DNA from: Peronospora farinosa
Lineage: Eukaryota; Oomycota; Peronosporomycetes; Peronosporales; Peronosporaceae
Reading direction: 5' to 3'
Assembly: GCA_947646735.1 (NCBI GenBank)
Contig: CANTFK010000673.1
Location: 1 to 64,000 of the forward strand
DNA length: 64,000 nt
Below are positions 1 through 64,000 of this stretch, piece after piece (within the stretch, counting starts at the first letter, position 1; each line of letters begins with the position of its first letter). The position numbers were made by a program, and so were the translations under genes. Below the pieces are notes generated by a model, which had not been told where the DNA came from, made no database searches, and worked only from the letters and a program-made list of their open reading frames with translations.

Positions 1-409
1 GAATCCAGCTTTTCGCCGAGGGGGCACGCTCACCCGTCTGCCATCACAGTCGACTTGGTTACCTGCTACACCGACACACATGCTTGCGCACACTGCCACA
101 TCTGGCAGATACAGCTCATCTGTGCGCCACCATCACAGTCTGCTCGCCTAGCGTGAAGTGTCGACACGATTGCGGTGACTCAACCATTGTCAGCCAATTG
201 AAACCACCGCATGCTCAAATGACGGAATGCCAAAAGGAACAAATGGCCCCACCACCCAACGACCCAAACCATCCCGACACCAAAAGAACAGACGACAAAA
301 CGACAAATGACCAAATGACCAAATGACCAAACGACTAAACGACTAAACGACAAAACATCAAAACAACCATAGCGTGACGCACAAGCACGCAACGCAGGTT
401 TAAAGAGAT

Positions 410-490
410 CGACAGCTGTGAGACTTGAACTCACGCGGGTTACCCCAATAGATTTCGAGTCTATCGCCTTAACCGCTCGGCCAAGCTGTC
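410..490 (-). tRNA. tRNA-Ser(CGA), copy 1
   Basis: On the minus strand a full cloverleaf can be drawn. The acceptor stem is GACAGCT/AGCTGTC with discriminator G. The anticodon stem ATAGA/TCTAT encloses the loop CTCGAAA, so the anticodon is CGA and reads UCG (Ser). The long variable arm has a GGGT/ACCC stem, typical of class II tRNAs. The T arm is GTGAG-TTCAAGT-CTCAC. A box (TGGCCGAGCGG) and B box (GTTCAAGTC) are present as internal Pol III promoters. There is no intron. A TTTT run on the minus strand about 46 nt downstream (plus 360-363) is the likely Pol III terminator, an unusually long trailer. Confidence 0.95.
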
Positions 491-956
491 CCAGCATTCT
501 GTCGACCACCCATGCCGCACAAAAAAATGGCACCTGCTTTCACCGCCGAATCCAGCTTTTCGCCGAGGGGGCACGCTCACCCGTCTGCCATCACAGTCGA
601 CTTGGTTACCTGCTACACCGACACACATGCTTGCGCACACTGCCACATCTGGCAGATACAGCTCATCTGTGCGCCACCATCACAGTCTGCTCGCCTAGCG
701 TGAAGTGTCGACACGATTGCGGTGACTCAACCATTGTCAGCCAATTGAAACCACCGCATGCTCAAATGACGGAATGCCAAAAGGAACAAATGGCCCCACC
801 ACCCAACGACCCAAACCATCCCGACACCAAAAGAACAGACGACAAAACGACAAATGACCAAATGACCAAATGACCAAACGACTAAACGACTAAACGACAA
901 AACATCAAAACAACCATAGCGTGACGCACAAGCACGCAACGCAGGTTTAAAGAGAT

Positions 957-1037
957 CGACAGCTGTGAGACTTGAACTCACGCGGGTTACCCCAATAGAT
1001 TTCGAGTCTATCGCCTTAACCGCTCGGCCAAGCTGTC
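957..1037 (-). tRNA. tRNA-Ser(CGA), copy 2
   Basis: Same 81-nt sequence as the copy at 410-490. Its 5' flank carries T instead of C at plus position 1039, a variant shared only with the copy at 3129-3209. Confidence 0.95.
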
Positions 1038-1503
1038 CTAGCATTCTGTCGACCACCCATGCCGCACAAAAAAATGGCACCTGCTTTCACCGCCGAATCC
1101 AGCTTTTCGCCGAGGGGGCACGCTCACCCGTCTGCCATCACAGTCGACTTGGTTACCTGCTACACCGACACACATGCTTGCGCACACTGCCACATCTGGC
1201 AGATACAGCTCATCTGTGCGCCACCATCACAGTCTGCTCGCCTAGCGTGAAGTGTCGACACGATTGCGGTGACTCAACCATTGTCAGCCAATTGAAACCA
1301 CCGCATGCTCAAATGACGGAATGCCAAAAGGAACAAATGGCCCCACCACCCAACGACCCAAACCATCCCGACACCAAAAGAACAGACGACAAAACGACAA
1401 ATGACCAAATGACCAAATGACCAAACGACTAAACGACTAAACGACAAAACATCAAAACAACCATAGCGTGACGCACAAGCACGCAACGCAGGTTTAAAGA
1501 GAT

Positions 1504-1584
1504 CGACAGCTGTGAGACTTGAACTCACGCGGGTTACCCCAATAGATTTCGAGTCTATCGCCTTAACCGCTCGGCCAAGCTGTC
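1504..1584 (-). tRNA. tRNA-Ser(CGA), copy 3
   Basis: Identical in sequence to the first copy. It lies in the last of the three 547-bp units that open the array, which share the longer TGACCAAA tract. Confidence 0.95.
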
Positions 1585-2042
1585 CCAGCATTCTGTCGAC
1601 CACCCATGCCGCACAAAAAAATGGCACCTGCTTTCACCGCCGAATCCAGCTTTTCGCCGAGGGGGCACGCTCACCCGTCTGCCATCACAGTCGACTTGGT
1701 TACCTGCTACACCGACACACATGCTTGCGCACACTGCCACATCTGGCAGATACAGCTCATCTGTGCGCCACCATCACAGTCTGCTCGCCTAGCGTGAAGT
1801 GTCGACACGATTGCGGTGACTCAACCATTGTCAGCCAATTGAAACCACCGCATGCTCAAATGACGGAATGCCAAAAGGAACAAATGGCCCCACCACCCAA
1901 CGACCCAAACCATCCCGACACCAAAAGAACAGACGACAAAACGACAAATGACCAAATGACCAAACGACTAAACGACTAAACGACAAAACATCAAAACAAC
2001 CATAGCGTGACGCACAAGCACGCAACGCAGGTTTAAAGAGAT

Positions 2043-2123
2043 CGACAGCTGTGAGACTTGAACTCACGCGGGTTACCCCAATAGATTTCGAGTCTATCGC
2101 CTTAACCGCTCGGCCAAGCTGTC
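2043..2123 (-). tRNA. tRNA-Ser(CGA), copy 4
   Basis: Identical tRNA sequence, in the first of the 539-bp units; the octamer tract on its 3' side has lost one unit. Confidence 0.95.
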
Positions 2124-2581
2124 CCAGCATTCTGTCGACCACCCATGCCGCACAAAAAAATGGCACCTGCTTTCACCGCCGAATCCAGCTTTTCGCCGAG
2201 GGGGCACGCTCACCCGTCTGCCATCACAGTCGACTTGGTTACCTGCTACACCGACACACATGCTTGCGCACACTGCCACATCTGGCAGATACAGCTCATC
2301 TGTGCGCCACCATCACAGTCTGCTCGCCTAGCGTGAAGTGTCGACACGATTGCGGTGACTCAACCATTGTCAGCCAATTGAAACCACCGCATGCTCAAAT
2401 GACGGAATGCCAAAAGGAACAAATGGCCCCACCACCCAACGACCCAAACCATCCCGACACCAAAAGAACAGACGACAAAACGACAAATGACCAAATGACC
2501 AAACGACTAAACGACTAAACGACAAAACATCAAAACAACCATAGCGTGACGCACAAGCACGCAACGCAGGTTTAAAGAGAT

Positions 2582-2662
2582 CGACAGCTGTGAGACTTGA
2601 ACTCACGCGGGTTACCCCAATAGATTTCGAGTCTATCGCCTTAACCGCTCGGCCAAGCTGTC
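2582..2662 (-). tRNA. tRNA-Ser(CGA), copy 5
   Basis: Identical tRNA sequence, in the second 539-bp unit. Acceptor, anticodon and T-arm bases are all unchanged. Confidence 0.95.
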
Positions 2663-3128
2663 CCAGCATTCTGTCGACCACCCATGCCGCACAAAAAAAT
2701 GGCACCTGCTTTCACCGCCGAATCCAGCTTTTCGCCGAGGGGGCACGCTCACCCGTCTGCCATCACAGTCGACTTGGTTACCTGCTACACCGACACACAT
2801 GCTTGCGCACACTGCCACATCTGGCAGATACAGCTCATCTGTGCGCCACCATCACAGTCTGCTCGCCTAGCGTGAAGTGTCGACACGATTGCGGTGACTC
2901 AACCATTGTCAGCCAATTGAAACCACCGCATGCTCAAATGACGGAATGCCAAAAGGAACAAATGGCCCCACCACCCAACGACCCAAACCATCCCGACACC
3001 AAAAGAACAGACGACAAAACGACAAATGACCAAATGACCAAACGACTAAACGACTAAACGACTAAACGACAAAACATCAAAACAACCATAGCGTGACGCA
3101 CAAGCACGCAACGCAGGTTTAAAGAGAT

Positions 3129-3209
3129 CGACAGCTGTGAGACTTGAACTCACGCGGGTTACCCCAATAGATTTCGAGTCTATCGCCTTAACCGCTCGGC
3201 CAAGCTGTC
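3129..3209 (-). tRNA. tRNA-Ser(CGA), copy 6
   Basis: Identical tRNA. The 5' flank carries the T variant (3211) also seen next to copy 2, and the neighbouring tract has an extra CGACTAAA, so this unit reached 547 bp by a different route from units 1-3. Confidence 0.95.
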
Positions 3210-3675
3210 CTAGCATTCTGTCGACCACCCATGCCGCACAAAAAAATGGCACCTGCTTTCACCGCCGAATCCAGCTTTTCGCCGAGGGGGCACGCTCACC
3301 CGTCTGCCATCACAGTCGACTTGGTTACCTGCTACACCGACACACATGCTTGCGCACACTGCCACATCTGGCAGATACAGCTCATCTGTGCGCCACCATC
3401 ACAGTCTGCTCGCCTAGCGTGAAGTGTCGACACGATTGCGGTGACTCAACCATTGTCAGCCAATTGAAACCACCGCATGCTCAAATGACGGAATGCCAAA
3501 AGGAACAAATGGCCCCACCACCCAACGACCCAAACCATCCCGACACCAAAAGAACAGACGACAAAACGACAAATGACCAAATGACCAAACGACTAAACGA
3601 CTAAACGACTAAACGACAAAACATCAAAACAACCATAGCGTGACGCACAAGCACGCAACGCAGGTTTAAAGAGAT

Positions 3676-3756
3676 CGACAGCTGTGAGACTTGAACTCAC
3701 GCGGGTTACCCCAATAGATTTCGAGTCTATCGCCTTAACCGCTCGGCCAAGCTGTC
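3676..3756 (-). tRNA. tRNA-Ser(CGA), copy 7
   Basis: Identical tRNA in a 547-bp unit with three CGACTAAA repeats on its 3' side. Confidence 0.95.
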
Positions 3757-4214
3757 CCAGCATTCTGTCGACCACCCATGCCGCACAAAAAAATGGCACC
3801 TGCTTTCACCGCCGAATCCAGCTTTTCGCCGAGGGGGCACGCTCACCCGTCTGCCATCACAGTCGACTTGGTTACCTGCTACACCGACACACATGCTTGC
3901 GCACACTGCCACATCTGGCAGATACAGCTCATCTGTGCGCCACCATCACAGTCTGCTCGCCTAGCGTGAAGTGTCGACACGATTGCGGTGACTCAACCAT
4001 TGTCAGCCAATTGAAACCACCGCATGCTCAAATGACGGAATGCCAAAAGGAACAAATGGCCCCACCACCCAACGACCCAAACCATCCCGACACCAAAAGA
4101 ACAGACGACAAAACGACAAATGACCAAATGACCAAACGACTAAACGACTAAACGACAAAACATCAAAACAACCATAGCGTGACGCACAAGCACGCAACGC
4201 AGGTTTAAAGAGAT

Positions 4215-4295
4215 CGACAGCTGTGAGACTTGAACTCACGCGGGTTACCCCAATAGATTTCGAGTCTATCGCCTTAACCGCTCGGCCAAGCTGTC
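4215..4295 (-). tRNA. tRNA-Ser(CGA), copy 8 (last)
   Basis: Identical tRNA, the last complete copy before the array is cut at 4729 by element B sequence. The partial ninth unit that follows has all of the spacer but no tRNA. Confidence 0.95.
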
Positions 4296-4737
4296 CCAGC
4301 ATTCTGTCGACCACCCATGCCGCACAAAAAAATGGCACCTGCTTTCACCGCCGAATCCAGCTTTTCGCCGAGGGGGCACGCTCACCCGTCTGCCATCACA
4401 GTCGACTTGGTTACCTGCTACACCGACACACATGCTTGCGCACACTGCCACATCTGGCAGATACAGCTCATCTGTGCGCCACCATCACAGTCTGCTCGCC
4501 TAGCGTGAAGTGTCGACACGATTGCGGTGACTCAACCATTGTCAGCCAATTGAAACCACCGCATGCTCAAATGACGGAATGCCAAAAGGAACAAATGGCC
4601 CCACCACCCAACGACCCAAACCATCCCGACACCAAAAGAACAGACGACAAAACGACAAATGACCAAATGACCAAACGACTAAACGACTAAACGACAAAAC
4701 ATCAAAACAACCATAGCGTGACGCACAAGGAACTCTT

Positions 4738-5541
4738 CTAAATCTGCGATCGCCGATACTCGGACTCGTTGTGTAGTGAACACACCACTTGGTTAGCTTT
4801 TGCAGCTACCATGAATGGCCGTCTCAGATCCTCGAGTCCTAGATCTAGCGGATCGCCAATATTGGATCGACTATGATGCGATCCAACTGACTCCATCTCC
4901 ACGTCTGGAATATTCATCATTTGAGGAGTGGCGTTGATCCTTGATCGATCAGCATTTTGTAAAGCTAAAATCCGTTGATCGTCTTCGTACTTCTTCATGG
5001 CTGCTTTAAAATAAGAATCCAGCTGACCTGATCCAAATGGATTCATTTCGCGAACCATAGGTACATCGGTCGATTTCGCTCCCGTTTCGATCGGCGTCGA
5101 TCTTTTGCGTATAAACGCCGCACCAGACGGTCCCAACGACATCCGTTGAATGGGAATTGATTCTCCTGAATCCGCCTCCGATTCTGCCGATGCATACTGT
5201 GATGAGCCCGTTTGATATGTCTCGGCGGCTGGCACGATTGCTTGGTACTTCCCAGTGAGAGGGGTTAACGCCTCGAACAACGATCGTCCTGCTTTAATTA
5301 CTTGATCATGTTCACAATCCAGCAATGTCTGCGCATCAAAAGTTCCAGCGGTGAATCCAGCTTCCTTGAGTAACTTCAACAAACGACGAATCGCTTCCAA
5401 TTGGTTCGGTGTTTCTACTGGAGCTGATACCGGTCCTTGTAATAATCCGATTAGCTTTGGCTTCAATATCTTGAGAACTGGATCGCTAGATAGCAAAGTC
5501 TTTAGTTCTTTCTGGTAAAAACACCGGTCCAATTCACTCAT
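4738..5541 (-). pseudogene. gag: gag fragment of element B (N-terminal 267 codons)
   Basis: The open frame encodes the N-terminal half of a Ty3/gypsy Gag of family 1. It opens MSELDRCFYQKELKTLLSSD, which matches the DQLEWCFHWKALKDLLSSDP region of the intact Gag of element E about 30 residues in. It continues through the LKPKLIG and TPNQLEAIRRL motifs and ends at the ESEYRRSQI region, just before the capsid core. The frame is cut by the junction with the tRNA array at 4730, so capsid and zinc knuckles are missing. The mirror copy at 21721-22524 differs by one Phe/Leu. No function is expected. Confidence 0.85.
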
Positions 5542-5568
5542 GTTCGTCGATATGTCGATTATCTATCC

Positions 5569-5733
5569 TTAATCAGGCGACTCCTTTTCTTGGACGCTAG
5601 AATATTCCTTTTTTGTTCCTTGACCCATACGATTTTCCAATTTCTTCGTCCGAATATCGCGATCTGATCGTAACGCCATCATCTGCAGCTGTGAATTCTT
5701 CAACTCTTTCAATTCGGGTTTTGCAGAAGTCAT
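5569..5733 (-). CDS. Short leader ORF upstream of gag in element B
   Basis: A 54-codon frame beginning MTSAKPELKELKNSQLQMM, rich in Lys and Glu, ends 27 nt before the gag frame. It is repeated exactly at 21529-21693 in the other arm. It occupies the place where element E has the start of its gag frame, so it may be a decayed Gag N-terminus rather than a separate protein. I know of no function for it. Confidence 0.35.
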   Translation of the reverse strand: MTSAKPELKELKNSQLQMMALRSDRDIRTKKLENRMGQGTKKEYSSVQEKESPD

Positions 5734-6060
5734 TTAGAAAATAATTCTCTTAGTTTTACCTGAAAGATTTCCATCTTGCGAATCGTGTTGCAACGTGATA
5801 CGCAGGGGTCCCCGAAGGGACTTGGGGAGGGGGTAGAGGTTTTTCTTCCAGATCAATCTCTTGGTCTTCCTTTTTGATTTTAAAATATCTGCGCCCCTCC
5901 CAAAACGCTTACAATATTGGGATCTTTAACTTTCATGCATCTGCGGCGACCCCTTTCCCTCTGACGATTCAATCCCAGATTCAGTCTTGATTGTGGCATC
6001 TTCTCTTAAGGACTCACGGTGAAATCCCGAGTCACCAGAAGATCCGGGCACGCGCACAAT
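5734..6060 (-). other. Element B leader between primer-binding site and gag
   Basis: Non-coding leader in minus orientation. It starts with a degenerate primer-binding site at 6041-6059 (TTGTGCGCGTGCCCGG instead of TGGTGCGCG...). It then has a block shared with the leaders of elements E, G and H, including the sequence for EEKPLPP that corresponds to the Gag N-terminus of family 2. No intact frame spans it. Confidence 0.6.
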
Positions 6061-7171
6061 CGAGGTGGAGTGGGGTTCACAAAATTTCTGATGTGACCCT
6101 GACTCTCCACTGGCGCCCGGACAACCGACTATCGGAGGGGGTAATCCGTTTCCGTGTATAGCAATTTCTTCCTCACCTTTGTGTACCCGTCGTTAGGGTG
6201 GGTAGCACTCTTCTCGGTGGATGCTAAACTTGACCGTGGTTGGGATTGGTTGGGGTTCGATCGCACGGAAATCTTCACGCGATCGAAAAGTTACTTGGGC
6301 ACTCTATGTGAGTCGCCCTGATCTCTTTTTAGATCGCCTTGTCCAAAATGTAGATACTTGATCCACTTGATACACTTGACCTTCTGACCACTTGAGCCGT
6401 CTCGCGATCTTGTGCCTTGTCCTTTACGTTATACTGCGTCCAATCGCAGGCGAAGTTTGTTTGTGAGAGGTCTTGTAATCCCTGGCCAAACAATCCAGAA
6501 ATATTACTTGTAGGTACTGGTGGCAGAAGTTCTTGATCGTCGGGGGCCAAAAATTTTCCCACCCGGAAGAGAAGTCTGCGTGCGTAGTTAGAAGTAAAAA
6601 TAACTCTAATTAAAAGTAACCAATCAAATACCCAAAACCTATGATCTTGCCTATCGGTAGCCCAGGATCTACTGCCGCGTGTCGCCTTCTTGGAAATAAA
6701 TCAGACTTGCTATGTGGTCCACTTCAAATACTGTGTCGATCCAGTTTTGTCGATCCAGTTTTGTCGATCCAGTTTTGTCGATCCGGTGTTGTCGATCCAG
6801 TTTTGTCGATCCAGTTTTGTCGATCCAGTTTTGTCGATCCGGTGTTGTCGATCCTATTTTGTCGATCCAGTTTTGTCGATCCAGTTTTTTCGATCCGGTT
6901 TCTGGATCGAGGTTGCGTATCGATCTTCAACTGGTAACGTTTTTCGATCTTCTTTCTGGATCGAGGTTTCGATCCGATCCTCCCGGATCGCGACTGTGGT
7001 GTGTGGTCCACACCCAATACCCTTTCGATCCATATTCTTCTGTGTTCTTCACACCGTTATTCCCTCTTCCAACCATCTCGCATGTCTTATTGACCAATCG
7101 GAGCGCAGGATTGTGGATCGACGACATTTCTTTGATCGATCCCTTTCAAATTATTCGATCGCTTTACCACA
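6061..7171 (-). mobile_element. LTR of element B (minus orientation), inserted in element A leader
   Basis: Read on the minus strand the LTR opens TGTGGTAAAGCG at 7171 and closes ..CCACTCCACCTCG at 6061, where the terminal ACA has mutated. It contains the LTR core block TCTTCCGGG..TTTTTGGCCCCCGACG at 6538-6570 and a GATC-rich minisatellite. On the plus side of 7171 the sequence resumes exactly inside the leader of element A, so this LTR sits in inverse orientation in A. No matching 3' LTR remains; the internal region runs left and is cut at 4730. Confidence 0.8.
6735..6905. repeat. GATCCAGTTTTGTC minisatellite in LTR
   Basis: About twelve tandem copies of a 14-bp unit, with variants GATCCGGTGTTGTC and GATCCTATTTTGTC. 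Frames across it give reading in all phases (FVDPVLSIQ and the like) and are not genes. The mirror LTR has a related but different array at 20256-20530. Confidence 0.9.
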
Positions 7172-7186
7172 CTTTCGAGGACCCCT

Positions 7187-7214
7187 GCGGATCACGTTGC
7201 ATAACGCGATCCGC
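7187..7214. repeat. Imperfect leader palindrome of element A
   Basis: The arms GCGGATCACGTTGC and ATAACGCGATCCGC form an imperfect palindrome just upstream of gag. The equivalent position in element E (38385-38414) is a perfect 30-bp palindrome, so this looks like a decayed functional leader structure. Confidence 0.7.
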
Positions 7215-7285
7215 TGGATAAAAATCCTACGGTCATAACCGAGGGAAATTTATCTAAAACCACTCTGAATTCGAAGCCATCTCGA

Positions 7286-9201
7286 GTGAAGATGAAGGCG
7301 CCTGAATCGGATCAGGATGAGACCGACATGAAGCCAGCGCAGGAGGATGATAAGACGGAAGGGTGGAAACTGGATCAGTTGGAATGGTGTTTTCATTGGA
7401 AGGAGCTGAAGGATTTGTTGTCAAGCGATCCCGTTCCAAAGATTTTGAAACCGAAGTTGATTGGATCGCTACGAGGACCAATTTCAGCTCCCATTTCGAC
7501 ACCGAACCAGTTGGAAGCGATCCGTCGGCTTATGGAGTTGCTCCAGAACGCTGGATTCACCGCTGGAACTTTTGACGCGCAGGTGCTGTTGGAGTGCGAC
7601 CATGATCGCGTGATCCAGGCAGGGCGATCTCTTTTTTCGAAGCTAGTTCCGCTAACTGGAGAGTGCGATCCAATAGATCAAGCGATCCAACCGATCGTGG
7701 ATATTCCAAAAGGTTATCATACTGGATCGTCACAATATATGTCAGCGAAATCTGAAGGGGAGTCGGATATCTCGATCAACACTCAGCGAATGTCACTGGG
7801 ACCGGCTGATGGAGCACACATTCGTGAACGACTTGTACCGATTAAGGCCGAAGTGCAGTCGCCAACGACATCCGCAGCTGAAGATACGAATGTGACTGGA
7901 TCAGGGCAGCTGCAGTCCTACTATGAAGCTGCTATGAGGAAGTATGAAAGAACCAAGCTCGCATGATCGCTAGTCGATCCGCGATCCCCACAAACACCCC
8001 AAAAGTTTGCATTTCGGATGTGGATATGGAATCGGCCGGATCGCGTCAATCGCGATCCAATCATTACGATCCAGAGGATTTGGGGTTGGAGGATCTACGA
8101 CGGCCACAAGTCGCAAGTGCAGGCACTGTACCTAATGGTGGACTTGTCACGCAGCGAATTCGAATGTCTGCGATCGCAGATCTAAAAGAATTCACAGGAC
8201 GGGACAAGGATGAAGATCGAGCGAGAAGTTGGGTCAACAAGGCCAAGTCGGCGTTCTTACGCGACCAAGCCCCGGATGATGAAAAATGTCTAGTATTTGG
8301 TGATTTACTTACGGGGCCGGCACGAAATTGGTATAGCCAGTTAAGTCGATCCACCCGGAATTCATGGAAGTCGTTGCTGGAAACCTTCATGATCCAATAT
8401 TGTGGATATGGTATGTCGGTCGGGAGACAATACTACCATGCGAAGAAGCGATCTGATGAAACTCCATTGGAATATTTGTATCGGCTGAATGTGGCCGCGA
8501 TCCGAGCAAAAATCCCCATTCGGGAAGGATCGCCCTCAATTCGCCGAGAACATGTGGAACATTTCATTGGTACACTGGATGATCGCGATCTGGCTAAGCA
8601 ATTGACGTTGTTACGCCTTAGAGACGCCGATGATATGGAAGAAACTCTGCGAACATGTCAACGCATGGAAGGGAGACAGTATCCGAGTGCAATGGGGTCA
8701 AACAAATTTCGTCAGCGATCTGCGTCGGCCTCCACTCCGACACCCTCGAAACCAACTCGTGCCGTGAGAGCAATTCGCCTGGAAGGCAGTAGCAGTGAGT
8801 CAGACTCGGGTATTAGTGGATCAGACGCCGAAATAGATCGACGCAACTTATGTGTGGCCACAGTACCAGATCGCGTGAAGAAATATAGTGATCAACGCGC
8901 GGGATCAGACTATTTGGATCAAGATCGCGGTCCAGATCGCGTGGTGAATCAGAAGGCTTGTACTCATTGTGGGTCGAAGAAACACGATGATCGTGGATGC
9001 TGGAAGAGACTAACGTGTCAGAAGTGTGGTCGTAAGGGACGTCCGTCGGACAAGTGTTTTTACACCTGTGCTGCCTGCGGAGATATCCATGAGCATGGAA
9101 AATGTGGAATGGAAGAATTCTACAACATGATACGCAAGTGGTATGTCCCAACCAAGCATGCTGGAATGCTTCCGCCGAAGGCTGAAGAAATGTTAAACTA
9201 G
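7286..9201 (+). pseudogene. gag: gag of element A (one frameshift)
   Basis: This encodes the structural Gag polyprotein of a family-1 element. The first frame (7286-7966, with ATG at 7292) covers the N-terminal region; the second (7963-9201) covers the capsid and nucleocapsid. Comparison with element E shows a single-base deletion near 7950, where KYEQDQAR became KYERTKLA and a stop. Downstream are the Retrotrans_gag-like core (DLKEFTGRDKDEDRARSWV, QYYHAKKRSDETPLEYLYRL) and zinc knuckles CTHCGSKKHDDRGC and CQKCGRKGRPSDKC (C-x2-C-x4-H-x4-C), followed by a third Cys/His group. The end is MLN-stop at the frameshift site. The frame is rich in GATC words. Confidence 0.9.
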
Positions 9202-9243
9202 GACGCTCGCCAGGTTGGAATCTGGTACGAGCCGAGCGTTCTA
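9192..9243 (+). promoter_or_regulatory. gag-pol -1 frameshift site, element A
   Basis: Heptamer G-TTA-AAC (9192-9198) in gag phase, then the gag stop TAG (9199-9201), then a 45-nt hairpin. The outer stem TAGGACGCTCG pairs with CGAGCGTTCTA (11 bp, one G-U), with an inner CCAG/CTGG stem. The pol frame is open in the -1 phase across this point. Confidence 0.75.
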
Positions 9244-9520
9244 GGCTCTGCATTTATGCATTTGTGAAAAGAAGATCGACAGATCAGGGTGTTAACACTC
9301 AGATCGACCCGAATAATACATGTGAGGATTCAAATCATTTCTGCGTTCAGTATCATGCGTCGTAAGAGTTGATGAATATGCCCGATCGCCTGCGAAAATG
9401 GAGCTCGACTTAGCACCAGGTGAATCACGGGGGTATTGGAAATATCATACCCCAGGAAAATGGTTCAAGCAAGCCAAGGCAACGGGCAAGATCAACAATG
9501 AAAAGGCGACTATGTTGCAT
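9202..9520 (+). pseudogene. pol: Start of pol of element A (pre-protease and protease N-terminus)
   Basis: In the -1 phase the frame follows the E pol (GRSPGWNLVRAERSRLCIYA, then the Asp-rich segment) but is broken by a frameshift near 9360. The MELDLAPGESRGYWKYH block is still clear at 9396-9450. The coding sequence stops at NEKATML, just before the protease active site, where copia sequence begins. The protease motif itself is missing from this copy. Confidence 0.8.
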
Positions 9521-9913
9521 TAAGGCTGGGCATATTTTGGTAAAGAAAATGTCCGGAACAAAGAATCCTGCTGATATGGTCACAAAGGCTCTACCGAAGC
9601 GCAGCCTAGCGAAGTATCGAGCCGACATTGGCATGAGGATTTCACAAGAGCAAAGATGTTCCGACACAAGCGTCGGAGGGGGCGTGTTGTGATATGTTCC
9701 TCCCAAGTGAAAGTCGTTGGAACATTTCACGTCCGTTTACACATTTCACGTCCGTTTACCGATTCCGATGGTGAAACGTGGAAACAATGGAGAAGGGAAA
9801 CGGCGGAGATCAGAATGGGACGAGTCAACAACTGGACGAGGCGACAAACGTTGGTGACAAGGTGGCGGCTCGCAGGTTAGCTGCAGCCGCGTACATGAAA
9901 GCTCGAAAGCTCA

Positions 9914-9974
9914 GTCAGAAAAGTGCAAAGTGCAAGGCAAGTCGTCAGTAGCCAGAAAGAGCTAAGCGAAGTAA
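9914..9974 (+). repeat. 61-bp direct repeat, first copy
   Basis: The block opening GTCAGAAAAGTGCAAAG recurs at 10164-10224 with only a few differences. The second copy ends exactly at the junction with family-1 pol. Confidence 0.85.
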
Positions 9975-10163
9975 TATATATCTTTGAGTGTCAAGAGATA
10001 TATCTATATATCTAGCATAGCTGGACGCTAGAGAAACTGCAATAAAGCGAGATTGCAACAGGGTTATGAGCCCAAGCCTGAGCAAGGCTTAAGCATAACC
10101 AAGAAACGGCGACGCATTTACAGGCTAAGGCTGTAAGTGTTTGAGTGCGAAGAGACTCCGTTT

Positions 10164-10224
10164 GTCAGAAAAGTGCATAGTGCAAGGCAAGTCGTCAGTA
10201 GCCAGAAAGAGCTAAACGAAGTAA
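10164..10224 (+). repeat. 61-bp direct repeat, second copy
   Basis: Near-identical to 9914-9974. Its end coincides with the copia/pol junction, which suggests a duplication made during insertion or repair. Confidence 0.85.
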
Positions 10225-10225
10225 C

Positions 10226-12051
10226 TTGGGTAGGAGATCAAGTAGGTCAAGACGCGATCCTAGGAATGGATTTCATGGTCCCAGCTGGAATACGCCTGGA
10301 TTTAGCAGATGGAACACTTTGTTTGCCTGATGAGGTCAGGATACTTATGAATGGACGAAGACTCCCTTATCGGGCTACTATACAAGCGATCACAATTCCA
10401 GATCAATTTGTGGTGATTCCCGTGGGTACATCGACCGAAGTGAAGATCGGAGTTAGTCCTCCTAAAGCCACAAAAAAACTGGGTGAGGCGTGATCCGAAG
10501 TGGGTACCTACAGTAACTACGGGACCATGACAGATCAAGTATCTACAGCTGACTAATATCGGCGATCAAGAAGTGATTTTAAGTCATGGATCGCCATTAG
10601 GTTGGTTGATGGTCGCTGATATGATACCTCGGTCTCCAGGATATGTCTCGGTGGGATCGCGTCGGTATAACGAATGGCAGACATTAGCGTTCGAAGCGAC
10701 AACGGATCGAGAAGAAGAACTACCAGAAGAATTTACTGGATCGCTAGTGGATCATCCTTCATACCCTACGCCAAAGAGGATCTTAACACGTTCAAAGGAG
10801 GAAGCATAGAAAAGACCACGGAAACGGTGAAACTCGCGTTACGATCCAATGATGAACGTAGTACAATAAGTGACGTCGATGATGAAATTGTAGAAGATAA
10901 GAGGATCAAGGATGTACATCAACAATCAGCACGATCGCCGTTTATGATTAAAGTGATCAAAGGGACGCCAGAAGTCGATTAAATAAAGGATGCACCAGTC
11001 ATGGAAGCTCGCACCAACGAGGGACTCGATTCAGAATTTATTGATCACTATATAAATTTTTTTAATAATGATTATAGAGATCGCGATCCGACAATTATAG
11101 ATTGCGATCCAGCAATCATTGATTGTGTATATCGCGATCCAGCAATTATGAAAAGTGTTTCTGTGGATCGCGATCCTGCGATTATTGATGGTGTAAATCG
11201 CGACCCAGCTATTATGGAAAGTGCTTCTGTGGATCGCGATCCAGCAGTTATTGATGGTGTAAATCGCGATCCAGCAATTATGGAAAGTGTTTCTGTGGAT
11301 CGCGATCCAGCAGTTATTGATGGTGTAAATCGCGATCCAGCAATTATGGAAAGTGTTTCTGTGGATCGCGATCCTGCGATTATTGATGGTGTAAATCGCG
11401 ACCCAGCTATTATGGAAAGTGCTTCTGTGGATCGCGATCCAGCAATTATTGATGGTGTAGATCGCGATCCAGCAATTATGGAAAGTGTTTCTGTGGATCG
11501 CGATCCTGCGATTATTGATGGTGTAAATCGCGACCCAGCTATTATGGAAAGTGTTTCTATGGATCGCGATCTGGCAATTATCGATGTGTGCGTAAATCGC
11601 GATCCAGCAATTATGGAAAGTGTTTCTGTGGATCGCGATCCAGCAGTTATTGATGGTGTAAATCGCGATCCAGCAATTATGGAAAGTGTTTCTGTGGATC
11701 GCGATCCTGCGATTATTGATGTGTGTGTGGATCGCGATCCAGCAATAAAGAATCGCGATCCACAATCCGGAAAGATGGACAATGAGTTCGATGTGGAAAA
11801 CGAGGGAGAATTTTCGACGGAAAGTGAAGAGGTAAAGCTGGAGAGTCCAACATACTATCATGAATGTGGCGAGTTGCATGCCGAAGATGTAGATCAACAC
11901 ATGGCAGTTTTGCCAGAAATTGGTCCATCTACAGCCGAAGTCACAATTGATAATATACAAGTGGACGATCCGGGAGATACCCTAAGAAGGATTACGATAA
12001 CTGATTTGGAAGAGTCGTCATTTGCTTATCGGCAAAGGAAATGCCTTACCT
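10226..12051 (+). pseudogene. pol: pol of element A: protease C-terminus and acidic linker
   Basis: Homology to E pol restarts at WVGDQVGQDAILGMDFMVPA (protease C-terminal half) and is then broken by frameshifts near 10490 and 10800. From 11001 a 351-codon frame holds the linker between protease and RT, dominated by tandem VDRDPAIIDGVNRDPAIMES repeats. It continues through HECGELHAEDVDQHMAVLPE and stops matching at GNALP, where element C begins. The RT domain that should follow is absent, so no active polymerase can be made. Confidence 0.85.
11078..11760 (+). repeat. Tandem GATCGCGATCC repeat coding acidic DRDP units
   Basis: More than fifteen copies of a unit of about 33-36 bp, each built around GATCGCGATCC (Asp-Arg-Asp). 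Units alternate between GTAAATCGCGATCCAGC and GTGGATCGCGATCC forms. The two long minus-strand frames across it are shadows of the repeat. Confidence 0.9.
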
Positions 12052-12359
12052 TGTAATGGGTCTACCTATTACATAAGTAGTTATAGGATTAATACATAAT
12101 TACATAAGTAGTATCCAATAAGCGGATACTGCGCGTCATTTTATTGTTGGTTTATTATTGGGGTGCCAGACCCAATAATTAGCCAATAATAAATTGACTT
12201 CCATATTGAGTGGTTCCCATGAGCTAGGGAACATATTCACACTTGCTGCGAATCAAAACTAAAACAAAAATAAAACAGAGTTATATTTACGAGTTAATTA
12301 TGAGCGCTTCCTCAACGCCCTTTTAGTGTAAGACGGTAACGGGTCCTTAGCCCGTTACA
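12052..12359 (+). mobile_element. 5' LTR of element C (308 bp)
   Basis: The LTR opens TGTAATGGG and closes CCCGTTACA, imperfect inverted termini. Inside are several short inverted repeats: AGTATCC/GGATACT at 12110-12130, GTTCCC/GGGAAC near 12213, and GTAACGGG/CCCGTTAC at 12336-12358. It is followed after two bases by TGGTAGCACTTCG at 12362, which fits a primer-binding site. It is related by its termini to the LTR at 62032-62488. Confidence 0.8.
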
Positions 12360-12400
12360 CCTGGTAGCACTTCGTAATCCTTCCAATGACCAGATTCGAG

Positions 12401-13426
12401 ATGAACATGGGCGAGTCTTCGGTGGCTCCAGCGGTCTCGCTGGAGCATTCTGATTTTCCACATCTCACCTCGGTAGAGTGGCAGGCACTACATCGCCTCG
12501 CGGCGGTGTCTGGTGAAACTATTGTGACGTCGCTGCTGAGCACAGCGACGCCTGATGATTAACGTGCCGCCATCCAAGACTTTATGGTGCGCGAGCTTGC
12601 CGAAGCGAATCGGCGAGTATTGACTCCCTCGCGCACTTCGCACCATGACGCTATCAAGATGGAGACGTCAACGTACTCCGGTGATGGTCCGGATCTTCTC
12701 CCCCTCAATCGCTGGTTTCGCGAGGTGGATATTGCAATAGCATCAAGATTAATTGACGCTCCGACGGCCAAGGTCAATTTCCTGTTGTCTCGTCTTGCCG
12801 GCAAAGCCAAGGAATGGGCTCTCGGAAAGCTCGTCGTAGGTGAGTCGGCGTTTCCTACGCTGAACGATATCCAGCGTGACTTACGACTGGCTTTCGAGCC
12901 TCCTCAAGATGAATCTCGCTTGCGTGCAGATTTCTTCTCACTCCGACAGGGCAAGCTGTCGATGTGTGAAAACGTGCAGAAGACACGTCATCTTGCTTCG
13001 TGCATTACCACGCAGCCGATTGACATGGCTTCACAAGTCCATGTCTTTATTTTTGGTATGCAAGAGGGCATGACGCATTACTGCCTCACACGTGCTGAGC
13101 CAAAGTCCCTCGAGGAGGAATTTCCCCTCGCGCTTCGTGAAGATTACACTGTCGCGTCGTCGTACCTGCACGCAGAGTCACAACATTCCCGGACGTCTGG
13201 CCCAGAGCCAATGGAAATTGATGCAATTGAGTCCTCTCGTGGTCGCGGCAAATCATTAAGCCGCGACATTCGCAATCCTAACACGATGAAGTGTTTTCGC
13301 TGTGGTAAAACAGGTCATCGTGCGGCTGTCTGTCGTGCACCTGCGACGGTGACGATGAACACAGCTGTCTCACGAGGAGACGCTGTGTCGTCGGCGGTCC
13401 CGCCAAAAACCGAGCGGTTCCAGTAG
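12401..13426 (+). pseudogene. gag: gag of element C (one nonsense codon)
   Basis: Gag of the classical oomycete/fungal gypsy type. ATG at 12401 opens MNMGESSVAPAVSLEHSDFP; an in-frame TAA at 12560-12562 (codon 54) interrupts it, and the rest (from about 12563) is open to 13426. The capsid-like core includes [20 protein letters not shown] and [10 protein letters not shown]. One zinc knuckle, [14 protein letters not shown], is present near the C-terminus. Several coding segments form short hairpins, for example GCTCCAGCG/CGCTGGAGC at 12425-12446. Pol follows almost directly in another phase. Confidence 0.85.
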
Positions 13427-13428
13427 GC

Positions 13429-16400
13429 GTGGGGCGCCCTACTGGCATAAATGGAGCCCCGAGTACTCAGGTGGCAGATCGGGCTCCTAGCCCCAAAGTG
13501 ATTCATACCCACTTCAATGCCACCACCATGCGCGATGATTCGAGACTGATTATTATCAGTCTCATCGTCGCTGGAGTGAAGCGACCACTTCGAGCGTTGT
13601 TGGATTCTGGCGCTTCCAACAACTTTTTTCGTGCATCCTGTTTGTCCCTTCTCCCGTCGACTGTCACGGTTCGAGAAGGTCCAGGTCAAACTTGCCGATG
13701 GACAACCAAAACGTGTCCCGCGTAAAACAGTGGTTTTACCGTACACTTTCGACGGTTTCCAGAGCAACGACGAATTTTTGGTGTACGAGATGAACTATGC
13801 ATTTGATTGCATACTTGGGATACCGTGGCTGTCACGGTATCAGCCGAAGATAGATTGGCTATCTCGGTCTGTCAAACGACGAAGCGGTTATGACGTCAGT
13901 GAAGTGTTTACTCATTTGTTGGTCGCTTCATCCGATTAGCCTCACGTCAGGGTCGTGAACGAACTCGCCACAACTAGTAGTCAATACAGAGAGAGCGATG
14001 CCCTCTGTGCGCAGTATGTTCCGTTACACTGACGGAGCCACAGAACGAAGCGGTCGAACAGCGGTTCCCGCATACACAGACATCGGTCGAACAGGGGTTC
14101 CGATGCACAACGAGGCGGTCGAACAGCGACACAGACATCGGTCGAACAGGGATTCCCGATTCGCAACGAGGCGGTTAAACAGCGGTTCCCGCACACACAG
14201 ACATAGGTCGAACAGGGGTTCCCGATTCTCAACGAGGCGGTCGATCAGGGGCTCCCGCATACAAGCACATCAGACGAGCAGCGGCTCCCGATCAATTTCG
14301 CGGCGGTTGAGCAGGGGCTCCCGCGTACAAGTACATCGGACGAGCAGAGGCTCCCGATAAATATCGAGGCGGTCGAGCAGGGGCTCCCGCAAACAGGTGC
14401 AGCGGTCGACGACGAGCTCCCGCTTTTGATTGACGAGAATGGGCGGACTACGGTTCCGCATGAGACCGACGTGGTGGAGACAGAGCTCCCACGTTAAGAG
14501 GGGGGTACATCATACTCTTGTGATAGCGACGTGCCAGTCTCGAGCAGGGGCTCGAAAAGCAAGAGAAAACGCAAGAAAGGAGCACGCCGATCACCGAGAC
14601 GACGAAATTCACGTCAACATGCTGATGCATTTGATTTCGTAGTGACGGAATCCGTATGCGCGCTTGAATATGTGGAGGGATCCCCACATCGTGGCCGCTA
14701 CATTGAGGTAGCGAGTCCACCGTGCACTGCTGCAGATATCACATCTCTTCCAGACCTTGCATGGAAAAGCTTCCTTCATGACCTCAAGGCTGGCGACATC
14801 GAGCAAGTGTGCATCGTTTCAGCCACCGAAGCAGCCAGTAAAGAAGTTCTGGAGGCTCGCCCGAAGAGCGCCGAGCCTATATCAGCGCGCGAAGAACGCT
14901 TCGTGGCACCGTCTTGGGATGCTCTTCGTGCTTCGGGCAACCCTGTATACAATATCGCCCGTGAGTACGCCGATATTTTTCCGGAGAAAATTCCAGCTGA
15001 GCCTCCGGCGGATCGTGGTGTGCGGCACGAGATAGATCTCGTTTCAGGATCAAAATATTGCGTGACACGGCAGTGGCCGTTACCGCGCGACCAAGTCACC
15101 GCTATTGATGAATTTTTCGAGGGGCGCCGCAAGGCTGGCCATGTCCGCGAGAGTATCTCGCCACATTCGAGTCCGACTTTCTGTGTAAAGAAGCCACCAG
15201 CGGTTGGCGCATTGTGCACGCCTTCAACAAGCTGAATGACGCCACGATACCGGCTCAAACGCCTATCCCTCGAAAAGACATGGTATTAAATACCATGTCC
15301 GGGAGCGAGATCTACAGCGCCATAGATCTGACAGACGGTTTCTATCAAATCGTCATGAGGGACAGTGACATTCCGTTCACTGCGGTCAGCACTCAAAGCG
15401 GGATGCTTTGAGATTGGTTAGTCATGCCACAAGGTCTTAAGAATGCTCCAGCTACGTTCAATCGGATGGTGACACAAGTTATCCGCCCACTTCGCGACTT
15501 TGCACCGAGCTACTTTGACGACATTTTTGTTCACAGCCGCGCTGAGCAAAAGCTCAGCGCTACGTAGGTACACCTCCGACACTTGAAGAAGGTGTTTCAA
15601 GTTATGCGCGAGAATAAATTGTATGCGAATTTGAAGAAATGTGTCTTCTGCGCTCCCGAGATTCCAGTACTCGGTTGCTACGTCAGCAAGGAAGGTGTCC
15701 GCGCTGATCCTGAGAAGATCTCATCGATCTGTCCTGGCCAACGCCCAGGAACCAAACTGAATTACGTCAATGGATCGGTCTGGCGAATTACTTGCATAAG
15801 TATACGAAGAACTATGCTGAGCTAATTCAGCCATTATCGACTTTGCTCAAGAAAGATGCAGTATGGTTATGGACGGCAGAACATCAATCTGCCTTCGACT
15901 CCGTAAAGAAGAGCTTGTCCGAGGCACCGGTGCTGATGTTACCTGATGACTCTAAGCCATTCCACGTCGTGTGTGACGCGAGCAATTTCGCTATAGGATG
16001 TGCCCTCATGCAATTTGATGACGAGGGTCGAGAGCGTGTCGTGAGTTTTCAATCACGACAGATGAAACCTGCCGAGAAAAATTATCCGGTACACGACAAG
16101 GAACTTTTGGCTATGCGTTACGCGCTAATCAAGTTTAGAGTATATTTGCTCGGTGAAAAGGTTTTTTCTATCTACACAGATCACGCATCATTGCGAACCG
16201 CCGTCAAGAGTCCTCACTTGTCCCAGCGTATGGCACGGTGGTTGTCATTTTTTGCCGAGTATAATTTTGTGGTGCATTACAAGCCTGGCAAGAATAACAA
16301 CCTCGCTGACGCGCTTTCTCGTCGTCCTGATTACGATCCTCGACGTGATATGGGTCATCAAACAGACAATGTTGATGACGACGAAGATATTTGTGTGTGT

Positions 16401-18213
16401 TGTATTGAGCTGGGACTCAATGCGATGATTTCGACCCCCGTGCTTTCGATCCGAACTTAGATCGCTGAATCCTACGCGAATGATTACCTCTATGCAGTAA
16501 TTATCAACTATCTCAGGGACCCGAGCGAAAAATTACTCGCGAAGTTGACGAAACCAACACGCGACAACATCAAGCGTTACGCGCTTGACGGTCCGTTGCT
16601 GACGTACACGATGGACGTCTTTCATTCCCCGCGTGTCGTCATCCCTGCTGATGACGACCTTCGAGCCCGATTGGTTCATGAATTTCACGACAGCCCAGCT
16701 GGCGGACACCTGGGTCGCGAAAAGACGTTTGCAGCTATTTCTCGCGTATTCTTCTGGCCGCGAATGTATAAATACATCCAGAAATGGGTGCGCTCCTGTG
16801 AAACCTGTCAGCGTGTGAAGCCCGCGCCGTCTTCACAAGACCCATTGCGTCCGCTTCCGATTGCTACGGAAGCCTGGCGCTCAGTCAGCATGGATTTTAT
16901 CTTTGACCTTCCACCGGATAAACAGAAACGCACGGGTGTATTGGTTCTAGTGGATCGATTCAGCAAAATGGTGCATTTTGCTCCGGTCTCCGCCAACATT
17001 ACGGCGGAGACGACAGCGAAGATCTTCATTGATCTTATCTTTAGGCATCACGGCTTGCCAGAATCTATTGTTTCGGACCGTGACCCGCGTTTCACTTCGG
17101 CTCTCTAGGCCGAATTATTCCAGCTATTAGGCACGCGGTTGCTTATGTCTACGGCGGCCCATCCAGAGACGGATGGGCAAACCGAGCGTGTGAACAGAGT
17201 GCTCGAAGATGTCTTGCGCAGTTATGCAACATCGTTCTCTTCATGGAGTTCATTTCTTCCACTTGCAGAGCTTGCAATCAACAATGCTGTCCATGCGTCA
17301 ACCGTGTTGACGCCCTTTTTCGTTAACAACGCGAGGCATCCTCGCGTTCCGGCGCTGCTTGCTCTCTCAGCTTCAGAACACCCTGTCTCCAAGCTTGGTG
17401 GGGGAGTATCTACGGATGGAATTGCGCCGAAACTATTGATGATTAATTACGATGCGCATAAGGTTGCTGCCAATGCACCCAAGACTGGTAACTTTGTGGC
17501 CAACGGCATATCGACTCCTGACGCGTTGCCTTCCATCGCGCCTCCCGTTGCCAATTTTGCTCCAAAAGAATGCTTCGCCTGTAAGTTTGGCTGCAGTAAC
17601 CGAATTTCTGCTATTACGACAAGGAATTACGCGTTTTGTGAGTGATGCATTACAAGAGGCAGTAGACAAGCAAAAGGAGAATGCAGACAGAAGAGGTCGA
17701 AAGAATATGTTAATATTTCGAGAAGGTGACAGAGTATTGTTATCAACAAGTGGATTACCGAACACCTCAGTGACGAATTTGGGTGCTAATAAGTTAGCGC
17801 CAAGATATATTGGCCCTTTTCGGGTTGTTAAGGTGCATGGTGACGCTTACACGCTAGACATACCTACATCTATGCGTTTGCACCCGACGTTCTACGTCGG
17901 GCGCCTCAAGGCTTACCTGCCGGCGGATCTCTCTTCGAATCTTCCCCGCTCTTCTGTTCCGTCTCAATATACGACATCTCTTGACGGCGACGTTGACGAC
18001 GACTGGGACCAAGTCCTGCCCGAACGCGTGCAGACTCGATCTGCTGGGGTCCTCCGAACGCAGTCGTCTCAAGTTGACGTAGGCGCTCAACCAGTACCAG
18101 CTGCTCACGTCGAGTCCGCTCAGCAGCCTCAGTCGCAGCATCCGCACGAACTTGAGCTCTCTCATCCATCTCGCGAGCATCAAGTAGAGTATTCTTCGAT
18201 TCCTCGGCTTCAG
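13429..18213 (+). pseudogene. pol: pol of element C (protease, RT, RNase H, integrase)
   Basis: Domains in order: protease with LLDSGASNNFF (about 13590) and LGIPWL; an expanded linker (about 14040-14420); RT with the first catalytic Asp in AIDLTDGFYQIVMRDS (15320-15360), MPQGLKNAPATFNR and YFDDIF (about 15510); RNase H with CDASNFAIG, HDKELLAMRYAL and YTDHASL (15970-16190); integrase with the zinc-binding H/H/C/C (HEFHDSPAGGHLG, CETC), and core Asp, Asp and Glu (MDFIFDLP, SDRDPRFTS, DGQTERVNR); and a GPY/F-like tail (YIGPFRVVKVHGDAYTLD). Stops at about 15410, 15565, 16458 and 17107 and frameshifts near 13700, 15200, 15750 and 17600 make it inactive. Confidence 0.9.
14040..14420 (+). repeat. 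Degenerate 60-66-bp repeats in the protease-RT linker of C
   Basis: Six or so imperfect units of the form GAGGCGGTCGAACAGGGG..CCCG. In the coding phase they read VEQGLP..TSTSDEQRLPINIEA, an acidic and Gln-rich linker. The Arg-rich and Cys-rich frames in other phases are shadows. Confidence 0.75.
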
Positions 18214-19947
18214 CTAGGTAGGAACGCCGCATTATTATCGACTTGTACATTAGAGATTAAGAAATGTGAGAAAGGAGAGGACGAAATACTTGGAGCTTTG
18301 GCAGCAAGTATAACGCCCCGTGAAGAAGTCGATGAGGTACTAATTGCGATCGCTCCCCGGAAACAGCCAAGAAGGACTATAAGTATGCCTCCTCCTACGG
18401 TAGGAAAGAAGGAAAGTCTTTTGGTCGTCAGTTTCGATGGATCGGCACGAGTAAACGTAATGGCGGAGATTACAGTGCTATCGTATGGCAATTACCAAAG
18501 TTGACAGTTTTGGAGGCAGTTTCTAAACATTTAACGGACCTAATAGTAAATGAAGCAGAATGTTGCTGGGTTTTGAATTACTCGCAAACCAGAACTGGGG
18601 ACGAGTCATAGTTTGTGGAAATTCAATTTGATGATACGACAAATGCGTGGTGAGATTGATTGTAAGGCACCAGGTCTGCAATTATTGCGACATAAAGCGT
18701 TGGAGAAATTGCGGTCGTGGCCTGCTCATGAGTTTCTACATATCAAACGCGATTGGAATCAGAGCGCAGATCGATTAGCTAGTATCGCATTGCAACGAGA
18801 AGAGGGGGCGAGTGTGATTACGGATGAGGATCGTCGAGATTTAATTACGCTGAATCGGTTAGATAAATTGCTGAAGCCTCAAGAGACCAAGTCAGTGGTT
18901 AAAGTAGGGACGATCACTCGATCATCACGAAGAAAACGTCGACAACCACAGATTTTGCAGGAAGAAATGGTTCAGCAGATGAGAAGGGATAACATACTGC
19001 GTGCCCAAGACGAAGAACGCTGGATCGCTAATCTGAAGACATATTTGGTTGGTGACATCTCGACATTGACGATCGTGAAGCGAAACCATGTGCCAAGACT
19101 GCTAATGACTATAAAGTGGATGAAGATAATTTGTAATAAACATTGTTCTGCAACCACAATGAAAACCGAAGACAAAGATGAGATCGCTCATCTGGTGGTA
19201 CATGAAAATCTGCAGGACAATTTCTTGCATCATTATCGTGATAGCTTGGTAGGGGGACACCATGGAATTGGAATTACCTACTAATTAATTAGAGCATATT
19301 TTCCCTGGAGAGGTCTATATCGAAGTGTACAGCGCTATGTGAACTTGTGTACGAATTGTGAAACTGGAAAGGGACGCCCCGTAATTGATGAAGAATCATT
19401 GGGGAGTTTACAGGCTACCTATTCTTTCCAAATTATCGCCATGGATCATATCCCGTCTCTGCTCACATCGTTTATAGGAAATACCGAGTTGCCTATCTGG
19501 GTGGATTTATTTTCTGGCTACGTGATCGCCAAAGCAAGTTCGTCGCGAACAGCCTAAACTATCGCTGAAAATTATGAAGAGTGTGTCTTCCGTCGTTTTG
19601 GTGCTAGTGAAGCAATACGTCATGACCGAGAGCCTGATTTTATGTCGGATTTTTTTCGTGTGTTTAACCGAACTATTGAACATCGTTGCCCTTTGCTTTT
19701 TTTAAAAAAAAGGAAAGGGCAACGATGGCATGTCGACCTCAAGCAAATGGAACTGCTGAGCGTATAGTGCAAATTCTTACTCGTGCATTAAAGATGTATT
19801 TCTCTGACGTTAAGCAGCAAGGTTGGGACGAGTATTCCGAGCGTTTAACTTTTGCGATCAATACCGCCCAAGAACGGGTGCGTGGCGACACGCCATTTTT
19901 CTTGATTCATGGATGGGACACGCGATCTACGTTGGAAGCCAGGGAGT
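18214..19947 (+). pseudogene. pol: pol C-terminal part of element A (aRNH and integrase)
   Basis: Homology to E pol resumes at NAALLSTCTLEIKKCEKGED. The aRNH segment SFDGSAR is followed by frameshifts, then LMIRQMRGEIDCKAPGLQLL and RDWNQSADRLAS. The integrase is recognisable by its zinc-binding CTNCETGKGRP, AMDHIPSL, the DLFSGYVIAKA core and PQANGTAERIVQ. There are stops at about 19284 and 19556 and an inserted hairpin at 19681-19727. It ends at GWDTRSTLEA, where the B' LTR begins, so the integrase C-terminus and chromodomain are missing. Confidence 0.85.
19681..19727. repeat. 47-bp snap-back palindrome inside integrase
   Basis: The arm CATCGTTGCCCTTTGCTTTT is followed by T/A tract and then the near-reverse complement ending AAAGGGCAACGATG. 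The intact E sequence has only the right-hand arm. So the left arm is an inverted copy of the neighbouring 20 or so bases, added in this element. Confidence 0.85.
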
Positions 19948-21201
19948 TGTAATAAAGCGATAGGATAATTTGACAGGGATCGATCAAAAAATATCGTCGA
20001 TCCACAATCCCGCGCTCTGATTGTCCACTTAGACATGCGAGATGGTTGGAAGAGGGATTAACGGTGTCAAGAACACAGAAGAATATGGATTGAAAGAGTT
20101 TTGGGTGTGGACCACACACCACAGTCGCGATCTAAGAGGATCGGATCGACGAATCAGATGAGGATCGAATCGTAACGTCGATCCAGAAAGTGGATCGCAA
20201 AGTGTAACCAATAACAGATCAGTCCGTATCCTCGGTCCAGAAAGTGGATCACAAAGGGTAATTAGTCATCTGGATCGACGGATCGACAAATTCGGATCGA
20301 CAAGGTTGGACCGACAAATCGACAAATCCGTATCGACAGATCGACAAATCTGAATCGACAGATCGACAAATCTGAATCGACAGATCGACAAATCCGGATC
20401 GACGGATCGACAAATTTGGATCGACAAATTCGGATCGACGGATCGACAAATTCGGATCGACAAATTCGGATCATCGGATCGACAAATAAGGATCGACAGA
20501 TCGACAAATAAGGATCGACAGATCACTTCGGTATTTGAAGTGGACCACATAACGAGTCCTGATTTATTTCTAAGAAGGCGACACGCGACAGTAGATCCTG
20601 GGCTACAGATAGGCAGCATCGTAGGTATTAGTATTTGATTGGTTACCTTTAATTAGAGTTATTTTTACTTCTAACTACGCACGCAGACTTCTCTTCCGGG
20701 TGGGAAAATTTTTGGCCCCCGACGATCAAGAACTTCTGCCACCAGTACCTACAAGTAATATTTCTGGATTGTTTGGCCAGGGATTACAAGACCTCTCACA
20801 AACAAACTTCGCCTGCGATTGGACGCAGTATAACGTAAAGGACAAGGCACAAGATCGCGAGACGGCTCAAGTGGTCAGAAGGTCAAGTGTATCAAGTGGA
20901 TCAAGTATCTACATTTTGGACAAGGCGATCTAAAAAGAGATCAGGGCGACTCACATAGAGTGCCCAAGTAACTTTTCGATCGCGTGAAGATTTCCGTGCG
21001 ATCGAACCCCAACCAATCCCAACCACGGTCAAGTTTAGCATCCACCGAGAAGAGTGCTACCCACCCTAACGACGGGTACACAAAGGTGAGGAAGAAATTG
21101 CTATACACGGAAACGGATTACCCCCTCCGATAGTCGGTTGTCCGGGCGCCAGTGGAGAGTCAGGGTCACATCAGAAATTTTGTGAACCCCACTCCACCTC
21201 G
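19948..21201 (+). mobile_element. 5' LTR of element B' inserted in integrase of A
   Basis: The LTR opens TGTAATAAAGCG and ends ..CCACTCCACCTCG; the degenerate primer-binding site TTGTGCGCGTGCCCGG follows from 21203. The core block TCTTCCGGG..TTGGCCCCCGACG lies at 20692-20724. The first 700 bp differ noticeably from the left-arm LTR; the last 550 bp are almost identical to it. No target duplication is visible. Confidence 0.8.
20256..20530. repeat. GGATCGACAAATTC minisatellite in LTR
   Basis: About nineteen tandem 14-bp and shorter units (GGATCGACAAATTC, GGATCGACAGATCGAC). It is the same repeat tract as 6735-6905 read on the other strand but with a different unit consensus and length. Confidence 0.9.
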
Positions 21202-21720
21202 ATTGTGCGCGTGCCCGGATCTTCTGGTGACTCGGGATTTCACCGTGAGTCCTTAAGAGAAGATGCCACAATCAAGACTGAATCTGGGATTGAATCGTCA
21301 GAGGGAAAGGGGTCGCCGCAGATGCATGAAAGTTAAAGATCCCAATATTGTAAGCGTTTTGGGAGGGGCGCAGATATTTTAAAATCAAAAAGGAAGACCA
21401 AGAGATTGATCTGGAAGAAAAACCTCTACCCCCTCCCCAAGTCCCTTCGGGGACCCCTGCGTATCACGTTGCAACACGATTCGCAAGATGGAAATCTTTC
21501 AGGTAAAACTAAGAGAATTATTTTCTAAATGACTTCTGCAAAACCCGAATTGAAAGAGTTGAAGAATTCACAGCTGCAGATGATGGCGTTACGATCAGAT
21601 CGCGATATTCGGACGAAGAAATTGGAAAATCGTATGGGTCAAGGAACAAAAAAGGAATATTCTAGCGTCCAAGAAAAGGAGTCGCCTGATTAAGGATAGA
21701 TAATCGACATATCGACGAAC
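21202..21720 (+). other. Element B' leader with short ORF at 21529-21693
   Basis: It begins with the primer-binding site and the conserved GGATCTTCTGGTGACTCGGG block, then a low-information region with GAAGAAAAACCT, the DNA counterpart of the Gag EEKP motif. The 54-codon frame MTSAKPELKELK... (21529-21693) is the mirror copy of 5569-5733. The gag frame starts at 21721. I see no other gene in it. Confidence 0.6.
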
Positions 21721-22551
21721 ATGAGTGAATTGGACCGGTGTTTTTACCAGAAAGAACTAAAGACTTTGCTATCTAGCGATCCAGTTCTCAAGATATTGAA
21801 GCCAAAGCTAATCGGATTATTACAAGGACCGGTATCAGCTCCAGTAGAAACACCGAACCAATTGGAAGCGATTCGTCGTTTGTTGAAGTTACTCAAGGAA
21901 GCTGGATTAACCGCTGGAACTTTTGATGCGCAGACATTGCTGGATTGTGAACATGATCAAGTAATTAAAGCAGGACGATCGTTGTTCGAGGCGTTAACCC
22001 CTCTCACTGGGAAGTACCAAGCAATCGTGCCAGCCGCCGAGACATATCAAACGGGCTCATCACAGTATGCATCGGCAGAATCGGAGGCGGATTCAGGAGA
22101 ATCAATTCCCATTCAACGGATGTCGTTGGGACCGTCTGGTGCGGCGTTTATACGCAAAAGATCGACGCCGATCGAAACGGGAGCGAAATCGACCGATGTA
22201 CCTATGGTTCGCGAAATGAATCCATTTGGATCAGGTCAGCTGGATTCTTATTTTAAAGCAGCCATGAAGAAGTACGAAGACGATCAACGGATTTTAGCTT
22301 TACAAAATGCTGATCGATCAAGGATCAACGCCACTCCTCAAATGATGAATATTCCAGACGTGGAGATGGAGTCAGTTGGATCGCATCATAGTCGATCCAA
22401 TATTGGCGATCCGCTAGATCTAGGACTCGAGGATCTGAGACGGCCATTCATGGTAGCTGCAAAAGCTAACCAAGTGGTGTGTTCACTACACAACGAGTCC
22501 GAGTATCGGCGATCGCAGATTTAGAAGAGTTCACCGGGCGAGACAGACTAA
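21721..22551 (+). pseudogene. gag: gag of element B', 5' part
   Basis: The frame of 267 codons from MSELDRCFYQ ends at a stop (22522-22524) produced by a frameshift next to ADLEEFTGRDR, the beginning of the capsid core. The gag is then interrupted by a solo LTR at 22552. The match with E Gag is collinear (KILKPKLIG, TPNQLEAIRRL, AGTFDAQTLLDCEHD, GSSQYASAESE, IPDVEMESVGSHHSRSN). The remainder of the gene continues at 23626. Confidence 0.85.
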
Positions 22552-23625
22552 TGTGGTGGAGTGGATTCTCAAACAACGTGAGAGAACCACAAACGCACAC
22601 AGCGCCGGACTGCCGACTTACAGAGGGGGTACTCCGACACCGTGTCGTGTTAACCTTGGGTCTCACCTTGTGTACCAGTCGAATTGGCTGGTCTTGCTCA
22701 TCGTTAGACGCAGAAGACTTAAAGACTTGGTCCTGTATGGAGGGACTTGGGGGCCACGAGTGAATATTCTTCACTCGGACCCAGGGTTTCTTGGGCTCAA
22801 TCGAGTGTGTCAAGAGCAATGTACCTGGTACTATGTACCCCTTAGGTGTCTAACGGTTTCTTGGTCTTTCGACACCTTTTCTTGTTCCCCATAAGGAAAC
22901 TGCTTCCTATAGCGGGTCTTGAATTAATACGAACTCACAGGCCAAAATACTTCCTGGGGTTCGTTCGAGCTTGAATCTTACCACACGTCTGTCTTCAACG
23001 GGGGGGGGGGGGCCAAAATAAATCCCTTCCCTGGAACAGGTGAGTAGATCGAAACAAGCTCGCACTTGAGTCTTGACACTAACTTGACACCTCAGGCCAA
23101 CTATCCTGAGGTTCAACTTGCGTTGCTTGAGCCGTCACCTCATCTGACGTCGGTGGGCCAAAGGGTATCCCGCCCGGAATAGGTGAGGTGACGGAGAAGC
23201 TTGAAGGAAGCGCTTAAAGCTGCCACGTGTAATGCAAATTCGAGTGTGTTTATTTACCTTATACTTTGTATGCTTTTCTTGCCTAACCCTAACCCTTTGA
23301 TCTGGATAGTGCCACGTGTCGACTCTTGGAGGAAGAACTGGCTCCTTGCTACCTGTACTTTCTGTAATCTTCGATATTCCGTGTACCGTTTCTGCACCCT
23401 CGGGCATTGGGCCCTGGTACTTGGACCCTGTATCCTGGGGCCTGGGTCCTGTGCTGACTCCGCACATCTGGGTCCTTATATTCTTAATAAGGCTGGGGCC
23501 TGGTGTGAGGTTGTAGATCTGCGAGGCCGTGTCGTGGCCACTCCTTTGGGAAAGTAAGCAGATAACTCCCTTGCTCTTTGTTCCCATTCCCTTTAAGCTC
23601 TGATTTCCCCTGGCACTTCACCACA
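22552..23625 (-). mobile_element. Solo LTR (1074 bp, minus orientation) in gag of B'
   Basis: The ends are TGTGGTGGAGTGG at 22552 and GGCACTTCACCACA at 23625, imperfect inverted termini. It is flanked by CTAA (22548-22551) and CGAA (23626-23629), a 4-bp target duplication with one change. It contains a run of about 14 G (22999-23013) next to GGCCAAAATAAATCCC and a second GGGCCAAAGGGTATCCCG block near 23155, two versions of the shared LTR core block read on the minus strand. No internal region remains. Open frames across it are chance frames. Confidence 0.85.
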
Positions 23626-24669
23626 CGAATATCGAGCTAGAAGCTGGATCTGTAAAGTCAAATCTGCTTTCTTACGTGATCAAGCTCCTGACACCGAAAA
23701 GTGTCTTGTATTTGGAGATCTTCGAACGCGACCAGCACGAAACTGGTAAAGCCACCTAAGCTGATCGACTCGTCATCACTGAAAATCTCTATTGGAAAGT
23801 TTCAATATACAGTATGGATGGTACGTTGTATCTGTTGGAAGGCAATACTATCATGCAAGGAAACAACCGAATGAATCTCCATTGGAATATCTATATCGGC
23901 TAAATGTGGCAGCAATTAGAGCAAAAATTCAATTCGAGAAGAAACGCCAGCCACCAGACGTGAACATGTGGAACATTTTATTGAGACACTGGATGATATC
24001 GCGATCTGGCAAAACAGTTGACTTTATTACGTTTGGACGATGATGACATGGAATTAACTTTACGTGCGTATTAACGTATGGAATTTTGTCAAGGCAAGGC
24101 ATCGATGGGATCCACTAAATTTCGTCAACGAGTCACCCCTGTACCCGATTAAGCGTCATCGGAACCGGCTCACGCATTGAGAGCGATCCATATCGAAAAC
24201 GGTAACAGTGATTCAGAGTCGGAATCGAGTGGATCTGAAGTAGAAGTGGATCGACGCCGCGTGTTTTCCGCGATGACGCATGCCCCAGCTGAAAAGCCGA
24301 GAGATTATCGTCGATCGACAGAATGAGAGTGACAATCATGATCGACAGAATGTGATCGACAATCGTGATAGATAGAATGTGATCGATTAAGACAAAGGTC
24401 ATGGTCATACTGACCCACCAAGAGCCTGCACCCATTGCAGATCGAAGAAACATGACGATCGTGGATGTTGGAAGCGGTTGACCTGTCAGAAATGTGGGCG
24501 CAAAGGACATCCTTCAGACAAGTGTTTTTTCGTGGGTACTGCCTGTGGAGAGATGCATGAAGGAGGAAAATGCCCGATGGAAGAATTTTATAATCTAATT
24601 CGCTAATGGTACGTGCCGACCAAACACGCTGGGATGCTCCCGCCGAAGGCAGAGGAGATGTTAAACTAG
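23626..24669 (+). pseudogene. gag: gag of element B', 3' part (capsid core, zinc knuckles)
   Basis: After the solo LTR the capsid core continues (KSAFLRDQAPDTEKCLVFGD, then SVGRQYYHARKQPNESPLEY) with stops and frameshifts near 23750, 24010 and 24075. The zinc-knuckle region CTHCRSKKHDDRGC and CQKCGRKGHPSDKC is readable at 24430-24530, the first with Gly changed to Arg. It ends EEMLN-stop at the frameshift site. The first part (to about 24185) is near-identical to 40507-41065. Confidence 0.85.
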
Positions 24670-24711
24670 GACGCTCGCCAGGTTGGAATCTGGTACGAGC
24701 CGAGCGTTCTA
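24660..24711 (+). promoter_or_regulatory. gag-pol -1 frameshift site, element B'
   Basis: G-TTA-AAC at 24660-24666, TAG at 24667-24669 and the 45-nt hairpin to 24711, all unchanged relative to element E although the gag around it is decayed. Confidence 0.75.
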
Positions 24712-26391
24712 GGCTCTGCATTTATGCATTTGTTGAAAAGGGATCTACGGATCAAGAAGTTAACAAGCGGATCGATCCGATCAATACATGTGAGGATTCA
24801 AATCATTTGCGTTTTATTTCAAGTGTCGCGAAAGTTGATGAATTTTCCCGATCATCTGCCAAGATGGAGCTCGACCTGGCGCCAGGCGAATCACGGGGTA
24901 TTGGAAATATCATACCCCAGGAAAGTGGTTCAAGCAGGCCAAGGCAGTGGGCAAGATCAACAATGAAAAGGCGACTATGTTGTTTGATTCTAGAGCCGAA
25001 ATCTCGATCGTCGACACCACCTTTGCTCGTAAGGTAGGAGTGTGTCATTGACGAGAGCCAAATGCAAGAATGTATTGGAATTGGTGAGAATACCTATATG
25101 ACCGAGGGACGAACCAAAATCAAGATCACATTAAATGGATCACTGGTATATTATTTTGACGCCTGGGTGGCGGATCAAGTTGGTCAAGAAATGATCTTGG
25201 GTATGGATTTTATGGTCCCAGCTGGGATTCGTTTGGATCTGACAGATGGAACACTTTGTTTGCCGGATGAGGTTAGAATTCAATTGGCGGGACGAAGGCC
25301 TCCATACCAAACGAACAGACAGCCGATCACGATCAATGATCAATATGTGGTGATCCCAGTAGGCGGATCGACGGAATTACGAATCGGTACTGGTGCACCG
25401 AATTCTAAGCTTTGGGTGAGACGAGACCCGAGATGGATACCAACAGTCACGACAGGACCGGGGAAGACTAAATATCTGCAGCTAACTAATATTAGTGATC
25501 GAGAAGTGATTGTGAATCACGGAGCTCCGATAGGTTGGTGGATGGCTGCGGATATGATACCTCAATCACCTGGATATGTCTCGGTGGGGTCGCGTCGATA
25601 TAATGAGTGGTACACTCTGGCCTATGAAGCAACTACAGATCGGAAGGAAGAAATCACTGATGATCCAACAGGACCACTAGTTGATCACCCGTCGTATCCA
25701 CTACAAACTAAGATTTTCATGCGTTCAAAGAAGAAAGAGAACGAGAAGATCGCAAATAGTGGAGAAAATTGCATCGCAATCGGATAAGGAAACGATCAAC
25801 GTGGGAGTAAATTAAGATAGTACAGAAGATCAAGGTTATCATGACAATGAAGATCATCAGTCAAGACGATCACAATTTGTGATCAATATGCTGAAAGGAA
25901 TCGACAAGGTGGATGGTGTACAGGACCGATCAGGTGAAAGAACCGATATTCGTGACGAAGACATAACGGGACAAGGCCAAGAACAGTCCACAGGTGTGAT
26001 CGATGCGACCAGAGAAGTGGGAGAAGTCGATAAGATACCAGATCGATCGGACGAAGCAATCGAAGATTTTACGAATATCGTCGAAGATAACGATCAGGGA
26101 CAATCCGATCGAGTGGAAAATAAGTTCACAGCGATCGCAACCGAGGATGTCCCAATAGAAGAACCATCATCTGAAGAGGCAGTATATTCCCACGAGAGTG
26201 GCGATCTGTTTGCCGAAGATGTCGATCAGCATATGGCGGTGTTGCCAGAAATTGTGATGTCTACGGTGGAAGTATCGATCGACGATATTCAAGTTGGCGA
26301 CCCTGGAATACCATTGACAGAAGATCAAGAAAGGCTACGACAATTAATTTGGAAGAATCGCCACTTACTCATAGATAAAGGTAATGCCTTA
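24667..26391 (+). pseudogene. pol: pol of element B': protease and linker, cut by element E
   Basis: The -1 phase is open from the frameshift site (LGRSPGWNLVRAERSRLCIYA, then MELDLAPGESRG). The protease active site reads LFDSRAEISIV near 24980, so the catalytic DSG triad has become DSR, and a frameshift follows at about 25035. A long frame from 25062 to 25787 covers the protease C-terminus (AWVADQVGQEMILGMDFMVP). The linker (25879-26391) has no tandem repeats, unlike A and E. It ends at GNAL, where the E 3' LTR starts. Confidence 0.85.
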
Positions 26392-27588
26392 TGTGGTGGA
26401 GTGGGATTCGCAAAATTGCTGATGCGATCCCAACTCTCCACTGGCGCCCGGACGACCGACTAACGGAGGGGGTACCCCGATTCCGTGTGTATAGCCTTCC
26501 TCACCTTGTGTACCCGTCGGTAGGGCGGGTTGCTCTCTTCTCGGTAGACTTGAGTCGATGTTGAACTTGATTGTGTTAGGGATAGGTGGGGGGGCGATCG
26601 CGTGGAATTCCTCACACGATCGCAGTTGTTCTTGGGGTGCTCTGTTTGAGTCGCCCTGATCTCCCTTGAGATCGCCTTGTCCAAAAATGTAGATACTTGA
26701 TCCGCTTGCCTTCTGACCACTTGAGCCGTCTCGCGATCTTGTATCTGGACTTCTTAGTCCTCTGCGTCCAATCGCAGCTTGATTTGTTTTGTTGAGAATT
26801 CTTGCAATCCCTGGCCAAACAATCCAGGGATATGACTTGCGTAGTAGGTAGACTTCCTTGAGACGTCGGGAGGCCAAAGAATCCAGCCCGGAAGAGAAGT
26901 CGACACGTGTACTTAGAAGCAAATTGAACTCTGTTAATGTTAACCAATCAAATACCAAAACCTATGATCTTGACTATCTGTAGCTCAGGATCTGTTGCCA
27001 CGTATCGCCCTTTCGGAAAAAATCAGATCTCGGAATGTGGTCCACTCCAATATAGCCGCGATCTGGATCGCTACCTCACTCGGATATAATACCATTTTAG
27101 TACCAGATCGCGGTACTAAATAATTAATACCAGATCGCGGTACTAAATAATTAATATCGGATCGCGATCCGCCGGATCCCGACTTGTCTTCTTCACCGTT
27201 TCTCAGGTCATGTGAGATAGTTCATCAATGTGACATTTCATATCCACCATTCCAGTCCTCCATAGCGACGTGATCCACACCAGACCGTCCTCCACATGCT
27301 TGGATGTACCCATCTTCCTCCTTAGCGACCGCGTTCACGCGGATCGCCATCGGAAATACTGGAGATCGCAATAGCGTAGTTTCTAGGCCATATTTGACCC
27401 CACATAGAAGTGCAAACTACTCCATTCACTGTTTTCCATCCTATTTGACATCGTCTTGAAACCTTTCTGCGAGATCGCGACTCATCAATATTGGCCACGA
27501 GATCGCGACTCATTAATATTGGCCATTTCGGACTTAACCGAAAATATGCGATCACACTTGGCGAAATTCACTCTTTCACTTCGCCACA
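26392..27588 (-). mobile_element. 3' LTR of element E (1197 bp)
   Basis: Read on the minus strand it opens TGTGGCGAAGTG (27588) and closes CCCACTCCACCACA (26392). It carries the LTR core block at 26864-26894, and two copies of the 27-bp repeat at 27099-27152 plus a partial copy. It matches the 5' LTR except for five missing repeat units, one base in a G run and a single substitution I could see. Confidence 0.9.
27099..27170. repeat. 27-bp LTR repeat, two copies
   Basis: The unit contains ACCAGATCGCGGTACTAAAT. There are two full copies and a partial one here, against seven plus a partial one in the 5' LTR (39381-39590). Confidence 0.9.
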
Positions 27589-27601
27589 ATCGTCCCCTGC
27601 A
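27589..27601 (-). promoter_or_regulatory. Polypurine tract of element E
   Basis: On the minus strand the bases directly before the 3' LTR read TGCAGGGGACGAT. The same core CAGGGGAC precedes the 3' LTR of element H, so it is the likely plus-strand primer for reverse transcription. Confidence 0.65.
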
Positions 27602-27673
27602 CCGATAGCCCACATACAGTGTTGGCCTAACTGTGCACTGTCTCGCTTCACTCTTCTCGTCACTTCGTCCCTT

Positions 27674-30295
27674 ATGGCCAGATCTACACCCGAAAACGAT
27701 CGCCACCCCCAAACTGGTGTGCTCGTTACGCGCGATCCAACGATGGGTTCCTCTACCGGATCGCGTATCTTGCTCCCGTCTACCCGGATAATCCTTCCTC
27801 CCGTTGCAGATCGTCAGAACGCGATCTCGTTGGTTTCTTCATTGTATGACCGCCTGGAAGCCCAGGATACCATCGTGGAAAGCTATCACTCCATGGAAAA
27901 TGCCTTGCAGGAGCAGGAATTTCGTGGAAATCAGCTGGAGACGGAACTCAACTCGTATCACGAGTTGGTGCCTCGACTGTGCACATTCGTCTTGCGTCGA
28001 GATGAAGAGTTGCGTCAACAACTTGATGCCGCTCTCCACATGGCCGAAGGTCTCGACGAAGAACTGAACCAGCTAACGGATCAGTCTCAGGAGATCGCCG
28101 ATCTGAAGAATGCCTTGTTTCGAGCCAATGCAGAGAAACATCGCCTGCAGGATAAATTCCGCCGTGAGGCGGCCAATCTTCAGCGAACTCTGGAAGGAAA
28201 ATTCCGGCAGCAGATCGCGTCCCTCCAACAGCAACTGGACTCCATCCTCGCACAGCGTAATACAGCAGACAGTGCTTTGGCCGCTGACTTTCGACGCATG
28301 AAAAGCAAGGCATCCAAGTACAAGAAAGCTCGTTCTCAGGCCCAGCAAGCCGCGAAACAACTGCAAGAGACACTGAGCGCGCTCGAGCTTGATCATGATC
28401 GCCTCCTGAGTACGAGTATTCGGAACGACGCAGCTTTGGATCGACTTCGTACCGAAGTTGCAGATCGAGAGGCAGAGCGCGATCTGGCCATCCAGGATCG
28501 AGATTTACTTCGTTCGCATCTGGCAGAATTGGCTACGGGCTTACTTCCTTCTCCGACTAGCCTTCTCGCGCTTTCCAATCCCTCGTCACCCAATCGCAAA
28601 CGTGCGTCATCTTCACCGACTCTGGACGTCCCCTGTAAACGTCCCCGCAGCGCTTTCGGTACTTCTGCTCAATCTGCGACCTCGGAGGGATCTGGCATTC
28701 CAGCGCGATCTGGGACTTCGACGCGATCTGAAATTCCGGCGCAATCCGGTACTTCGGCACAGTCTGGCACTTCAGCGCGATCTAGTATTTCCCCGCGATC
28801 TGGTACTCCGCCGCGATCTGGTAACTTAACGCGATCTGGCACTCCGGCGCGATCTGGTACTTCAGCGCGATCTGGCACTTCAGCGCGATCTAGTATTTCC
28901 CCGCGATCTGGTACTCCGCCGCGATCTGGTAATTTAACGCGATCTGGCACTCCGGCGCGATCTGGTACTTCAGCGCGATCTGGCACTTCAGCGCGATCTA
29001 GTATTTCCCCGCGATCTGGTACTCCGCCGCGATCTGGTAATTTAACGCGATCTGGTAACTCAGAACGGTCTGCCAAGTCGGTGCGATCCGTTATTACAAC
29101 GCGACCCAATGTTTCGTCGAAAGCTAAAAAGAAACGCAAAACGTGTCCCTCGCCTTCGCCTGACTCTGAGTATGACGGCTGGTCTTCCGATCCCGAGGAC
29201 GCTACACTTGCTGCTCTATCCGGATCGCGTTCCACCACGAGGCGTCGCAACACCACGACGAAACTCTCTGGCAACACCGGATCGTCTCAGTCCCCTATCA
29301 TAATTCACAATGGTAGCCCACCCTCCAAAAAATCACCAGTCTCGAGTCCTGCTACGCCCCCTAGCCTTACGACCAAGATTTCTAAGGTCGACCTTTTTGG
29401 CGAACCTTCTAGCGACTCGGACGGGAAGATTAGCGTTTCCAGTGACATCCGTGAAGATATAAACCAGTTGCTCACTCCCGCTCAATACGCCGACCTGCCT
29501 GATCTCCAAAAATCACGTGATGTGTGGATCCCAGGATATCGTGAGCGAAAGCCCCGATCGTCAACTCAGGTCGCTCCATGGTCCGCCCGACGGGTCAGTC
29601 TGACCAGTGTTGCCGAATTGGGAGTGGAGTTCTTCTATCGACACTTGTCCCGACCGAGAGGGTATATCTTCACCCCTCAAGCCAATCCCAAATCTCTTCT
29701 TGATTCTGAGTGGATTCCCCGACTGATCACCCCGGCACAAGTTACTGCGCTTTACGATCAGAAACCGTGGAACGTCACTCGTCGGCCGATTGCTCCCATC
29801 TCTTTCCCGCTGACCGGTTGGTTCAAAGATCTGGCGGACATTTACCTGGAATATGAAGATCGCCATAGGCAAGCCTTGTGGGAGGCAACCCACTTCCTGT
29901 ATATCTCCCGCGAACTTCGGAAGGAGTATCCAGAGCTGGCGCAATTTTGTCAGCAACGCAAGCAGCGTCGGTCGAGATCTGGACCCCGCTGGAAGACTAT
30001 TCTTCGCGTTATTCTCCAAGGGATGATCGAAGGACACTGTGATCTGGATATTTTGTTAGATCCATACTTCCTCCACTTTCCAGTGTACGCAGAAGTGCGA
30101 CCATGGTATCCTGGTTTGGATTGCAAGCAGAAAAACATTCCCAACCTGATTACTGCACTGTCGTTATTGGATTCTGCGGAGCCTTGGCGGAACCAATATC
30201 GGTCCTCAATCGCGGATCACCCCGGTTCATCCCTCGCCCGTTTATCCAGTAAATTCTTTCCCAAACAGCAGTCGGGATCTGATAACACTTCTTGA
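27674..30295 (+). CDS. Convergent accessory gene of element E: coiled-coil, repeat-rich protein of unknown function
   Basis: An intact frame of 873 codons on the strand opposite to gag-pol, between pol and the 3' LTR; its stop is 183 bp from the pol stop. I chose the ATG at 27674 (MARSTPENDRHPQTG); an in-frame ATG at 27491 lies inside the LTR. Domains: about 80 variable residues; a long heptad-rich coiled coil (about 85-310, e.g. LYDRLEAQDTIVESYHSMEN); NLS-like clusters (CKRPR, KKKRKTC); about twenty 6-residue RSGTSA/PRSGTP units coded by GCGATCTGG repeats; a TLAALSGSR..RRR motif; and a conserved C-terminal domain (about 640-860) with SFPLTGWF, LWEATHFLY and EGHCDLDILLDPYF. No transmembrane segment or known catalytic motif is seen. 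A homologue lies at the same place in element H. Nuclear localisation and DNA/RNA binding are inference. Confidence 0.85.
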   Translation: MARSTPENDRHPQTGVLVTRDPTMGSSTGSRILLPSTRIILPPVADRQNAISLVSSLYDRLEAQDTIVESYHSMENALQEQEFRGNQLETELNSYHELVPRLCTFVLRRDEELRQQLDAALHMAEGLDEELNQLTDQSQEIADLKNALFRANAEKHRLQDKFRREAANLQRTLEGKFRQQIASLQQQLDSILAQRNTADSALAADFRRMKSKASKYKKARSQAQQAAKQLQETLSALELDHDRLLSTSIRNDAALDRLRTEVADREAERDLAIQDRDLLRSHLAELATGLLPSPTSLLALSNPSSPNRKRASSSPTLDVPCKRPRSAFGTSAQSATSEGSGIPARSGTSTRSEIPAQSGTSAQSGTSARSSISPRSGTPPRSGNLTRSGTPARSGTSARSGTSARSSISPRSGTPPRSGNLTRSGTPARSGTSARSGTSARSSISPRSGTPPRSGNLTRSGNSERSAKSVRSVITTRPNVSSKAKKKRKTCPSPSPDSEYDGWSSDPEDATLAALSGSRSTTRRRNTTTKLSGNTGSSQSPIIIHNGSPPSKKSPVSSPATPPSLTTKISKVDLFGEPSSDSDGKISVSSDIREDINQLLTPAQYADLPDLQKSRDVWIPGYRERKPRSSTQVAPWSARRVSLTSVAELGVEFFYRHLSRPRGYIFTPQANPKSLLDSEWIPRLITPAQVTALYDQKPWNVTRRPIAPISFPLTGWFKDLADIYLEYEDRHRQALWEATHFLYISRELRKEYPELAQFCQQRKQRRSRSGPRWKTILRVILQGMIEGHCDLDILLDPYFLHFPVYAEVRPWYPGLDCKQKNIPNLITALSLLDSAEPWRNQYRSSIADHPGSSLARLSSKFFPKQQSGSDNTS
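28700..29070 (+). repeat. GCGATCTGG repeat inside the accessory gene of E
   Basis: About twenty 18-bp units (GCGATCTGGTACTTCAGC type), arranged partly as a higher-order repeat of 108 bp. Units differ mostly at positions that change Thr/Ser/Pro/Ala between the constant Arg-Ser-Gly. Confidence 0.9.
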
Positions 30296-30478
30296 TCGTT
30301 CAATACAATTCCATTTTGTTCCTCCTTTTCGTTAAAATTGTCTTCTTTTGTTGGGCTTCTTTAGCCGCGATCTCGTCTTCCAGACCTTCGATCGCCATAC
30401 TCATTACACACAAATTTCCTTTCCACCATCCTATGCAACCTTCTTGCATATTATACCATCCCCAACACTCGATCTTCG
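30296..30478. other. Spacer between convergent stops of the accessory gene and pol
   Basis: 183 bp, T- and C-rich on the plus strand, with no frame of note. Terminators or poly(A) signals for both convergent transcripts would have to lie here or overlap it, but no clear AATAAA was found on either strand. Confidence 0.5.
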
Positions 30479-33400
30479 TTAGCCACCAGATCCCTCTTCA
30501 TGTGATTGCATCACTTCAAAACGATTCCGGCTAATCTTGCCACGTTCAAAATCTCGCAATAAGGCACCACAATTTAAGTCGGCTTCATCCACCCAGGATG
30601 GTTTAGCATGACCTTTCCAGTAGACTTTAAACTGTCTATGTACTCGTCCAAAACGTGTCTTTCTATCAGATCGTACATCCACAATCTTTTCCACTTCGAA
30701 TTCATCGTCTCCCAGATTACCTTCAAAACTGTCTTCTGGCAAAAGCGCTTCATCAAAATCGAATCGATATTCTTCTTCGATCGTCAGCAAATTTTTTGGA
30801 CGATCAGGGAACGTCTTCACTTTCTTCAACTTGGATATATGTACGACGGGAAATAATCGATATGGCGTACCAGCAATCTCCAGTCGGACAGCGTGATCTC
30901 CACACATTTCTTTTACTCGAAAAGGTCCATGCCACATATGTGCTAGCTTTCGAGCGTACCCTTCTTTCACACGATCCAAATATAACCAGACTTGCGCCCC
31001 CGGCTCAATTTCGTGAGGCTTGAGATCTTCATTGTGGCGATCAGCACGTGTTTGGATCGCAGTCCTGAGTCTCTCATTTACTGCTTCTCTCGCCCGCTGA
31101 TAATGCCGCTGCATATGATATCGCCACCTACGTGGATCGCGATCTCGACGCCTAGTACTTCCTAATGGTAACGTAGCTTCCAACGTAGATCTCGGGTCCC
31201 AACCATGAATCAAGAAAAATGGCGTTTCGCCGCGCACCCGATCTTGAGCGGTATTGATTGCGAAAGTTAGACGTTCGGCATACTCATCCCAGTCTTGTTG
31301 ATTAACGTCAGAGACATACATCTTTAATGCACGAGTCAGAGTTTGCACCATACGTTCCGCAGTTCCATTCGCTTGAGGGCGATATGCCATCGTTGCCCTT
31401 TGCTTTTGCCCAATAAGTCGATTGAACGCACGAAAAAAATCCGACATAAACCCGGGCTCTCGATCGTGCCGTATCGCTTCACTCGCACCGAATCGTCGAA
31501 AGATACACTCCTCGTAATTCTCGGCGATCGTCTGAGCTGTTCTAGATTTGCTCGCCTTGGCAACCACATAGCCCGAAAAGAGATCGACCCAGATCAATAA
31601 TTCAGTGTTGCCTTTGAAAGATCTAGGCAGCGACGGAATATGATCCATGGCAATAATCTGGAACGGATAAGTAGCTTGTAAATTTCCCGGAGACTCTCCA
31701 TTAATAACCGGACGTCCTTTTCCAGTCTCGCAGTCAGTGCATTCGCTCACATATCGTTGTACACTGCGATACAGGCCTCTCCAATGAAAACGAGATCGGA
31801 TCCGTTGATACGTCCTACCGATTCCCTGGTGCCCTCCTTCCAAACTGGCATGGTAGTGGTGTAGAAAATCTTGCTGAAGAGTTTCTGGCACCACCAAACG
31901 AGCAATTCCATCGAGATCGTCCGAATTTTTCACAGCTCCCGGGCAAAAATATAGAATATCGCTTTCATCCACCTCATAATCACTTGCAATCTTGGCGCAT
32001 GACTTCGCTTCTTCCATACTGAGATTCGTTATATCACCAATCAGAAAAATCTTTAGGTTAGCGATCCAACATTCCTCATCTTGAGCTTGTCGTATACGTT
32101 CACTTCGCATTTGCTGCACAAATTCTTCTTGCAAGATCTCGGGTGGTTGACGTCTTCTCCGGGTTGCTCTGGTAATCGCAGCCACTTTAACCACCGATTC
32201 GGTCTGCTTCGACTTCAACAACTCATCCAGTCTATTAAGAGTAATGAGATCTTGGCGATCTCCTTCCGAAGTGATGACCACACCTTGTTCCTTCTGTAAA
32301 GCAGTACTCGCCAGTCGATCTGCACTTTGGTTCCAGTCGCGTTTCATGTGTAAGAACTCATGGATCGGCCATGATCGAAGCTTCTCCATTGCTTTCTGTC
32401 GCAACAACTGCAGTCCAGGAGCCTTGCAATCGATTTCACCCCGCATCTGTCGAATCACTAGGTTGGAGTCGCCACAAATAATAACGCGTCCCCTAGTTTG
32501 ATTCTCCAACAGATCAAAGCCTAATAGTAAACCCCGATATTCGGCTTCGTTCACTGTTAAGTCCGTTGCATATTCCGATGCAGCAGCCACAATAGTCCAC
32601 TCAGGAAGTTTCCATATTATCGCACTGTATGATCCACCCTTTCGCTTGGTTCGTGCCGATCCATCGAAACTGACGACCAAGAGACTTTCATCTTCTTCCA
32701 CCGTAGGCGGTGGCATACTTAGAGTTTGCCTTGGCTGTTTCCGGGGAGCGATCGCAATCAACACTTCGTCGACTTCTTCACGGGGAGTCACACTTGCAGC
32801 CAGGGCACCAAGCATTTCATCTTCGCCCTTTTCACATTTCTTGATCTCCAAAGTCCAAGTCGATAATAATGCGGCCCACCTACCTAGCCTGCCATTGAGA
32901 CCGAAGGATTGCACCAACCAGGCCATCGTCGAGAAACGCGTAAGAACTTTAATCTCTCGCGAGACTAGCATGCAATAACATATATCCAAAATCCGAAGTA
33001 ATGCTAGTATCTCCTTCTCGACCATTCCGTAATTGATTTCATTAGGCTTCAGCGTTCGGCTTGTAAAAGTAACTGGCCAATATATACCATCATACTCCTG
33101 CAATAAAGCTGCTGAAACGGCCCATTTACTCGCATATACGACAATTACCGGAGGCCGATCTGGATCGAAGTGTCTGAGGATCGGGGTATTAGCGATCTTG
33201 GCTTTCAACATGGTAAATGCGATCATCGCTTTTTCCCATCGAGTCCGTCCTTCTGGATCTGGATCGTCCCCAATATCGAACTTTTGATCTGAATCATTCC
33301 TGGTTGCGACAGTCGAATCCAATGCATTCATCTTGTCAGAACAGCGGATTTCATGGAAATCTGCTTCCCTTAATTCATATAGCACTGACGCATAAATCGC

Positions 33401-36388
33401 AAAGTCTTCGACAAATCGACTATAGTAATTCAAGCTTCCCAGAAACGATTGCATCGATCGCAACGTTTTTGGGAACGGAATATTCACCAGCGATCCCAAA
33501 TCCTTTGGATTAGCTTCGATTCCTGCCAGTGAGACTTGATGACCCAGGTAGTCCACCTTACGTCGTCCCCAAAAACTTTTAGCGAGACTGATCGACAAAT
33601 TCCATTCGTTGCATACTTCTAACAATCGCTTTACCTTATCATATAAGGAGGCCCACGATGTTGCTGGAATTAGTATGTCATCAATATATGACCTTCGGCC
33701 AAGCACAGATGGCTTCTGGCTAGTATCCGGTTCGCCTTCTGTGAATACATCAACCAGCTTTGGCGATCCCGTTACCGTATCAGCGGAGTCGAGTGATCCT
33801 GTGGCAATTGCGTTTGGATCCGTACCGATCTTGAGGTATCCATACAGTGCATTATCAATTAGACGTTGGTAAATCTGCGGAGCGTTTTTTAGCCCAAACG
33901 GCATTCGTAACCACTCGAACAGGCCTGACGGCGTGATAAAAGCAGAAATCATCCTTGCTCGCTCGGTCATTTCCACGACCCAAAATCCACTGGCCATATC
34001 CAACGAACAATACCACATAGCTTTATCCATATCTTGCAATAATTCGCTAATCAGAGGCATAGGATACACCATCAATCTCGTGAGTTGATTCACCCGCCGA
34101 TAGTCAATACATAACCGGATGTCGACACCATTCTTTTTTATGATTACCACAATCGGCGAAGCCCATGGTGATGTCGACGGCTGGATAATCCTGGCTGATA
34201 GTAATCCTTTGATTAGGTCAGCTAACTTCTCGCGAAATTTGGGAGCGACCGGTCGTACTCGTTGTGCGATCGGGTGTGCTCCACCAACATCGATATCACA
34301 TACTGCTCCTCGAGCTGCAGGAGGAAGCGCGTTTCCTTTGCCAATGAGTAAGTGTCGGTTCGCCCAAATTAATTGCCGTAGACTTTCTTGGTCCTTGGTT
34401 AAAGGAACTCCCGGATCGCCCACTTGGATATCATCAATCGTAACTTCTTCGGTGGATGACACAATCTCAGGCAAGACAGCCATATGCTGATCCACATCTT
34501 CGGCATACAATTCACCACTCTCATGACAATACATCGAGTCTTCAGGCTTCATCTTTACACTTCCTCCGGCTAGAATAAATTCGTCGTTGATAATCGTCGT
34601 ATCACTAGCTTGCTCTTGTTCTCGCAGATCGCGATCCAGATCGGCCAGATCGCGGTTATTAATTACCATATCGGCCAGATCGCGGTCATCGCGATCCAGA
34701 TCAGCCAGATCGCAGTCCTCAATTGTCGGATCGGGGTTATCGCGATCCAGATCGGCCAGATCGCGGTTATTAATTACCATATCGGCCAGATCGCGGTCAT
34801 CGCGATCCAGATCAGCCAGATCGCAGCCCTCAATTGTCGGATCGGGGTTATCGCGATCCAGATCGGCCAGATCGCGGTTATTAATTACCATATCGGCCAG
34901 ATCGCGGTCATCGCGATCCAGATCAGCCAGATCGCAGTCCTCAATTGTCGGATCGGGGTTATCGCGATCCAGATCGGCCAGATCGCGGTTATTAATTACC
35001 AGATCGGCCAGATCGCGGTCATTGATTGCCAGATCAGCCAGATCGCAGTCCTCAATTGTCGGATCGCGCTCCATACATTTCGGTGTATAGTTATTGTGAG
35101 TGTAATTATCTTCACCCCACGGCCCTTTCACGTGATCGACATTTGACATCCCTCTGATCGCATTGATTACCCATGGAGATTGCGCTACTTGCTCGCTTTC
35201 ATCTTCGATCACCCGATCTTCTACATTGTTGCCACCGATTCCTCTTATCGCATCGCATTCTTCATTGGATCGTGTCGTGGGTTTCACTGTTTCCGTAGTC
35301 CTTTCTTCTGCTTCCTTTTTTGAGCGTGTTAAGATCCTCTTCGGCGTAGGGTACGAAGGATGGTCCACTAGCGGTCCGGTATATTCCTCCAGTAGTTCTT
35401 CTTCTCGATCCGTTGTCGCTTCGAACGCTAATGTCTGCCATTCGTTATACCGACGCGATCCCACCGAGACATATCCTGGGGACCGAGGTATCATATCAGC
35501 AACCATCCACCAACCTAATGGCGATCCATGACTTAAAGTCACTTCTTGATCGCCGATATTAGTCAGCTGTAGATACTTGATCTGACCTGGTCCCGTAGTT
35601 ACTGTAGGTACCCACTTCGGATCGCGCCTCACCCAGATCTTGGCTTTAGGAGGACTAACTCCGATCTTCACTTCGGTCGATTTGCCCACGGGAATCACCA
35701 CATATTGATCTGGAATTGTGATCGCTTGTATGGTCGCCCGGTAAGGGGGTCTTCGTCCATTCAGAAGTATCCTGACCTCATCAGGCAAACAAAGTGTTCC
35801 ATCTGCTAAATCCAGGCGTATTCCAGCTGGGACCATAAAATCCATTCCTAGGATCGCGTCTTGACCTACTTGATCTCCTACCCAAGCATCAAAATAATAG
35901 ACTAGCGATCCATTCAGCGTGATCTTGATTCTTGTACGACCGTCCGTCATGTATATGTTCTCACCAATCCCAACACATTCTTGCCTCTGACTCTCGTCAA
36001 TGACACATCCTACCTTACGAGCAAAGGTGGTGTCGACGATTGAGACTTCGGCTCCAGAATCAAACAACATAATCGCCTTTTCATTGTTGATCTTGCCCGT
36101 TGCCTTGGCTTGCTTGAACCATTTTCCTGGGGTATGATATTTCCAATATCCCCGTGATTCACCTGGTGCTAAGTCGAGCTCCATTTTCGCAGGCGATCGG
36201 GCATATTCATCAACTCTTACGACGCTTGATATTGAACGCAGAAATTTTGAATCTTCACATGTATTATTCGGGTCGATCTGAGTGTTAACGCCCTGATCTG
36301 TCGATCTTCTTTCCACAAATGCATAAATGCAGAGCCTAGAACGCTCGGCTCGTACCAGATTCCAACCTGGCGAGCGTCCTAGTTTAAC
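30479..36388 (-). CDS. pol: pol polyprotein of element E: protease, RT, RNase H-like, aRNH, integrase, chromodomain
   Basis: An intact frame, expressed by -1 shift from gag at 36382-36388; counted from the GTG at 36316 it has 1945 codons. Approximate residues: protease LFDSGAEVSIVD at 85; acidic DRDLADL repeats 410-575; RT 660-950 with YCSLDMASGFW, MPFGLKNAPQIYQRL and YIDDIL at 880; a first RNase H-like domain 1050-1180 in which the catalytic DAS and TDH have become YAS and TRF; aRNH 1209-1340 with all four acidic positions (SFDGSA, NEAEYRG, CGDSNLV, SADRLA); integrase with HHYH..CTDCETG (1480-1530) and DHIPS, HDREPGF and GTAERMVQ; and a chromodomain at 1870-1920 (FKVYWKGHAKPSWVDEADL). This makes it an aRNH-bearing chromovirus-like element. 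It copies element RNA to DNA and integrates it; the chromodomain probably guides target choice. Confidence 0.95.
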   Translation of the reverse strand, partial: VKLGRSPGWNLVRAERSRLCIYAFVERRSTDQGVNTQIDPNNTCEDSKFLRSISSVVRVDEYARSPAKMELDLAPGESRGYWKYHTPGKWFKQAKATGKINNEKAIMLFDSGAEVSIVDTTFARKVGCVIDESQRQECVGIGENIYMTDGRTRIKITLNGSLVYYFDAWVGDQVGQDAILGMDFMVPAGIRLDLADGTLCLPDEVRILLNGRRPPYRATIQAITIPDQYVVIPVGKSTEVKIGVSPPKAKIWVRRDPKWVPTVTTGPGQIKYLQLTNIGDQEVTLSHGSPLGWWMVADMIPRSPGYVSVGSRRYNEWQTLAFEATTDREEELLEEYTGPLVDHPSYPTPKRILTRSKKEAEERTTETVKPTTRSNEECDAIRGIGGNNVEDRVIEDESEQVAQSPWVINAIRGMSNVDHVKGPWGEDNYTHNNYTPKCMERDPTIEDCDLADLAINDRDLADLVINNRDLADLDRDNPDPTIEDCDLADLDRDDRDLADMVINNRDLADLDRDNPDPTIEGCDLADLDRDDRDLADMVINNRDLADLDRDNPDPTIEDCDLADLDRDDRDLADMVINNRDLADLDRDLREQEQASDTTIINDEFILAGGSVKMKPEDSMYCHESGELYAEDVDQHMAVLPEIVSSTEEVTIDDIQVGDPGVPLTKDQESLRQLIWANRHLLIGKGNALPPAARGAVCDIDVGGAHPIAQRVRPVAPKFREKLADLIKGLLSARIIQPSTSPWASPIVVIIKKNGVDIRLCIDYRRVNQLTRLMVYPMPLISELLQDMDKAMWYCSLDMASGFWVVEMTERARMISAFITPSGLFEWLRMPFGLKNAPQIYQRLIDNALYGYLKIGTDPNAIATGSLDSADTVTGSPKLVDVFTEGEPDTSQKPSVLGRRSYIDDILIPATSWASLYDKVKRLLEVCNEWNLSISLAKSFWGRRKVDYLGHQVSLAGIEANPKDLGSLVNIPFPKTLRSMQSFLGSLNYYSRFVEDFAIYASVLYELREADFHEIRCSDKMNALDSTVATRNDSDQKFDIGDDPDPEGRTRWEKAMIAFTMLKAKIANTPILRHFDPDRPPVIVVYASKWAVSAALLQEYDGIYWPVTFTSRTLKPNEINYGMVEKEILALLRILDICYCMLVSREIKVLTRFSTMAWLVQSFGLNGRLGRWAALLSTWTLEIKKCEKGEDEMLGALAASVTPREEVDEVLIAIAPRKQPRQTLSMPPPTVEEDESLLVVSFDGSARTKRKGGSYSAIIWKLPEWTIVAAASEYATDLTVNEAEYRGLLLGFDLLENQTRGRVIICGDSNLVIRQMRGEIDCKAPGLQLLRQKAMEKLRSWPIHEFLHMKRDWNQSADRLASTALQKEQGVVITSEGDRQDLITLNRLDELLKSKQTESVVKVAAITRATRRRRQPPEILQEEFVQQMRSERIRQAQDEECWIANLKIFLIGDITNLSMEEAKSCAKIASDYEVDESDILYFCPGAVKNSDDLDGIARLVVPETLQQDFLHHYHASLEGGHQGIGRTYQRIRSRFHWRGLYRSVQRYVSECTDCETGKGRPVINGESPGNLQATYPFQIIAMDHIPSLPRSFKGNTELLIWVDLFSGYVVAKASKSRTAQTIAENYEECIFRRFGASEAIRHDREPGFMSDFFRAFNRLIGQKQRATMAYRPQANGTAERMVQTLTRALKMYVSDVNQQDWDEYAERLTFAINTAQDRVRGETPFFLIHGWDPRSTLEATLPLGSTRRRDRDPRRWRYHMQRHYQRAREAVNERLRTAIQTRADRHNEDLKPHEIEPGAQVWLYLDRVKEGYARKLAHMWHGPFRVKEMCGDHAVRLEIAGTPYRLFPVVHISKLKKVKTFPDRPKNLLTIEEEYRFDFDEALLPEDSFEGNLGDDEFEVEKIVDVRSDRKTRFGRVHRQFKVYWKGHAKPSWVDEADLNCGALLRDFERGKISRNRFEVMQSHEEGSGG
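34600..35080 (-). repeat. GATC-rich repeat coding the acidic protease-RT linker of E
   Basis: Tandem units of about 39 and 117 bp built on GATCGCGATC and GATCGGCCAGATCGCGG. In pol phase they read DRDLADLVINNRDLADLDRD and similar. The repeat consensus differs from that of element A (11078-11760), although both sit at the same point of pol and both keep Asp-Arg-Asp. The two plus-strand frames over it are shadows. Confidence 0.9.
36337..36388 (-). promoter_or_regulatory. gag-pol -1 frameshift site, element E
   Basis: On the minus strand: G-TTA-AAC (36388-36382), gag stop TAG (36381-36379), and an 11-bp stem from TAGGACGCTCG and CGAGCGTTCTA with an inner CCAG..CTGG hairpin. The -1 frame has its last stop (TGA) 8 nt before the heptamer and is open from there through all of pol. 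GUUAAAC is a known -1 slippery heptamer in a nidovirus, where it also precedes a stop codon. Confidence 0.8.
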
Positions 36389-38295
36389 ATTTCTTCAGCC
36401 TTCGGCGGAAGCATTCCAGCATGCTTGGTTGGGACATACCACTTGCGTATCATGTTGTAGAATTCTTCCATTCGACATTTTCCATGCTCATGGATATCTC
36501 CGCAGGCAGCACAGGTGTAAAAACACTTGTCCGACGGATGTCCCTTACGACCACACTTCTGACACGTTAGTCTCTTCCAGCATCCACGATCATCGTGTTT
36601 CTTCGACCCACAATGGGTACAAGCCTTCTGATTCACCACGCGATCTGGACCGCGATCTTGATCCAAATAGTCTGATCCCGCGCGTTGATCACTATATTTC
36701 TTCACGCGATCTGGTACTGTGGCCACACATAAGTTGCGTCGATCTATTTCGGCGTCTGATCCACTAATATCCGAGTCTGACTCACTGCTACTGCCTTCCA
36801 GACGAATCGCTCTCACAGCACGAGTTGGTTTCGAGGGTGCCGGAGTGGATGCCGACGCAGATCGCTGACGAAATTTGCTCGATCCCATTGCACTCGGATA
36901 CTGTCTTCCCTCCATGCGTTGATATGTTCGCAGAGTTTCTTCCATATCATCGGCGTCTCCAAGGCGTAACAACGTCAACTGCTTAGCCAGATCGCGATCA
37001 TCCAGTGTACCAATGAAATGTTCCACATGTTCTCGGCGAATTGAGGGCGATCCTTCCCGAATGGGGATTTTTGCTCGGATCGCGGCCACATTCAGTCGAT
37101 ACAAATATTCCAATGGAGTTTCATCAGATCGCTTCTTCGCATGGTAGTATTGTCTCCCGACCGACATACCATATCCACAATACTGGATCATGAAGGTTTC
37201 CAGCAACGACTTCCATGAATTCCGGGTGGATCGACTTAACTGGCTATACCAATTTCGTGCCGGCCCCGTAAGTAAATCACCAAATACTAGACATTTTTCA
37301 TCATCCGGGGCTTGGTCGCGTAAGAACGCCGACTTGGCCTTGTTGACCCAACTTCTCGCTCGATCTTCATCCTTGTCCCGTCCTGTAAATTCTTTCAGAT
37401 CTGCGATCGCAGACATTCGAATCCGCTGCGTGACAAGTCCACCATTAGGTACAGCGCCTGCACTTGCGACTTGTGGCCGTCTTAGATCCTCCAGACCCAA
37501 ATCGTCTGGATCGTAATTATTGGATCGCGATTGACGCGATCCGGCCGATTCCATATCCACATCCGAAATGCAAACTTTTGGGGTGTTTGTAGGGATCGCG
37601 GATCGACTGGCGATCATGCGAGCTTGATCCTGCTCGTACTTTCTCATGGCAGCTTCAAAATAAGATTGCAATTGACCTGATCCATTCACGTTCATGTCTT
37701 CAGCTGTGAGTGCCGTCGTCGATTGTTCTCTGGCCTTAATCGGTGCCAGTCGCTCGCGAATATGCGCTGCACCAGCCGGTCCAAGTGACATTCGCTGCAT
37801 ATTAATCGAGTCGTCCGACTCCCCTTCGGATTCCGCTGACATATATTGCGAAGATCCCGTATGATATCCTTTTGGTATATCTGCAATCGGCTGGATCGTC
37901 TGATCCACCGGATCGCGCTCTCCAATTAGAGGAACTAGCTTCGAAAACAGAGATCGCCCTGCTTGGATCACCCGATCATGATCGCATTCCAACAGCACCT
38001 GCGCGTCAAAAGCTCCAGCGGTGAATCCAGCGTTCTGGAGCAACTCCATAAGCCGACGGATCGCTTCCAACTGGTTCGGTGTCGGAATGGGAGCTGAAAT
38101 TGGTCCTCGTAGCGATCCAATCAACTTCGGTTTCAAAATCTTTAGAACGGGATCGCTTGACAACAGATCTTTAAGCGCCTTCCAATGAAAACACCATTCC
38201 AGCTGATCCAGTTGCCATCCTTTCGCCTTGTCTTCCTCATGCGCTGGCTTCACGTCGATATCATCATGATCCGACTCAGGCGCCTTCATCTTCAC
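36379..38295 (-). CDS. gag: gag polyprotein of element E
   Basis: An intact 638-codon frame from GTG at 38295 (first ATG six bases on, MKAPESDHDD); the phase is also open upstream into the leader, where it matches the family-2 Gag N-terminus (DPLDKNPTVKTE against DPEDHQPTVKTE). Residues about 20-110 hold WCFHWKALKDLLSSDPVLK and TPNQLEAIRRL. The capsid core is at about 295-420 (ADLKEFTGRDKDEDRARSWV, MSVGRQYYHAKKRSDETPLE). Three Cys/His groups close the protein: CTHCGSKKHDDRGC, CQKCGRKGHPSDKC and CAACGDIHEHGKC. Gag would assemble the virus-like particle and bind element RNA. It terminates at MLN-TAG, within the frameshift signal. Confidence 0.93.
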   Translation of the reverse strand: MKMKAPESDHDDIDVKPAHEEDKAKGWQLDQLEWCFHWKALKDLLSSDPVLKILKPKLIGSLRGPISAPIPTPNQLEAIRRLMELLQNAGFTAGAFDAQVLLECDHDRVIQAGRSLFSKLVPLIGERDPVDQTIQPIADIPKGYHTGSSQYMSAESEGESDDSINMQRMSLGPAGAAHIRERLAPIKAREQSTTALTAEDMNVNGSGQLQSYFEAAMRKYEQDQARMIASRSAIPTNTPKVCISDVDMESAGSRQSRSNNYDPDDLGLEDLRRPQVASAGAVPNGGLVTQRIRMSAIADLKEFTGRDKDEDRARSWVNKAKSAFLRDQAPDDEKCLVFGDLLTGPARNWYSQLSRSTRNSWKSLLETFMIQYCGYGMSVGRQYYHAKKRSDETPLEYLYRLNVAAIRAKIPIREGSPSIRREHVEHFIGTLDDRDLAKQLTLLRLGDADDMEETLRTYQRMEGRQYPSAMGSSKFRQRSASASTPAPSKPTRAVRAIRLEGSSSESDSDISGSDAEIDRRNLCVATVPDRVKKYSDQRAGSDYLDQDRGPDRVVNQKACTHCGSKKHDDRGCWKRLTCQKCGRKGHPSDKCFYTCAACGDIHEHGKCRMEEFYNMIRKWYVPTKHAGMLPPKAEEMLN

Positions 38296-38672
38296 TCGAG
38301 ATGGCTTCGAATTCTTCTTCTTCTTCGAATTCGGAGTGGTTTTGGATAAATTTCCTTCGGTTTTAACCGTAGGATTTTTATCCAGCGGATCGCGTTTTGC
38401 AAAACGCGATCCGCAGGGGTCCTCGAAAGGACCTGGGAAGGGGGTAGAGGTTTTTCTTCCAGATCAATCTCTTGATCTTCCTCCTTGGTTTTCTTTTCAT
38501 CTGCGCCCCTCCCAAAACGCTGATGATCCGGGGATCTTTTTTCTTCACACGTCTGCGGTGATCCCTTTGCCGCTGACGCTTCAATCCCAGGTTCAGTCTT
38601 GATCTTGACATCTTCTCTCAGGGACTCACGGTGAAATCCCGAGTCACCAGAAGATCCGGGCACGCGCACCAT
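38292..38672 (-). CDS. Leader ORF of element E, ATG overlapping the primer-binding site
   Basis: The ATG at 38672 overlaps the first bases of the primer-binding site and opens MVRVPGSSGDSGFHRES; the frame runs 126 codons to a stop that overlaps the gag GTG. It includes DLEEKPLPPSQV, equivalent to the EEKPQNPPPYV of family-2 Gag, where the same ATG frame continues into Gag (with one nonsense codon in H). So it is probably the original Gag N-terminus, separated here by a phase change. The Arg-rich end (RIRRRRRIR) is likely read out of phase. Confidence 0.5.
   Translation of the reverse strand: MVRVPGSSGDSGFHRESLREDVKIKTEPGIEASAAKGSPQTCEEKRSPDHQRFGRGADEKKTKEEDQEIDLEEKPLPPSQVLSRTPADRVLQNAIRWIKILRLKPKEIYPKPLRIRRRRRIRSHLE
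38385..38414. repeat. Perfect 30-bp palindrome in element E leader
   Basis: GCGGATCGCGTTTTG followed directly by its reverse complement. It lies 90 bp upstream of the gag frame start. The element A leader keeps an imperfect version (7187-7214). Confidence 0.9.
38653..38671 (-). promoter_or_regulatory. Primer-binding site of element E
   Basis: TGGTGCGCGTGCCCGGATC on the minus strand, one base after the LTR end. It would pair with a tRNA ending ..CCGGGCACGCGCACCA. This is not the Ser tRNA of the array, whose 3' end is AGCTGTCG-CCA. The site and the following 30 bases are conserved in elements B, G and H. Confidence 0.75.
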
Positions 38673-40005
38673 TGTGGTGGAGTGGGATTCGCAAAATTGC
38701 TGATGCGATCCCAACTCTCCACTGGCGCCCGGACGACCGACTAACGGAGGGGGTACCCCGATTCCGTGTGTATAGCCTTCCTCACCTTGTGTACCCGTCG
38801 GTAGGGCGGGTTGCTCTCTTCTCGGTAGACTTGAGTCGATGTTGAACTTGATTGTGTTAGGGATAGGTGGGGGGGGCGATCGCGTGGAATTCCTCACACG
38901 ATCGCAGTTGTTCTTGGGGTGCTCTGTTTGAGTCGCCCTGATCTCCCTTGAGATCGCCTTGTCCAAAAATGTAGATACTTGATCCGCTTGCCTTCTGACC
39001 ACTTGAGCCGTCTCGCGATCTTGTATCTGGACTTCTTAGTCCTCTGCGTCCAATCGCAGCTTGATTTGTTTTGTTGAGAATTCTTGCAATCCCTGGCCAA
39101 ACAATCCAGGGATATGACTTGCGTAGTAGGTAGACTTCCTTGAGACGTCGGGAGGCCAAAGAATCCAGCCCGGAAGAGAAGTCGACACGTGTACTTAGAA
39201 GCAAATTGAACTCTGTTAATGTTAACCAATCAAATACCAAAACCTATGATCTTGACTATCTGTAGCTCAGGATCTGTTGCCACGTATCGCCCTTTCGGAA
39301 AAAATCAGATCTCGGAATGTGGTCCACTCCAATATAGCCGCGATCTGGATCGCTACCTCACTCGGATATAATACCATTTTAGTACCAGATCGCGGTACTA
39401 AATAATTAGTACCAGATCGCGGTACTAAATAATTAGTACCAGATCGCGGTACTAAATAATTAGTACCAGATCGCGGTACTAAATAATTAGTACCAGATCG
39501 CGGTACTAAATAATTAGTACCAGATCGCGGTACTAAATAATTAATACCAGATCGCGGTACTAAATAATTAATATCGGATCGCGATCCGCCGGATCACGAC
39601 TTGTCTTCTTCACCGTTTCTCAGGTCATGTGAGATAGTTCATCAATGTGACATTTCATATCCACCATTCCAGTCCTCCATAGCGACGTGATCCACACCAG
39701 ACCGTCCTCCACATGCTTGGATGTACCCATCTTCCTCCTTAGCGACCGCGTTCACGCGGATCGCCATCGGAAATACTGGAGATCGCAATAGCGTAGTTTC
39801 TAGGCCATATTTGACCCCACATAGAAGTGCAAACTACTCCATTCACTGTTTTCCATCCTATTTGACATCGTCTTGAAACCTTTCTGCGAGATCGCGACTC
39901 ATCAATATTGGCCACGAGATCGCGACTCATTAATATTGGCCATTTCGGACTTAACCGAAAATATGCGATCACACTTGGCGAAATTCACTCTTTCACTTCG
40001 CCACA
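38673..40005 (-). mobile_element. 5' LTR of element E (1333 bp)
   Basis: On the minus strand it opens TGTGGCGAAGTG at 40005 and ends CCCACTCCACCACA at 38673. It has the core block at 39146-39176 and seven full 27-bp repeats plus a partial (39381-39590). Its 5' end abuts the middle of another LTR (40006 onward). Confidence 0.9.
39381..39590. repeat. 27-bp LTR repeat, seven copies plus partial
   Basis: The unit contains ACCAGATCGCGGTACTAAAT; six copies begin AGT and the seventh AAT. The five extra copies account for 135 of the 136 bp by which this LTR exceeds its partner at 26392-27588. Confidence 0.92.
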
Positions 40006-40506
40006 CTTGAGCCGTCACCTCACCTGACGTCGGTGGGCCAAAGGGTATCCCGCCCGGAATAGGTGAGGTGACGGAGAAGCTTGAAGGAAGCGCTTAAAGC
40101 TGCCACGTGTAATGCAAATTCGAGTGTGTTTATTTACCTTATACTTTGTATGCTTTTCTTGCCTAACCCTAACCCTTTGATCTGGATAGTGCCACGTGTC
40201 GACTCTTGGAGGAAGAACTGGCTCCTTGCTACCTGTACTTTCTGTAATCTTCGATATTCCGTGTACCGTTTCTGCACCCTCGGGCATTGGGCCCTGGTAC
40301 TTTGGACCCTGTATCCTGGGGCCTGGGTCCTGTGCTGACTCCGCACATCTGGGTCCTTATATTCTTAATAAGGCTGGGGCCTGGTGTGAGGTTGTAGATC
40401 TGCGAGGCCGTGTCGTGGCCACTCCTTTGGGAAAGTAAGCAGATAACTCCCTTGCTCTTTGTTCCCATTCCCTTTAAGCTCTGATTTCCCCTGGCACTTC
40501 ACCACA
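40006..40506 (-). mobile_element. Truncated LTR, duplicate of 23126-23625
   Basis: It begins at CTTGAGCCGTCACCTC, internal to the solo LTR at 22552-23625, and ends GGCACTTCACCACA. Only about three differences from that LTR were seen, so this and the next segment look like a recent duplicate of the B' locus, now on the far side of element E. Confidence 0.85.
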
Positions 40507-41327
40507 CGAATATCGAGCTAGAAGCTGGATCTGTAAAGTCAAATCTGCTTTCTTACGTGATCAAGCTCCTGACACCGAAAAGTGTCTTGTATTTGGAGAT
40601 CTTCGAACGCGACCAGCACGAAACTGGTAAAGCCACCTAAGCTGATCGACTCGTCATCACTGAAAATCTCTATTGGAAAGTTTCAATATACAGTATGGAT
40701 GGTACGTTGTATCTGTTGGAAGGCAATACTATCATGCAAGGAAACAACCGAATGAATCTCCATTGGAATATCTATATCGGCTAAATGTGGCAGCAATTAG
40801 AGCAAAAATTCAATTCGAGAAGAAACGCCAGCCACCAGACGTGAACATGTGGAACATTTTATTGAGACACTGGATGATATCGCGATCTGGCAAAACAGTT
40901 GACTTTATTACGTTTGGACGATGATGACATGGAATTAACTTTACGTGCGTATTAACGTATGGAATTTTGTCAAGGCAAGGCATCGATGGGATCCACTAAA
41001 TTTCGTCAACGAGTCACCCCTGTACCCGATTAAGCGTCATCGGAACCGGCTCACGCATTGAGAGCAATCCATATCGAAAACGGTAAAAGTGATTCAGAGT
41101 CGGAATCGAGTGGATCTGAAGTAGAAGTGGACCGACGCCGCGTGTTTGTCGCGATGACGCGGGCTCCAGCAGAAAAGCCGAGAGAATATCGTGATCGACA
41201 AATTGAGATCGATAATCGTGATTGGAAAAATGTGATCGATAAAGGCAAAGTTAATGGACACACTGACCCAACAAGAGCCTGCACCCATTGCGGATCGAAG
41301 AAACATGACGAGCGCGGGTGTTGGAAA
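40507..41327 (+). pseudogene. gag: gag fragment, near-duplicate of B' gag
   Basis: Capsid-core and linker coding with the same stops and frameshifts as 23626-24185 (for example the 83-codon frame MESFNIQYGWYVVSVGRQYY in both). From about 41065 the two copies abruptly differ by around a tenth; this one keeps an open frame EVDRRRVFVAMTRAPAEKP. It ends in the first zinc knuckle, CTHCGSKKHDERGC, at Trp-Lys, where a family-2 LTR begins. Confidence 0.85.
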
Positions 41328-41497
41328 TGTGGTGGAGTGGGTTCTCAAAATTGTATGATGATACCCCAAATACTCACTGTGCCGGACTGTCGACTGTCGG
41401 AGGGGGTACCCCGATGTCGCGTATGGACCTTCTTCTCACCTTGTGTACCCGTCGGCTGGCGGTTTGCACTCTTCAGAAGAATTTGTGAGGATGTAGA
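41328..41497 (-). mobile_element. LTR fragment (gag-proximal end) inserted in zinc-knuckle codons
   Basis: It opens TGTGGTGGAGTGGGTTCTC, the minus-orientation gag-proximal end of a family-2 LTR, and is cut after 170 bp where the plus-orientation LTR of element G begins at 41498. It matches the start of the solo LTR at 45114. Confidence 0.8.
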
Positions 41498-42722
41498 TGT
41501 GGTGAAGTGCTGTTTTTTGCGATGTGGGGACCCCATAATCCAGTTGGATTCGAAGTATAGACCGTGGGTCAGGGACAGGAGACCAGAGAGACAGGGGCCT
41601 CGAAGAGGAGCGACCGTTGGTGGAGAACAATCTGCAGGACCCACAGAAGAAAAATCAGTATCAGGGTCCCGGTTAATCGGTACCAAAGGGAGTTGACCAT
41701 GGCCCTTCATTGATCGACCTGGCCCCTCGTTGTTTGACCCGGGTCCCTCATTGGTCGACCTGGGTCCCACGCTGGTCGACCCGGTCCCTCATCGGTCGCC
41801 CTGGGTCCCTCATTGGTCGACCCGGTCCCTCGCTGGTAGACCTGGGTCCCTCATTGGTCGACCCGGTCCCTCATTGGTAGACCTGGGTCCCTCATTGGTC
41901 GACTCGGTCCCTCGTTGGTAGACCTGGGTCCCTCATTGGTCGACCCGGTCCCTCATTGGTAGACCTGGGTCCCTCATTGGCCGACCTGGGTCCCTCATTG
42001 GTCGACCTCGGCCCCTCGGGGTTCAGCCACTCCTGACCAGTTAATACAAGAATCAGACCAGTCGACGCAAGGAATCAGAGCTTCAGGAAAGGATAGAGTA
42101 AAAGAGTTAAAATGATAGGACTTTATGAAATAATACTCAATTTGCGATCTACGTGGCACGACTCCGTCACCCAAGAAGAACTTGCTCTAAGCTACTCACT
42201 GTTCCGGGAAGGGATATATTTTGGCCCCCCCGTCGAAGACAGTTGTGTAGCGAAGTTCAAGTGCGAATAGAGCTCCAGGATATATTTGGCCTGTGAGCTC
42301 GTTCGAGTAGCAACACCCCCCAAGACCCGCTATCGGAAGCGGTCTCCCTCACCCCAAGGTCCGGGAGAAACGTAAAGGTCAGGTGGTTAATACCCCTGAA
42401 ACAAGAAGGAAAAGGCCAGGGACGACAAGCGCCCTGAAGAATTTGGCTTTAAGTCCACTCTCGACAAGGTCGATTGAGTGGCCACCTACCGGCCCACCGA
42501 GTGAAGCATATCCACTCGAGGCCCCCCAGGTCTACCTCCCTCAAGGCAGACGTCTAAATCTTCACCAAGTCCTCCGAAGAGTGCAACCCGCGAGCCGACG
42601 GGTACACAAGGTGAAAGAAGGTTCATACGCGGCATCGGGGTACCCCCTCCGACAGTCGTCAGTCCGGCACAGTGAGTGGTTTGGGGTCTCATCATACAAT
42701 TTTGAGAGCCCACTCCACCACA
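41498..42722 (+). mobile_element. 5' LTR of element G (1225 bp)
   Basis: It opens TGTGGTGAAGTGC and closes CCCACTCCACCACA. It contains a GGGTCCCTCATTGGTCGACC minisatellite and the core block at 42201-42236 (GTTCCGGGAAGGGATATATTTTGG then a C run and CGTCG). Directly downstream are an ATG overlapping the primer-binding site and the conserved leader. Confidence 0.88.
41705..42020. repeat. 20-bp GGTCCCTCATTGGTCGACC minisatellite
   Basis: About fifteen units alternating GACCTGGGTCCCTCATTGGT and GACCCGGTCCCTCATTGGT forms. The same array occurs inverted in the solo LTR at 45114-46336. Confidence 0.92.
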
Positions 42723-45113
42723 ATGGTGCGCGTGCCCGGATCTTCGGAAGACGCGGGATTTCACCGCGAGTCCCAAGACGATAAAGATGTTCATGTCAAG
42801 AAGGAGCACAAGACCGAAGAGTCACTGGAAGACCGATCGCTAGTGACTCAAGAAAAATAAAAACAAAGGATCGAAGGACCGACCGGGCTTTGGGAGGGGC
42901 CCGGTCAACATGGTCGAGGTTGAACTTATTGAAGAAAAACCTAAATACCCTCCCTATGTCCTCGTTGAGGACACCTTGGGTCATGACGCATATCATGATC
43001 CAGAGGACCATCAGCCGACGGTGAAAACCGAGAGGCTAAGGTCCCCAATAAAACAAAACAAGATCGCGCAATCCAAGCCGACGAAGTTCCGGATGAAGGC
43101 ACCCGGAAACACCAAGTCGATAGGCCCCGAGAAGTCAGGACTGGCATCATGGTCAGACGCTGACGTCACGAGGGCCTACCACCAACTCAAGCTGAACGCG
43201 TTCCTGGAGAGCGACCCCGTCGCGAAGACCCTGGAGATCCGGCAGCTGGATCAACTTACTGGGCCGGTGTCGACCCTACCACGGCTGAAAACCGTCACGG
43301 ACGCGATCACTGCGCTTGTCACCGTTCTTCGTGAAGCGAACATGGTCGCAGGGCAGTTCGACCCGGACGACCTGCTGTCCCTGGGATTCGACAGAATCAC
43401 AAAGACGTTATAACATATACACAAGCGTCTTTTGATCCTATTTGGTACCACGCCAGCAAAGGAACACCCACCTCTGACGACACCCACACAAACACGGTCC
43501 AAGGACAGCCAGATGACGCTTAAAGACATCACGGTGTATCCTCACATGTACGGAGCCGCCGGCCACCCAGGGGCGAATCAAGGCCCATCTCAACACCTGA
43601 CGTCAAGCGGCCAAATAGTAGCAACCCCATGGTCCCCAGGATCTTTTTCGACTGGATCGGTCACTAGGATGCCCCTAGGCCCAACTGGGGCGGCGCTGCT
43701 CCAGGCCCGAGCGCGCAGCGCGGAGCAGGAACCACGTGGTCTCGAAACGGCGACGCGTGGCAAGAATGGCAATCATTCCGATTTTCAGCCAATGGAAAAT
43801 CAGCAAGTGAAAAAGTTGGAGTTTGCTCTACCCCGTGACGAAGATGCTGGGGGGAGGGACCTACCTACCCGGTAGGTGATCTGCAGACCCTCTTCGACGC
43901 GGCAATGGCAAGATTTTTGAATGAACGCCAAGTACCGCGGGCACACCCTAACGGGAATGTAGCAGAAGGATGACGAGAGGCGCAAAGGACGACCGCTCAC
44001 CATGACCAGCATTCAGGCATACAAATGCCAAGAGGCCACACGATGACCGACGTCGACATGGAATCCGTCGGTTCCTGTGAGTTCGACCCAGACAACATGG
44101 ATTTGAGGGGACCTCAGTCGATGATGGCGAATGCGGCGATGGGACAGATACCAAATATGGTCCCTCGCATCAAACTCTCGGCGACCTCGGATCTTAAAGA
44201 ATTTCATGGAAGAGACCAAGACGAAGACAGAGCGCGCAGCTGGGTATCAACGGTCAAGACAGCATTTATAAGAGACCAAGCACCAGATGATGAACGATGT
44301 CTCGTTTTTGGAGGATTGCTGACTGTACCGGCGCAGAATTGGTACCGTCAACTGGGTCGCTCGGTACGAGGAAACTGGAAGGACTTAATCCAAGAGTTCA
44401 TGATTCGGTTCTGTGTCACGGGGGTACATGTCGACCGTCAATACTACCATGCGAAGAAAAGGTCGGAAGAAACCCCGCTGGATTATCTGTACCGCCTGAA
44501 TGTGCTTGGACTCAGGGCGAAGATGAAGATTAAGGATGGGTCGCCCAAGGTTCAGAAGGATCATGTCGATCACTACATTTTGACGGTGGACGACCCAGAG
44601 CTAGCAGACAAGTTGACTATGCTGCGTCTGGCGGACGTGGAAGAATTGGAGGAAGTATTTACAGCATGTCAGCGGACGAAGGCAAGACGAGGCAAGATGC
44701 TGTTTGGATCAAACAAGTTTCGTCAGAAGGCACCGGCACTACCCGAGAGGCCGAGAGATATAAATCGCTGCTCCATACATGCAGTACGGACGCCCCTGGA
44801 AGACTCGAGTTCTGAAGATTCCAGCCCAGACTCTTCGAAGAACGAAGGAGATCTACCTTATGGAGAAAGAAGCAGGGAGGGACCCAGGTGTGAGGTTCTC
44901 AAAGAATCTACCGACCAGGGAGGCCAACCAACATCACCAGGCAGTAGACCAGCGACCCGGCCCATCATCAGCGACCCCAAACATGAGATGTGCTTATTGC
45001 GGATCCAAGAAACATGGAGATCTGAATTGCTGGAAAAGATTGACCTGCGACCGCTGTGGAAGGAAGGGTCATCCATCAGATCGCTGCCTGTTTGTATGCC
45101 GGGGTTGTGGAGA
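42723..45113 (+). pseudogene. gag: gag of element G, 5' part (family 2)
   Basis: The ATG at 42723 opens MVRVPGSSEDAGFHRES but stops after 46 codons. The Gag N-terminus proper starts at ATG 42910 (MVEVELIEEKPKYPPYVLVE) and runs to 43413 with DPEDHQPTVKTE, RMKAPGN and the family's LNAFLESDPVAKTLE segment. Later frames (43432-43875, 44025-45113) cover the MPLGPTGAALLQ motif, the capsid core (SDLKEFHGRDQDEDRARSWV, VDRQYYHAKKRSEETPLDYL) and zinc knuckles CAYCGSKKHGDLNC and CDRCGRKGHPSDRC. Frameshifts near 43410, 43870, 43970 and 44800 disable it. A solo LTR interrupts it at 45114. Confidence 0.88.
42724..42742 (+). promoter_or_regulatory. Primer-binding site of element G
   Basis: TGGTGCGCGTGCCCGGATC, identical to that of element E although the LTRs differ, preceded by A so that an ATG overlaps it. 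Confidence 0.75.
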
Positions 45114-46336
45114 TGTGGTGGAGTGGGTTCTCGAAATTGTATGATGAGACCCCAAACCACTCACTGTGCCGGACTGCAGACTGTCGGAGGGGGTACCCCG
45201 ATGCCGCGTATGAACCTTCTTTCACCTTGTGTACCCGTCGGCTCGCGGATTGCACTCTTCGGAGGACTTGGTGAAGATTTAGACGTCTGCCTTGAGGGAG
45301 GTAGACCTGGGGGGCCTCGAGTGGATATGCTTCACTCGGTGGGCCGGTAGGTGGCCACTCAATCGACCTTGTCGAGAGTGGACTTAAAGCCAAATTCTTC
45401 AGGGCGCTTGTCGTCCCTGGCCTTTTCCTTCTTGTTTCAGGGGTATTAACCACCTGACCTTTACGTTTCTCCCGGACCTTGGGGTGAGGGAGACCGCTTC
45501 CGATAGCGGGTCTTGGGGGGTGTTGCTACTCGAACGAGCTCACAGGCCAAATATATCCTGGAGCTCTATTCGCACTTGAACTTCGCTACACAACTGTCTT
45601 CGACGGGGGGGCCAAAATATATCCCTTCCCGGAACAGTGAGTAGCTTAGAGCAAGTTCTTCTTGGGTGACGGAGTCGTGCCACGTAGATCGCAAATTGAG
45701 TATTATTTCATAAAGTCCTATCATTTTAACTCTTTTACTCTATCCTTGCCTGAAGCTCTGATTCCTTGCGTCGACTGGTCTGATTCTTGTATTAACTGGT
45801 CAGGAGTGGCTGAACCCCGAGGGGCCGAGGTCGACCAATGAGGGACCCAGGTCGGCCAATGAGGGACCCAGGTCTACCAATGAGGGACCGGGTCGACCAA
45901 TGAGGGACCCAGGTCTACCAACGAGGGACCGGGTCGACCAATGAGGGACCCAGGTCTACCAATGAGGGACCGGGTCGACCAATGAGGGACCCACGTCTAC
46001 CAGCGAGGGACCGGGTCGACCAATGAGGGACCCAGGGCGACCGATGAGGGACCGGGTCGACCAGCGTGGGACCCAGGTCGACCAATGAGGGACCCAGGTC
46101 TACCAACGAGGGGCCAGGTCGATCAATGAGGGGCCATGATCAACTCCCTTTGGTACCGGTTAATCGGTATCCTGATACTGATTTTCTTCGGCGGATCCTG
46201 CGGATTGTTCTCCACCAACGGTCGTTACTATTCGAGGCCCCTGTCTCTCTGGTCCCCTGTCCCTGACCCACGGCCTATGCTCCGAATCCAACTGGAGTCT
46301 GGGACCTCCACATCACTAAATTAGCACTTCACCACA
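45114..46336 (-). mobile_element. Solo LTR (1223 bp) in the zinc-knuckle region of G gag
   Basis: It opens TGTGGTGGAGTGGGTTCTCG and ends GCACTTCACCACA. Flanks are GAGA (45110-45113) and GAAA (46337-46340), a 4-bp target duplication with one change, and the gag resumes directly after. Orientation is opposite to that of the G 5' LTR, to which it is closely similar except for its outer 60 bases. Confidence 0.88.
45830..46130. repeat. Inverted copy of the 20-bp GGGACC minisatellite
   Basis: Units read GACCAATGAGGGACCCAGGT and GACCAATGAGGGACCGGGT, the reverse complement of 41705-42020, with a similar unit number. Confidence 0.92.
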
Positions 46337-46458
46337 GAAAAATTCATGAGGTTGGGAAGTGCCAGATAGAGGAGTTATACAATTTGTTCCGTCAATGGTA
46401 CAACCCAGCCAAGCATGCAGGGATGTTCCCGGAGAAACTCGAGAAGATGGCAAATTAG
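46337..46458 (+). pseudogene. gag: gag of element G, 3' end
   Basis: The last codons of gag after the solo LTR: the third Cys/His group (HEVGKCQIEELYNLFRQWYN in the best phase), then NPAKHAGMFPEKLEKMAN and a TAG stop. An in-frame TAG sits near 46368. Confidence 0.75.
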
Positions 46459-46500
46459 GACGCTCACCAGGTTTGAATCTGGTACGAGCCGAGCGTTCTA
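46449..46500 (+). promoter_or_regulatory. Degenerate gag-pol frameshift site, element G
   Basis: The heptamer position reads GGCAAAT instead of GTTAAAT. The hairpin from TAG 46456 to 46500 is kept except for one stem mismatch (TAGGACGCTCA against CGAGCGTTCTA). Confidence 0.65.
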
Positions 46501-46896
46501 ATTGTTGTATCGTTGCATATGTGGAGAAACAGCCCAAGGAGGAGACGGATATTCCAGTTAAGATTGGAAATATATCGAAGATTGGAAATTACCCTGTGGT
46601 CCATGTTGCTTCTTTGAATGAGCCTAACAATTTTGTTCGAAAAAATGCAGTGATGGAGTTGGACTTATTGCCAGGCGAGTCTAGGGGGTACTGCACATAC
46701 CACGTTCCCACTAAATGGTTCAGGCAAGCCAAAGCCTCCGGAAAGGTCAACAATGACCATTCAATTTGTTGTTCGATACTAAAGCCGAGATATCCATCCT
46801 GTATATCGCCTTTCCTCGTAAGGCAGGTTGCCAAACTGATGAGAGTGAACGACAAAATTGCATTGGCATTGGCATTAGGGAATCCGTGTAAACTAC
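46459..46896 (+). pseudogene. pol: pol N-terminus of element G
   Basis: MELDLLPGESRGYCTYHVPT and FRQAKASGKVNNDH are clear; the protease active site reads FDTKAEIS (Gly replaced by Lys) and is out of phase. It is cut by a minus-orientation LTR at 46897. Confidence 0.8.
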
Positions 46897-48147
46897 TGTG
46901 GTGGAGTAGATTCTCAAACGACGTGGGAGAACCACAAACACACACAGCGCCGGACTGCCGACTTACAGAAGGGGTACTCCGATACCGTGTCGTGTTAACC
47001 TTGGGTCTCACCTTGTGTACCCGTCGGAGTGGCTGGTTTTGCTCCTCGGTTGACGCAGAAGACTTGGTCTTTGTGTAGAACTTGGACTTGGTGGTCCCCG
47101 AGTGGATATACTTCACTTGGGACCGGGTTTCTTGGGCTCAATCGACTTAGTCGGGAGCGATGCACATGGTACTATGTACCCCTTAGGTGGCTGACTGTTC
47201 TTGGTCTTTCGACCCCTTTGTGTTCTTCCCCGTAGGGAAACTGCTTCCTATAGCGGGTCTTGAATGGGTACGAACCCACAAGCCAAAATACTTTCTGGGG
47301 TTCGTTCGAGCTTGAACCTTACCACACGACTATCTTCAACGGGGGGGGGGGCCAAAATAAATTCATACCCAGAAACAGGTGAGTAGATCGAAACAAGTTC
47401 GCACTCGAGTCTTGACACCTCAGGCCAACTATCCTGAGGTTCAACTTGCGTAGCTTGAGCCGTCACCTCACGTGATGCCGTTGGGCCAAAGGGTATCCCG
47501 CCCGGATAGGTGAGGTGACGGAGAAGCTTGGAAGGGGCGCTTAAAGCTGCCACGCGTAATGAAAATTCGAGTGTGTTTATTTATCTTATTCTCTGTATGC
47601 TTTTCTTGCCTAACCCTAAACCTTCACTCTAGATGACACCACGTGTCAACTTGTGGACGAACAGCTAGCTCTTTTAAGACATGGGACTTGTACCGGCTCA
47701 GCACTTTAAGGAAGCCTTGTATCTGTAATAGCCTAAGATCCACCGGTCACCTAGGTCCACCTGTCACCTGGGGTCCACCTGTCGCCTGAGGTCCACCTGT
47801 TACCTGGGGCCACCTGTCACCTGGGGTCCACCTGTTGCCTGGGGTCCACCGGTCACCTGGGTCCACCTATCACCTGGGGTCCACCTGTCACCTGGGGTCC
47901 ACCGGTATCCTGGGTCCGCCTGTCACCTGGGGTCCACCTGTCGCCTGAGGTCCACCGGTCACCTGGGTCCACCTGATGCCTGGGGTCCACCGGTCACCTG
48001 GGTCCACCGGTCACCTGTGTTCACCGGTCACCTGGGGTCCACCGGTCACCTAGGTCCACCGGTCACCTGGGGTCCACCTGTCGCCAGAGGTCCACCTGTC
48101 GCCTGTGGTTCACCGGTCACCTGGGTCCACCTGTCGCCTGGAGTCCA
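46897..48147 (-). mobile_element. Truncated LTR (minus orientation) in pol of G
   Basis: It opens TGTGGTGGAGTAGATTCTC and follows the 22552 solo LTR through the G run (47341-47350) and the CCTAACCC block. It then enters a large CCACCTGTCACCTGGGGT minisatellite (47740-48147). The outer end is missing because the 5' LTR of element H starts at 48148. Confidence 0.82.
47740..48147. repeat. 18-20-bp GGTCCACCTGTCACCTGG minisatellite
   Basis: About twenty-one units (CTGTCACC, CTGTCGCC and CCGGTCACC variants). The opposite-strand version appears in the 3' LTR of H at about 59690-59870. Confidence 0.92.
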
Positions 48148-49080
48148 TGTGGTGAAGTGCCAGGGAAATTTGGAGTTTGAAGGAAATGGAACAGAGAGAA
48201 AGAGAATTTCTGGTCACTTCCCCGAGGGAGTGACCACGACCCGGCCTCGCGGATTTACAACCACACTCCAGGCCCCGCCGTATTAAGAATATAAGGACCC
48301 AGACGTGCGGAGTCAGCACAGGCCCCAGGTCCCGGAAACAGGTTCCGGGGACCCAGGCCCAATGCCCGAGGGTGCAGAAACGGTACACGGAATATCGAAG
48401 ATTACAGAAAGTACAGGGTACCAAGGAGCCAGTTCTTCCTCCAAGAGTCGACACGTGGCACTATCCAGATCAAAGGGTTAAGGTTAGGCAAGAAAAGCAT
48501 ACAGAGAATAAGGTAAATAAACACACTCGAATTTGCATTTCACGTGGCAGCTTTAAGCGCCCCTCCTAAGCTTCTCCGTCGCTACACCTCTTCCGGGCAG
48601 GATACTCTTTGGGCCCCCCGACGTCCAGCAGGTGTTAGACGGCTCAAGCAACGCAAGTTGAACCTCAGGATAGTTGGCCTCAGGTGTCAAGTAAGTGTCA
48701 ACACTCTACGACCCGCTACAGGAAGCGGTTTCCCTACGGGGAAGAACACAAAGGGGTCCAAGGACCAAGAACAGTCAGCCACCTAAGGGGTACATAGTAC
48801 CAGGTGCATCGCTCTCGACTAAGTCGATTGAGCCCAAGAAACCCGGTCCCAAGTGAAGTATATCCACTCGGGGACCACCAAGTCCAAGTTCTACACAAAG
48901 ACCAAGTCTTTAAGTCTTCTACGTCAACCGAGGAGCAAGACCAGCCAAGCCGACGGGTACACAAGGTGAGACCCAAGGTTGACGCGACACGGTATCGGGG
49001 TACCCCCTCCGTAAGTCGGCAGTCCGGCGCTGTGTGTGTTTGTGGTTCTTTCACGTTGTTTGAGAATCCACTCCACCACA
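48148..49080 (+). mobile_element. 5' LTR of element H (933 bp, apparently chimeric)
   Basis: It opens TGTGGTGAAGTGCCAGGG, ends CCACTCCACCACA. The first 250 bp align with the 22552-23625 LTR (GACCACGACCCGGCCTCGC, TTAAGAATATAAGGACCC) and not with the 3' LTR of H; the remaining 680 bp are almost identical to the H 3' LTR. The core block is at 48590-48623. Confidence 0.85.
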
Positions 49081-51568
49081 ATGGTGCGCGTGCCCGGATC
49101 TTCGGGAGACGCGGGATTTCACCGTGAGTCCCACGAAGAAGAAAAGACATCGGTCAAGATAGACCAAGGGACAACCAAGACACTGGAAACCGGATCGCCA
49201 GTGATCAAGTAGGAAGAAGGATCGGAGGACCTGCAGAGCCCGGGGAGGAGCTCTGCTATTGAGGTCAAGGTGGAACATGAAGAAAAACCACAAAATCCTC
49301 CCCCTTATGTCTTCGTTGAAGAAGACAACATGGGCCATAATAAATATTATGGTCCAGGGGTCCCAAGTTTGACAGCGAAAGCTAAAAAACAAGGGACCCC
49401 GAAGCAAGTCTCCCAACCTTCCACTCAAGAGCCGAAGGTGCCCAAGAACAAGCAAAAGAAGCAGAAGCATACCAAGTTGAAGGCACCGAGAGGCGGAGAC
49501 ACGACGGACGAGTCGGGAGAGAGCCAAGGTGTGGCTAGTAAGGACTGGACAGAAGAAGATTTGGAAGAAGCCTACCATCGGAATAAATTGAAGAAGTTTC
49601 TCCGAAAGGGCCCGGTGATGAAGCCGCTCAAGGTCAAGCTTCTGGACCAGGTCCACGGTCCGATAACGGCTCTTCCCACCACGACCACAGACCTGGAGGT
49701 CCTCAAGGCCGTAATGAATCTGCTACATGAAGCTGGGATGGATGCTGGGAACTTTACCGCTGAGCCCACTTTGATTTCGGGTTCGAGACCTTGAAGAAGA
49801 CCCTAGTGACCCTGCATGGTCACCTCAAGACGTTAGTGGGGGAGTTTCCCCCGAAGGAAGTACCCCGTCAAGATGGAGGAGTAGTGGATCCTGGTGTGGG
49901 CTCTCCTGCTGCGTCACTCGGTGAATCGTCACCAAGGTCTCAATACGAATCAGCCACCTCATCTATGATGTCGGCCCTGATGGACACGGTGGACCGAATG
50001 CAACTGGGTCCAGCTGGTGCAGCGTTGTTAGAAGCACGAATTCGCGAAGCTGGCCATGTGGACACAGCAACCCCATGGGTCTAGCGCCAAACACAGGAGG
50101 AGACGGAAGCCCGGTTCAAAGTGGAGCCAAGGTTGATGGGGACAAAGACGGATCAGGAAGCAAAGACCGAGTCAGTTTCCCCTAGCGCACTCCAGTCGTA
50201 CTTTGATAAGGCGATGAACAAGTTCCTTGAAGAACAAGGCTCCCCAAAAGTTGCAGTGGACAGGAGACACACCACGAATGGTCAAGTACCAGTTCATCCC
50301 AGGTCCTCCCAGCGAATTGAGCGCCTAGGACCACTAGACGATATCCCTGATGTGGACATGGAGTCTGTGGGGTCAACCCATGATGAATACGACCCAGATG
50401 ACTTGGCGTTCCCGATGACCTCAGCGCGAGCGACTGTGGCCGCGGCTACGGCAGGAGGACCCCCTACTGTTGTTCCACACATTAGGGTATCGGCCTCGTC
50501 GGATCTGAAGGAATTTAGCGGAAGGGACCACGATGAAGATCGTGCCAGAAGCTGGAGCACTAAGGTATAGACGGCTTTCCTCCGAGACCAGGCACCAGAC
50601 AGCGAGAAGTGTCTCATTTTTGGGTCCCTGCTCACGGGTCCAGCGCAGAATTGGTATCGACAGCTAGGTCGAACAGTGCGCGTTGATTGGAAACTGCTTC
50701 TGCGAGAGTTCTAAGCCCAATTTTGCGGCTTGGGGGTGTCGGTGGCCCGACAATATTATCACGCCAGAAAGAGAACCGATGAGTCACCCTTGGAATATCT
50801 GTACCGTTTGAACGTGGCAGGGCTCAGGGCCAAGCTGGATATTAAGGGTGGACCCCCCAGTGTAAAGCGTGAACACGTGGATCATTCATTACGTGGAAAC
50901 CTTGGATGATCAGGAATTAGCGGACCAGCTTACATTGCTCAGACTTTCTGATGCAGATGACCTGGAGGAAGTCCTGCTGGCTCTTCAGAGAGCGAAGACG
51001 CGTCAAGGAAGGGTCTTGTTCGGGTCCAGCAAGTTTCGCCAGAAGGCCTCAACCACTCCAGACTACACCAAGAGTCAGCTGAGGAGACCCGTCCAAGTCA
51101 TTCGAGCCACTTCTGAAAGTGAAAATGACCAAGGGTCCAGCTCTAGTGGGTCTGAGGGAGAAGGTGACCTCAGAAGAATTTATGCGGCGGCGAGTAAGCC
51201 CTACACTGGCAGGGCGAGGAGCGCAGATGACCCCCGGGATCATCAGGACCCAGACCCAGACCGAAGTCGACACATGGCAGAGGGACCTGGACAAAAGGTG
51301 GTGCCAGGGGCACCCCGCGACAAAGTGTACCCATTGTGGGTCTAGGAAGCATGGGGATCTGGACTGTTAAAAGCGACTCGTTTGCGAGTGCTGTGGAAGG
51401 AAGGGTCACCCAGCCGGCCACTGCCTGTTTGTGTGTCGCGGTTGTGGCAAGATTCATGACGTCGGCAAGTGCCCGATGGAAGAGTTCTACAATCTGATTC
51501 GCCAGTGGTACAACCCGACCAAGCACGCGGGGCAGCTGCCCGAGGCGGCGGAGAAGATGTTAAATTAG
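49081..51568 (+). pseudogene. gag: gag of element H
   Basis: The frame starts at an ATG that overlaps the primer-binding site (MVRVPGSSGDAGFHRES). After an in-frame TAG near 49210 it continues in the same phase through EEKPQNPPPYVFVEEDN to 49794. Further segments: TVDRMQLGPAGAALLEAR (to 50084); IPDVDMESVGSTHDEYD and SDLKEFSGRDHDEDRARSWS (to 50570, TAG); the capsid remainder with frameshifts; then FRQKASTT, and zinc knuckles CTHCGSRKHGDLDC and CECCGRKGHPAGHC (about 51320-51420). It closes EKMLN-TAG at 51566-51568. At least six lesions are visible, so it is not functional. Confidence 0.88.
49082..49100 (+). promoter_or_regulatory. Primer-binding site of element H
   Basis: TGGTGCGCGTGCCCGGATC one base after the LTR, identical in E and G, followed by the conserved TTCGGGAGACGCGGGATTTC. 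Confidence 0.75.
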
Positions 51569-51610
51569 AACGCTCGCCAGGTTTGAATCTGGTACGAGCC
51601 GAGCGTTCTA
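51559..51610 (+). promoter_or_regulatory. gag-pol -1 frameshift site, element H
   Basis: G-TTA-AAT (51559-51565), TAG, and a hairpin whose 11-bp outer stem TAGAACGCTCG/CGAGCGTTCTA is perfect; the G-U pair of family 1 is A-U here, a compensating difference. The loop side CCAGGTTTGAATCTGG is also kept. Confidence 0.78.
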
Positions 51611-54600
51611 ATTGTTGCATTTATGCATTTGTGGAGAAACACCCCGTGGAGAAGGTCAATAAGTTGGATGAATTGATTGGAAATACATCGGGCTTTTGCA
51701 TTAATTCTGTTGCTGCTGTGGCCAATGCATGTATACCTCATGTTAATTCCCGAGAAGAGACCCTGATGACATAGGATTTATTGCCGGGAGAGTCAAGAGG
51801 ATACTTGAAACACCATGCCCCAGGAAAGTGGTTTAAGCAAGCCAAGGCCTCGAGGAAAGTTAACAATATTCGTGCGAATCTACTGTTTGATTCTGGTGCC
51901 GAGATATCTATTTTGGATATCGCCTTTGCTCGTAAGGCAGGCTGTCAGATTAACACAAGCAAAAAACAAGAGTGCGTGGGCATTGGAGAAGCAGTTTACA
52001 CCACGTAAGGGCGAACGAAGATCAGAATAACACTGAATGGTGTACTAGTATACTTCTTCAATGTGTGGGTCGGGTCCATGGCCGGCCAGGATGTGCTACT
52101 AGGAATGGACTTTATCGTGCCAGCTGGAATTAGTTTGGACATGGCGGACGGAACTATTTGCTTGCCAGACGAAGTTCGAATCCAGCTGACAGGTCGCAAG
52201 ACCTTGTATAGTGGCCATATGTCTGAGGTAAAATTGGGCCAGTACGTGAATTTACCTGCGACAAAATATGTCGAGGTTCCGCTGAAGAGGGTTACGTCGG
52301 ACCAGTGGAAATTATGGATGACCCGTGGAGACAGATGGGTAACTACGATGATCCAAGGACATGGACATCGCCAATTCTTGAGGGTCACCAATGTGAGTGA
52401 CAAGGACCTGATCCTACACGAGGATACCAATCTGGGCATTTGGCTGGATAAGGACCGGGTTCCCCGGGCCCAAGGATTCGTGTCAGTTGGTTCTAGGAAA
52501 TACGCTGAATGGAAAAATCTAGCCTACCAAGCAACCACCGACGAGGAGGATGCAGAAACCACTCAAGAAGAAGTGTACCAAGGTCTGATGGTCGAGAAAC
52601 CTCAGTACACGACTCCACAGAAGATGTTGCTACGGACGGGGACCCAAGTGCCAGTGGTTAACGTGGTGCACGAGTCTGTTCTGAGGGACCCTGAGTCATT
52701 ACCATCAGATCAGGAGTCTGGAGGGGAGGCCCTCGATAGAGGTCAACCATCTAGAGCTAGCGTGGGCAACGAAGTATCATCGAAGGATAGGACCGATATG
52801 GAGAGGGTCCACCCAGAGGGGGCCCCCCAAAACTTCATCAAGGCTGAAGTAGATACTCCTGATGACCAGGTCTGTGTTCACGAGAGTGGAAACTTATGTG
52901 CCGAAGATATCGACAAAAATTGGTCTGTTATCCCTGAGGTCACCCCATCTACAAACGAAGTTATGTTGGAAGACATCCAGATCCCAGACCCCGGGGATAC
53001 CCCAAAGGAGGAGGTAGACCGCCTCCGCCAGATTATATGGAGAAAACGACATTTGCTGATGGGAAAAGGTAACGCATTACCCCCGGCGGCTCGAGGAGCA
53101 GTGTGCGACATTGATGTTGGGAACGCACGGCTAATCGCCCAACGGGTACGGAAGGTGGCCCCTCAATTTAGGGAGAAGCTGGCAGACCTGATAAAAGGTC
53201 TCTTGTCATCCAACATAATTCAGCATTCCACCTCCCCATGGGCCAGCCCAATTGTAATTATTGTTAAGAAGAATGGGGTGGATATAAGGCTGTGCATTGA
53301 CTACCGGATGGTGAATGACTTAACGCGGCTTATGGTGTACCCTATGCCTCTCGTGAATGAGTTGCTGGAAGACCTAGATAAGGTCTTGTGGTACTGCTCA
53401 CTGGATATGGCTAGCGGTTTTTGGGTGGTCAGCATGACTGAACGAGCTCGTTTAATCTCGGCGTTTGTAACCCCGCTCGGATTGTTTGAGTGGAGACGAA
53501 TGCCGTTTGGACTGAAGAATGCACCACAGATTTATCAGAGACTGTTGGATAACGCTCTATATGGATTCCTAACGATTTCCTCGAGGTCCAACACTGAGAA
53601 ACGGGTTGACCTGTTCGAAATAGGTCAACCTGAAGCGGACCACGAGGAGTCCATATTAGGACGCCGGTCTTATATCGATGATATTTTGGTAACCTCTGGA
53701 TCATGGGATGACCTATGCTTAAAAGTGGGGAGACTATTGGAGGTCTGTGATAAGTGGAATTTATCGATCAGCGCGGTCAAAAGTTCATGGGGATGTAAAA
53801 AAGTTGATTATCTGGGGCATCGAGTGTCCGCGGAGGGGTTGGAGGCCCACCCAAAGGATCTTCAGTCATTGGTGGACTTACCGCTTCCCACCACCCTGAA
53901 AGCTATGCAGTCGTTTCTCGGGAGTCTTAACTATTACAGTCGGTTCCTGGAGGACTACGCCATTTATGCATCCATCCTGTACGAACTAAGGGAAGTGGAT
54001 TACCACGTATTACGAAACCGGATAAGCAGGACTGGGGACATACAGGGAGATGACCAGGAGGAGGACCGATGGGCCCAGGTGCAGGTAGCATTTGCTATGT
54101 TAAAGAATAAGATCGCCACTGCCCCAATCCTCCGCCATTTTGATCCATACCGGGAACCCGTCATTATTGTCTATGCTAGCGAGTGGGCCATCTCGGCATC
54201 CCTGGTGCAGGAATATGAAGGGGTGTATATGCCGGTAACTTTCACGAGTCGGACTTTGAAGCCAAACGAGATCAACTATGGGCTGGTGGACAAGGAAGTG
54301 CTGGCGCTATTGCGAATACTAGACCTTTGCTACACGTCACTGGTCACCCGACCTATCAAGGTCTTGACCCGACACTCACCGCTGGCGTGGATAGTCCGGT
54401 CACCGGGTCTACAAGGTCGCCTGGGAAACTGGGCTGCACTCCTGTCTCAATGGACGCTAGAAGTGGTCAAGTGTAAGCGCGGCGAAGATGAAATACTGGG
54501 GACATTAGCGGCAAGCATTACGCCTCGCGAAAATGTGGACTCTATTCTATCTTCAATCGCCCCCAAGAGACATCCGCGCCAAGCTATCACGGTGGTTCCT

Positions 54601-56824
54601 CCTACAGTCGAACCCGAGGAAGTCTTGTACGTGGTCAGTTTCGATGGGTCTGCACGAGTTAAACGTGGGGGCGGAGCCTGCAGTGCTATCGTATGGCAAC
54701 TCCCAGGGTGGACCGTGATTGCAGCAGCATCAAGATATTTAACGGAGGCAACGGTAAACGAAGCAGAGTATGAGGGCCTATTGTTATGTTTTAGCCTACT
54801 GGAGAAATTGGATCGTAGACGTCTGGTGGTGTGCGGTGATTCCAATCTGGTAATCCGTCAGATGCGAGGGGAAATTGAATGCAAGGCACCAGGTCTCACG
54901 GTACGAAGGATGAAGGCCCTGGACCTGCTTCTTTCCTGGCCAGCCCATGAGTTTCTACACATAAAGCGTGAATGGAACCAGAGTGCGGACCGTCTCGCTA
55001 ACGCGGCCCTGCAACAGCAACGAGGGGTCGAAATAATACCTGAGGAAGAGTGGAAAGACCTCGAAGAGATTAATCGTCTGCCTGAACTCTTGGTACCCAA
55101 GAATCCCAGCCCAGCAATGCGAATTACGGCTGTCACGAGGTCTCGGGTCCGGTCCAGGATGCCGACAGAGGTTTTGCAAGAAGAGGTGGTGCAACGGATA
55201 CGAATTGAGCGAATTTCGGCTGCCCAAGACGAAGAAATGTGGATACGGGATTTGAAGCTCTATTTACGGGGTGAATGGAGCGGTTTACCCGCAGAAGTGG
55301 CGTTGTCATGCGGCAAGATCGAGACGAATTACGCTTTGGATGATGACGGACTTCTATTGTATTGCCCGGGTCTGGGGACAGCTGAAGAGGATTGCGATGG
55401 GTGGATCCGGCTAGTGATACCCGAAAGCCTACAACAAGATTTTCTGCACCATTACCACAAGAGTCTTAAAAGGGGGACACCAGGGAATCGGCCGCACATA
55501 CCAGCGGATACGAAGGCATTTCCATTGGAGAGGGTTGTTTCGAAGTGTACAGCGCTTCGTTGGTACTTGTGTCGACTGTGAGACCGGAAAAGGTGGACCC
55601 ACCTTACGAGGGAAGACCCCAGGAAATGTTCGGGCAACCTACCCATTTCAGGTCATCGCGATGGATCATATTCCATCGTTGCCCAAGTCGTTTAAGGGAA
55701 ACACGGAGCTGTTGATATGGGTGGACCTGTTTACTGGTTATGTAATTGCTAAGGCCAGCTCGTCGAGGTCGGCCCAAACCGTGGCAGAAGGTTACGAAGA
55801 ATGTGTATTTCGAAGGTTTGGGGCCAGTGAGGCGATCCGACACGACAGGGAACCAAGTTTCATGTCGGATTTCTTTCGCGCTTTCAACCGCATGATTGGG
55901 CAAAAGCAGCGGGCCACAATGGCCTACCGGCCGCAGGCCAATGGAACTGCGGAAAGGATGGTACAGACGATCATCCGAGCTATCAAGATGTATGTGTCGG
56001 AGGTGGACCAGAGAGATTGGGATGCATATGCGGAACGACTCACATTTGCGCTGAACACGGCGCAGGACCGGGTCCGAAAAGAGACTCCATTCTACCTGGT
56101 GCATGGTTGGGACGCACGAAGCACGTTGGAGGCCACTATACCGCTGGGTAGTACCAGGCGGCGTGACGGTGACCCCCGCCGGTGGCGATATGGCGTACAG
56201 CGACAGCGACAGTATCGCCGGGCAAGGGAACAAGTCAACGAGTTATTGCGATCAGCAATGGAAAGTCGAGCCGAGATCCACAATGAAGATGTGGCGGATA
56301 GCATGATTGAGGCAGAATCTCAGGTGTGGTTGTATCTAGACCGGGTCAAGGAAGGCTATGCCCGAAAATTGGCCCACCTATGGCATGGTCCATTCCGAGT
56401 ACGGGAGATGGTGGGGGACCATGCAGCTCGCCTGGATATCAGTGGGACCGATTACCGCATTTACCCGTTGGCGCACCTTTCGAAGTTGAAGCTAGTTCGG
56501 CAATATCCCGACAGACCGAATACGGTGTTGGTGGTGGACGAAACTGATCGAGTGGATTTTGACGAAGCCCTGTTACCAGAGGATAGCTGGGATGCGGAGT
56601 TGGAAGACAATGAGTATGAAGTGGAGATGATTCTTGACAAGCGCATGGGAAGAAAAACTCGGTATGGTCGTATTCAATGTGAATACCTGGTGCAGTGGAA
56701 AGGATACTCCGATCCGTCGTGGGTAGACGAGGTGGACCTCAATTGCGGTGGACTACTCGAGGACTACGAACGCAGGCAAGTCACTCGGAATCGTTTTGAG
56801 GTGATGCAGAGCCATGAGGAGTAG
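51566..56824 (+). pseudogene. pol: pol of element H
   Basis: The N-terminal part has stops at about 51771 and 52006; the protease reads LFDSGAEISILDIAFARKAG (intact DSG). A long frame, 52063-55581, holds the protease end, linker, RT (YCSLDMASGFW, MPFGLKNAPQIYQRL, YIDDIL at 53671), the catalytically altered first RNase H (YASEWAIS, TRHSPLAW), aRNH (SFDGSAR, NEAEYEG, CGDSNLV, SADRLANA) and HHYHKSL. A frameshift near 55470 moves the integrase to 55535-56824 (CVDCETGKGGP, MDHIPSLPKSF, HDREPSFMSDF, NGTAERMVQ). A C-terminal chromodomain follows (YLVQWKGYSDPSWVDEVDLN). One or two repairs would restore the frame, so decay is moderate. Confidence 0.92.
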
Positions 56825-57083
56825 AGGGGAGAGTTTATCTTGGGAAGGCCAAGATGATGCAAGAAGGAGGTGGTATTTGTTGCATGCACAGAAATTGGTC
56901 AAGTCATGTATTCGAGAAGTGCAGCAGAACAAGAAGAGTGAAGTATTGCTAACCTGTAGAGGACACCGAGGGACTACCTAAGATATGGCACCAAAGAGGA
57001 AGATCGAGAATGTGCTACGGATTTCGAGGTGAAATGGCATTATTTTAGCTTATTAAGGATACACTTAAAGCTAGTGATAACCC
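56825..57083. other. Spacer between convergent pol and accessory gene of H
   Basis: 259 bp, A/G-rich on the plus strand, without a recognisable frame. It is the counterpart of 30296-30478 in element E. Confidence 0.5.
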
Positions 57084-59178
57084 TCAGGCGGTGTCGGGTG
57101 GAGAAAACTTGCCATGGAGACGGGGAACCCCGAAAGCGGGATGCTCGTGGATGTTCTTGTGGTAAAAGATGCGCCACGGTTCGACATCATCCACCACCTG
57201 CAACGCCTCCATAAGCCCCGGTTGAGAACTCTCCTGGTTGACCCTTGGGGTCCAGTAAGACAGTTGACGCGTGGGGGTAACGGGCTGGAAGAAGGGGTCC
57301 AGCAGGATGTCCAAGTCACAGTGACCTGCTACCATCCCCTGCAGGACCTTCTTCAGCACTCCCATCCAAGCCTGTGTCGCCTTGGCCCGTCGTTTTTCCT
57401 GGCGTTGTAAATGCGAGAGATGTACGCACTGCCGGAACGAAGAGCTATGGAGAAGTAAAGACGGTGCCGGTCCTCCCACAAACTCTGGCGCGATGCGTCT
57501 ACGTAGGCATCGTGGAGGTCCACCAGTCCAACAAACCAGCCGTTTACGGGGAACGAGAGAGGATACTTAGACATCGTCTGCTTCTCCCATGGGCGGAGTT
57601 CATCAACAGCCGGAGCTGAGATTCCGTTACGAGACTATTAGTCTCGCCCAGGCGGTCCTTGGATCTCTTATCTAAAGGGGGGCCCGGACCCATCCACGAA
57701 GCTGGAAGCGTTATGCGGGACCACAGGTCCTTCACGCTTAATTGCGAGATCGCAAGGGGGCCCACCATAGAGACGGGCCATGGGGCAACGTCTTCGGTCT
57801 TGAACACACTTGGCTGGGCATATTCCGGAATGGATGGGCCCCAGGCGTTGGAACCAGCGGGACCTTTGGATGCTGGCACCCCTTGATCATCAGAGTCGAG
57901 ACTCTCAGTATCGGACTCAGAAGGACCGAAAAGCTGGATGAACAGGTCGGAATGAGGCGTGGGCGTCTTTTCCGAGCTGGAAGAAGCAGCAGGTGACGTC
58001 TGTACCTCGGGAGGAGGCTTGGCCATTGGTTTCCCAGTGGACCCCGCCGGTTTCGGAAGAGGCTTGGACGTTGGTTTTCCGGTGGACCCCGCCGGTTTCT
58101 TTGGTTTCCCAGTGGACCCCGCCGGTTTAGGAAGAGGCTTGGCCATTGGTTTCCCAGTGGACCCCGCCGGTTTCGGAAGAGGCTTGGACGTTGGTTTCCC
58201 GGTGGACCCCGCCGGTTTCTTTGGTTTCCCAGTGGACCCCGCCGGTTTAGGAAGAGACTTGGACGTTGGTTTCCCAGTGGACCCCGCCGGTTTGGGAAGA
58301 GGCTTGACTTTTGGTTTCCCAGTGGACCCCACCGGTTTGGACTCCGTTGATGTTGGGAGAGGACCGGACTTTGGTGTCCCAGTAGATCCCACGGACGTCG
58401 AAGAAGGGCCGGATGCCGTTTTACGAGATAAGTCCACCACCTCTGGAGCGGGTTTCCCCACGGAAGTCACCGGGCTACCACGACGACGAGAGGCACGTGA
58501 CCGAGCCATCGCCGCTAGCAGAGACTCATCGCTGCTACTGGACTCGTCTTCAGGGGAACTTGGGGCACGGGTGGTCCGACGCTTCTTCGATGAGGAAGGG
58601 GCTGGAACTTCGGCAGCAGGAGACCGAGATCTTTTAGCCCTGGAAGGTCCTGGGACCTTAGTCTTAGGCGAGGCAGATCTATCCGCGGCGCTCCGAGCTA
58701 CGGCCAGCTGTTTCTGGAGCTGGTCCCGTTGGCAGGCGACTTGCTTCACGAGGGATTTAGAGCGGGCCAGCTCATCTCGAAGTAGTGACACTTGAGATAC
58801 GGTGGACCGAAGATCGGCCGTGGTGGTATCCAACTTGGCCTCCAGCTCTTCTATCTGAAGTGTGAAGCTCGTCACCGTGGCCTCATACTGGACCCTCCAG
58901 TACCGAATCTTGGACCGAGACGCTTCAACTTCAAGTCGATAATCCTTCCGGGTGGCGAGCGCATCTCGGTATTCCGCAATGGTTAGCTGGTCGGTTTCGT
59001 GATCGCGGACGAGCTTCCGAATTCGAGCCTCGATCCGGGGGAGATCAACTTTTCCAAATCGAACGACCTCGTCCACGCGACTGTGCAAGTCTTGGGCCCG
59101 GCGATGCTCAGCCTGATAGGCCTGCTGGAGGGCCCTATGATTGTCAGCAAGGGTCTCCATAACTTGGGCTCGTTCCAT
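57084..59178 (-). pseudogene. Convergent accessory gene of element H (frameshifted homologue of the E gene)
   Basis: Minus-strand coding between pol and the 3' LTR. The main frame (57544-59178) has a coiled coil (MERAQVMETLADNHRALQQA and on, about 170 residues), basic clusters (RAKRSRSPAAE, SSKKRRTTR), the motif SLLAAMARSRASRRR, a VVDLS patch, about fifteen PAGSTGKP units, then LFGPSESDTES and a VAPW motif. Frameshifts near 57575 and 57430 move it to YPLSFPVNGWF..RQSLWEDRHRLYF and LQGMVAGHCDLDILLDPFF. These match the E protein in order (SFPLTGWF, RQALWEATHFLY, LQGMIEGHCDLDILLDPYF). An in-frame TGA just upstream (59197-59199) separates a further 45 or so plausible N-terminal codons. I do not recognise the family. 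Confidence 0.8.
58010..58340 (-). repeat. PAGSTGKP repeat inside the accessory gene of H
   Basis: Units of 24-57 bp around CAGTGGACCCCGCCGGTTT (plus strand). They encode Pro-Ala-Gly-Ser-Thr-Gly-Lys-Pro followed by variable Lys/Pro-rich residues. The 278-codon plus-strand frame over it is a shadow. Confidence 0.9.
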
Positions 59179-59470
59179 CGCCAGCTGGATCGCTTCTCAC
59201 GCCCGGGTAATACTCGCATAATCGGGGGGCTCCCCGACAAGGTCTACAGTCGGAATAACCAAGGCAGGGTCAGGTCCAGGCAGTGGAGGGGTAGACCAAC
59301 GGCCAGGTGCTGGGGGTTCGTCGGAGAAAGAACTGGAAGAGGTCACTGGTGAATAAAGGGTGGGTGAGTTGGTGAATACGGAAGATCTTCAAGCACATGG
59401 ACACCTACTTATATGTTGAGGAGACGGGACAAGAATGCACGGGGTCTTGCCGCAGTTCGGAAGACCAGCG

Positions 59471-59483
59471 CGCAGGGGACAGC
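59471..59483 (+). promoter_or_regulatory. Polypurine tract of element H
   Basis: CGCAGGGGACAGC directly before the 3' LTR; the CAGGGGAC core is shared with element E. Confidence 0.65.
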
Positions 59484-60854
59484 TGTGGAGAAGTGCCAGA
59501 GAAATGGGGGCCCTTCGTAGTTATAATAATAACTGGCGTGAAAGATCTCGATCACTCTCTTGAATGAGTGACAGGGAGTGACCAGGGTCCCGAACTGGTC
59601 CAAGGTCCCGAGTTCGGAGAAGATACTAGGATGTCCTACACTACAGACCAAAGGACCAGTGCTGCTAGGACAGCTTAAGTTGACCCCAGGTAACAGGTGG
59701 GTCCCAGACAACAGGTGAACCCAGGTGACCGGTGGACCCCAGGCAACAGGTTGACCCAGACAACAGGTGGACCCGGGTGACCGGTGGACCTCAGGTGACA
59801 GGTTGACCCAGGTGACAGGTGGATCCCAGGTAACATGTGGACCCCAGGCAACATATGGACCCCAGGTAACAGGGGCCCTGGGGTACCAGGATACCGGGGC
59901 CTAGGGGCCTAGGGGTGCCAGGGTACCGGGGCCTAGGGGTACCAGGGTGCCGGGGCCCAGGGGCCTAAGGGTACCAGGGTACCGGGGCCTAGGGGTACCA
60001 GGGTGCCGAAGCCCAGTGGCCTAAGGGTACCAGGGTACCAGGGTGCCGGGGCCCAGGGGGTACCGGGGCCCAGGGGTACCGGGGTAACGAGGCCCAGGGT
60101 ACCGAGGCCCAGGGGTACCAGGGGTACCAGGGCCCAATGTGCGAGGGTGCAGAACCGGTACACAGAATATCGAAGATTACAGAAGTACAGGGTACCAAGG
60201 AGCCAGTCCTTCCTCCAAGAGTCGGCACGTGGCACTATCCAGATCAAAGGGTTAGGGTTAGGCAAGAAAAGCATACAAGGTATAAGATAAATAAACACAC
60301 TCGAATTTGCATTACATGTGGCAGCTTTAAGCGCCCCTCCTAAGCTTCTCCGTCGCTTCACCTCTTCCGGGCGGGATACTCTTTGGGCCCCCCGACGTCC
60401 AGCAGGTGTTAGACGGCTCAAGCAGCGCAAGTTGAACCTCAGGATAGTTGGCCTCAGGTGTCAAGTAAGTGTCAACACTCTACGACCCGCTACAGGAAGC
60501 GGTTTCCCTACGGGGAAGAACACAAAGGGGTCCAAGGACCAAGAACAGTCAGCCACCAAAGGGGTACATAGTACCAGGTGCATCGCTCTCGACTAAGTCG
60601 ATTGAGCCCAAGAAACCCGGTCCCAAGTGAAGTATATCCACTCGGGGACCACCAAGTCCAAGTTCTACACAAAGACCAAGTCTTTAAGTCTTCTACGTCA
60701 ACCGAGGAGCAAGACCAGCCAAGCCGACGGGTACACAAGGTGAGACCCAAGGCCAACACGACACGGTATCGGGGTACCCCCTCCGTAAGTCGGCAGTCCG
60801 GCGCCGTGTGTGTTTATGGATCTCCTACGTTGTTTGAGAATCCACTCCACCACA
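59484..60854 (+). mobile_element. 3' LTR of element H (1371 bp)
   Basis: It opens TGTGGAGAAGTGCC, ends CCACTCCACCACA. The first 200 bp are unrelated in detail to the left LTR; the last 700 bp are almost identical to it. It gains 430 bp over its partner mainly through two minisatellites between 59690 and 60130. The core block is at 60364-60397. Confidence 0.88.
59690..60130. repeat. Two adjacent minisatellites in the H 3' LTR
   Basis: First, ACAGGTGGACCCCAGGTGAC-type units (to about 59870). Second, GGGGCCTAGGGGTACCAGGG-type units (to about 60130) that are self-complementary around GGTACC and GGCC. Arg/Pro-rich frames here are not genes. Confidence 0.9.
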
Positions 60855-62031
60855 AAGGACCATCGGAATACGAACGCCCAGCGCGCTCGTAAAGGGATTG
60901 CAAAGTATCAATCCCTTCACGCATTTCAGAAGAGATGCGAGCCCTCCACCAGGGCTCAGTAAGGAGGTACGCCTCCTTAGGCGCTCTTGACGAGGTGCTC
61001 AGGCACACGGGCATGGGTCGCCCCAAGAGAGGCATAACAGGCCTGACTCTCTAGATAACCGGTGAAAACGATAGCATGCACCGGACGTACTTCTTTTCTC
61101 AAACTTATTGCGGCTAGCATAAAGTCTTTGAAACCAAGCCTCTTTCCCAACGTTTAAAACGTTGGTGATAAACGCGTTCCAAGATTGGAGGAACGCGTCA
61201 GCCTCACGCTTCTTGTGTGGGCCATACCATCGATGTTCAAGGAACACATCGATGTATAATCGTTCTCAGTGCGAAAGTTCTTCGCACTGGCGTCAAGGCC
61301 ATGAAGCTTTGACGCATCAAACAACGGTATGGGGAACCGTTCGTTGGTCTTTCCAGACCAACGAACAAGCAGATGCTTAAGTAGCATCCATGGCTTGCGA
61401 TCAGGAGCAAGACGCAATATGTTGCGGTCTAAAGCCTCCTGCGTGGTGTCAACAGAAGTACCGAAAACCACGAGCATTAGTGTCAACAGAAGTACCGACT
61501 CTATGAGCATTGATGTCAGTAGAAGCACTGACATCACCCTTACGGTCCCCACCCGAGTCACTATCCTTCGACTCGTTTGGCGAGTCGTCTGATTCATCAG
61601 ACGACCCGAACATTTCACGGTACATTGATTCACTCAATGTACCACGATCCCTCTTCGTAACATTAGACGACGAGGTATCACCTCGGGGAGAGCCCGGGAG
61701 TGGAATAGGTGACTTTGAGCCGGATGCGTCATCCGACTCACCAGAGTAGTCAACGACTAACTCTGGGTCAACATCTTCACGTGGCGAAGCGGTACGTGAA
61801 CCTGCAACAGGCGTTGCAGGCTAATGTTGACTTCCAGCAGACACATTAGTGTATGCTGGCTGAGGCTGTGAAGCCTCAGTAGCGGCTGCACACAGGCGTG
61901 CAGCCGAGCTCTTAGCTGCCTTAGCAGCGACGCGCATTGACTTTGTCATAGCGTAATTGTTGAATGAAAGAAAATTCAACAAGTTCTCCTCTCCCATAGT
62001 CACTAATGTGACTGTTGGTTGAGGGGGGTGA
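60855..62031 (-). pseudogene. Element J internal region: decayed minus-strand coding sequence full of short hairpins
   Basis: The best frame starts at 61997 on the minus strand (MGEENLLNFLSFNNYAMTKS) and passes one TAG (about 61827). It continues as an acidic, Ser/Asp-rich segment (EDVDPELVVDYSGESDDASG, GSSDESDDSPNESKDSDSGG). After frameshifts near 61470 and 61240 it reads RKPWMLLKHLLVRWSGK, then KEAWFQRLYASRNKFEK, and is cut by the H 3' LTR. I do not recognise the protein. It could be a Gag read from a minus-strand element or an accessory frame opposite to a plus-strand one; the G-rich tract beside the LTR favours the second. About twenty perfect inverted repeats with 7-13-bp arms lie within it. 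Confidence 0.55.
62018..62031 (+). promoter_or_regulatory. Possible polypurine tract of element J
   Basis: GGTTGAGGGGGGTGA lies immediately before TGTAACGGG, as expected to the left of a plus-orientation 3' LTR. No TGG primer-binding site follows the LTR end on the minus strand. Confidence 0.5.
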
Positions 62032-62488
62032 TGTAACGGGGCGAGCCCGTTACATAATATTGACACTTATATGAAGTGTCAATAAAAATATTATTATAAC
62101 TAATAATATTTTGACAATATTACCTTTTCTTTTAATATTGTCCTATATCTCCTTGAAGTTGGAGATGCCCTCTCATTGGTTGATATGGGCCATCATATCA
62201 ACCAATGCGCTGACCAATGACCGATGGACGCGCGCAATGAGTGGAGGGCAAGTTGTCAACATACATAGTTGTAGTTTAATATAGTTAACATAGGTTATAA
62301 CATATTAGTTTTATTAGATTATTAACTATATTAAATACAGTTTTCTTTTCCCTCTAGACTAAGCGTTTGTTTAGTTGATAAGCTTACTCTGCTCACGTGT
62401 ACGTGAGGTTCTAAGGCACCTGCTTTCACTGTAATCAGTGAAAGTAGACTATACTGTAATCACTATAGTCGGAGGGTGCCCCATTACA
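62032..62488 (+). mobile_element. LTR of element J (457 bp)
   Basis: It opens TGTAACGGGGC and ends GCCCCATTACA; termini are inverted with one mismatch and resemble those of element C. It contains perfect hairpins: TGTAACGGG/CCCGTTACA (62032-62054), ATTGACACTT/AAGTGTCAAT (62059-62083), and a 13-bp-arm CATTGGTTGATAT hairpin (62174-62207). The sequence after 62488 is A/T-rich and looks like flanking DNA. Confidence 0.7.
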
Positions 62489-62970
62489 CATGGTGGAAAA
62501 TTAAATCATCATTAACTCTCTACCGGTTGCCAGGATAGCCAGGAGCATCTTGGCCAATCCTGCCACCAGTGCCCCTTCACCAAGAGTTTTTTTCCTCCGG
62601 AAGGAGAGTCGTGCGGTGGAACAGGAGCTCATTGTCCGCTAGGTCAACTGAGGCATTGGTGTGCCTGTAAGATATATACAGGAAATAGGGCTTCCTTCAG
62701 GTGCAATAATCCTATTTTATCAAATTCAAATTATATAACAAGAAATATCATTTGTTTTTGTTGGGAGTATAAAATTGTGGTGATCAAAAGGTGATCATTG
62801 TGTGAGTAATATCAGGAGCAAGTTTGTCTATTATAGTAGTTTTATTATTCATGTGACGAACTTACTATATAATTCATGAATCTGATTCATGGTATCCCGC
62901 ATCTGAATCATGAATCAGGCGTGATGCTACCCACTTTTAAATATAGATGTCCGACAGATTTATTTTTTAA
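62489..62970. other. A/T-rich non-coding stretch
   Basis: I see no gene here. A few inverted repeats continue (TGATCAAAAGGTGATCA near 62780, CATGAATCTGATTCATG near 62875). It may be the flank of element J or an interrupted 5' part of the L1-like element that follows. Confidence 0.5.
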
Positions 62971-64000
62971 CCTTATACTTTGATATATGCTCCTAATGAC
63001 AGACAGGAGAGGGAACGTCTATTTCGTCTCATGCAATGGCCTCAATCAGAGGTGGTGCTCTTTGGCGATTTTAATTGTGTCCAGAGTCCCCATCTCGACA
63101 GATTGGGAGGTTTGCGGTCGGGACGTCCCGAAAGCCCGGAGTTGGAGACATTACTTCAAGCTTTAGGACTCGAAGACGCTCAGACTCTGGCGGCTTCGGC
63201 AATGGAGGACGAAGTACCGGAGCCGGTGGATTACTACACTTTTTGGAATGCACGGTCGGCCAGCAGGATTGATCGATTTTATGTAGGCACGTCGTGGACA
63301 GCGGTCGTCCAGCAGGTACAAGTACAACTGCCTGTGTTTCATTCTGACCATCAACAAATTATCTTGCATGTTGCGGTCGGTGGACCGCGACGGAACCAAA
63401 GAAATAAAACCCAGCCAGTTCACTATCCCATTCGAACGCAGACGCCAGCGCGAGTCCACGACGAGCTCTTAGCGGAGTTAATACGTCGGGAGGTCGGACG
63501 GGAAGTCAACACGAGGACATGGGACAAAGCGGTCCTCGACTGCGGCTCAAGTATCCGTCGAATAACGAAAAAGGAAACGCAGAGGGCACGTCGATTCCGA
63601 CAGAGAATCCAGGCTCAGGCCCGCACGCACCTGCTGACGCGAAAGAGTTTCATACAGACAATTGAAGAGGAGCTTCGACTGGCACAAACTATTCGACAGG
63701 GCCTCCGCCTGGAACGGACTATGGATAGTCTGCGATGGCAATTCAAGCGGGCCTCGAACTGGGAAAAAGACCAATCCATTTCCGGGCTGCGACGGATCAA
63801 TGGGCAGCCTTTCCGCAAAGGAGACACAACTGCAAACCATTTCGCATCCGAGTGGCGGCCAATTCTCTGTCACATTCACAGTATTGTACCCGCCGCAACT
63901 CTCAAACAGGCGTTACAAGACTTTATAACCATGCCAACCGATCGTATCCTAACCCAGGACGACAACGAGATACTCATGGAACCTATCTCGTTGGCAGAGG
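62971..64000 (+). pseudogene. L1-like non-LTR element: endonuclease region of ORF2 (partial)
   Basis: An open phase from 62971 to the window end with no ATG start; an in-frame TAA lies just upstream, so the element is 5'-truncated or interrupted here. It shows the AP-endonuclease (EEP) order of motifs: YAPNDRQERERLFRLM, VVLFGDFNCVQSP (GDFN at 63064-63075), SRIDRFYVG (63262-63282) and FHSDHQQIIL (SDH at 63343-63351). The following part (RRITKKETQRARRFRQR, EEELRLAQTIRQGL) is the usual linker before RT, which lies outside the window. The shorter frames on the minus strand are shadows. The N-terminal endonuclease residues upstream of YAPND are missing. Confidence 0.82.

What the first reader, a model, noticed from the sequence alone, without database searches (positions are those of the whole stretch)
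27674..30295. Intact convergent accessory gene inside a Ty3/gypsy element, conserved in two families
Seen: element E has an 873-codon frame on the opposite strand between pol and the 3' LTR, not overlapping pol. Element H, of another family, has a decayed homologue at the same place (57084-59178). The two share the order coiled coil, basic clusters, tandem repeats of unrelated sequence, then a C-terminal domain with near-identical blocks (SFPLTGWF / SFPVNGWF, RQALWEATHFLY / RQSLWEDRHRLY, GHCDLDILLDPYF / GHCDLDILLDPFF, AEPWRNQY / VEPWRIFY). Conservation of protein blocks while repeats and DNA word usage changed implies selection on the protein. Known: antisense extra ORFs exist in some plant Ty3/gypsy lineages. 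Inference: a regulatory or targeting factor made from an antisense LTR promoter. I do not know this protein family.
Basis: partly seen in the sequence, partly recalled or inferred. Interest (0 to 1): 0.88.

Follow-up and report, generated by a model that had tools for sequence, protein, structure and literature searches.

The report
Antisense accessory gene in oomycete retrotransposons
A common family of jumping genes in downy-mildew-like microbes carries an extra gene that runs backwards beside its copying machinery, and natural selection has kept that gene's protein while families of the element became studded with their own short DNA words, which hints at a self-recognition system.

Summary
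Element E has an intact 873-codon frame (27674-30295, +) convergent with pol, between pol and the 3' LTR; element H holds a decayed copy from another family. In this genome 89 of 131 listed pol 3' ends have the frame's C-terminal domain beside them, all convergent, none in the same direction. Six families carry it; 41 copies are open over 600 codons or more. Its tree has pol's topology. dN/dS between unsaturated lineages is 0.08-0.20, lowest in this frame of six. Named relatives are all Phytophthora or Peronospora; no Pfam or PDB match. The pol looks like the published Chronos clade, for which I found no report of such a gene. Plants and a fungus have antisense genes at this place, so the kind is known; the protein family looks new. 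Further, lineages are enriched in their own short words (GATCGC in E/B/C, strong; GGTCG in D and GGACC in H, moderate) beyond codon and protein constraints. Best model: a nuclear, trans-acting regulator or anti-silencing factor; that it reads the words is untested. No structure prediction ran.

The parts
27674..30295 (+). Antisense accessory ORF (aORF) of element E, 873 codons, convergent with pol
   Evidence: dN/dS
27863..28555 (+). Coiled-coil part of the aORF (residues about 64-294)
   Evidence: heptad periodicity p<=0.02 in 6 of 10 N-terminal windows; weak SMC-type coiled-coil match residues 64-284, E 1e-4, 20 bits against a cut-off of 567
28574..28630 (+). Bipartite basic cluster NRKR...CKRPR, possible nuclear localisation signal (position approximate, read by eye, not flagged by the script)
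   Evidence: sequence
28689..29057 (+). 18-bp in-frame tandem array (RSGTSA-type repeats)
   Evidence: ORF length varies among intact copies
29207..29425 (+). Short motifs shared with other families: LAALSGSRSTTRRR, SUMO-interaction-like PIII, LFGEPSSDSDG
29489..30292 (+). Conserved C-terminal domain (residues 606-873)
30479..36316 (-). Pol of E: protease, RT, Ty3 RNase H, second RNase H, integrase, weak chromodomain match
34628..35068 (-). 30/111-bp tandem array in the protease-RT linker, carrying the same DNA word in another frame
36379..38295 (-). Gag ORF of E
26392..27588 (-). 3' LTR of E (27-bp array 27097-27166, 28-bp pair 27470-27525)
38673..40005 (-). 5' LTR of E (27-bp array 39379-39583, 28-bp pair 39887-39942)
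57099..59178 (-). Decayed aORF of element H (frameshifted; N-terminal matches reach about 59271)
52063..56824 (+). Pol of element H (two overlapping frames)
48341..49081 (+). 5' LTR of element H
60114..60855 (+). 3' LTR of element H

Best explanation
It is a protein-coding antisense accessory gene of a Chronos-like clade of oomycete Ty3/gypsy elements and was already in the common ancestor of at least six families. SHOWN: it is convergent with pol, under purifying selection as protein, inherited together with pol, and built as coiled coil, basic clusters, a fast-changing repeat region, short acidic/SR/SIM-like motifs, and a conserved C-terminal domain with an arginine-rich stretch. INFERRED: it has its own transcript, starting near the 3' LTR edge; the product dimerises through the coiled coil, enters the nucleus, and acts in trans on DNA or chromatin of its own family, keeping copies expressible (regulation or anti-silencing). 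Copies that lost the C-terminal domain still spread, as expected if it can be supplied in trans. MOST SPECULATIVE: it recognises a short family-specific DNA word repeated through the element, as VANC proteins do for VANDAL elements.
For: Linkage: 89 of 131 listed pol 3' ends convergent, 0 same-direction, median gap 243 nt; of 10 inspected of the other 42, 3 carry a nearly complete but broken copy and 7 are internal deletions. Selection, C-terminal dN/dS: E-C 0.14-0.20, between C subfamilies 0.08-0.12, D L029-L033 0.18-0.19, G-H 0.18-0.19, within H 0.20-0.27; Fisher p at most 2.7e-4 for 8 of 10 pairs. Same topology as pol, Mantel r 0.94. Heptad periodicity and basic clusters in all five families examined at full length. 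Plant antisense genes of like layout include a nuclear protein and predicted DNA binders. Shared deletion junctions: 18 rows (E type) and 7 rows (D type), query copy included. Words: CGATC ranks 1 of 511 in E pol and in B pol and 1 of 472 in B aORF against synonymous-codon shuffles; GATCGC is the top 6-mer in E pol and in E gag separately.
Against: No transcript, protein, localisation or binding data; no structure prediction ran. Promoter evidence is poor. Recent copies show dN/dS near 1: E whole ORF 0.82, C-terminal 0.39; within G 0.57-2.16 on few changes; B L030-L040 0.60, p 0.30; L010-L019 0.36, p 0.016. B-D comparisons give 0.27-0.33 at saturated dS, most other inter-family pairs are saturated. 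Spread copies lacking the C-terminal domain show it is not needed in cis. The words follow the pol tree as well as the aORF tree, so nothing ties them to this protein; they are moderate in D and H, only rank 10 of 480 in the array-free E aORF, absent in its C-terminal domain, rank 103 of 457 in G, and not enriched in array-masked D and H LTRs.
Confidence: 0.5

Rival explanations
1. Targeting or nuclear-import factor: the protein travels with the pre-integration complex and tethers it to chromatin or to older copies of the same kind, complementing the chromodomain.
For: Basic clusters and coiled coil; weak chromodomain match in pol; nested insertion: the left flank of E is pol-like sequence of another element; a role like that of retroviral accessory proteins, nuclear entry of the pre-integration complex included, has been discussed for plant antisense genes.
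Against: A separate antisense transcription unit is an odd way to make a particle component; no similarity to Gag or Pol.
Confidence: 0.22
2. The antisense RNA itself is the product: it pairs with the 3' part of the gag-pol RNA and feeds small-RNA control of copy number.
For: Position and orientation would give complementary RNAs; proposed for plant elements.
Against: Protein-level constraint: the coding frame has the lowest dN/dS of six in all six comparisons and the other frames hold stops; 41 long open copies.
Confidence: 0.08
3. Enzyme: the C-terminal domain is a catalytic module (conserved W-E-x-x-H and C-D-L-D-x-x-L-D-P).
For: Invariant or nearly invariant polar residues across 12 divergent sequences.
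Against: No significant family or PDB match; invariant residues can be structural.
Confidence: 0.07
4. Captured host gene carried as a passenger.
For: Elements can capture genes; P0008 joins the domain to a zf-GRF (PF06839) segment.
Against: Present in six families with pol's topology and selected. Copies away from pol were not searched for systematically.
Confidence: 0.05
5. The DNA words come from mutation bias, tandem-array slippage or host marks (GATC lies in the E/B/C word and oomycetes use 6mA), not from a binding protein.
For: P. infestans and P. sojae carry 6mA, linked to transposable elements, and no detectable 5mC (PMC6211444, passages); arrays amplify words; several other words are also enriched in H and D.
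Against: Enrichment persists with arrays masked and against synonymous shuffles; the D and H words lack GATC; an unrelated gypsy element in the same window is depleted for CGATC (10 against 18.9, rank 501 of 512).
Confidence: 0.45

Closest known systems
Antisense ORFs between pol and 3' LTR of plant Retand (TRP28/PF04195), Grande and RIRE2 elements
   Same: Same place and orientation; tandem repeats in about half of Retand elements; SMC-like annotations in some; kept in most copies; function unknown; the plant Tat clade also has a second RNase H
   Different: No PF04195 match in the protein; oomycete element of another clade; coiled coil first, conserved domain last
Chronos clade of oomycete Ty3/gypsy elements (Ustyantsev et al. 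2017, PMC5348765)
   Same: Dual RNase H; chromodomain next to integrase (weak match here)
   Different: Abstract and 12 of 27 passages seen: ORF1 and ORF2 are named; 'antisense' and 'accessory' occur 0 times in the main text
brtn, the additional antisense gene of Boty elements in Botrytis cinerea (Zhao et al. 2011; not read, seen only as cited)
   Same: Antisense extra gene in a fungal LTR element
   Different: Sequence not compared here
VANC anti-silencing proteins of Arabidopsis VANDAL elements (PMC5735166 passages, PMC10398659 abstract)
   Same: Element-encoded protein; related families have different short DNA motifs, often in tandem repeats; protein with conserved and fast-changing parts
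   Different: Motifs bound in non-coding DNA and acting on DNA methylation, whereas 5mC was not found in Phytophthora; no binding shown here; sequences not compared

Membership tests
Chronos Ty3/gypsy clade | Second (archaeal/plant-type) RNase H after the Ty3 RNase H | tested here: met
   RT_RNaseH 1051-1152 and RVT_3 1217-1338 in E pol, both over cut-off
Chronos Ty3/gypsy clade | Degenerate catalytic residues in the first RNase H, complete set in the second | tested here: inconclusive
   Read by eye against recalled motifs: VYAS and TRF where TDAS and TDH are usual; FDGS, NEAEY, GDSN and ADRLA in the second. Fits, but no alignment to named Chronos elements.
Chronos Ty3/gypsy clade | Chromodomain C-terminal to integrase | tested here: inconclusive
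   PF00385 at 1873-1924, E 3.4e-4 but 20.9 bits against a cut-off of 25.1
Chronos Ty3/gypsy clade | RT phylogeny with named Chronos elements | not tested
   No named Chronos sequence was fetched
[quoted passage not shown]
   89 of 131 listed, plus 3 of 10 inspected of the other 42
Plant-type antisense accessory genes (aORF-3R) | TRP28 domain (Retand) | tested here: not met
   PF04195 not among matches of the full protein, 9 members or 12 members; no profile-profile comparison was made. The genome scan with PF04195 was uninformative, its controls being silent.
Plant-type antisense accessory genes (aORF-3R) | Own promoter and nuclear protein (Grande gene23) | not testable with these tools
   Only sequence hints
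VANC-type anti-silencing system | Family-specific short motif accumulated in the element, often in tandem repeats | tested here: inconclusive
   Clear in E, B and C; moderate in D and H, doubtful in G
VANC-type anti-silencing system | Element protein binds the motif and removes silent marks | not testable with these tools
   Needs binding and chromatin assays
VANC-type anti-silencing system | Homology to VANC proteins | not tested
   No VANC sequence was fetched

The most novel reading that the evidence does not exclude
Chronos-like retrotransposons encode, on the antisense strand, a sequence-specific DNA-binding protein that marks 'self': each lineage carries its own short word scattered through LTRs, gag, pol and arrays on both strands (GATCGC for E/B/C; GGTCG for D and GGACC for H, less strongly), and protein and word diverge together, giving family-specific anti-silencing or self-targeting in a group of organisms in which 5mC was not detected (two Phytophthora species tested). 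It would be an independent evolution of a VANC-like system in a retrotransposon, written even into synonymous sites.
Probability: 0.28. Interest if true: 0.9.

Novelty: new variant of a known kind. Interest (0 to 1): 0.74.

Why it matters
Antisense genes between pol and the 3' LTR are known in plants and a fungus, and their function is an open question. A further case in oomycetes, with a protein that matches no known family, in a clade already noted for converging with plant Tat elements on a second RNase H, suggests that such a gene solves a general problem of these elements. The lineage-specific words give a concrete, cheap test of what it does: does the protein bind the word of its own family? 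It also suggests that a number of 'hypothetical proteins' in Phytophthora and downy mildew annotations are element genes.

Tried and rejected
Known domains: Pfam, NCBIfam and PDB sequence searches gave nothing beyond weak coiled-coil and chance-level matches. Derivation from Gag or Pol: hhalign E 0.58 and 0.31, no support. Viral contigs: 25 pattern matches, none a relative. TRP28 in the genome: uninformative, controls silent. Oomycete initiator as promoter evidence: E only, apart from one match in 1 of 6 D loci; shuffle p 0.007 for E; inconclusive. Target-site duplication of E: CTTA and CTTG, not exact. Fold comparison: not possible, no model. E aORF C-terminal domain as carrier of the word: no enrichment.
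Full report
WHAT IS THERE. Element E lies on the minus strand: 5' LTR 38673-40005, gag 36379-38295, pol 30479-36316, 3' LTR 26392-27588. The LTRs are 99.4-99.8% identical, so the insertion is young. The plus-strand frame 27674-30295 (873 codons) lies between pol and the 3' LTR, convergent with pol, 183 bases from pol's end and 86 bases from the LTR edge. Element H has the same layout with a frameshifted remnant from 57099 to about 59270; its C-terminal match to E is 39% over 104 residues.

COPIES IN THE SAME GENOME. The window's assembly (46.85 Mb, 274 contigs) holds at least 15 E-type copies with one open frame of 905-973 codons, stop to stop; 52 of 848 candidates were scored, so this is a lower bound. 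Further queries revealed families that I call B, C, D, G and H. Counting rows with a full C-terminal match, no stop inside it and an open frame of at least 600 codons stop to stop: E 15, B 1, D 11, G 5, H 9, together 41. The C copies fetched have shorter frames. Element H of the window is a dead copy of a family with open members: its C-terminal pieces are 91-97% identical to L041.

LINKAGE WITH POL. I took the 131 pol 3' ends listed (131 of 1239 candidates were scored) and 243 aORF pieces (N-terminal pieces and repeated places left out, the H row taken). 89 of 131 have an aORF C-terminal end within 1.5 kb in convergent orientation, 0 in the other orientation, 42 none among the pieces used; median gap 243 nt. 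I inspected 10 of these 42: 3 (L051, L056, L057) carry a nearly complete gene, broken into two or more pieces, that the lists had missed; 7 (L048, L049, L050, L052, L053, L054, L055) have internal deletions with flanking element sequence kept. None of the 10 looked as if its ancestor had lacked the gene; the other 32 were not inspected.

DELETION LINEAGES. The deletion junction of L049 is spanned by 18 rows covering at least 170 of 200 query bases at 77-100% identity, the query copy included (40 of 176 candidates scored); that of L053 by 7 rows covering the whole query at 81-100% (40 of 204 scored). So copies lacking the C-terminal domain have spread. Of 8 such copies examined, 3 keep an N-terminal frame of 414-490 codons (L049, L058, L059) and 5 are broken earlier. 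This counts against a need for the domain in cis and fits a protein that works in trans.

SELECTION ON THE PROTEIN. Nei-Gojobori dN/dS of the C-terminal domain: E-C 0.14-0.20, between C subfamilies 0.08-0.12, within C 0.19-0.51, D L029-L033 0.19 (whole ORF 0.35), L029-L032 0.08; G-H 0.19 (whole 0.20-0.27), within H 0.20-0.27, within G 0.57-2.16 on 1-7 synonymous changes. B-D gives 0.27-0.33 at saturated dS and most other inter-family pairs have no usable dS. Of 10 pairs tested by Fisher, 8 have p of 2.7e-4 or less, one 0.016 (L010-L019) and one 0.30 (B, L030-L040). Recently inserted copies are near neutral: E whole ORF 0.82, C-terminal 0.39, and several close D pairs above 1, the usual picture for an element whose inserted copies decay. 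In a six-frame control on six comparisons the annotated frame had the lowest ratio each time; the antisense frame sharing third positions came next but holds stops. For pol, E-C is 0.08 (518 codons) and L029-L032 0.17.

INHERITANCE. For 10 copies of six families, pol C-terminal and aORF C-terminal identities correlate (Mantel r 0.94, p 0.0001; several copies per family, so not all independent). Maximum-likelihood trees have the same topology, (((E,C),B),D),(G,H), and the AU test does not reject the pol tree for the aORF data (p 0.486); support for some nodes is modest (74 for E+C in the aORF tree). Between families the aORF branches are longer than pol's. The gene was therefore most likely in the common ancestor of these families.

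DISTRIBUTION. Protein searches returned 13, 69 and 22 proteins (some occur in more than one list; only the 8000 candidates sharing most words were scored). Every hit with an organism name is Phytophthora (capsici, rubi, fragariae, fragariaefolia, megakarya, cactorum, citrophthora, oleae, infestans) or Peronospora (matthiolae, effusa, destructor); the rest are unnamed contigs. P0090 of Peronospora effusa is 92% identical to the G family over 41% of the query, so the window's source is probably a Peronospora-like downy mildew (inference).

ANATOMY. In E, B, D, G and H: an N-terminal region with heptad periodicity (p<=0.01 in at least one Pro-poor window each), one or more basic clusters, an acidic stretch followed by an LxAALxxSRSxxRR-type motif (AAMARSRAS in G and H), a P-[IVE]-[IV]-[IVL]-x motif resembling SUMO-interaction motifs (recalled, not tested; before the SR motif in D), and [LM]FG followed by acidic serines. 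Among the 19 database proteins examined in that call these motifs are patchy. Across the 12 sequences invariant residues include P-W, W-E-x-x-H, R-x-x-R, D-x-x-L-D and P-x(5)-R-L-x-x-K-F. The 18-bp array in E and unrelated repeats in H sit in the fast-changing middle.

WHAT THE ELEMENT IS. Pol of E has protease, RT, Ty3 RNase H, a second RNase H, integrase (rve under cut-off) and a chromodomain match under cut-off. That is the architecture of Chronos (PMC5348765; abstract, section list and 12 of 27 passages seen). 'Antisense' and 'accessory' occur 0 times in its main text. My paper searches in an open-licence library (only the listed 1-20 titles and abstract openings seen for each) showed no report of an antisense gene in oomycete elements; most subscription papers are not in that library.

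CLOSEST SYSTEMS. Plant Retand, Grande and RIRE2 elements have antisense ORFs at the same place (PMC7264820, parts 1 and 2 of 3; PMC11963269, abstract, one results section in part, and discussion). In Retand 97% of clusters carry TRP28 (PF04195), about half have tandem arrays, and DNA binding is predicted. The Tat clade also acquired a second RNase H (PMC10508981, two passages). The oomycete protein has no PF04195 match, so the likeness is in architecture; common descent is not shown.

LINEAGE-SPECIFIC WORDS. E holds 206 CGATC in 13.6 kb and 82 GATCGCG against 9.8 expected; H holds 19 and 1. The word occurs in the LTR arrays (27 and 28 bp), the 18-bp aORF array and the 30/111-bp pol-linker array, which have different periods and frames. 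With arrays masked, GATCGC is the top 6-mer in the E LTR, aORF, pol and gag segments separately, in C, and in B pol and B L051; in B aORF another word leads, and in the B LTR the related GATCGA leads. GGTCGA is top in both D segments. In H and G other words lead; GGTCCA is third in H. Against synonymous-codon shuffles, which keep protein and codon usage: CGATC 58 against 25 in E pol (rank 1 of 511), 79 against 30 in B pol (1 of 511), 32 against 11 in B aORF (1 of 472), 30 against 15 in E gag (3 of 479), 23 against 15 in E aORF without its array (10 of 480); GGTCG 23 against 12 in D pol (2 of 511), 24 against 13 in D aORF (3 of 446); GGACC 25 against 13 in H pol (4 of 511), 25 against 12 in H aORF (3 of 461), 16 against 13 in G aORF (103 of 457). 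At the 6-mer level GATCGC leads in E pol, E gag and B pol, but other 6-mers lead in D and H. In these coding tests no family exceeds z 1.7 for another lineage's word, and the unrelated gypsy element shows none. Array-masked LTRs: CGATC ranks 2 of 416 in E and 1 of 400 in B, but D and H LTRs show no enrichment of their own words and a slight one of CGATC (z 2.3-2.5 on 3 and 7 sites); the satellite at 1-4700 has GGTCG at z 3.3, rank 82 of 272. The E C-terminal domain shows no enrichment.

MECHANISM. Shown: a conserved, selected, co-inherited antisense gene. Inferred: own transcription, nuclear entry, dimerisation, action in trans on the element's DNA or chromatin. The VANC system (PMC5735166, 12 of 18 passages; PMC10398659, abstract) is the best functional parallel: related proteins, different short motifs, tandem repeats, rapid change of both. 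Differences: Phytophthora has 6mA and no detectable 5mC (PMC6211444, 12 of 23 passages), and the words here also fill coding DNA. Nothing yet ties the words to this protein instead of to another element protein, a host mark or a mutational process.

VERDICT. The gene is real, and the protein family and its presence in Chronos-like elements appear undescribed as far as my searches reach. The kind (antisense accessory gene of an LTR element) is known, hence a new variant. The word system, if tied to the protein, would be a larger finding.

Noticed in passing
window 1-4700: Satellite array of about nine 539/547-bp units with 96-100% identical stretches, including ACGACAAA-type short repeats.
   Followed up: no
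window 27097-27166 and 39379-39583: The two LTRs of the young element E differ in the number of 27-bp repeats (2.6 against 7.6), so arrays change length quickly.
   Followed up: partly
window 34628-35068: In-frame 30/111-bp array in the protease-RT linker of pol (DRDLADL peptide) with the same DNA word as the LTR and aORF arrays.
   Followed up: yes
L049, L053 and relatives: Copies that have spread share deletions removing the aORF C-terminal domain; possible non-autonomous or interfering lineages.
   Followed up: partly
P0009: A protein from an unnamed contig reads from RT straight into the aORF C-terminal domain on one strand; perhaps a rearrangement or assembly chimera.
   Followed up: no
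P0008, Phytophthora fragariaefolia: The domain is annotated in one protein with a zf-GRF (PF06839) segment; insertion into a gene, exon capture or annotation fusion.
   Followed up: no
window 12500-18200: Unrelated, broken gypsy-like element in which CGATC is depleted (rank 501 of 512).
   Followed up: partly
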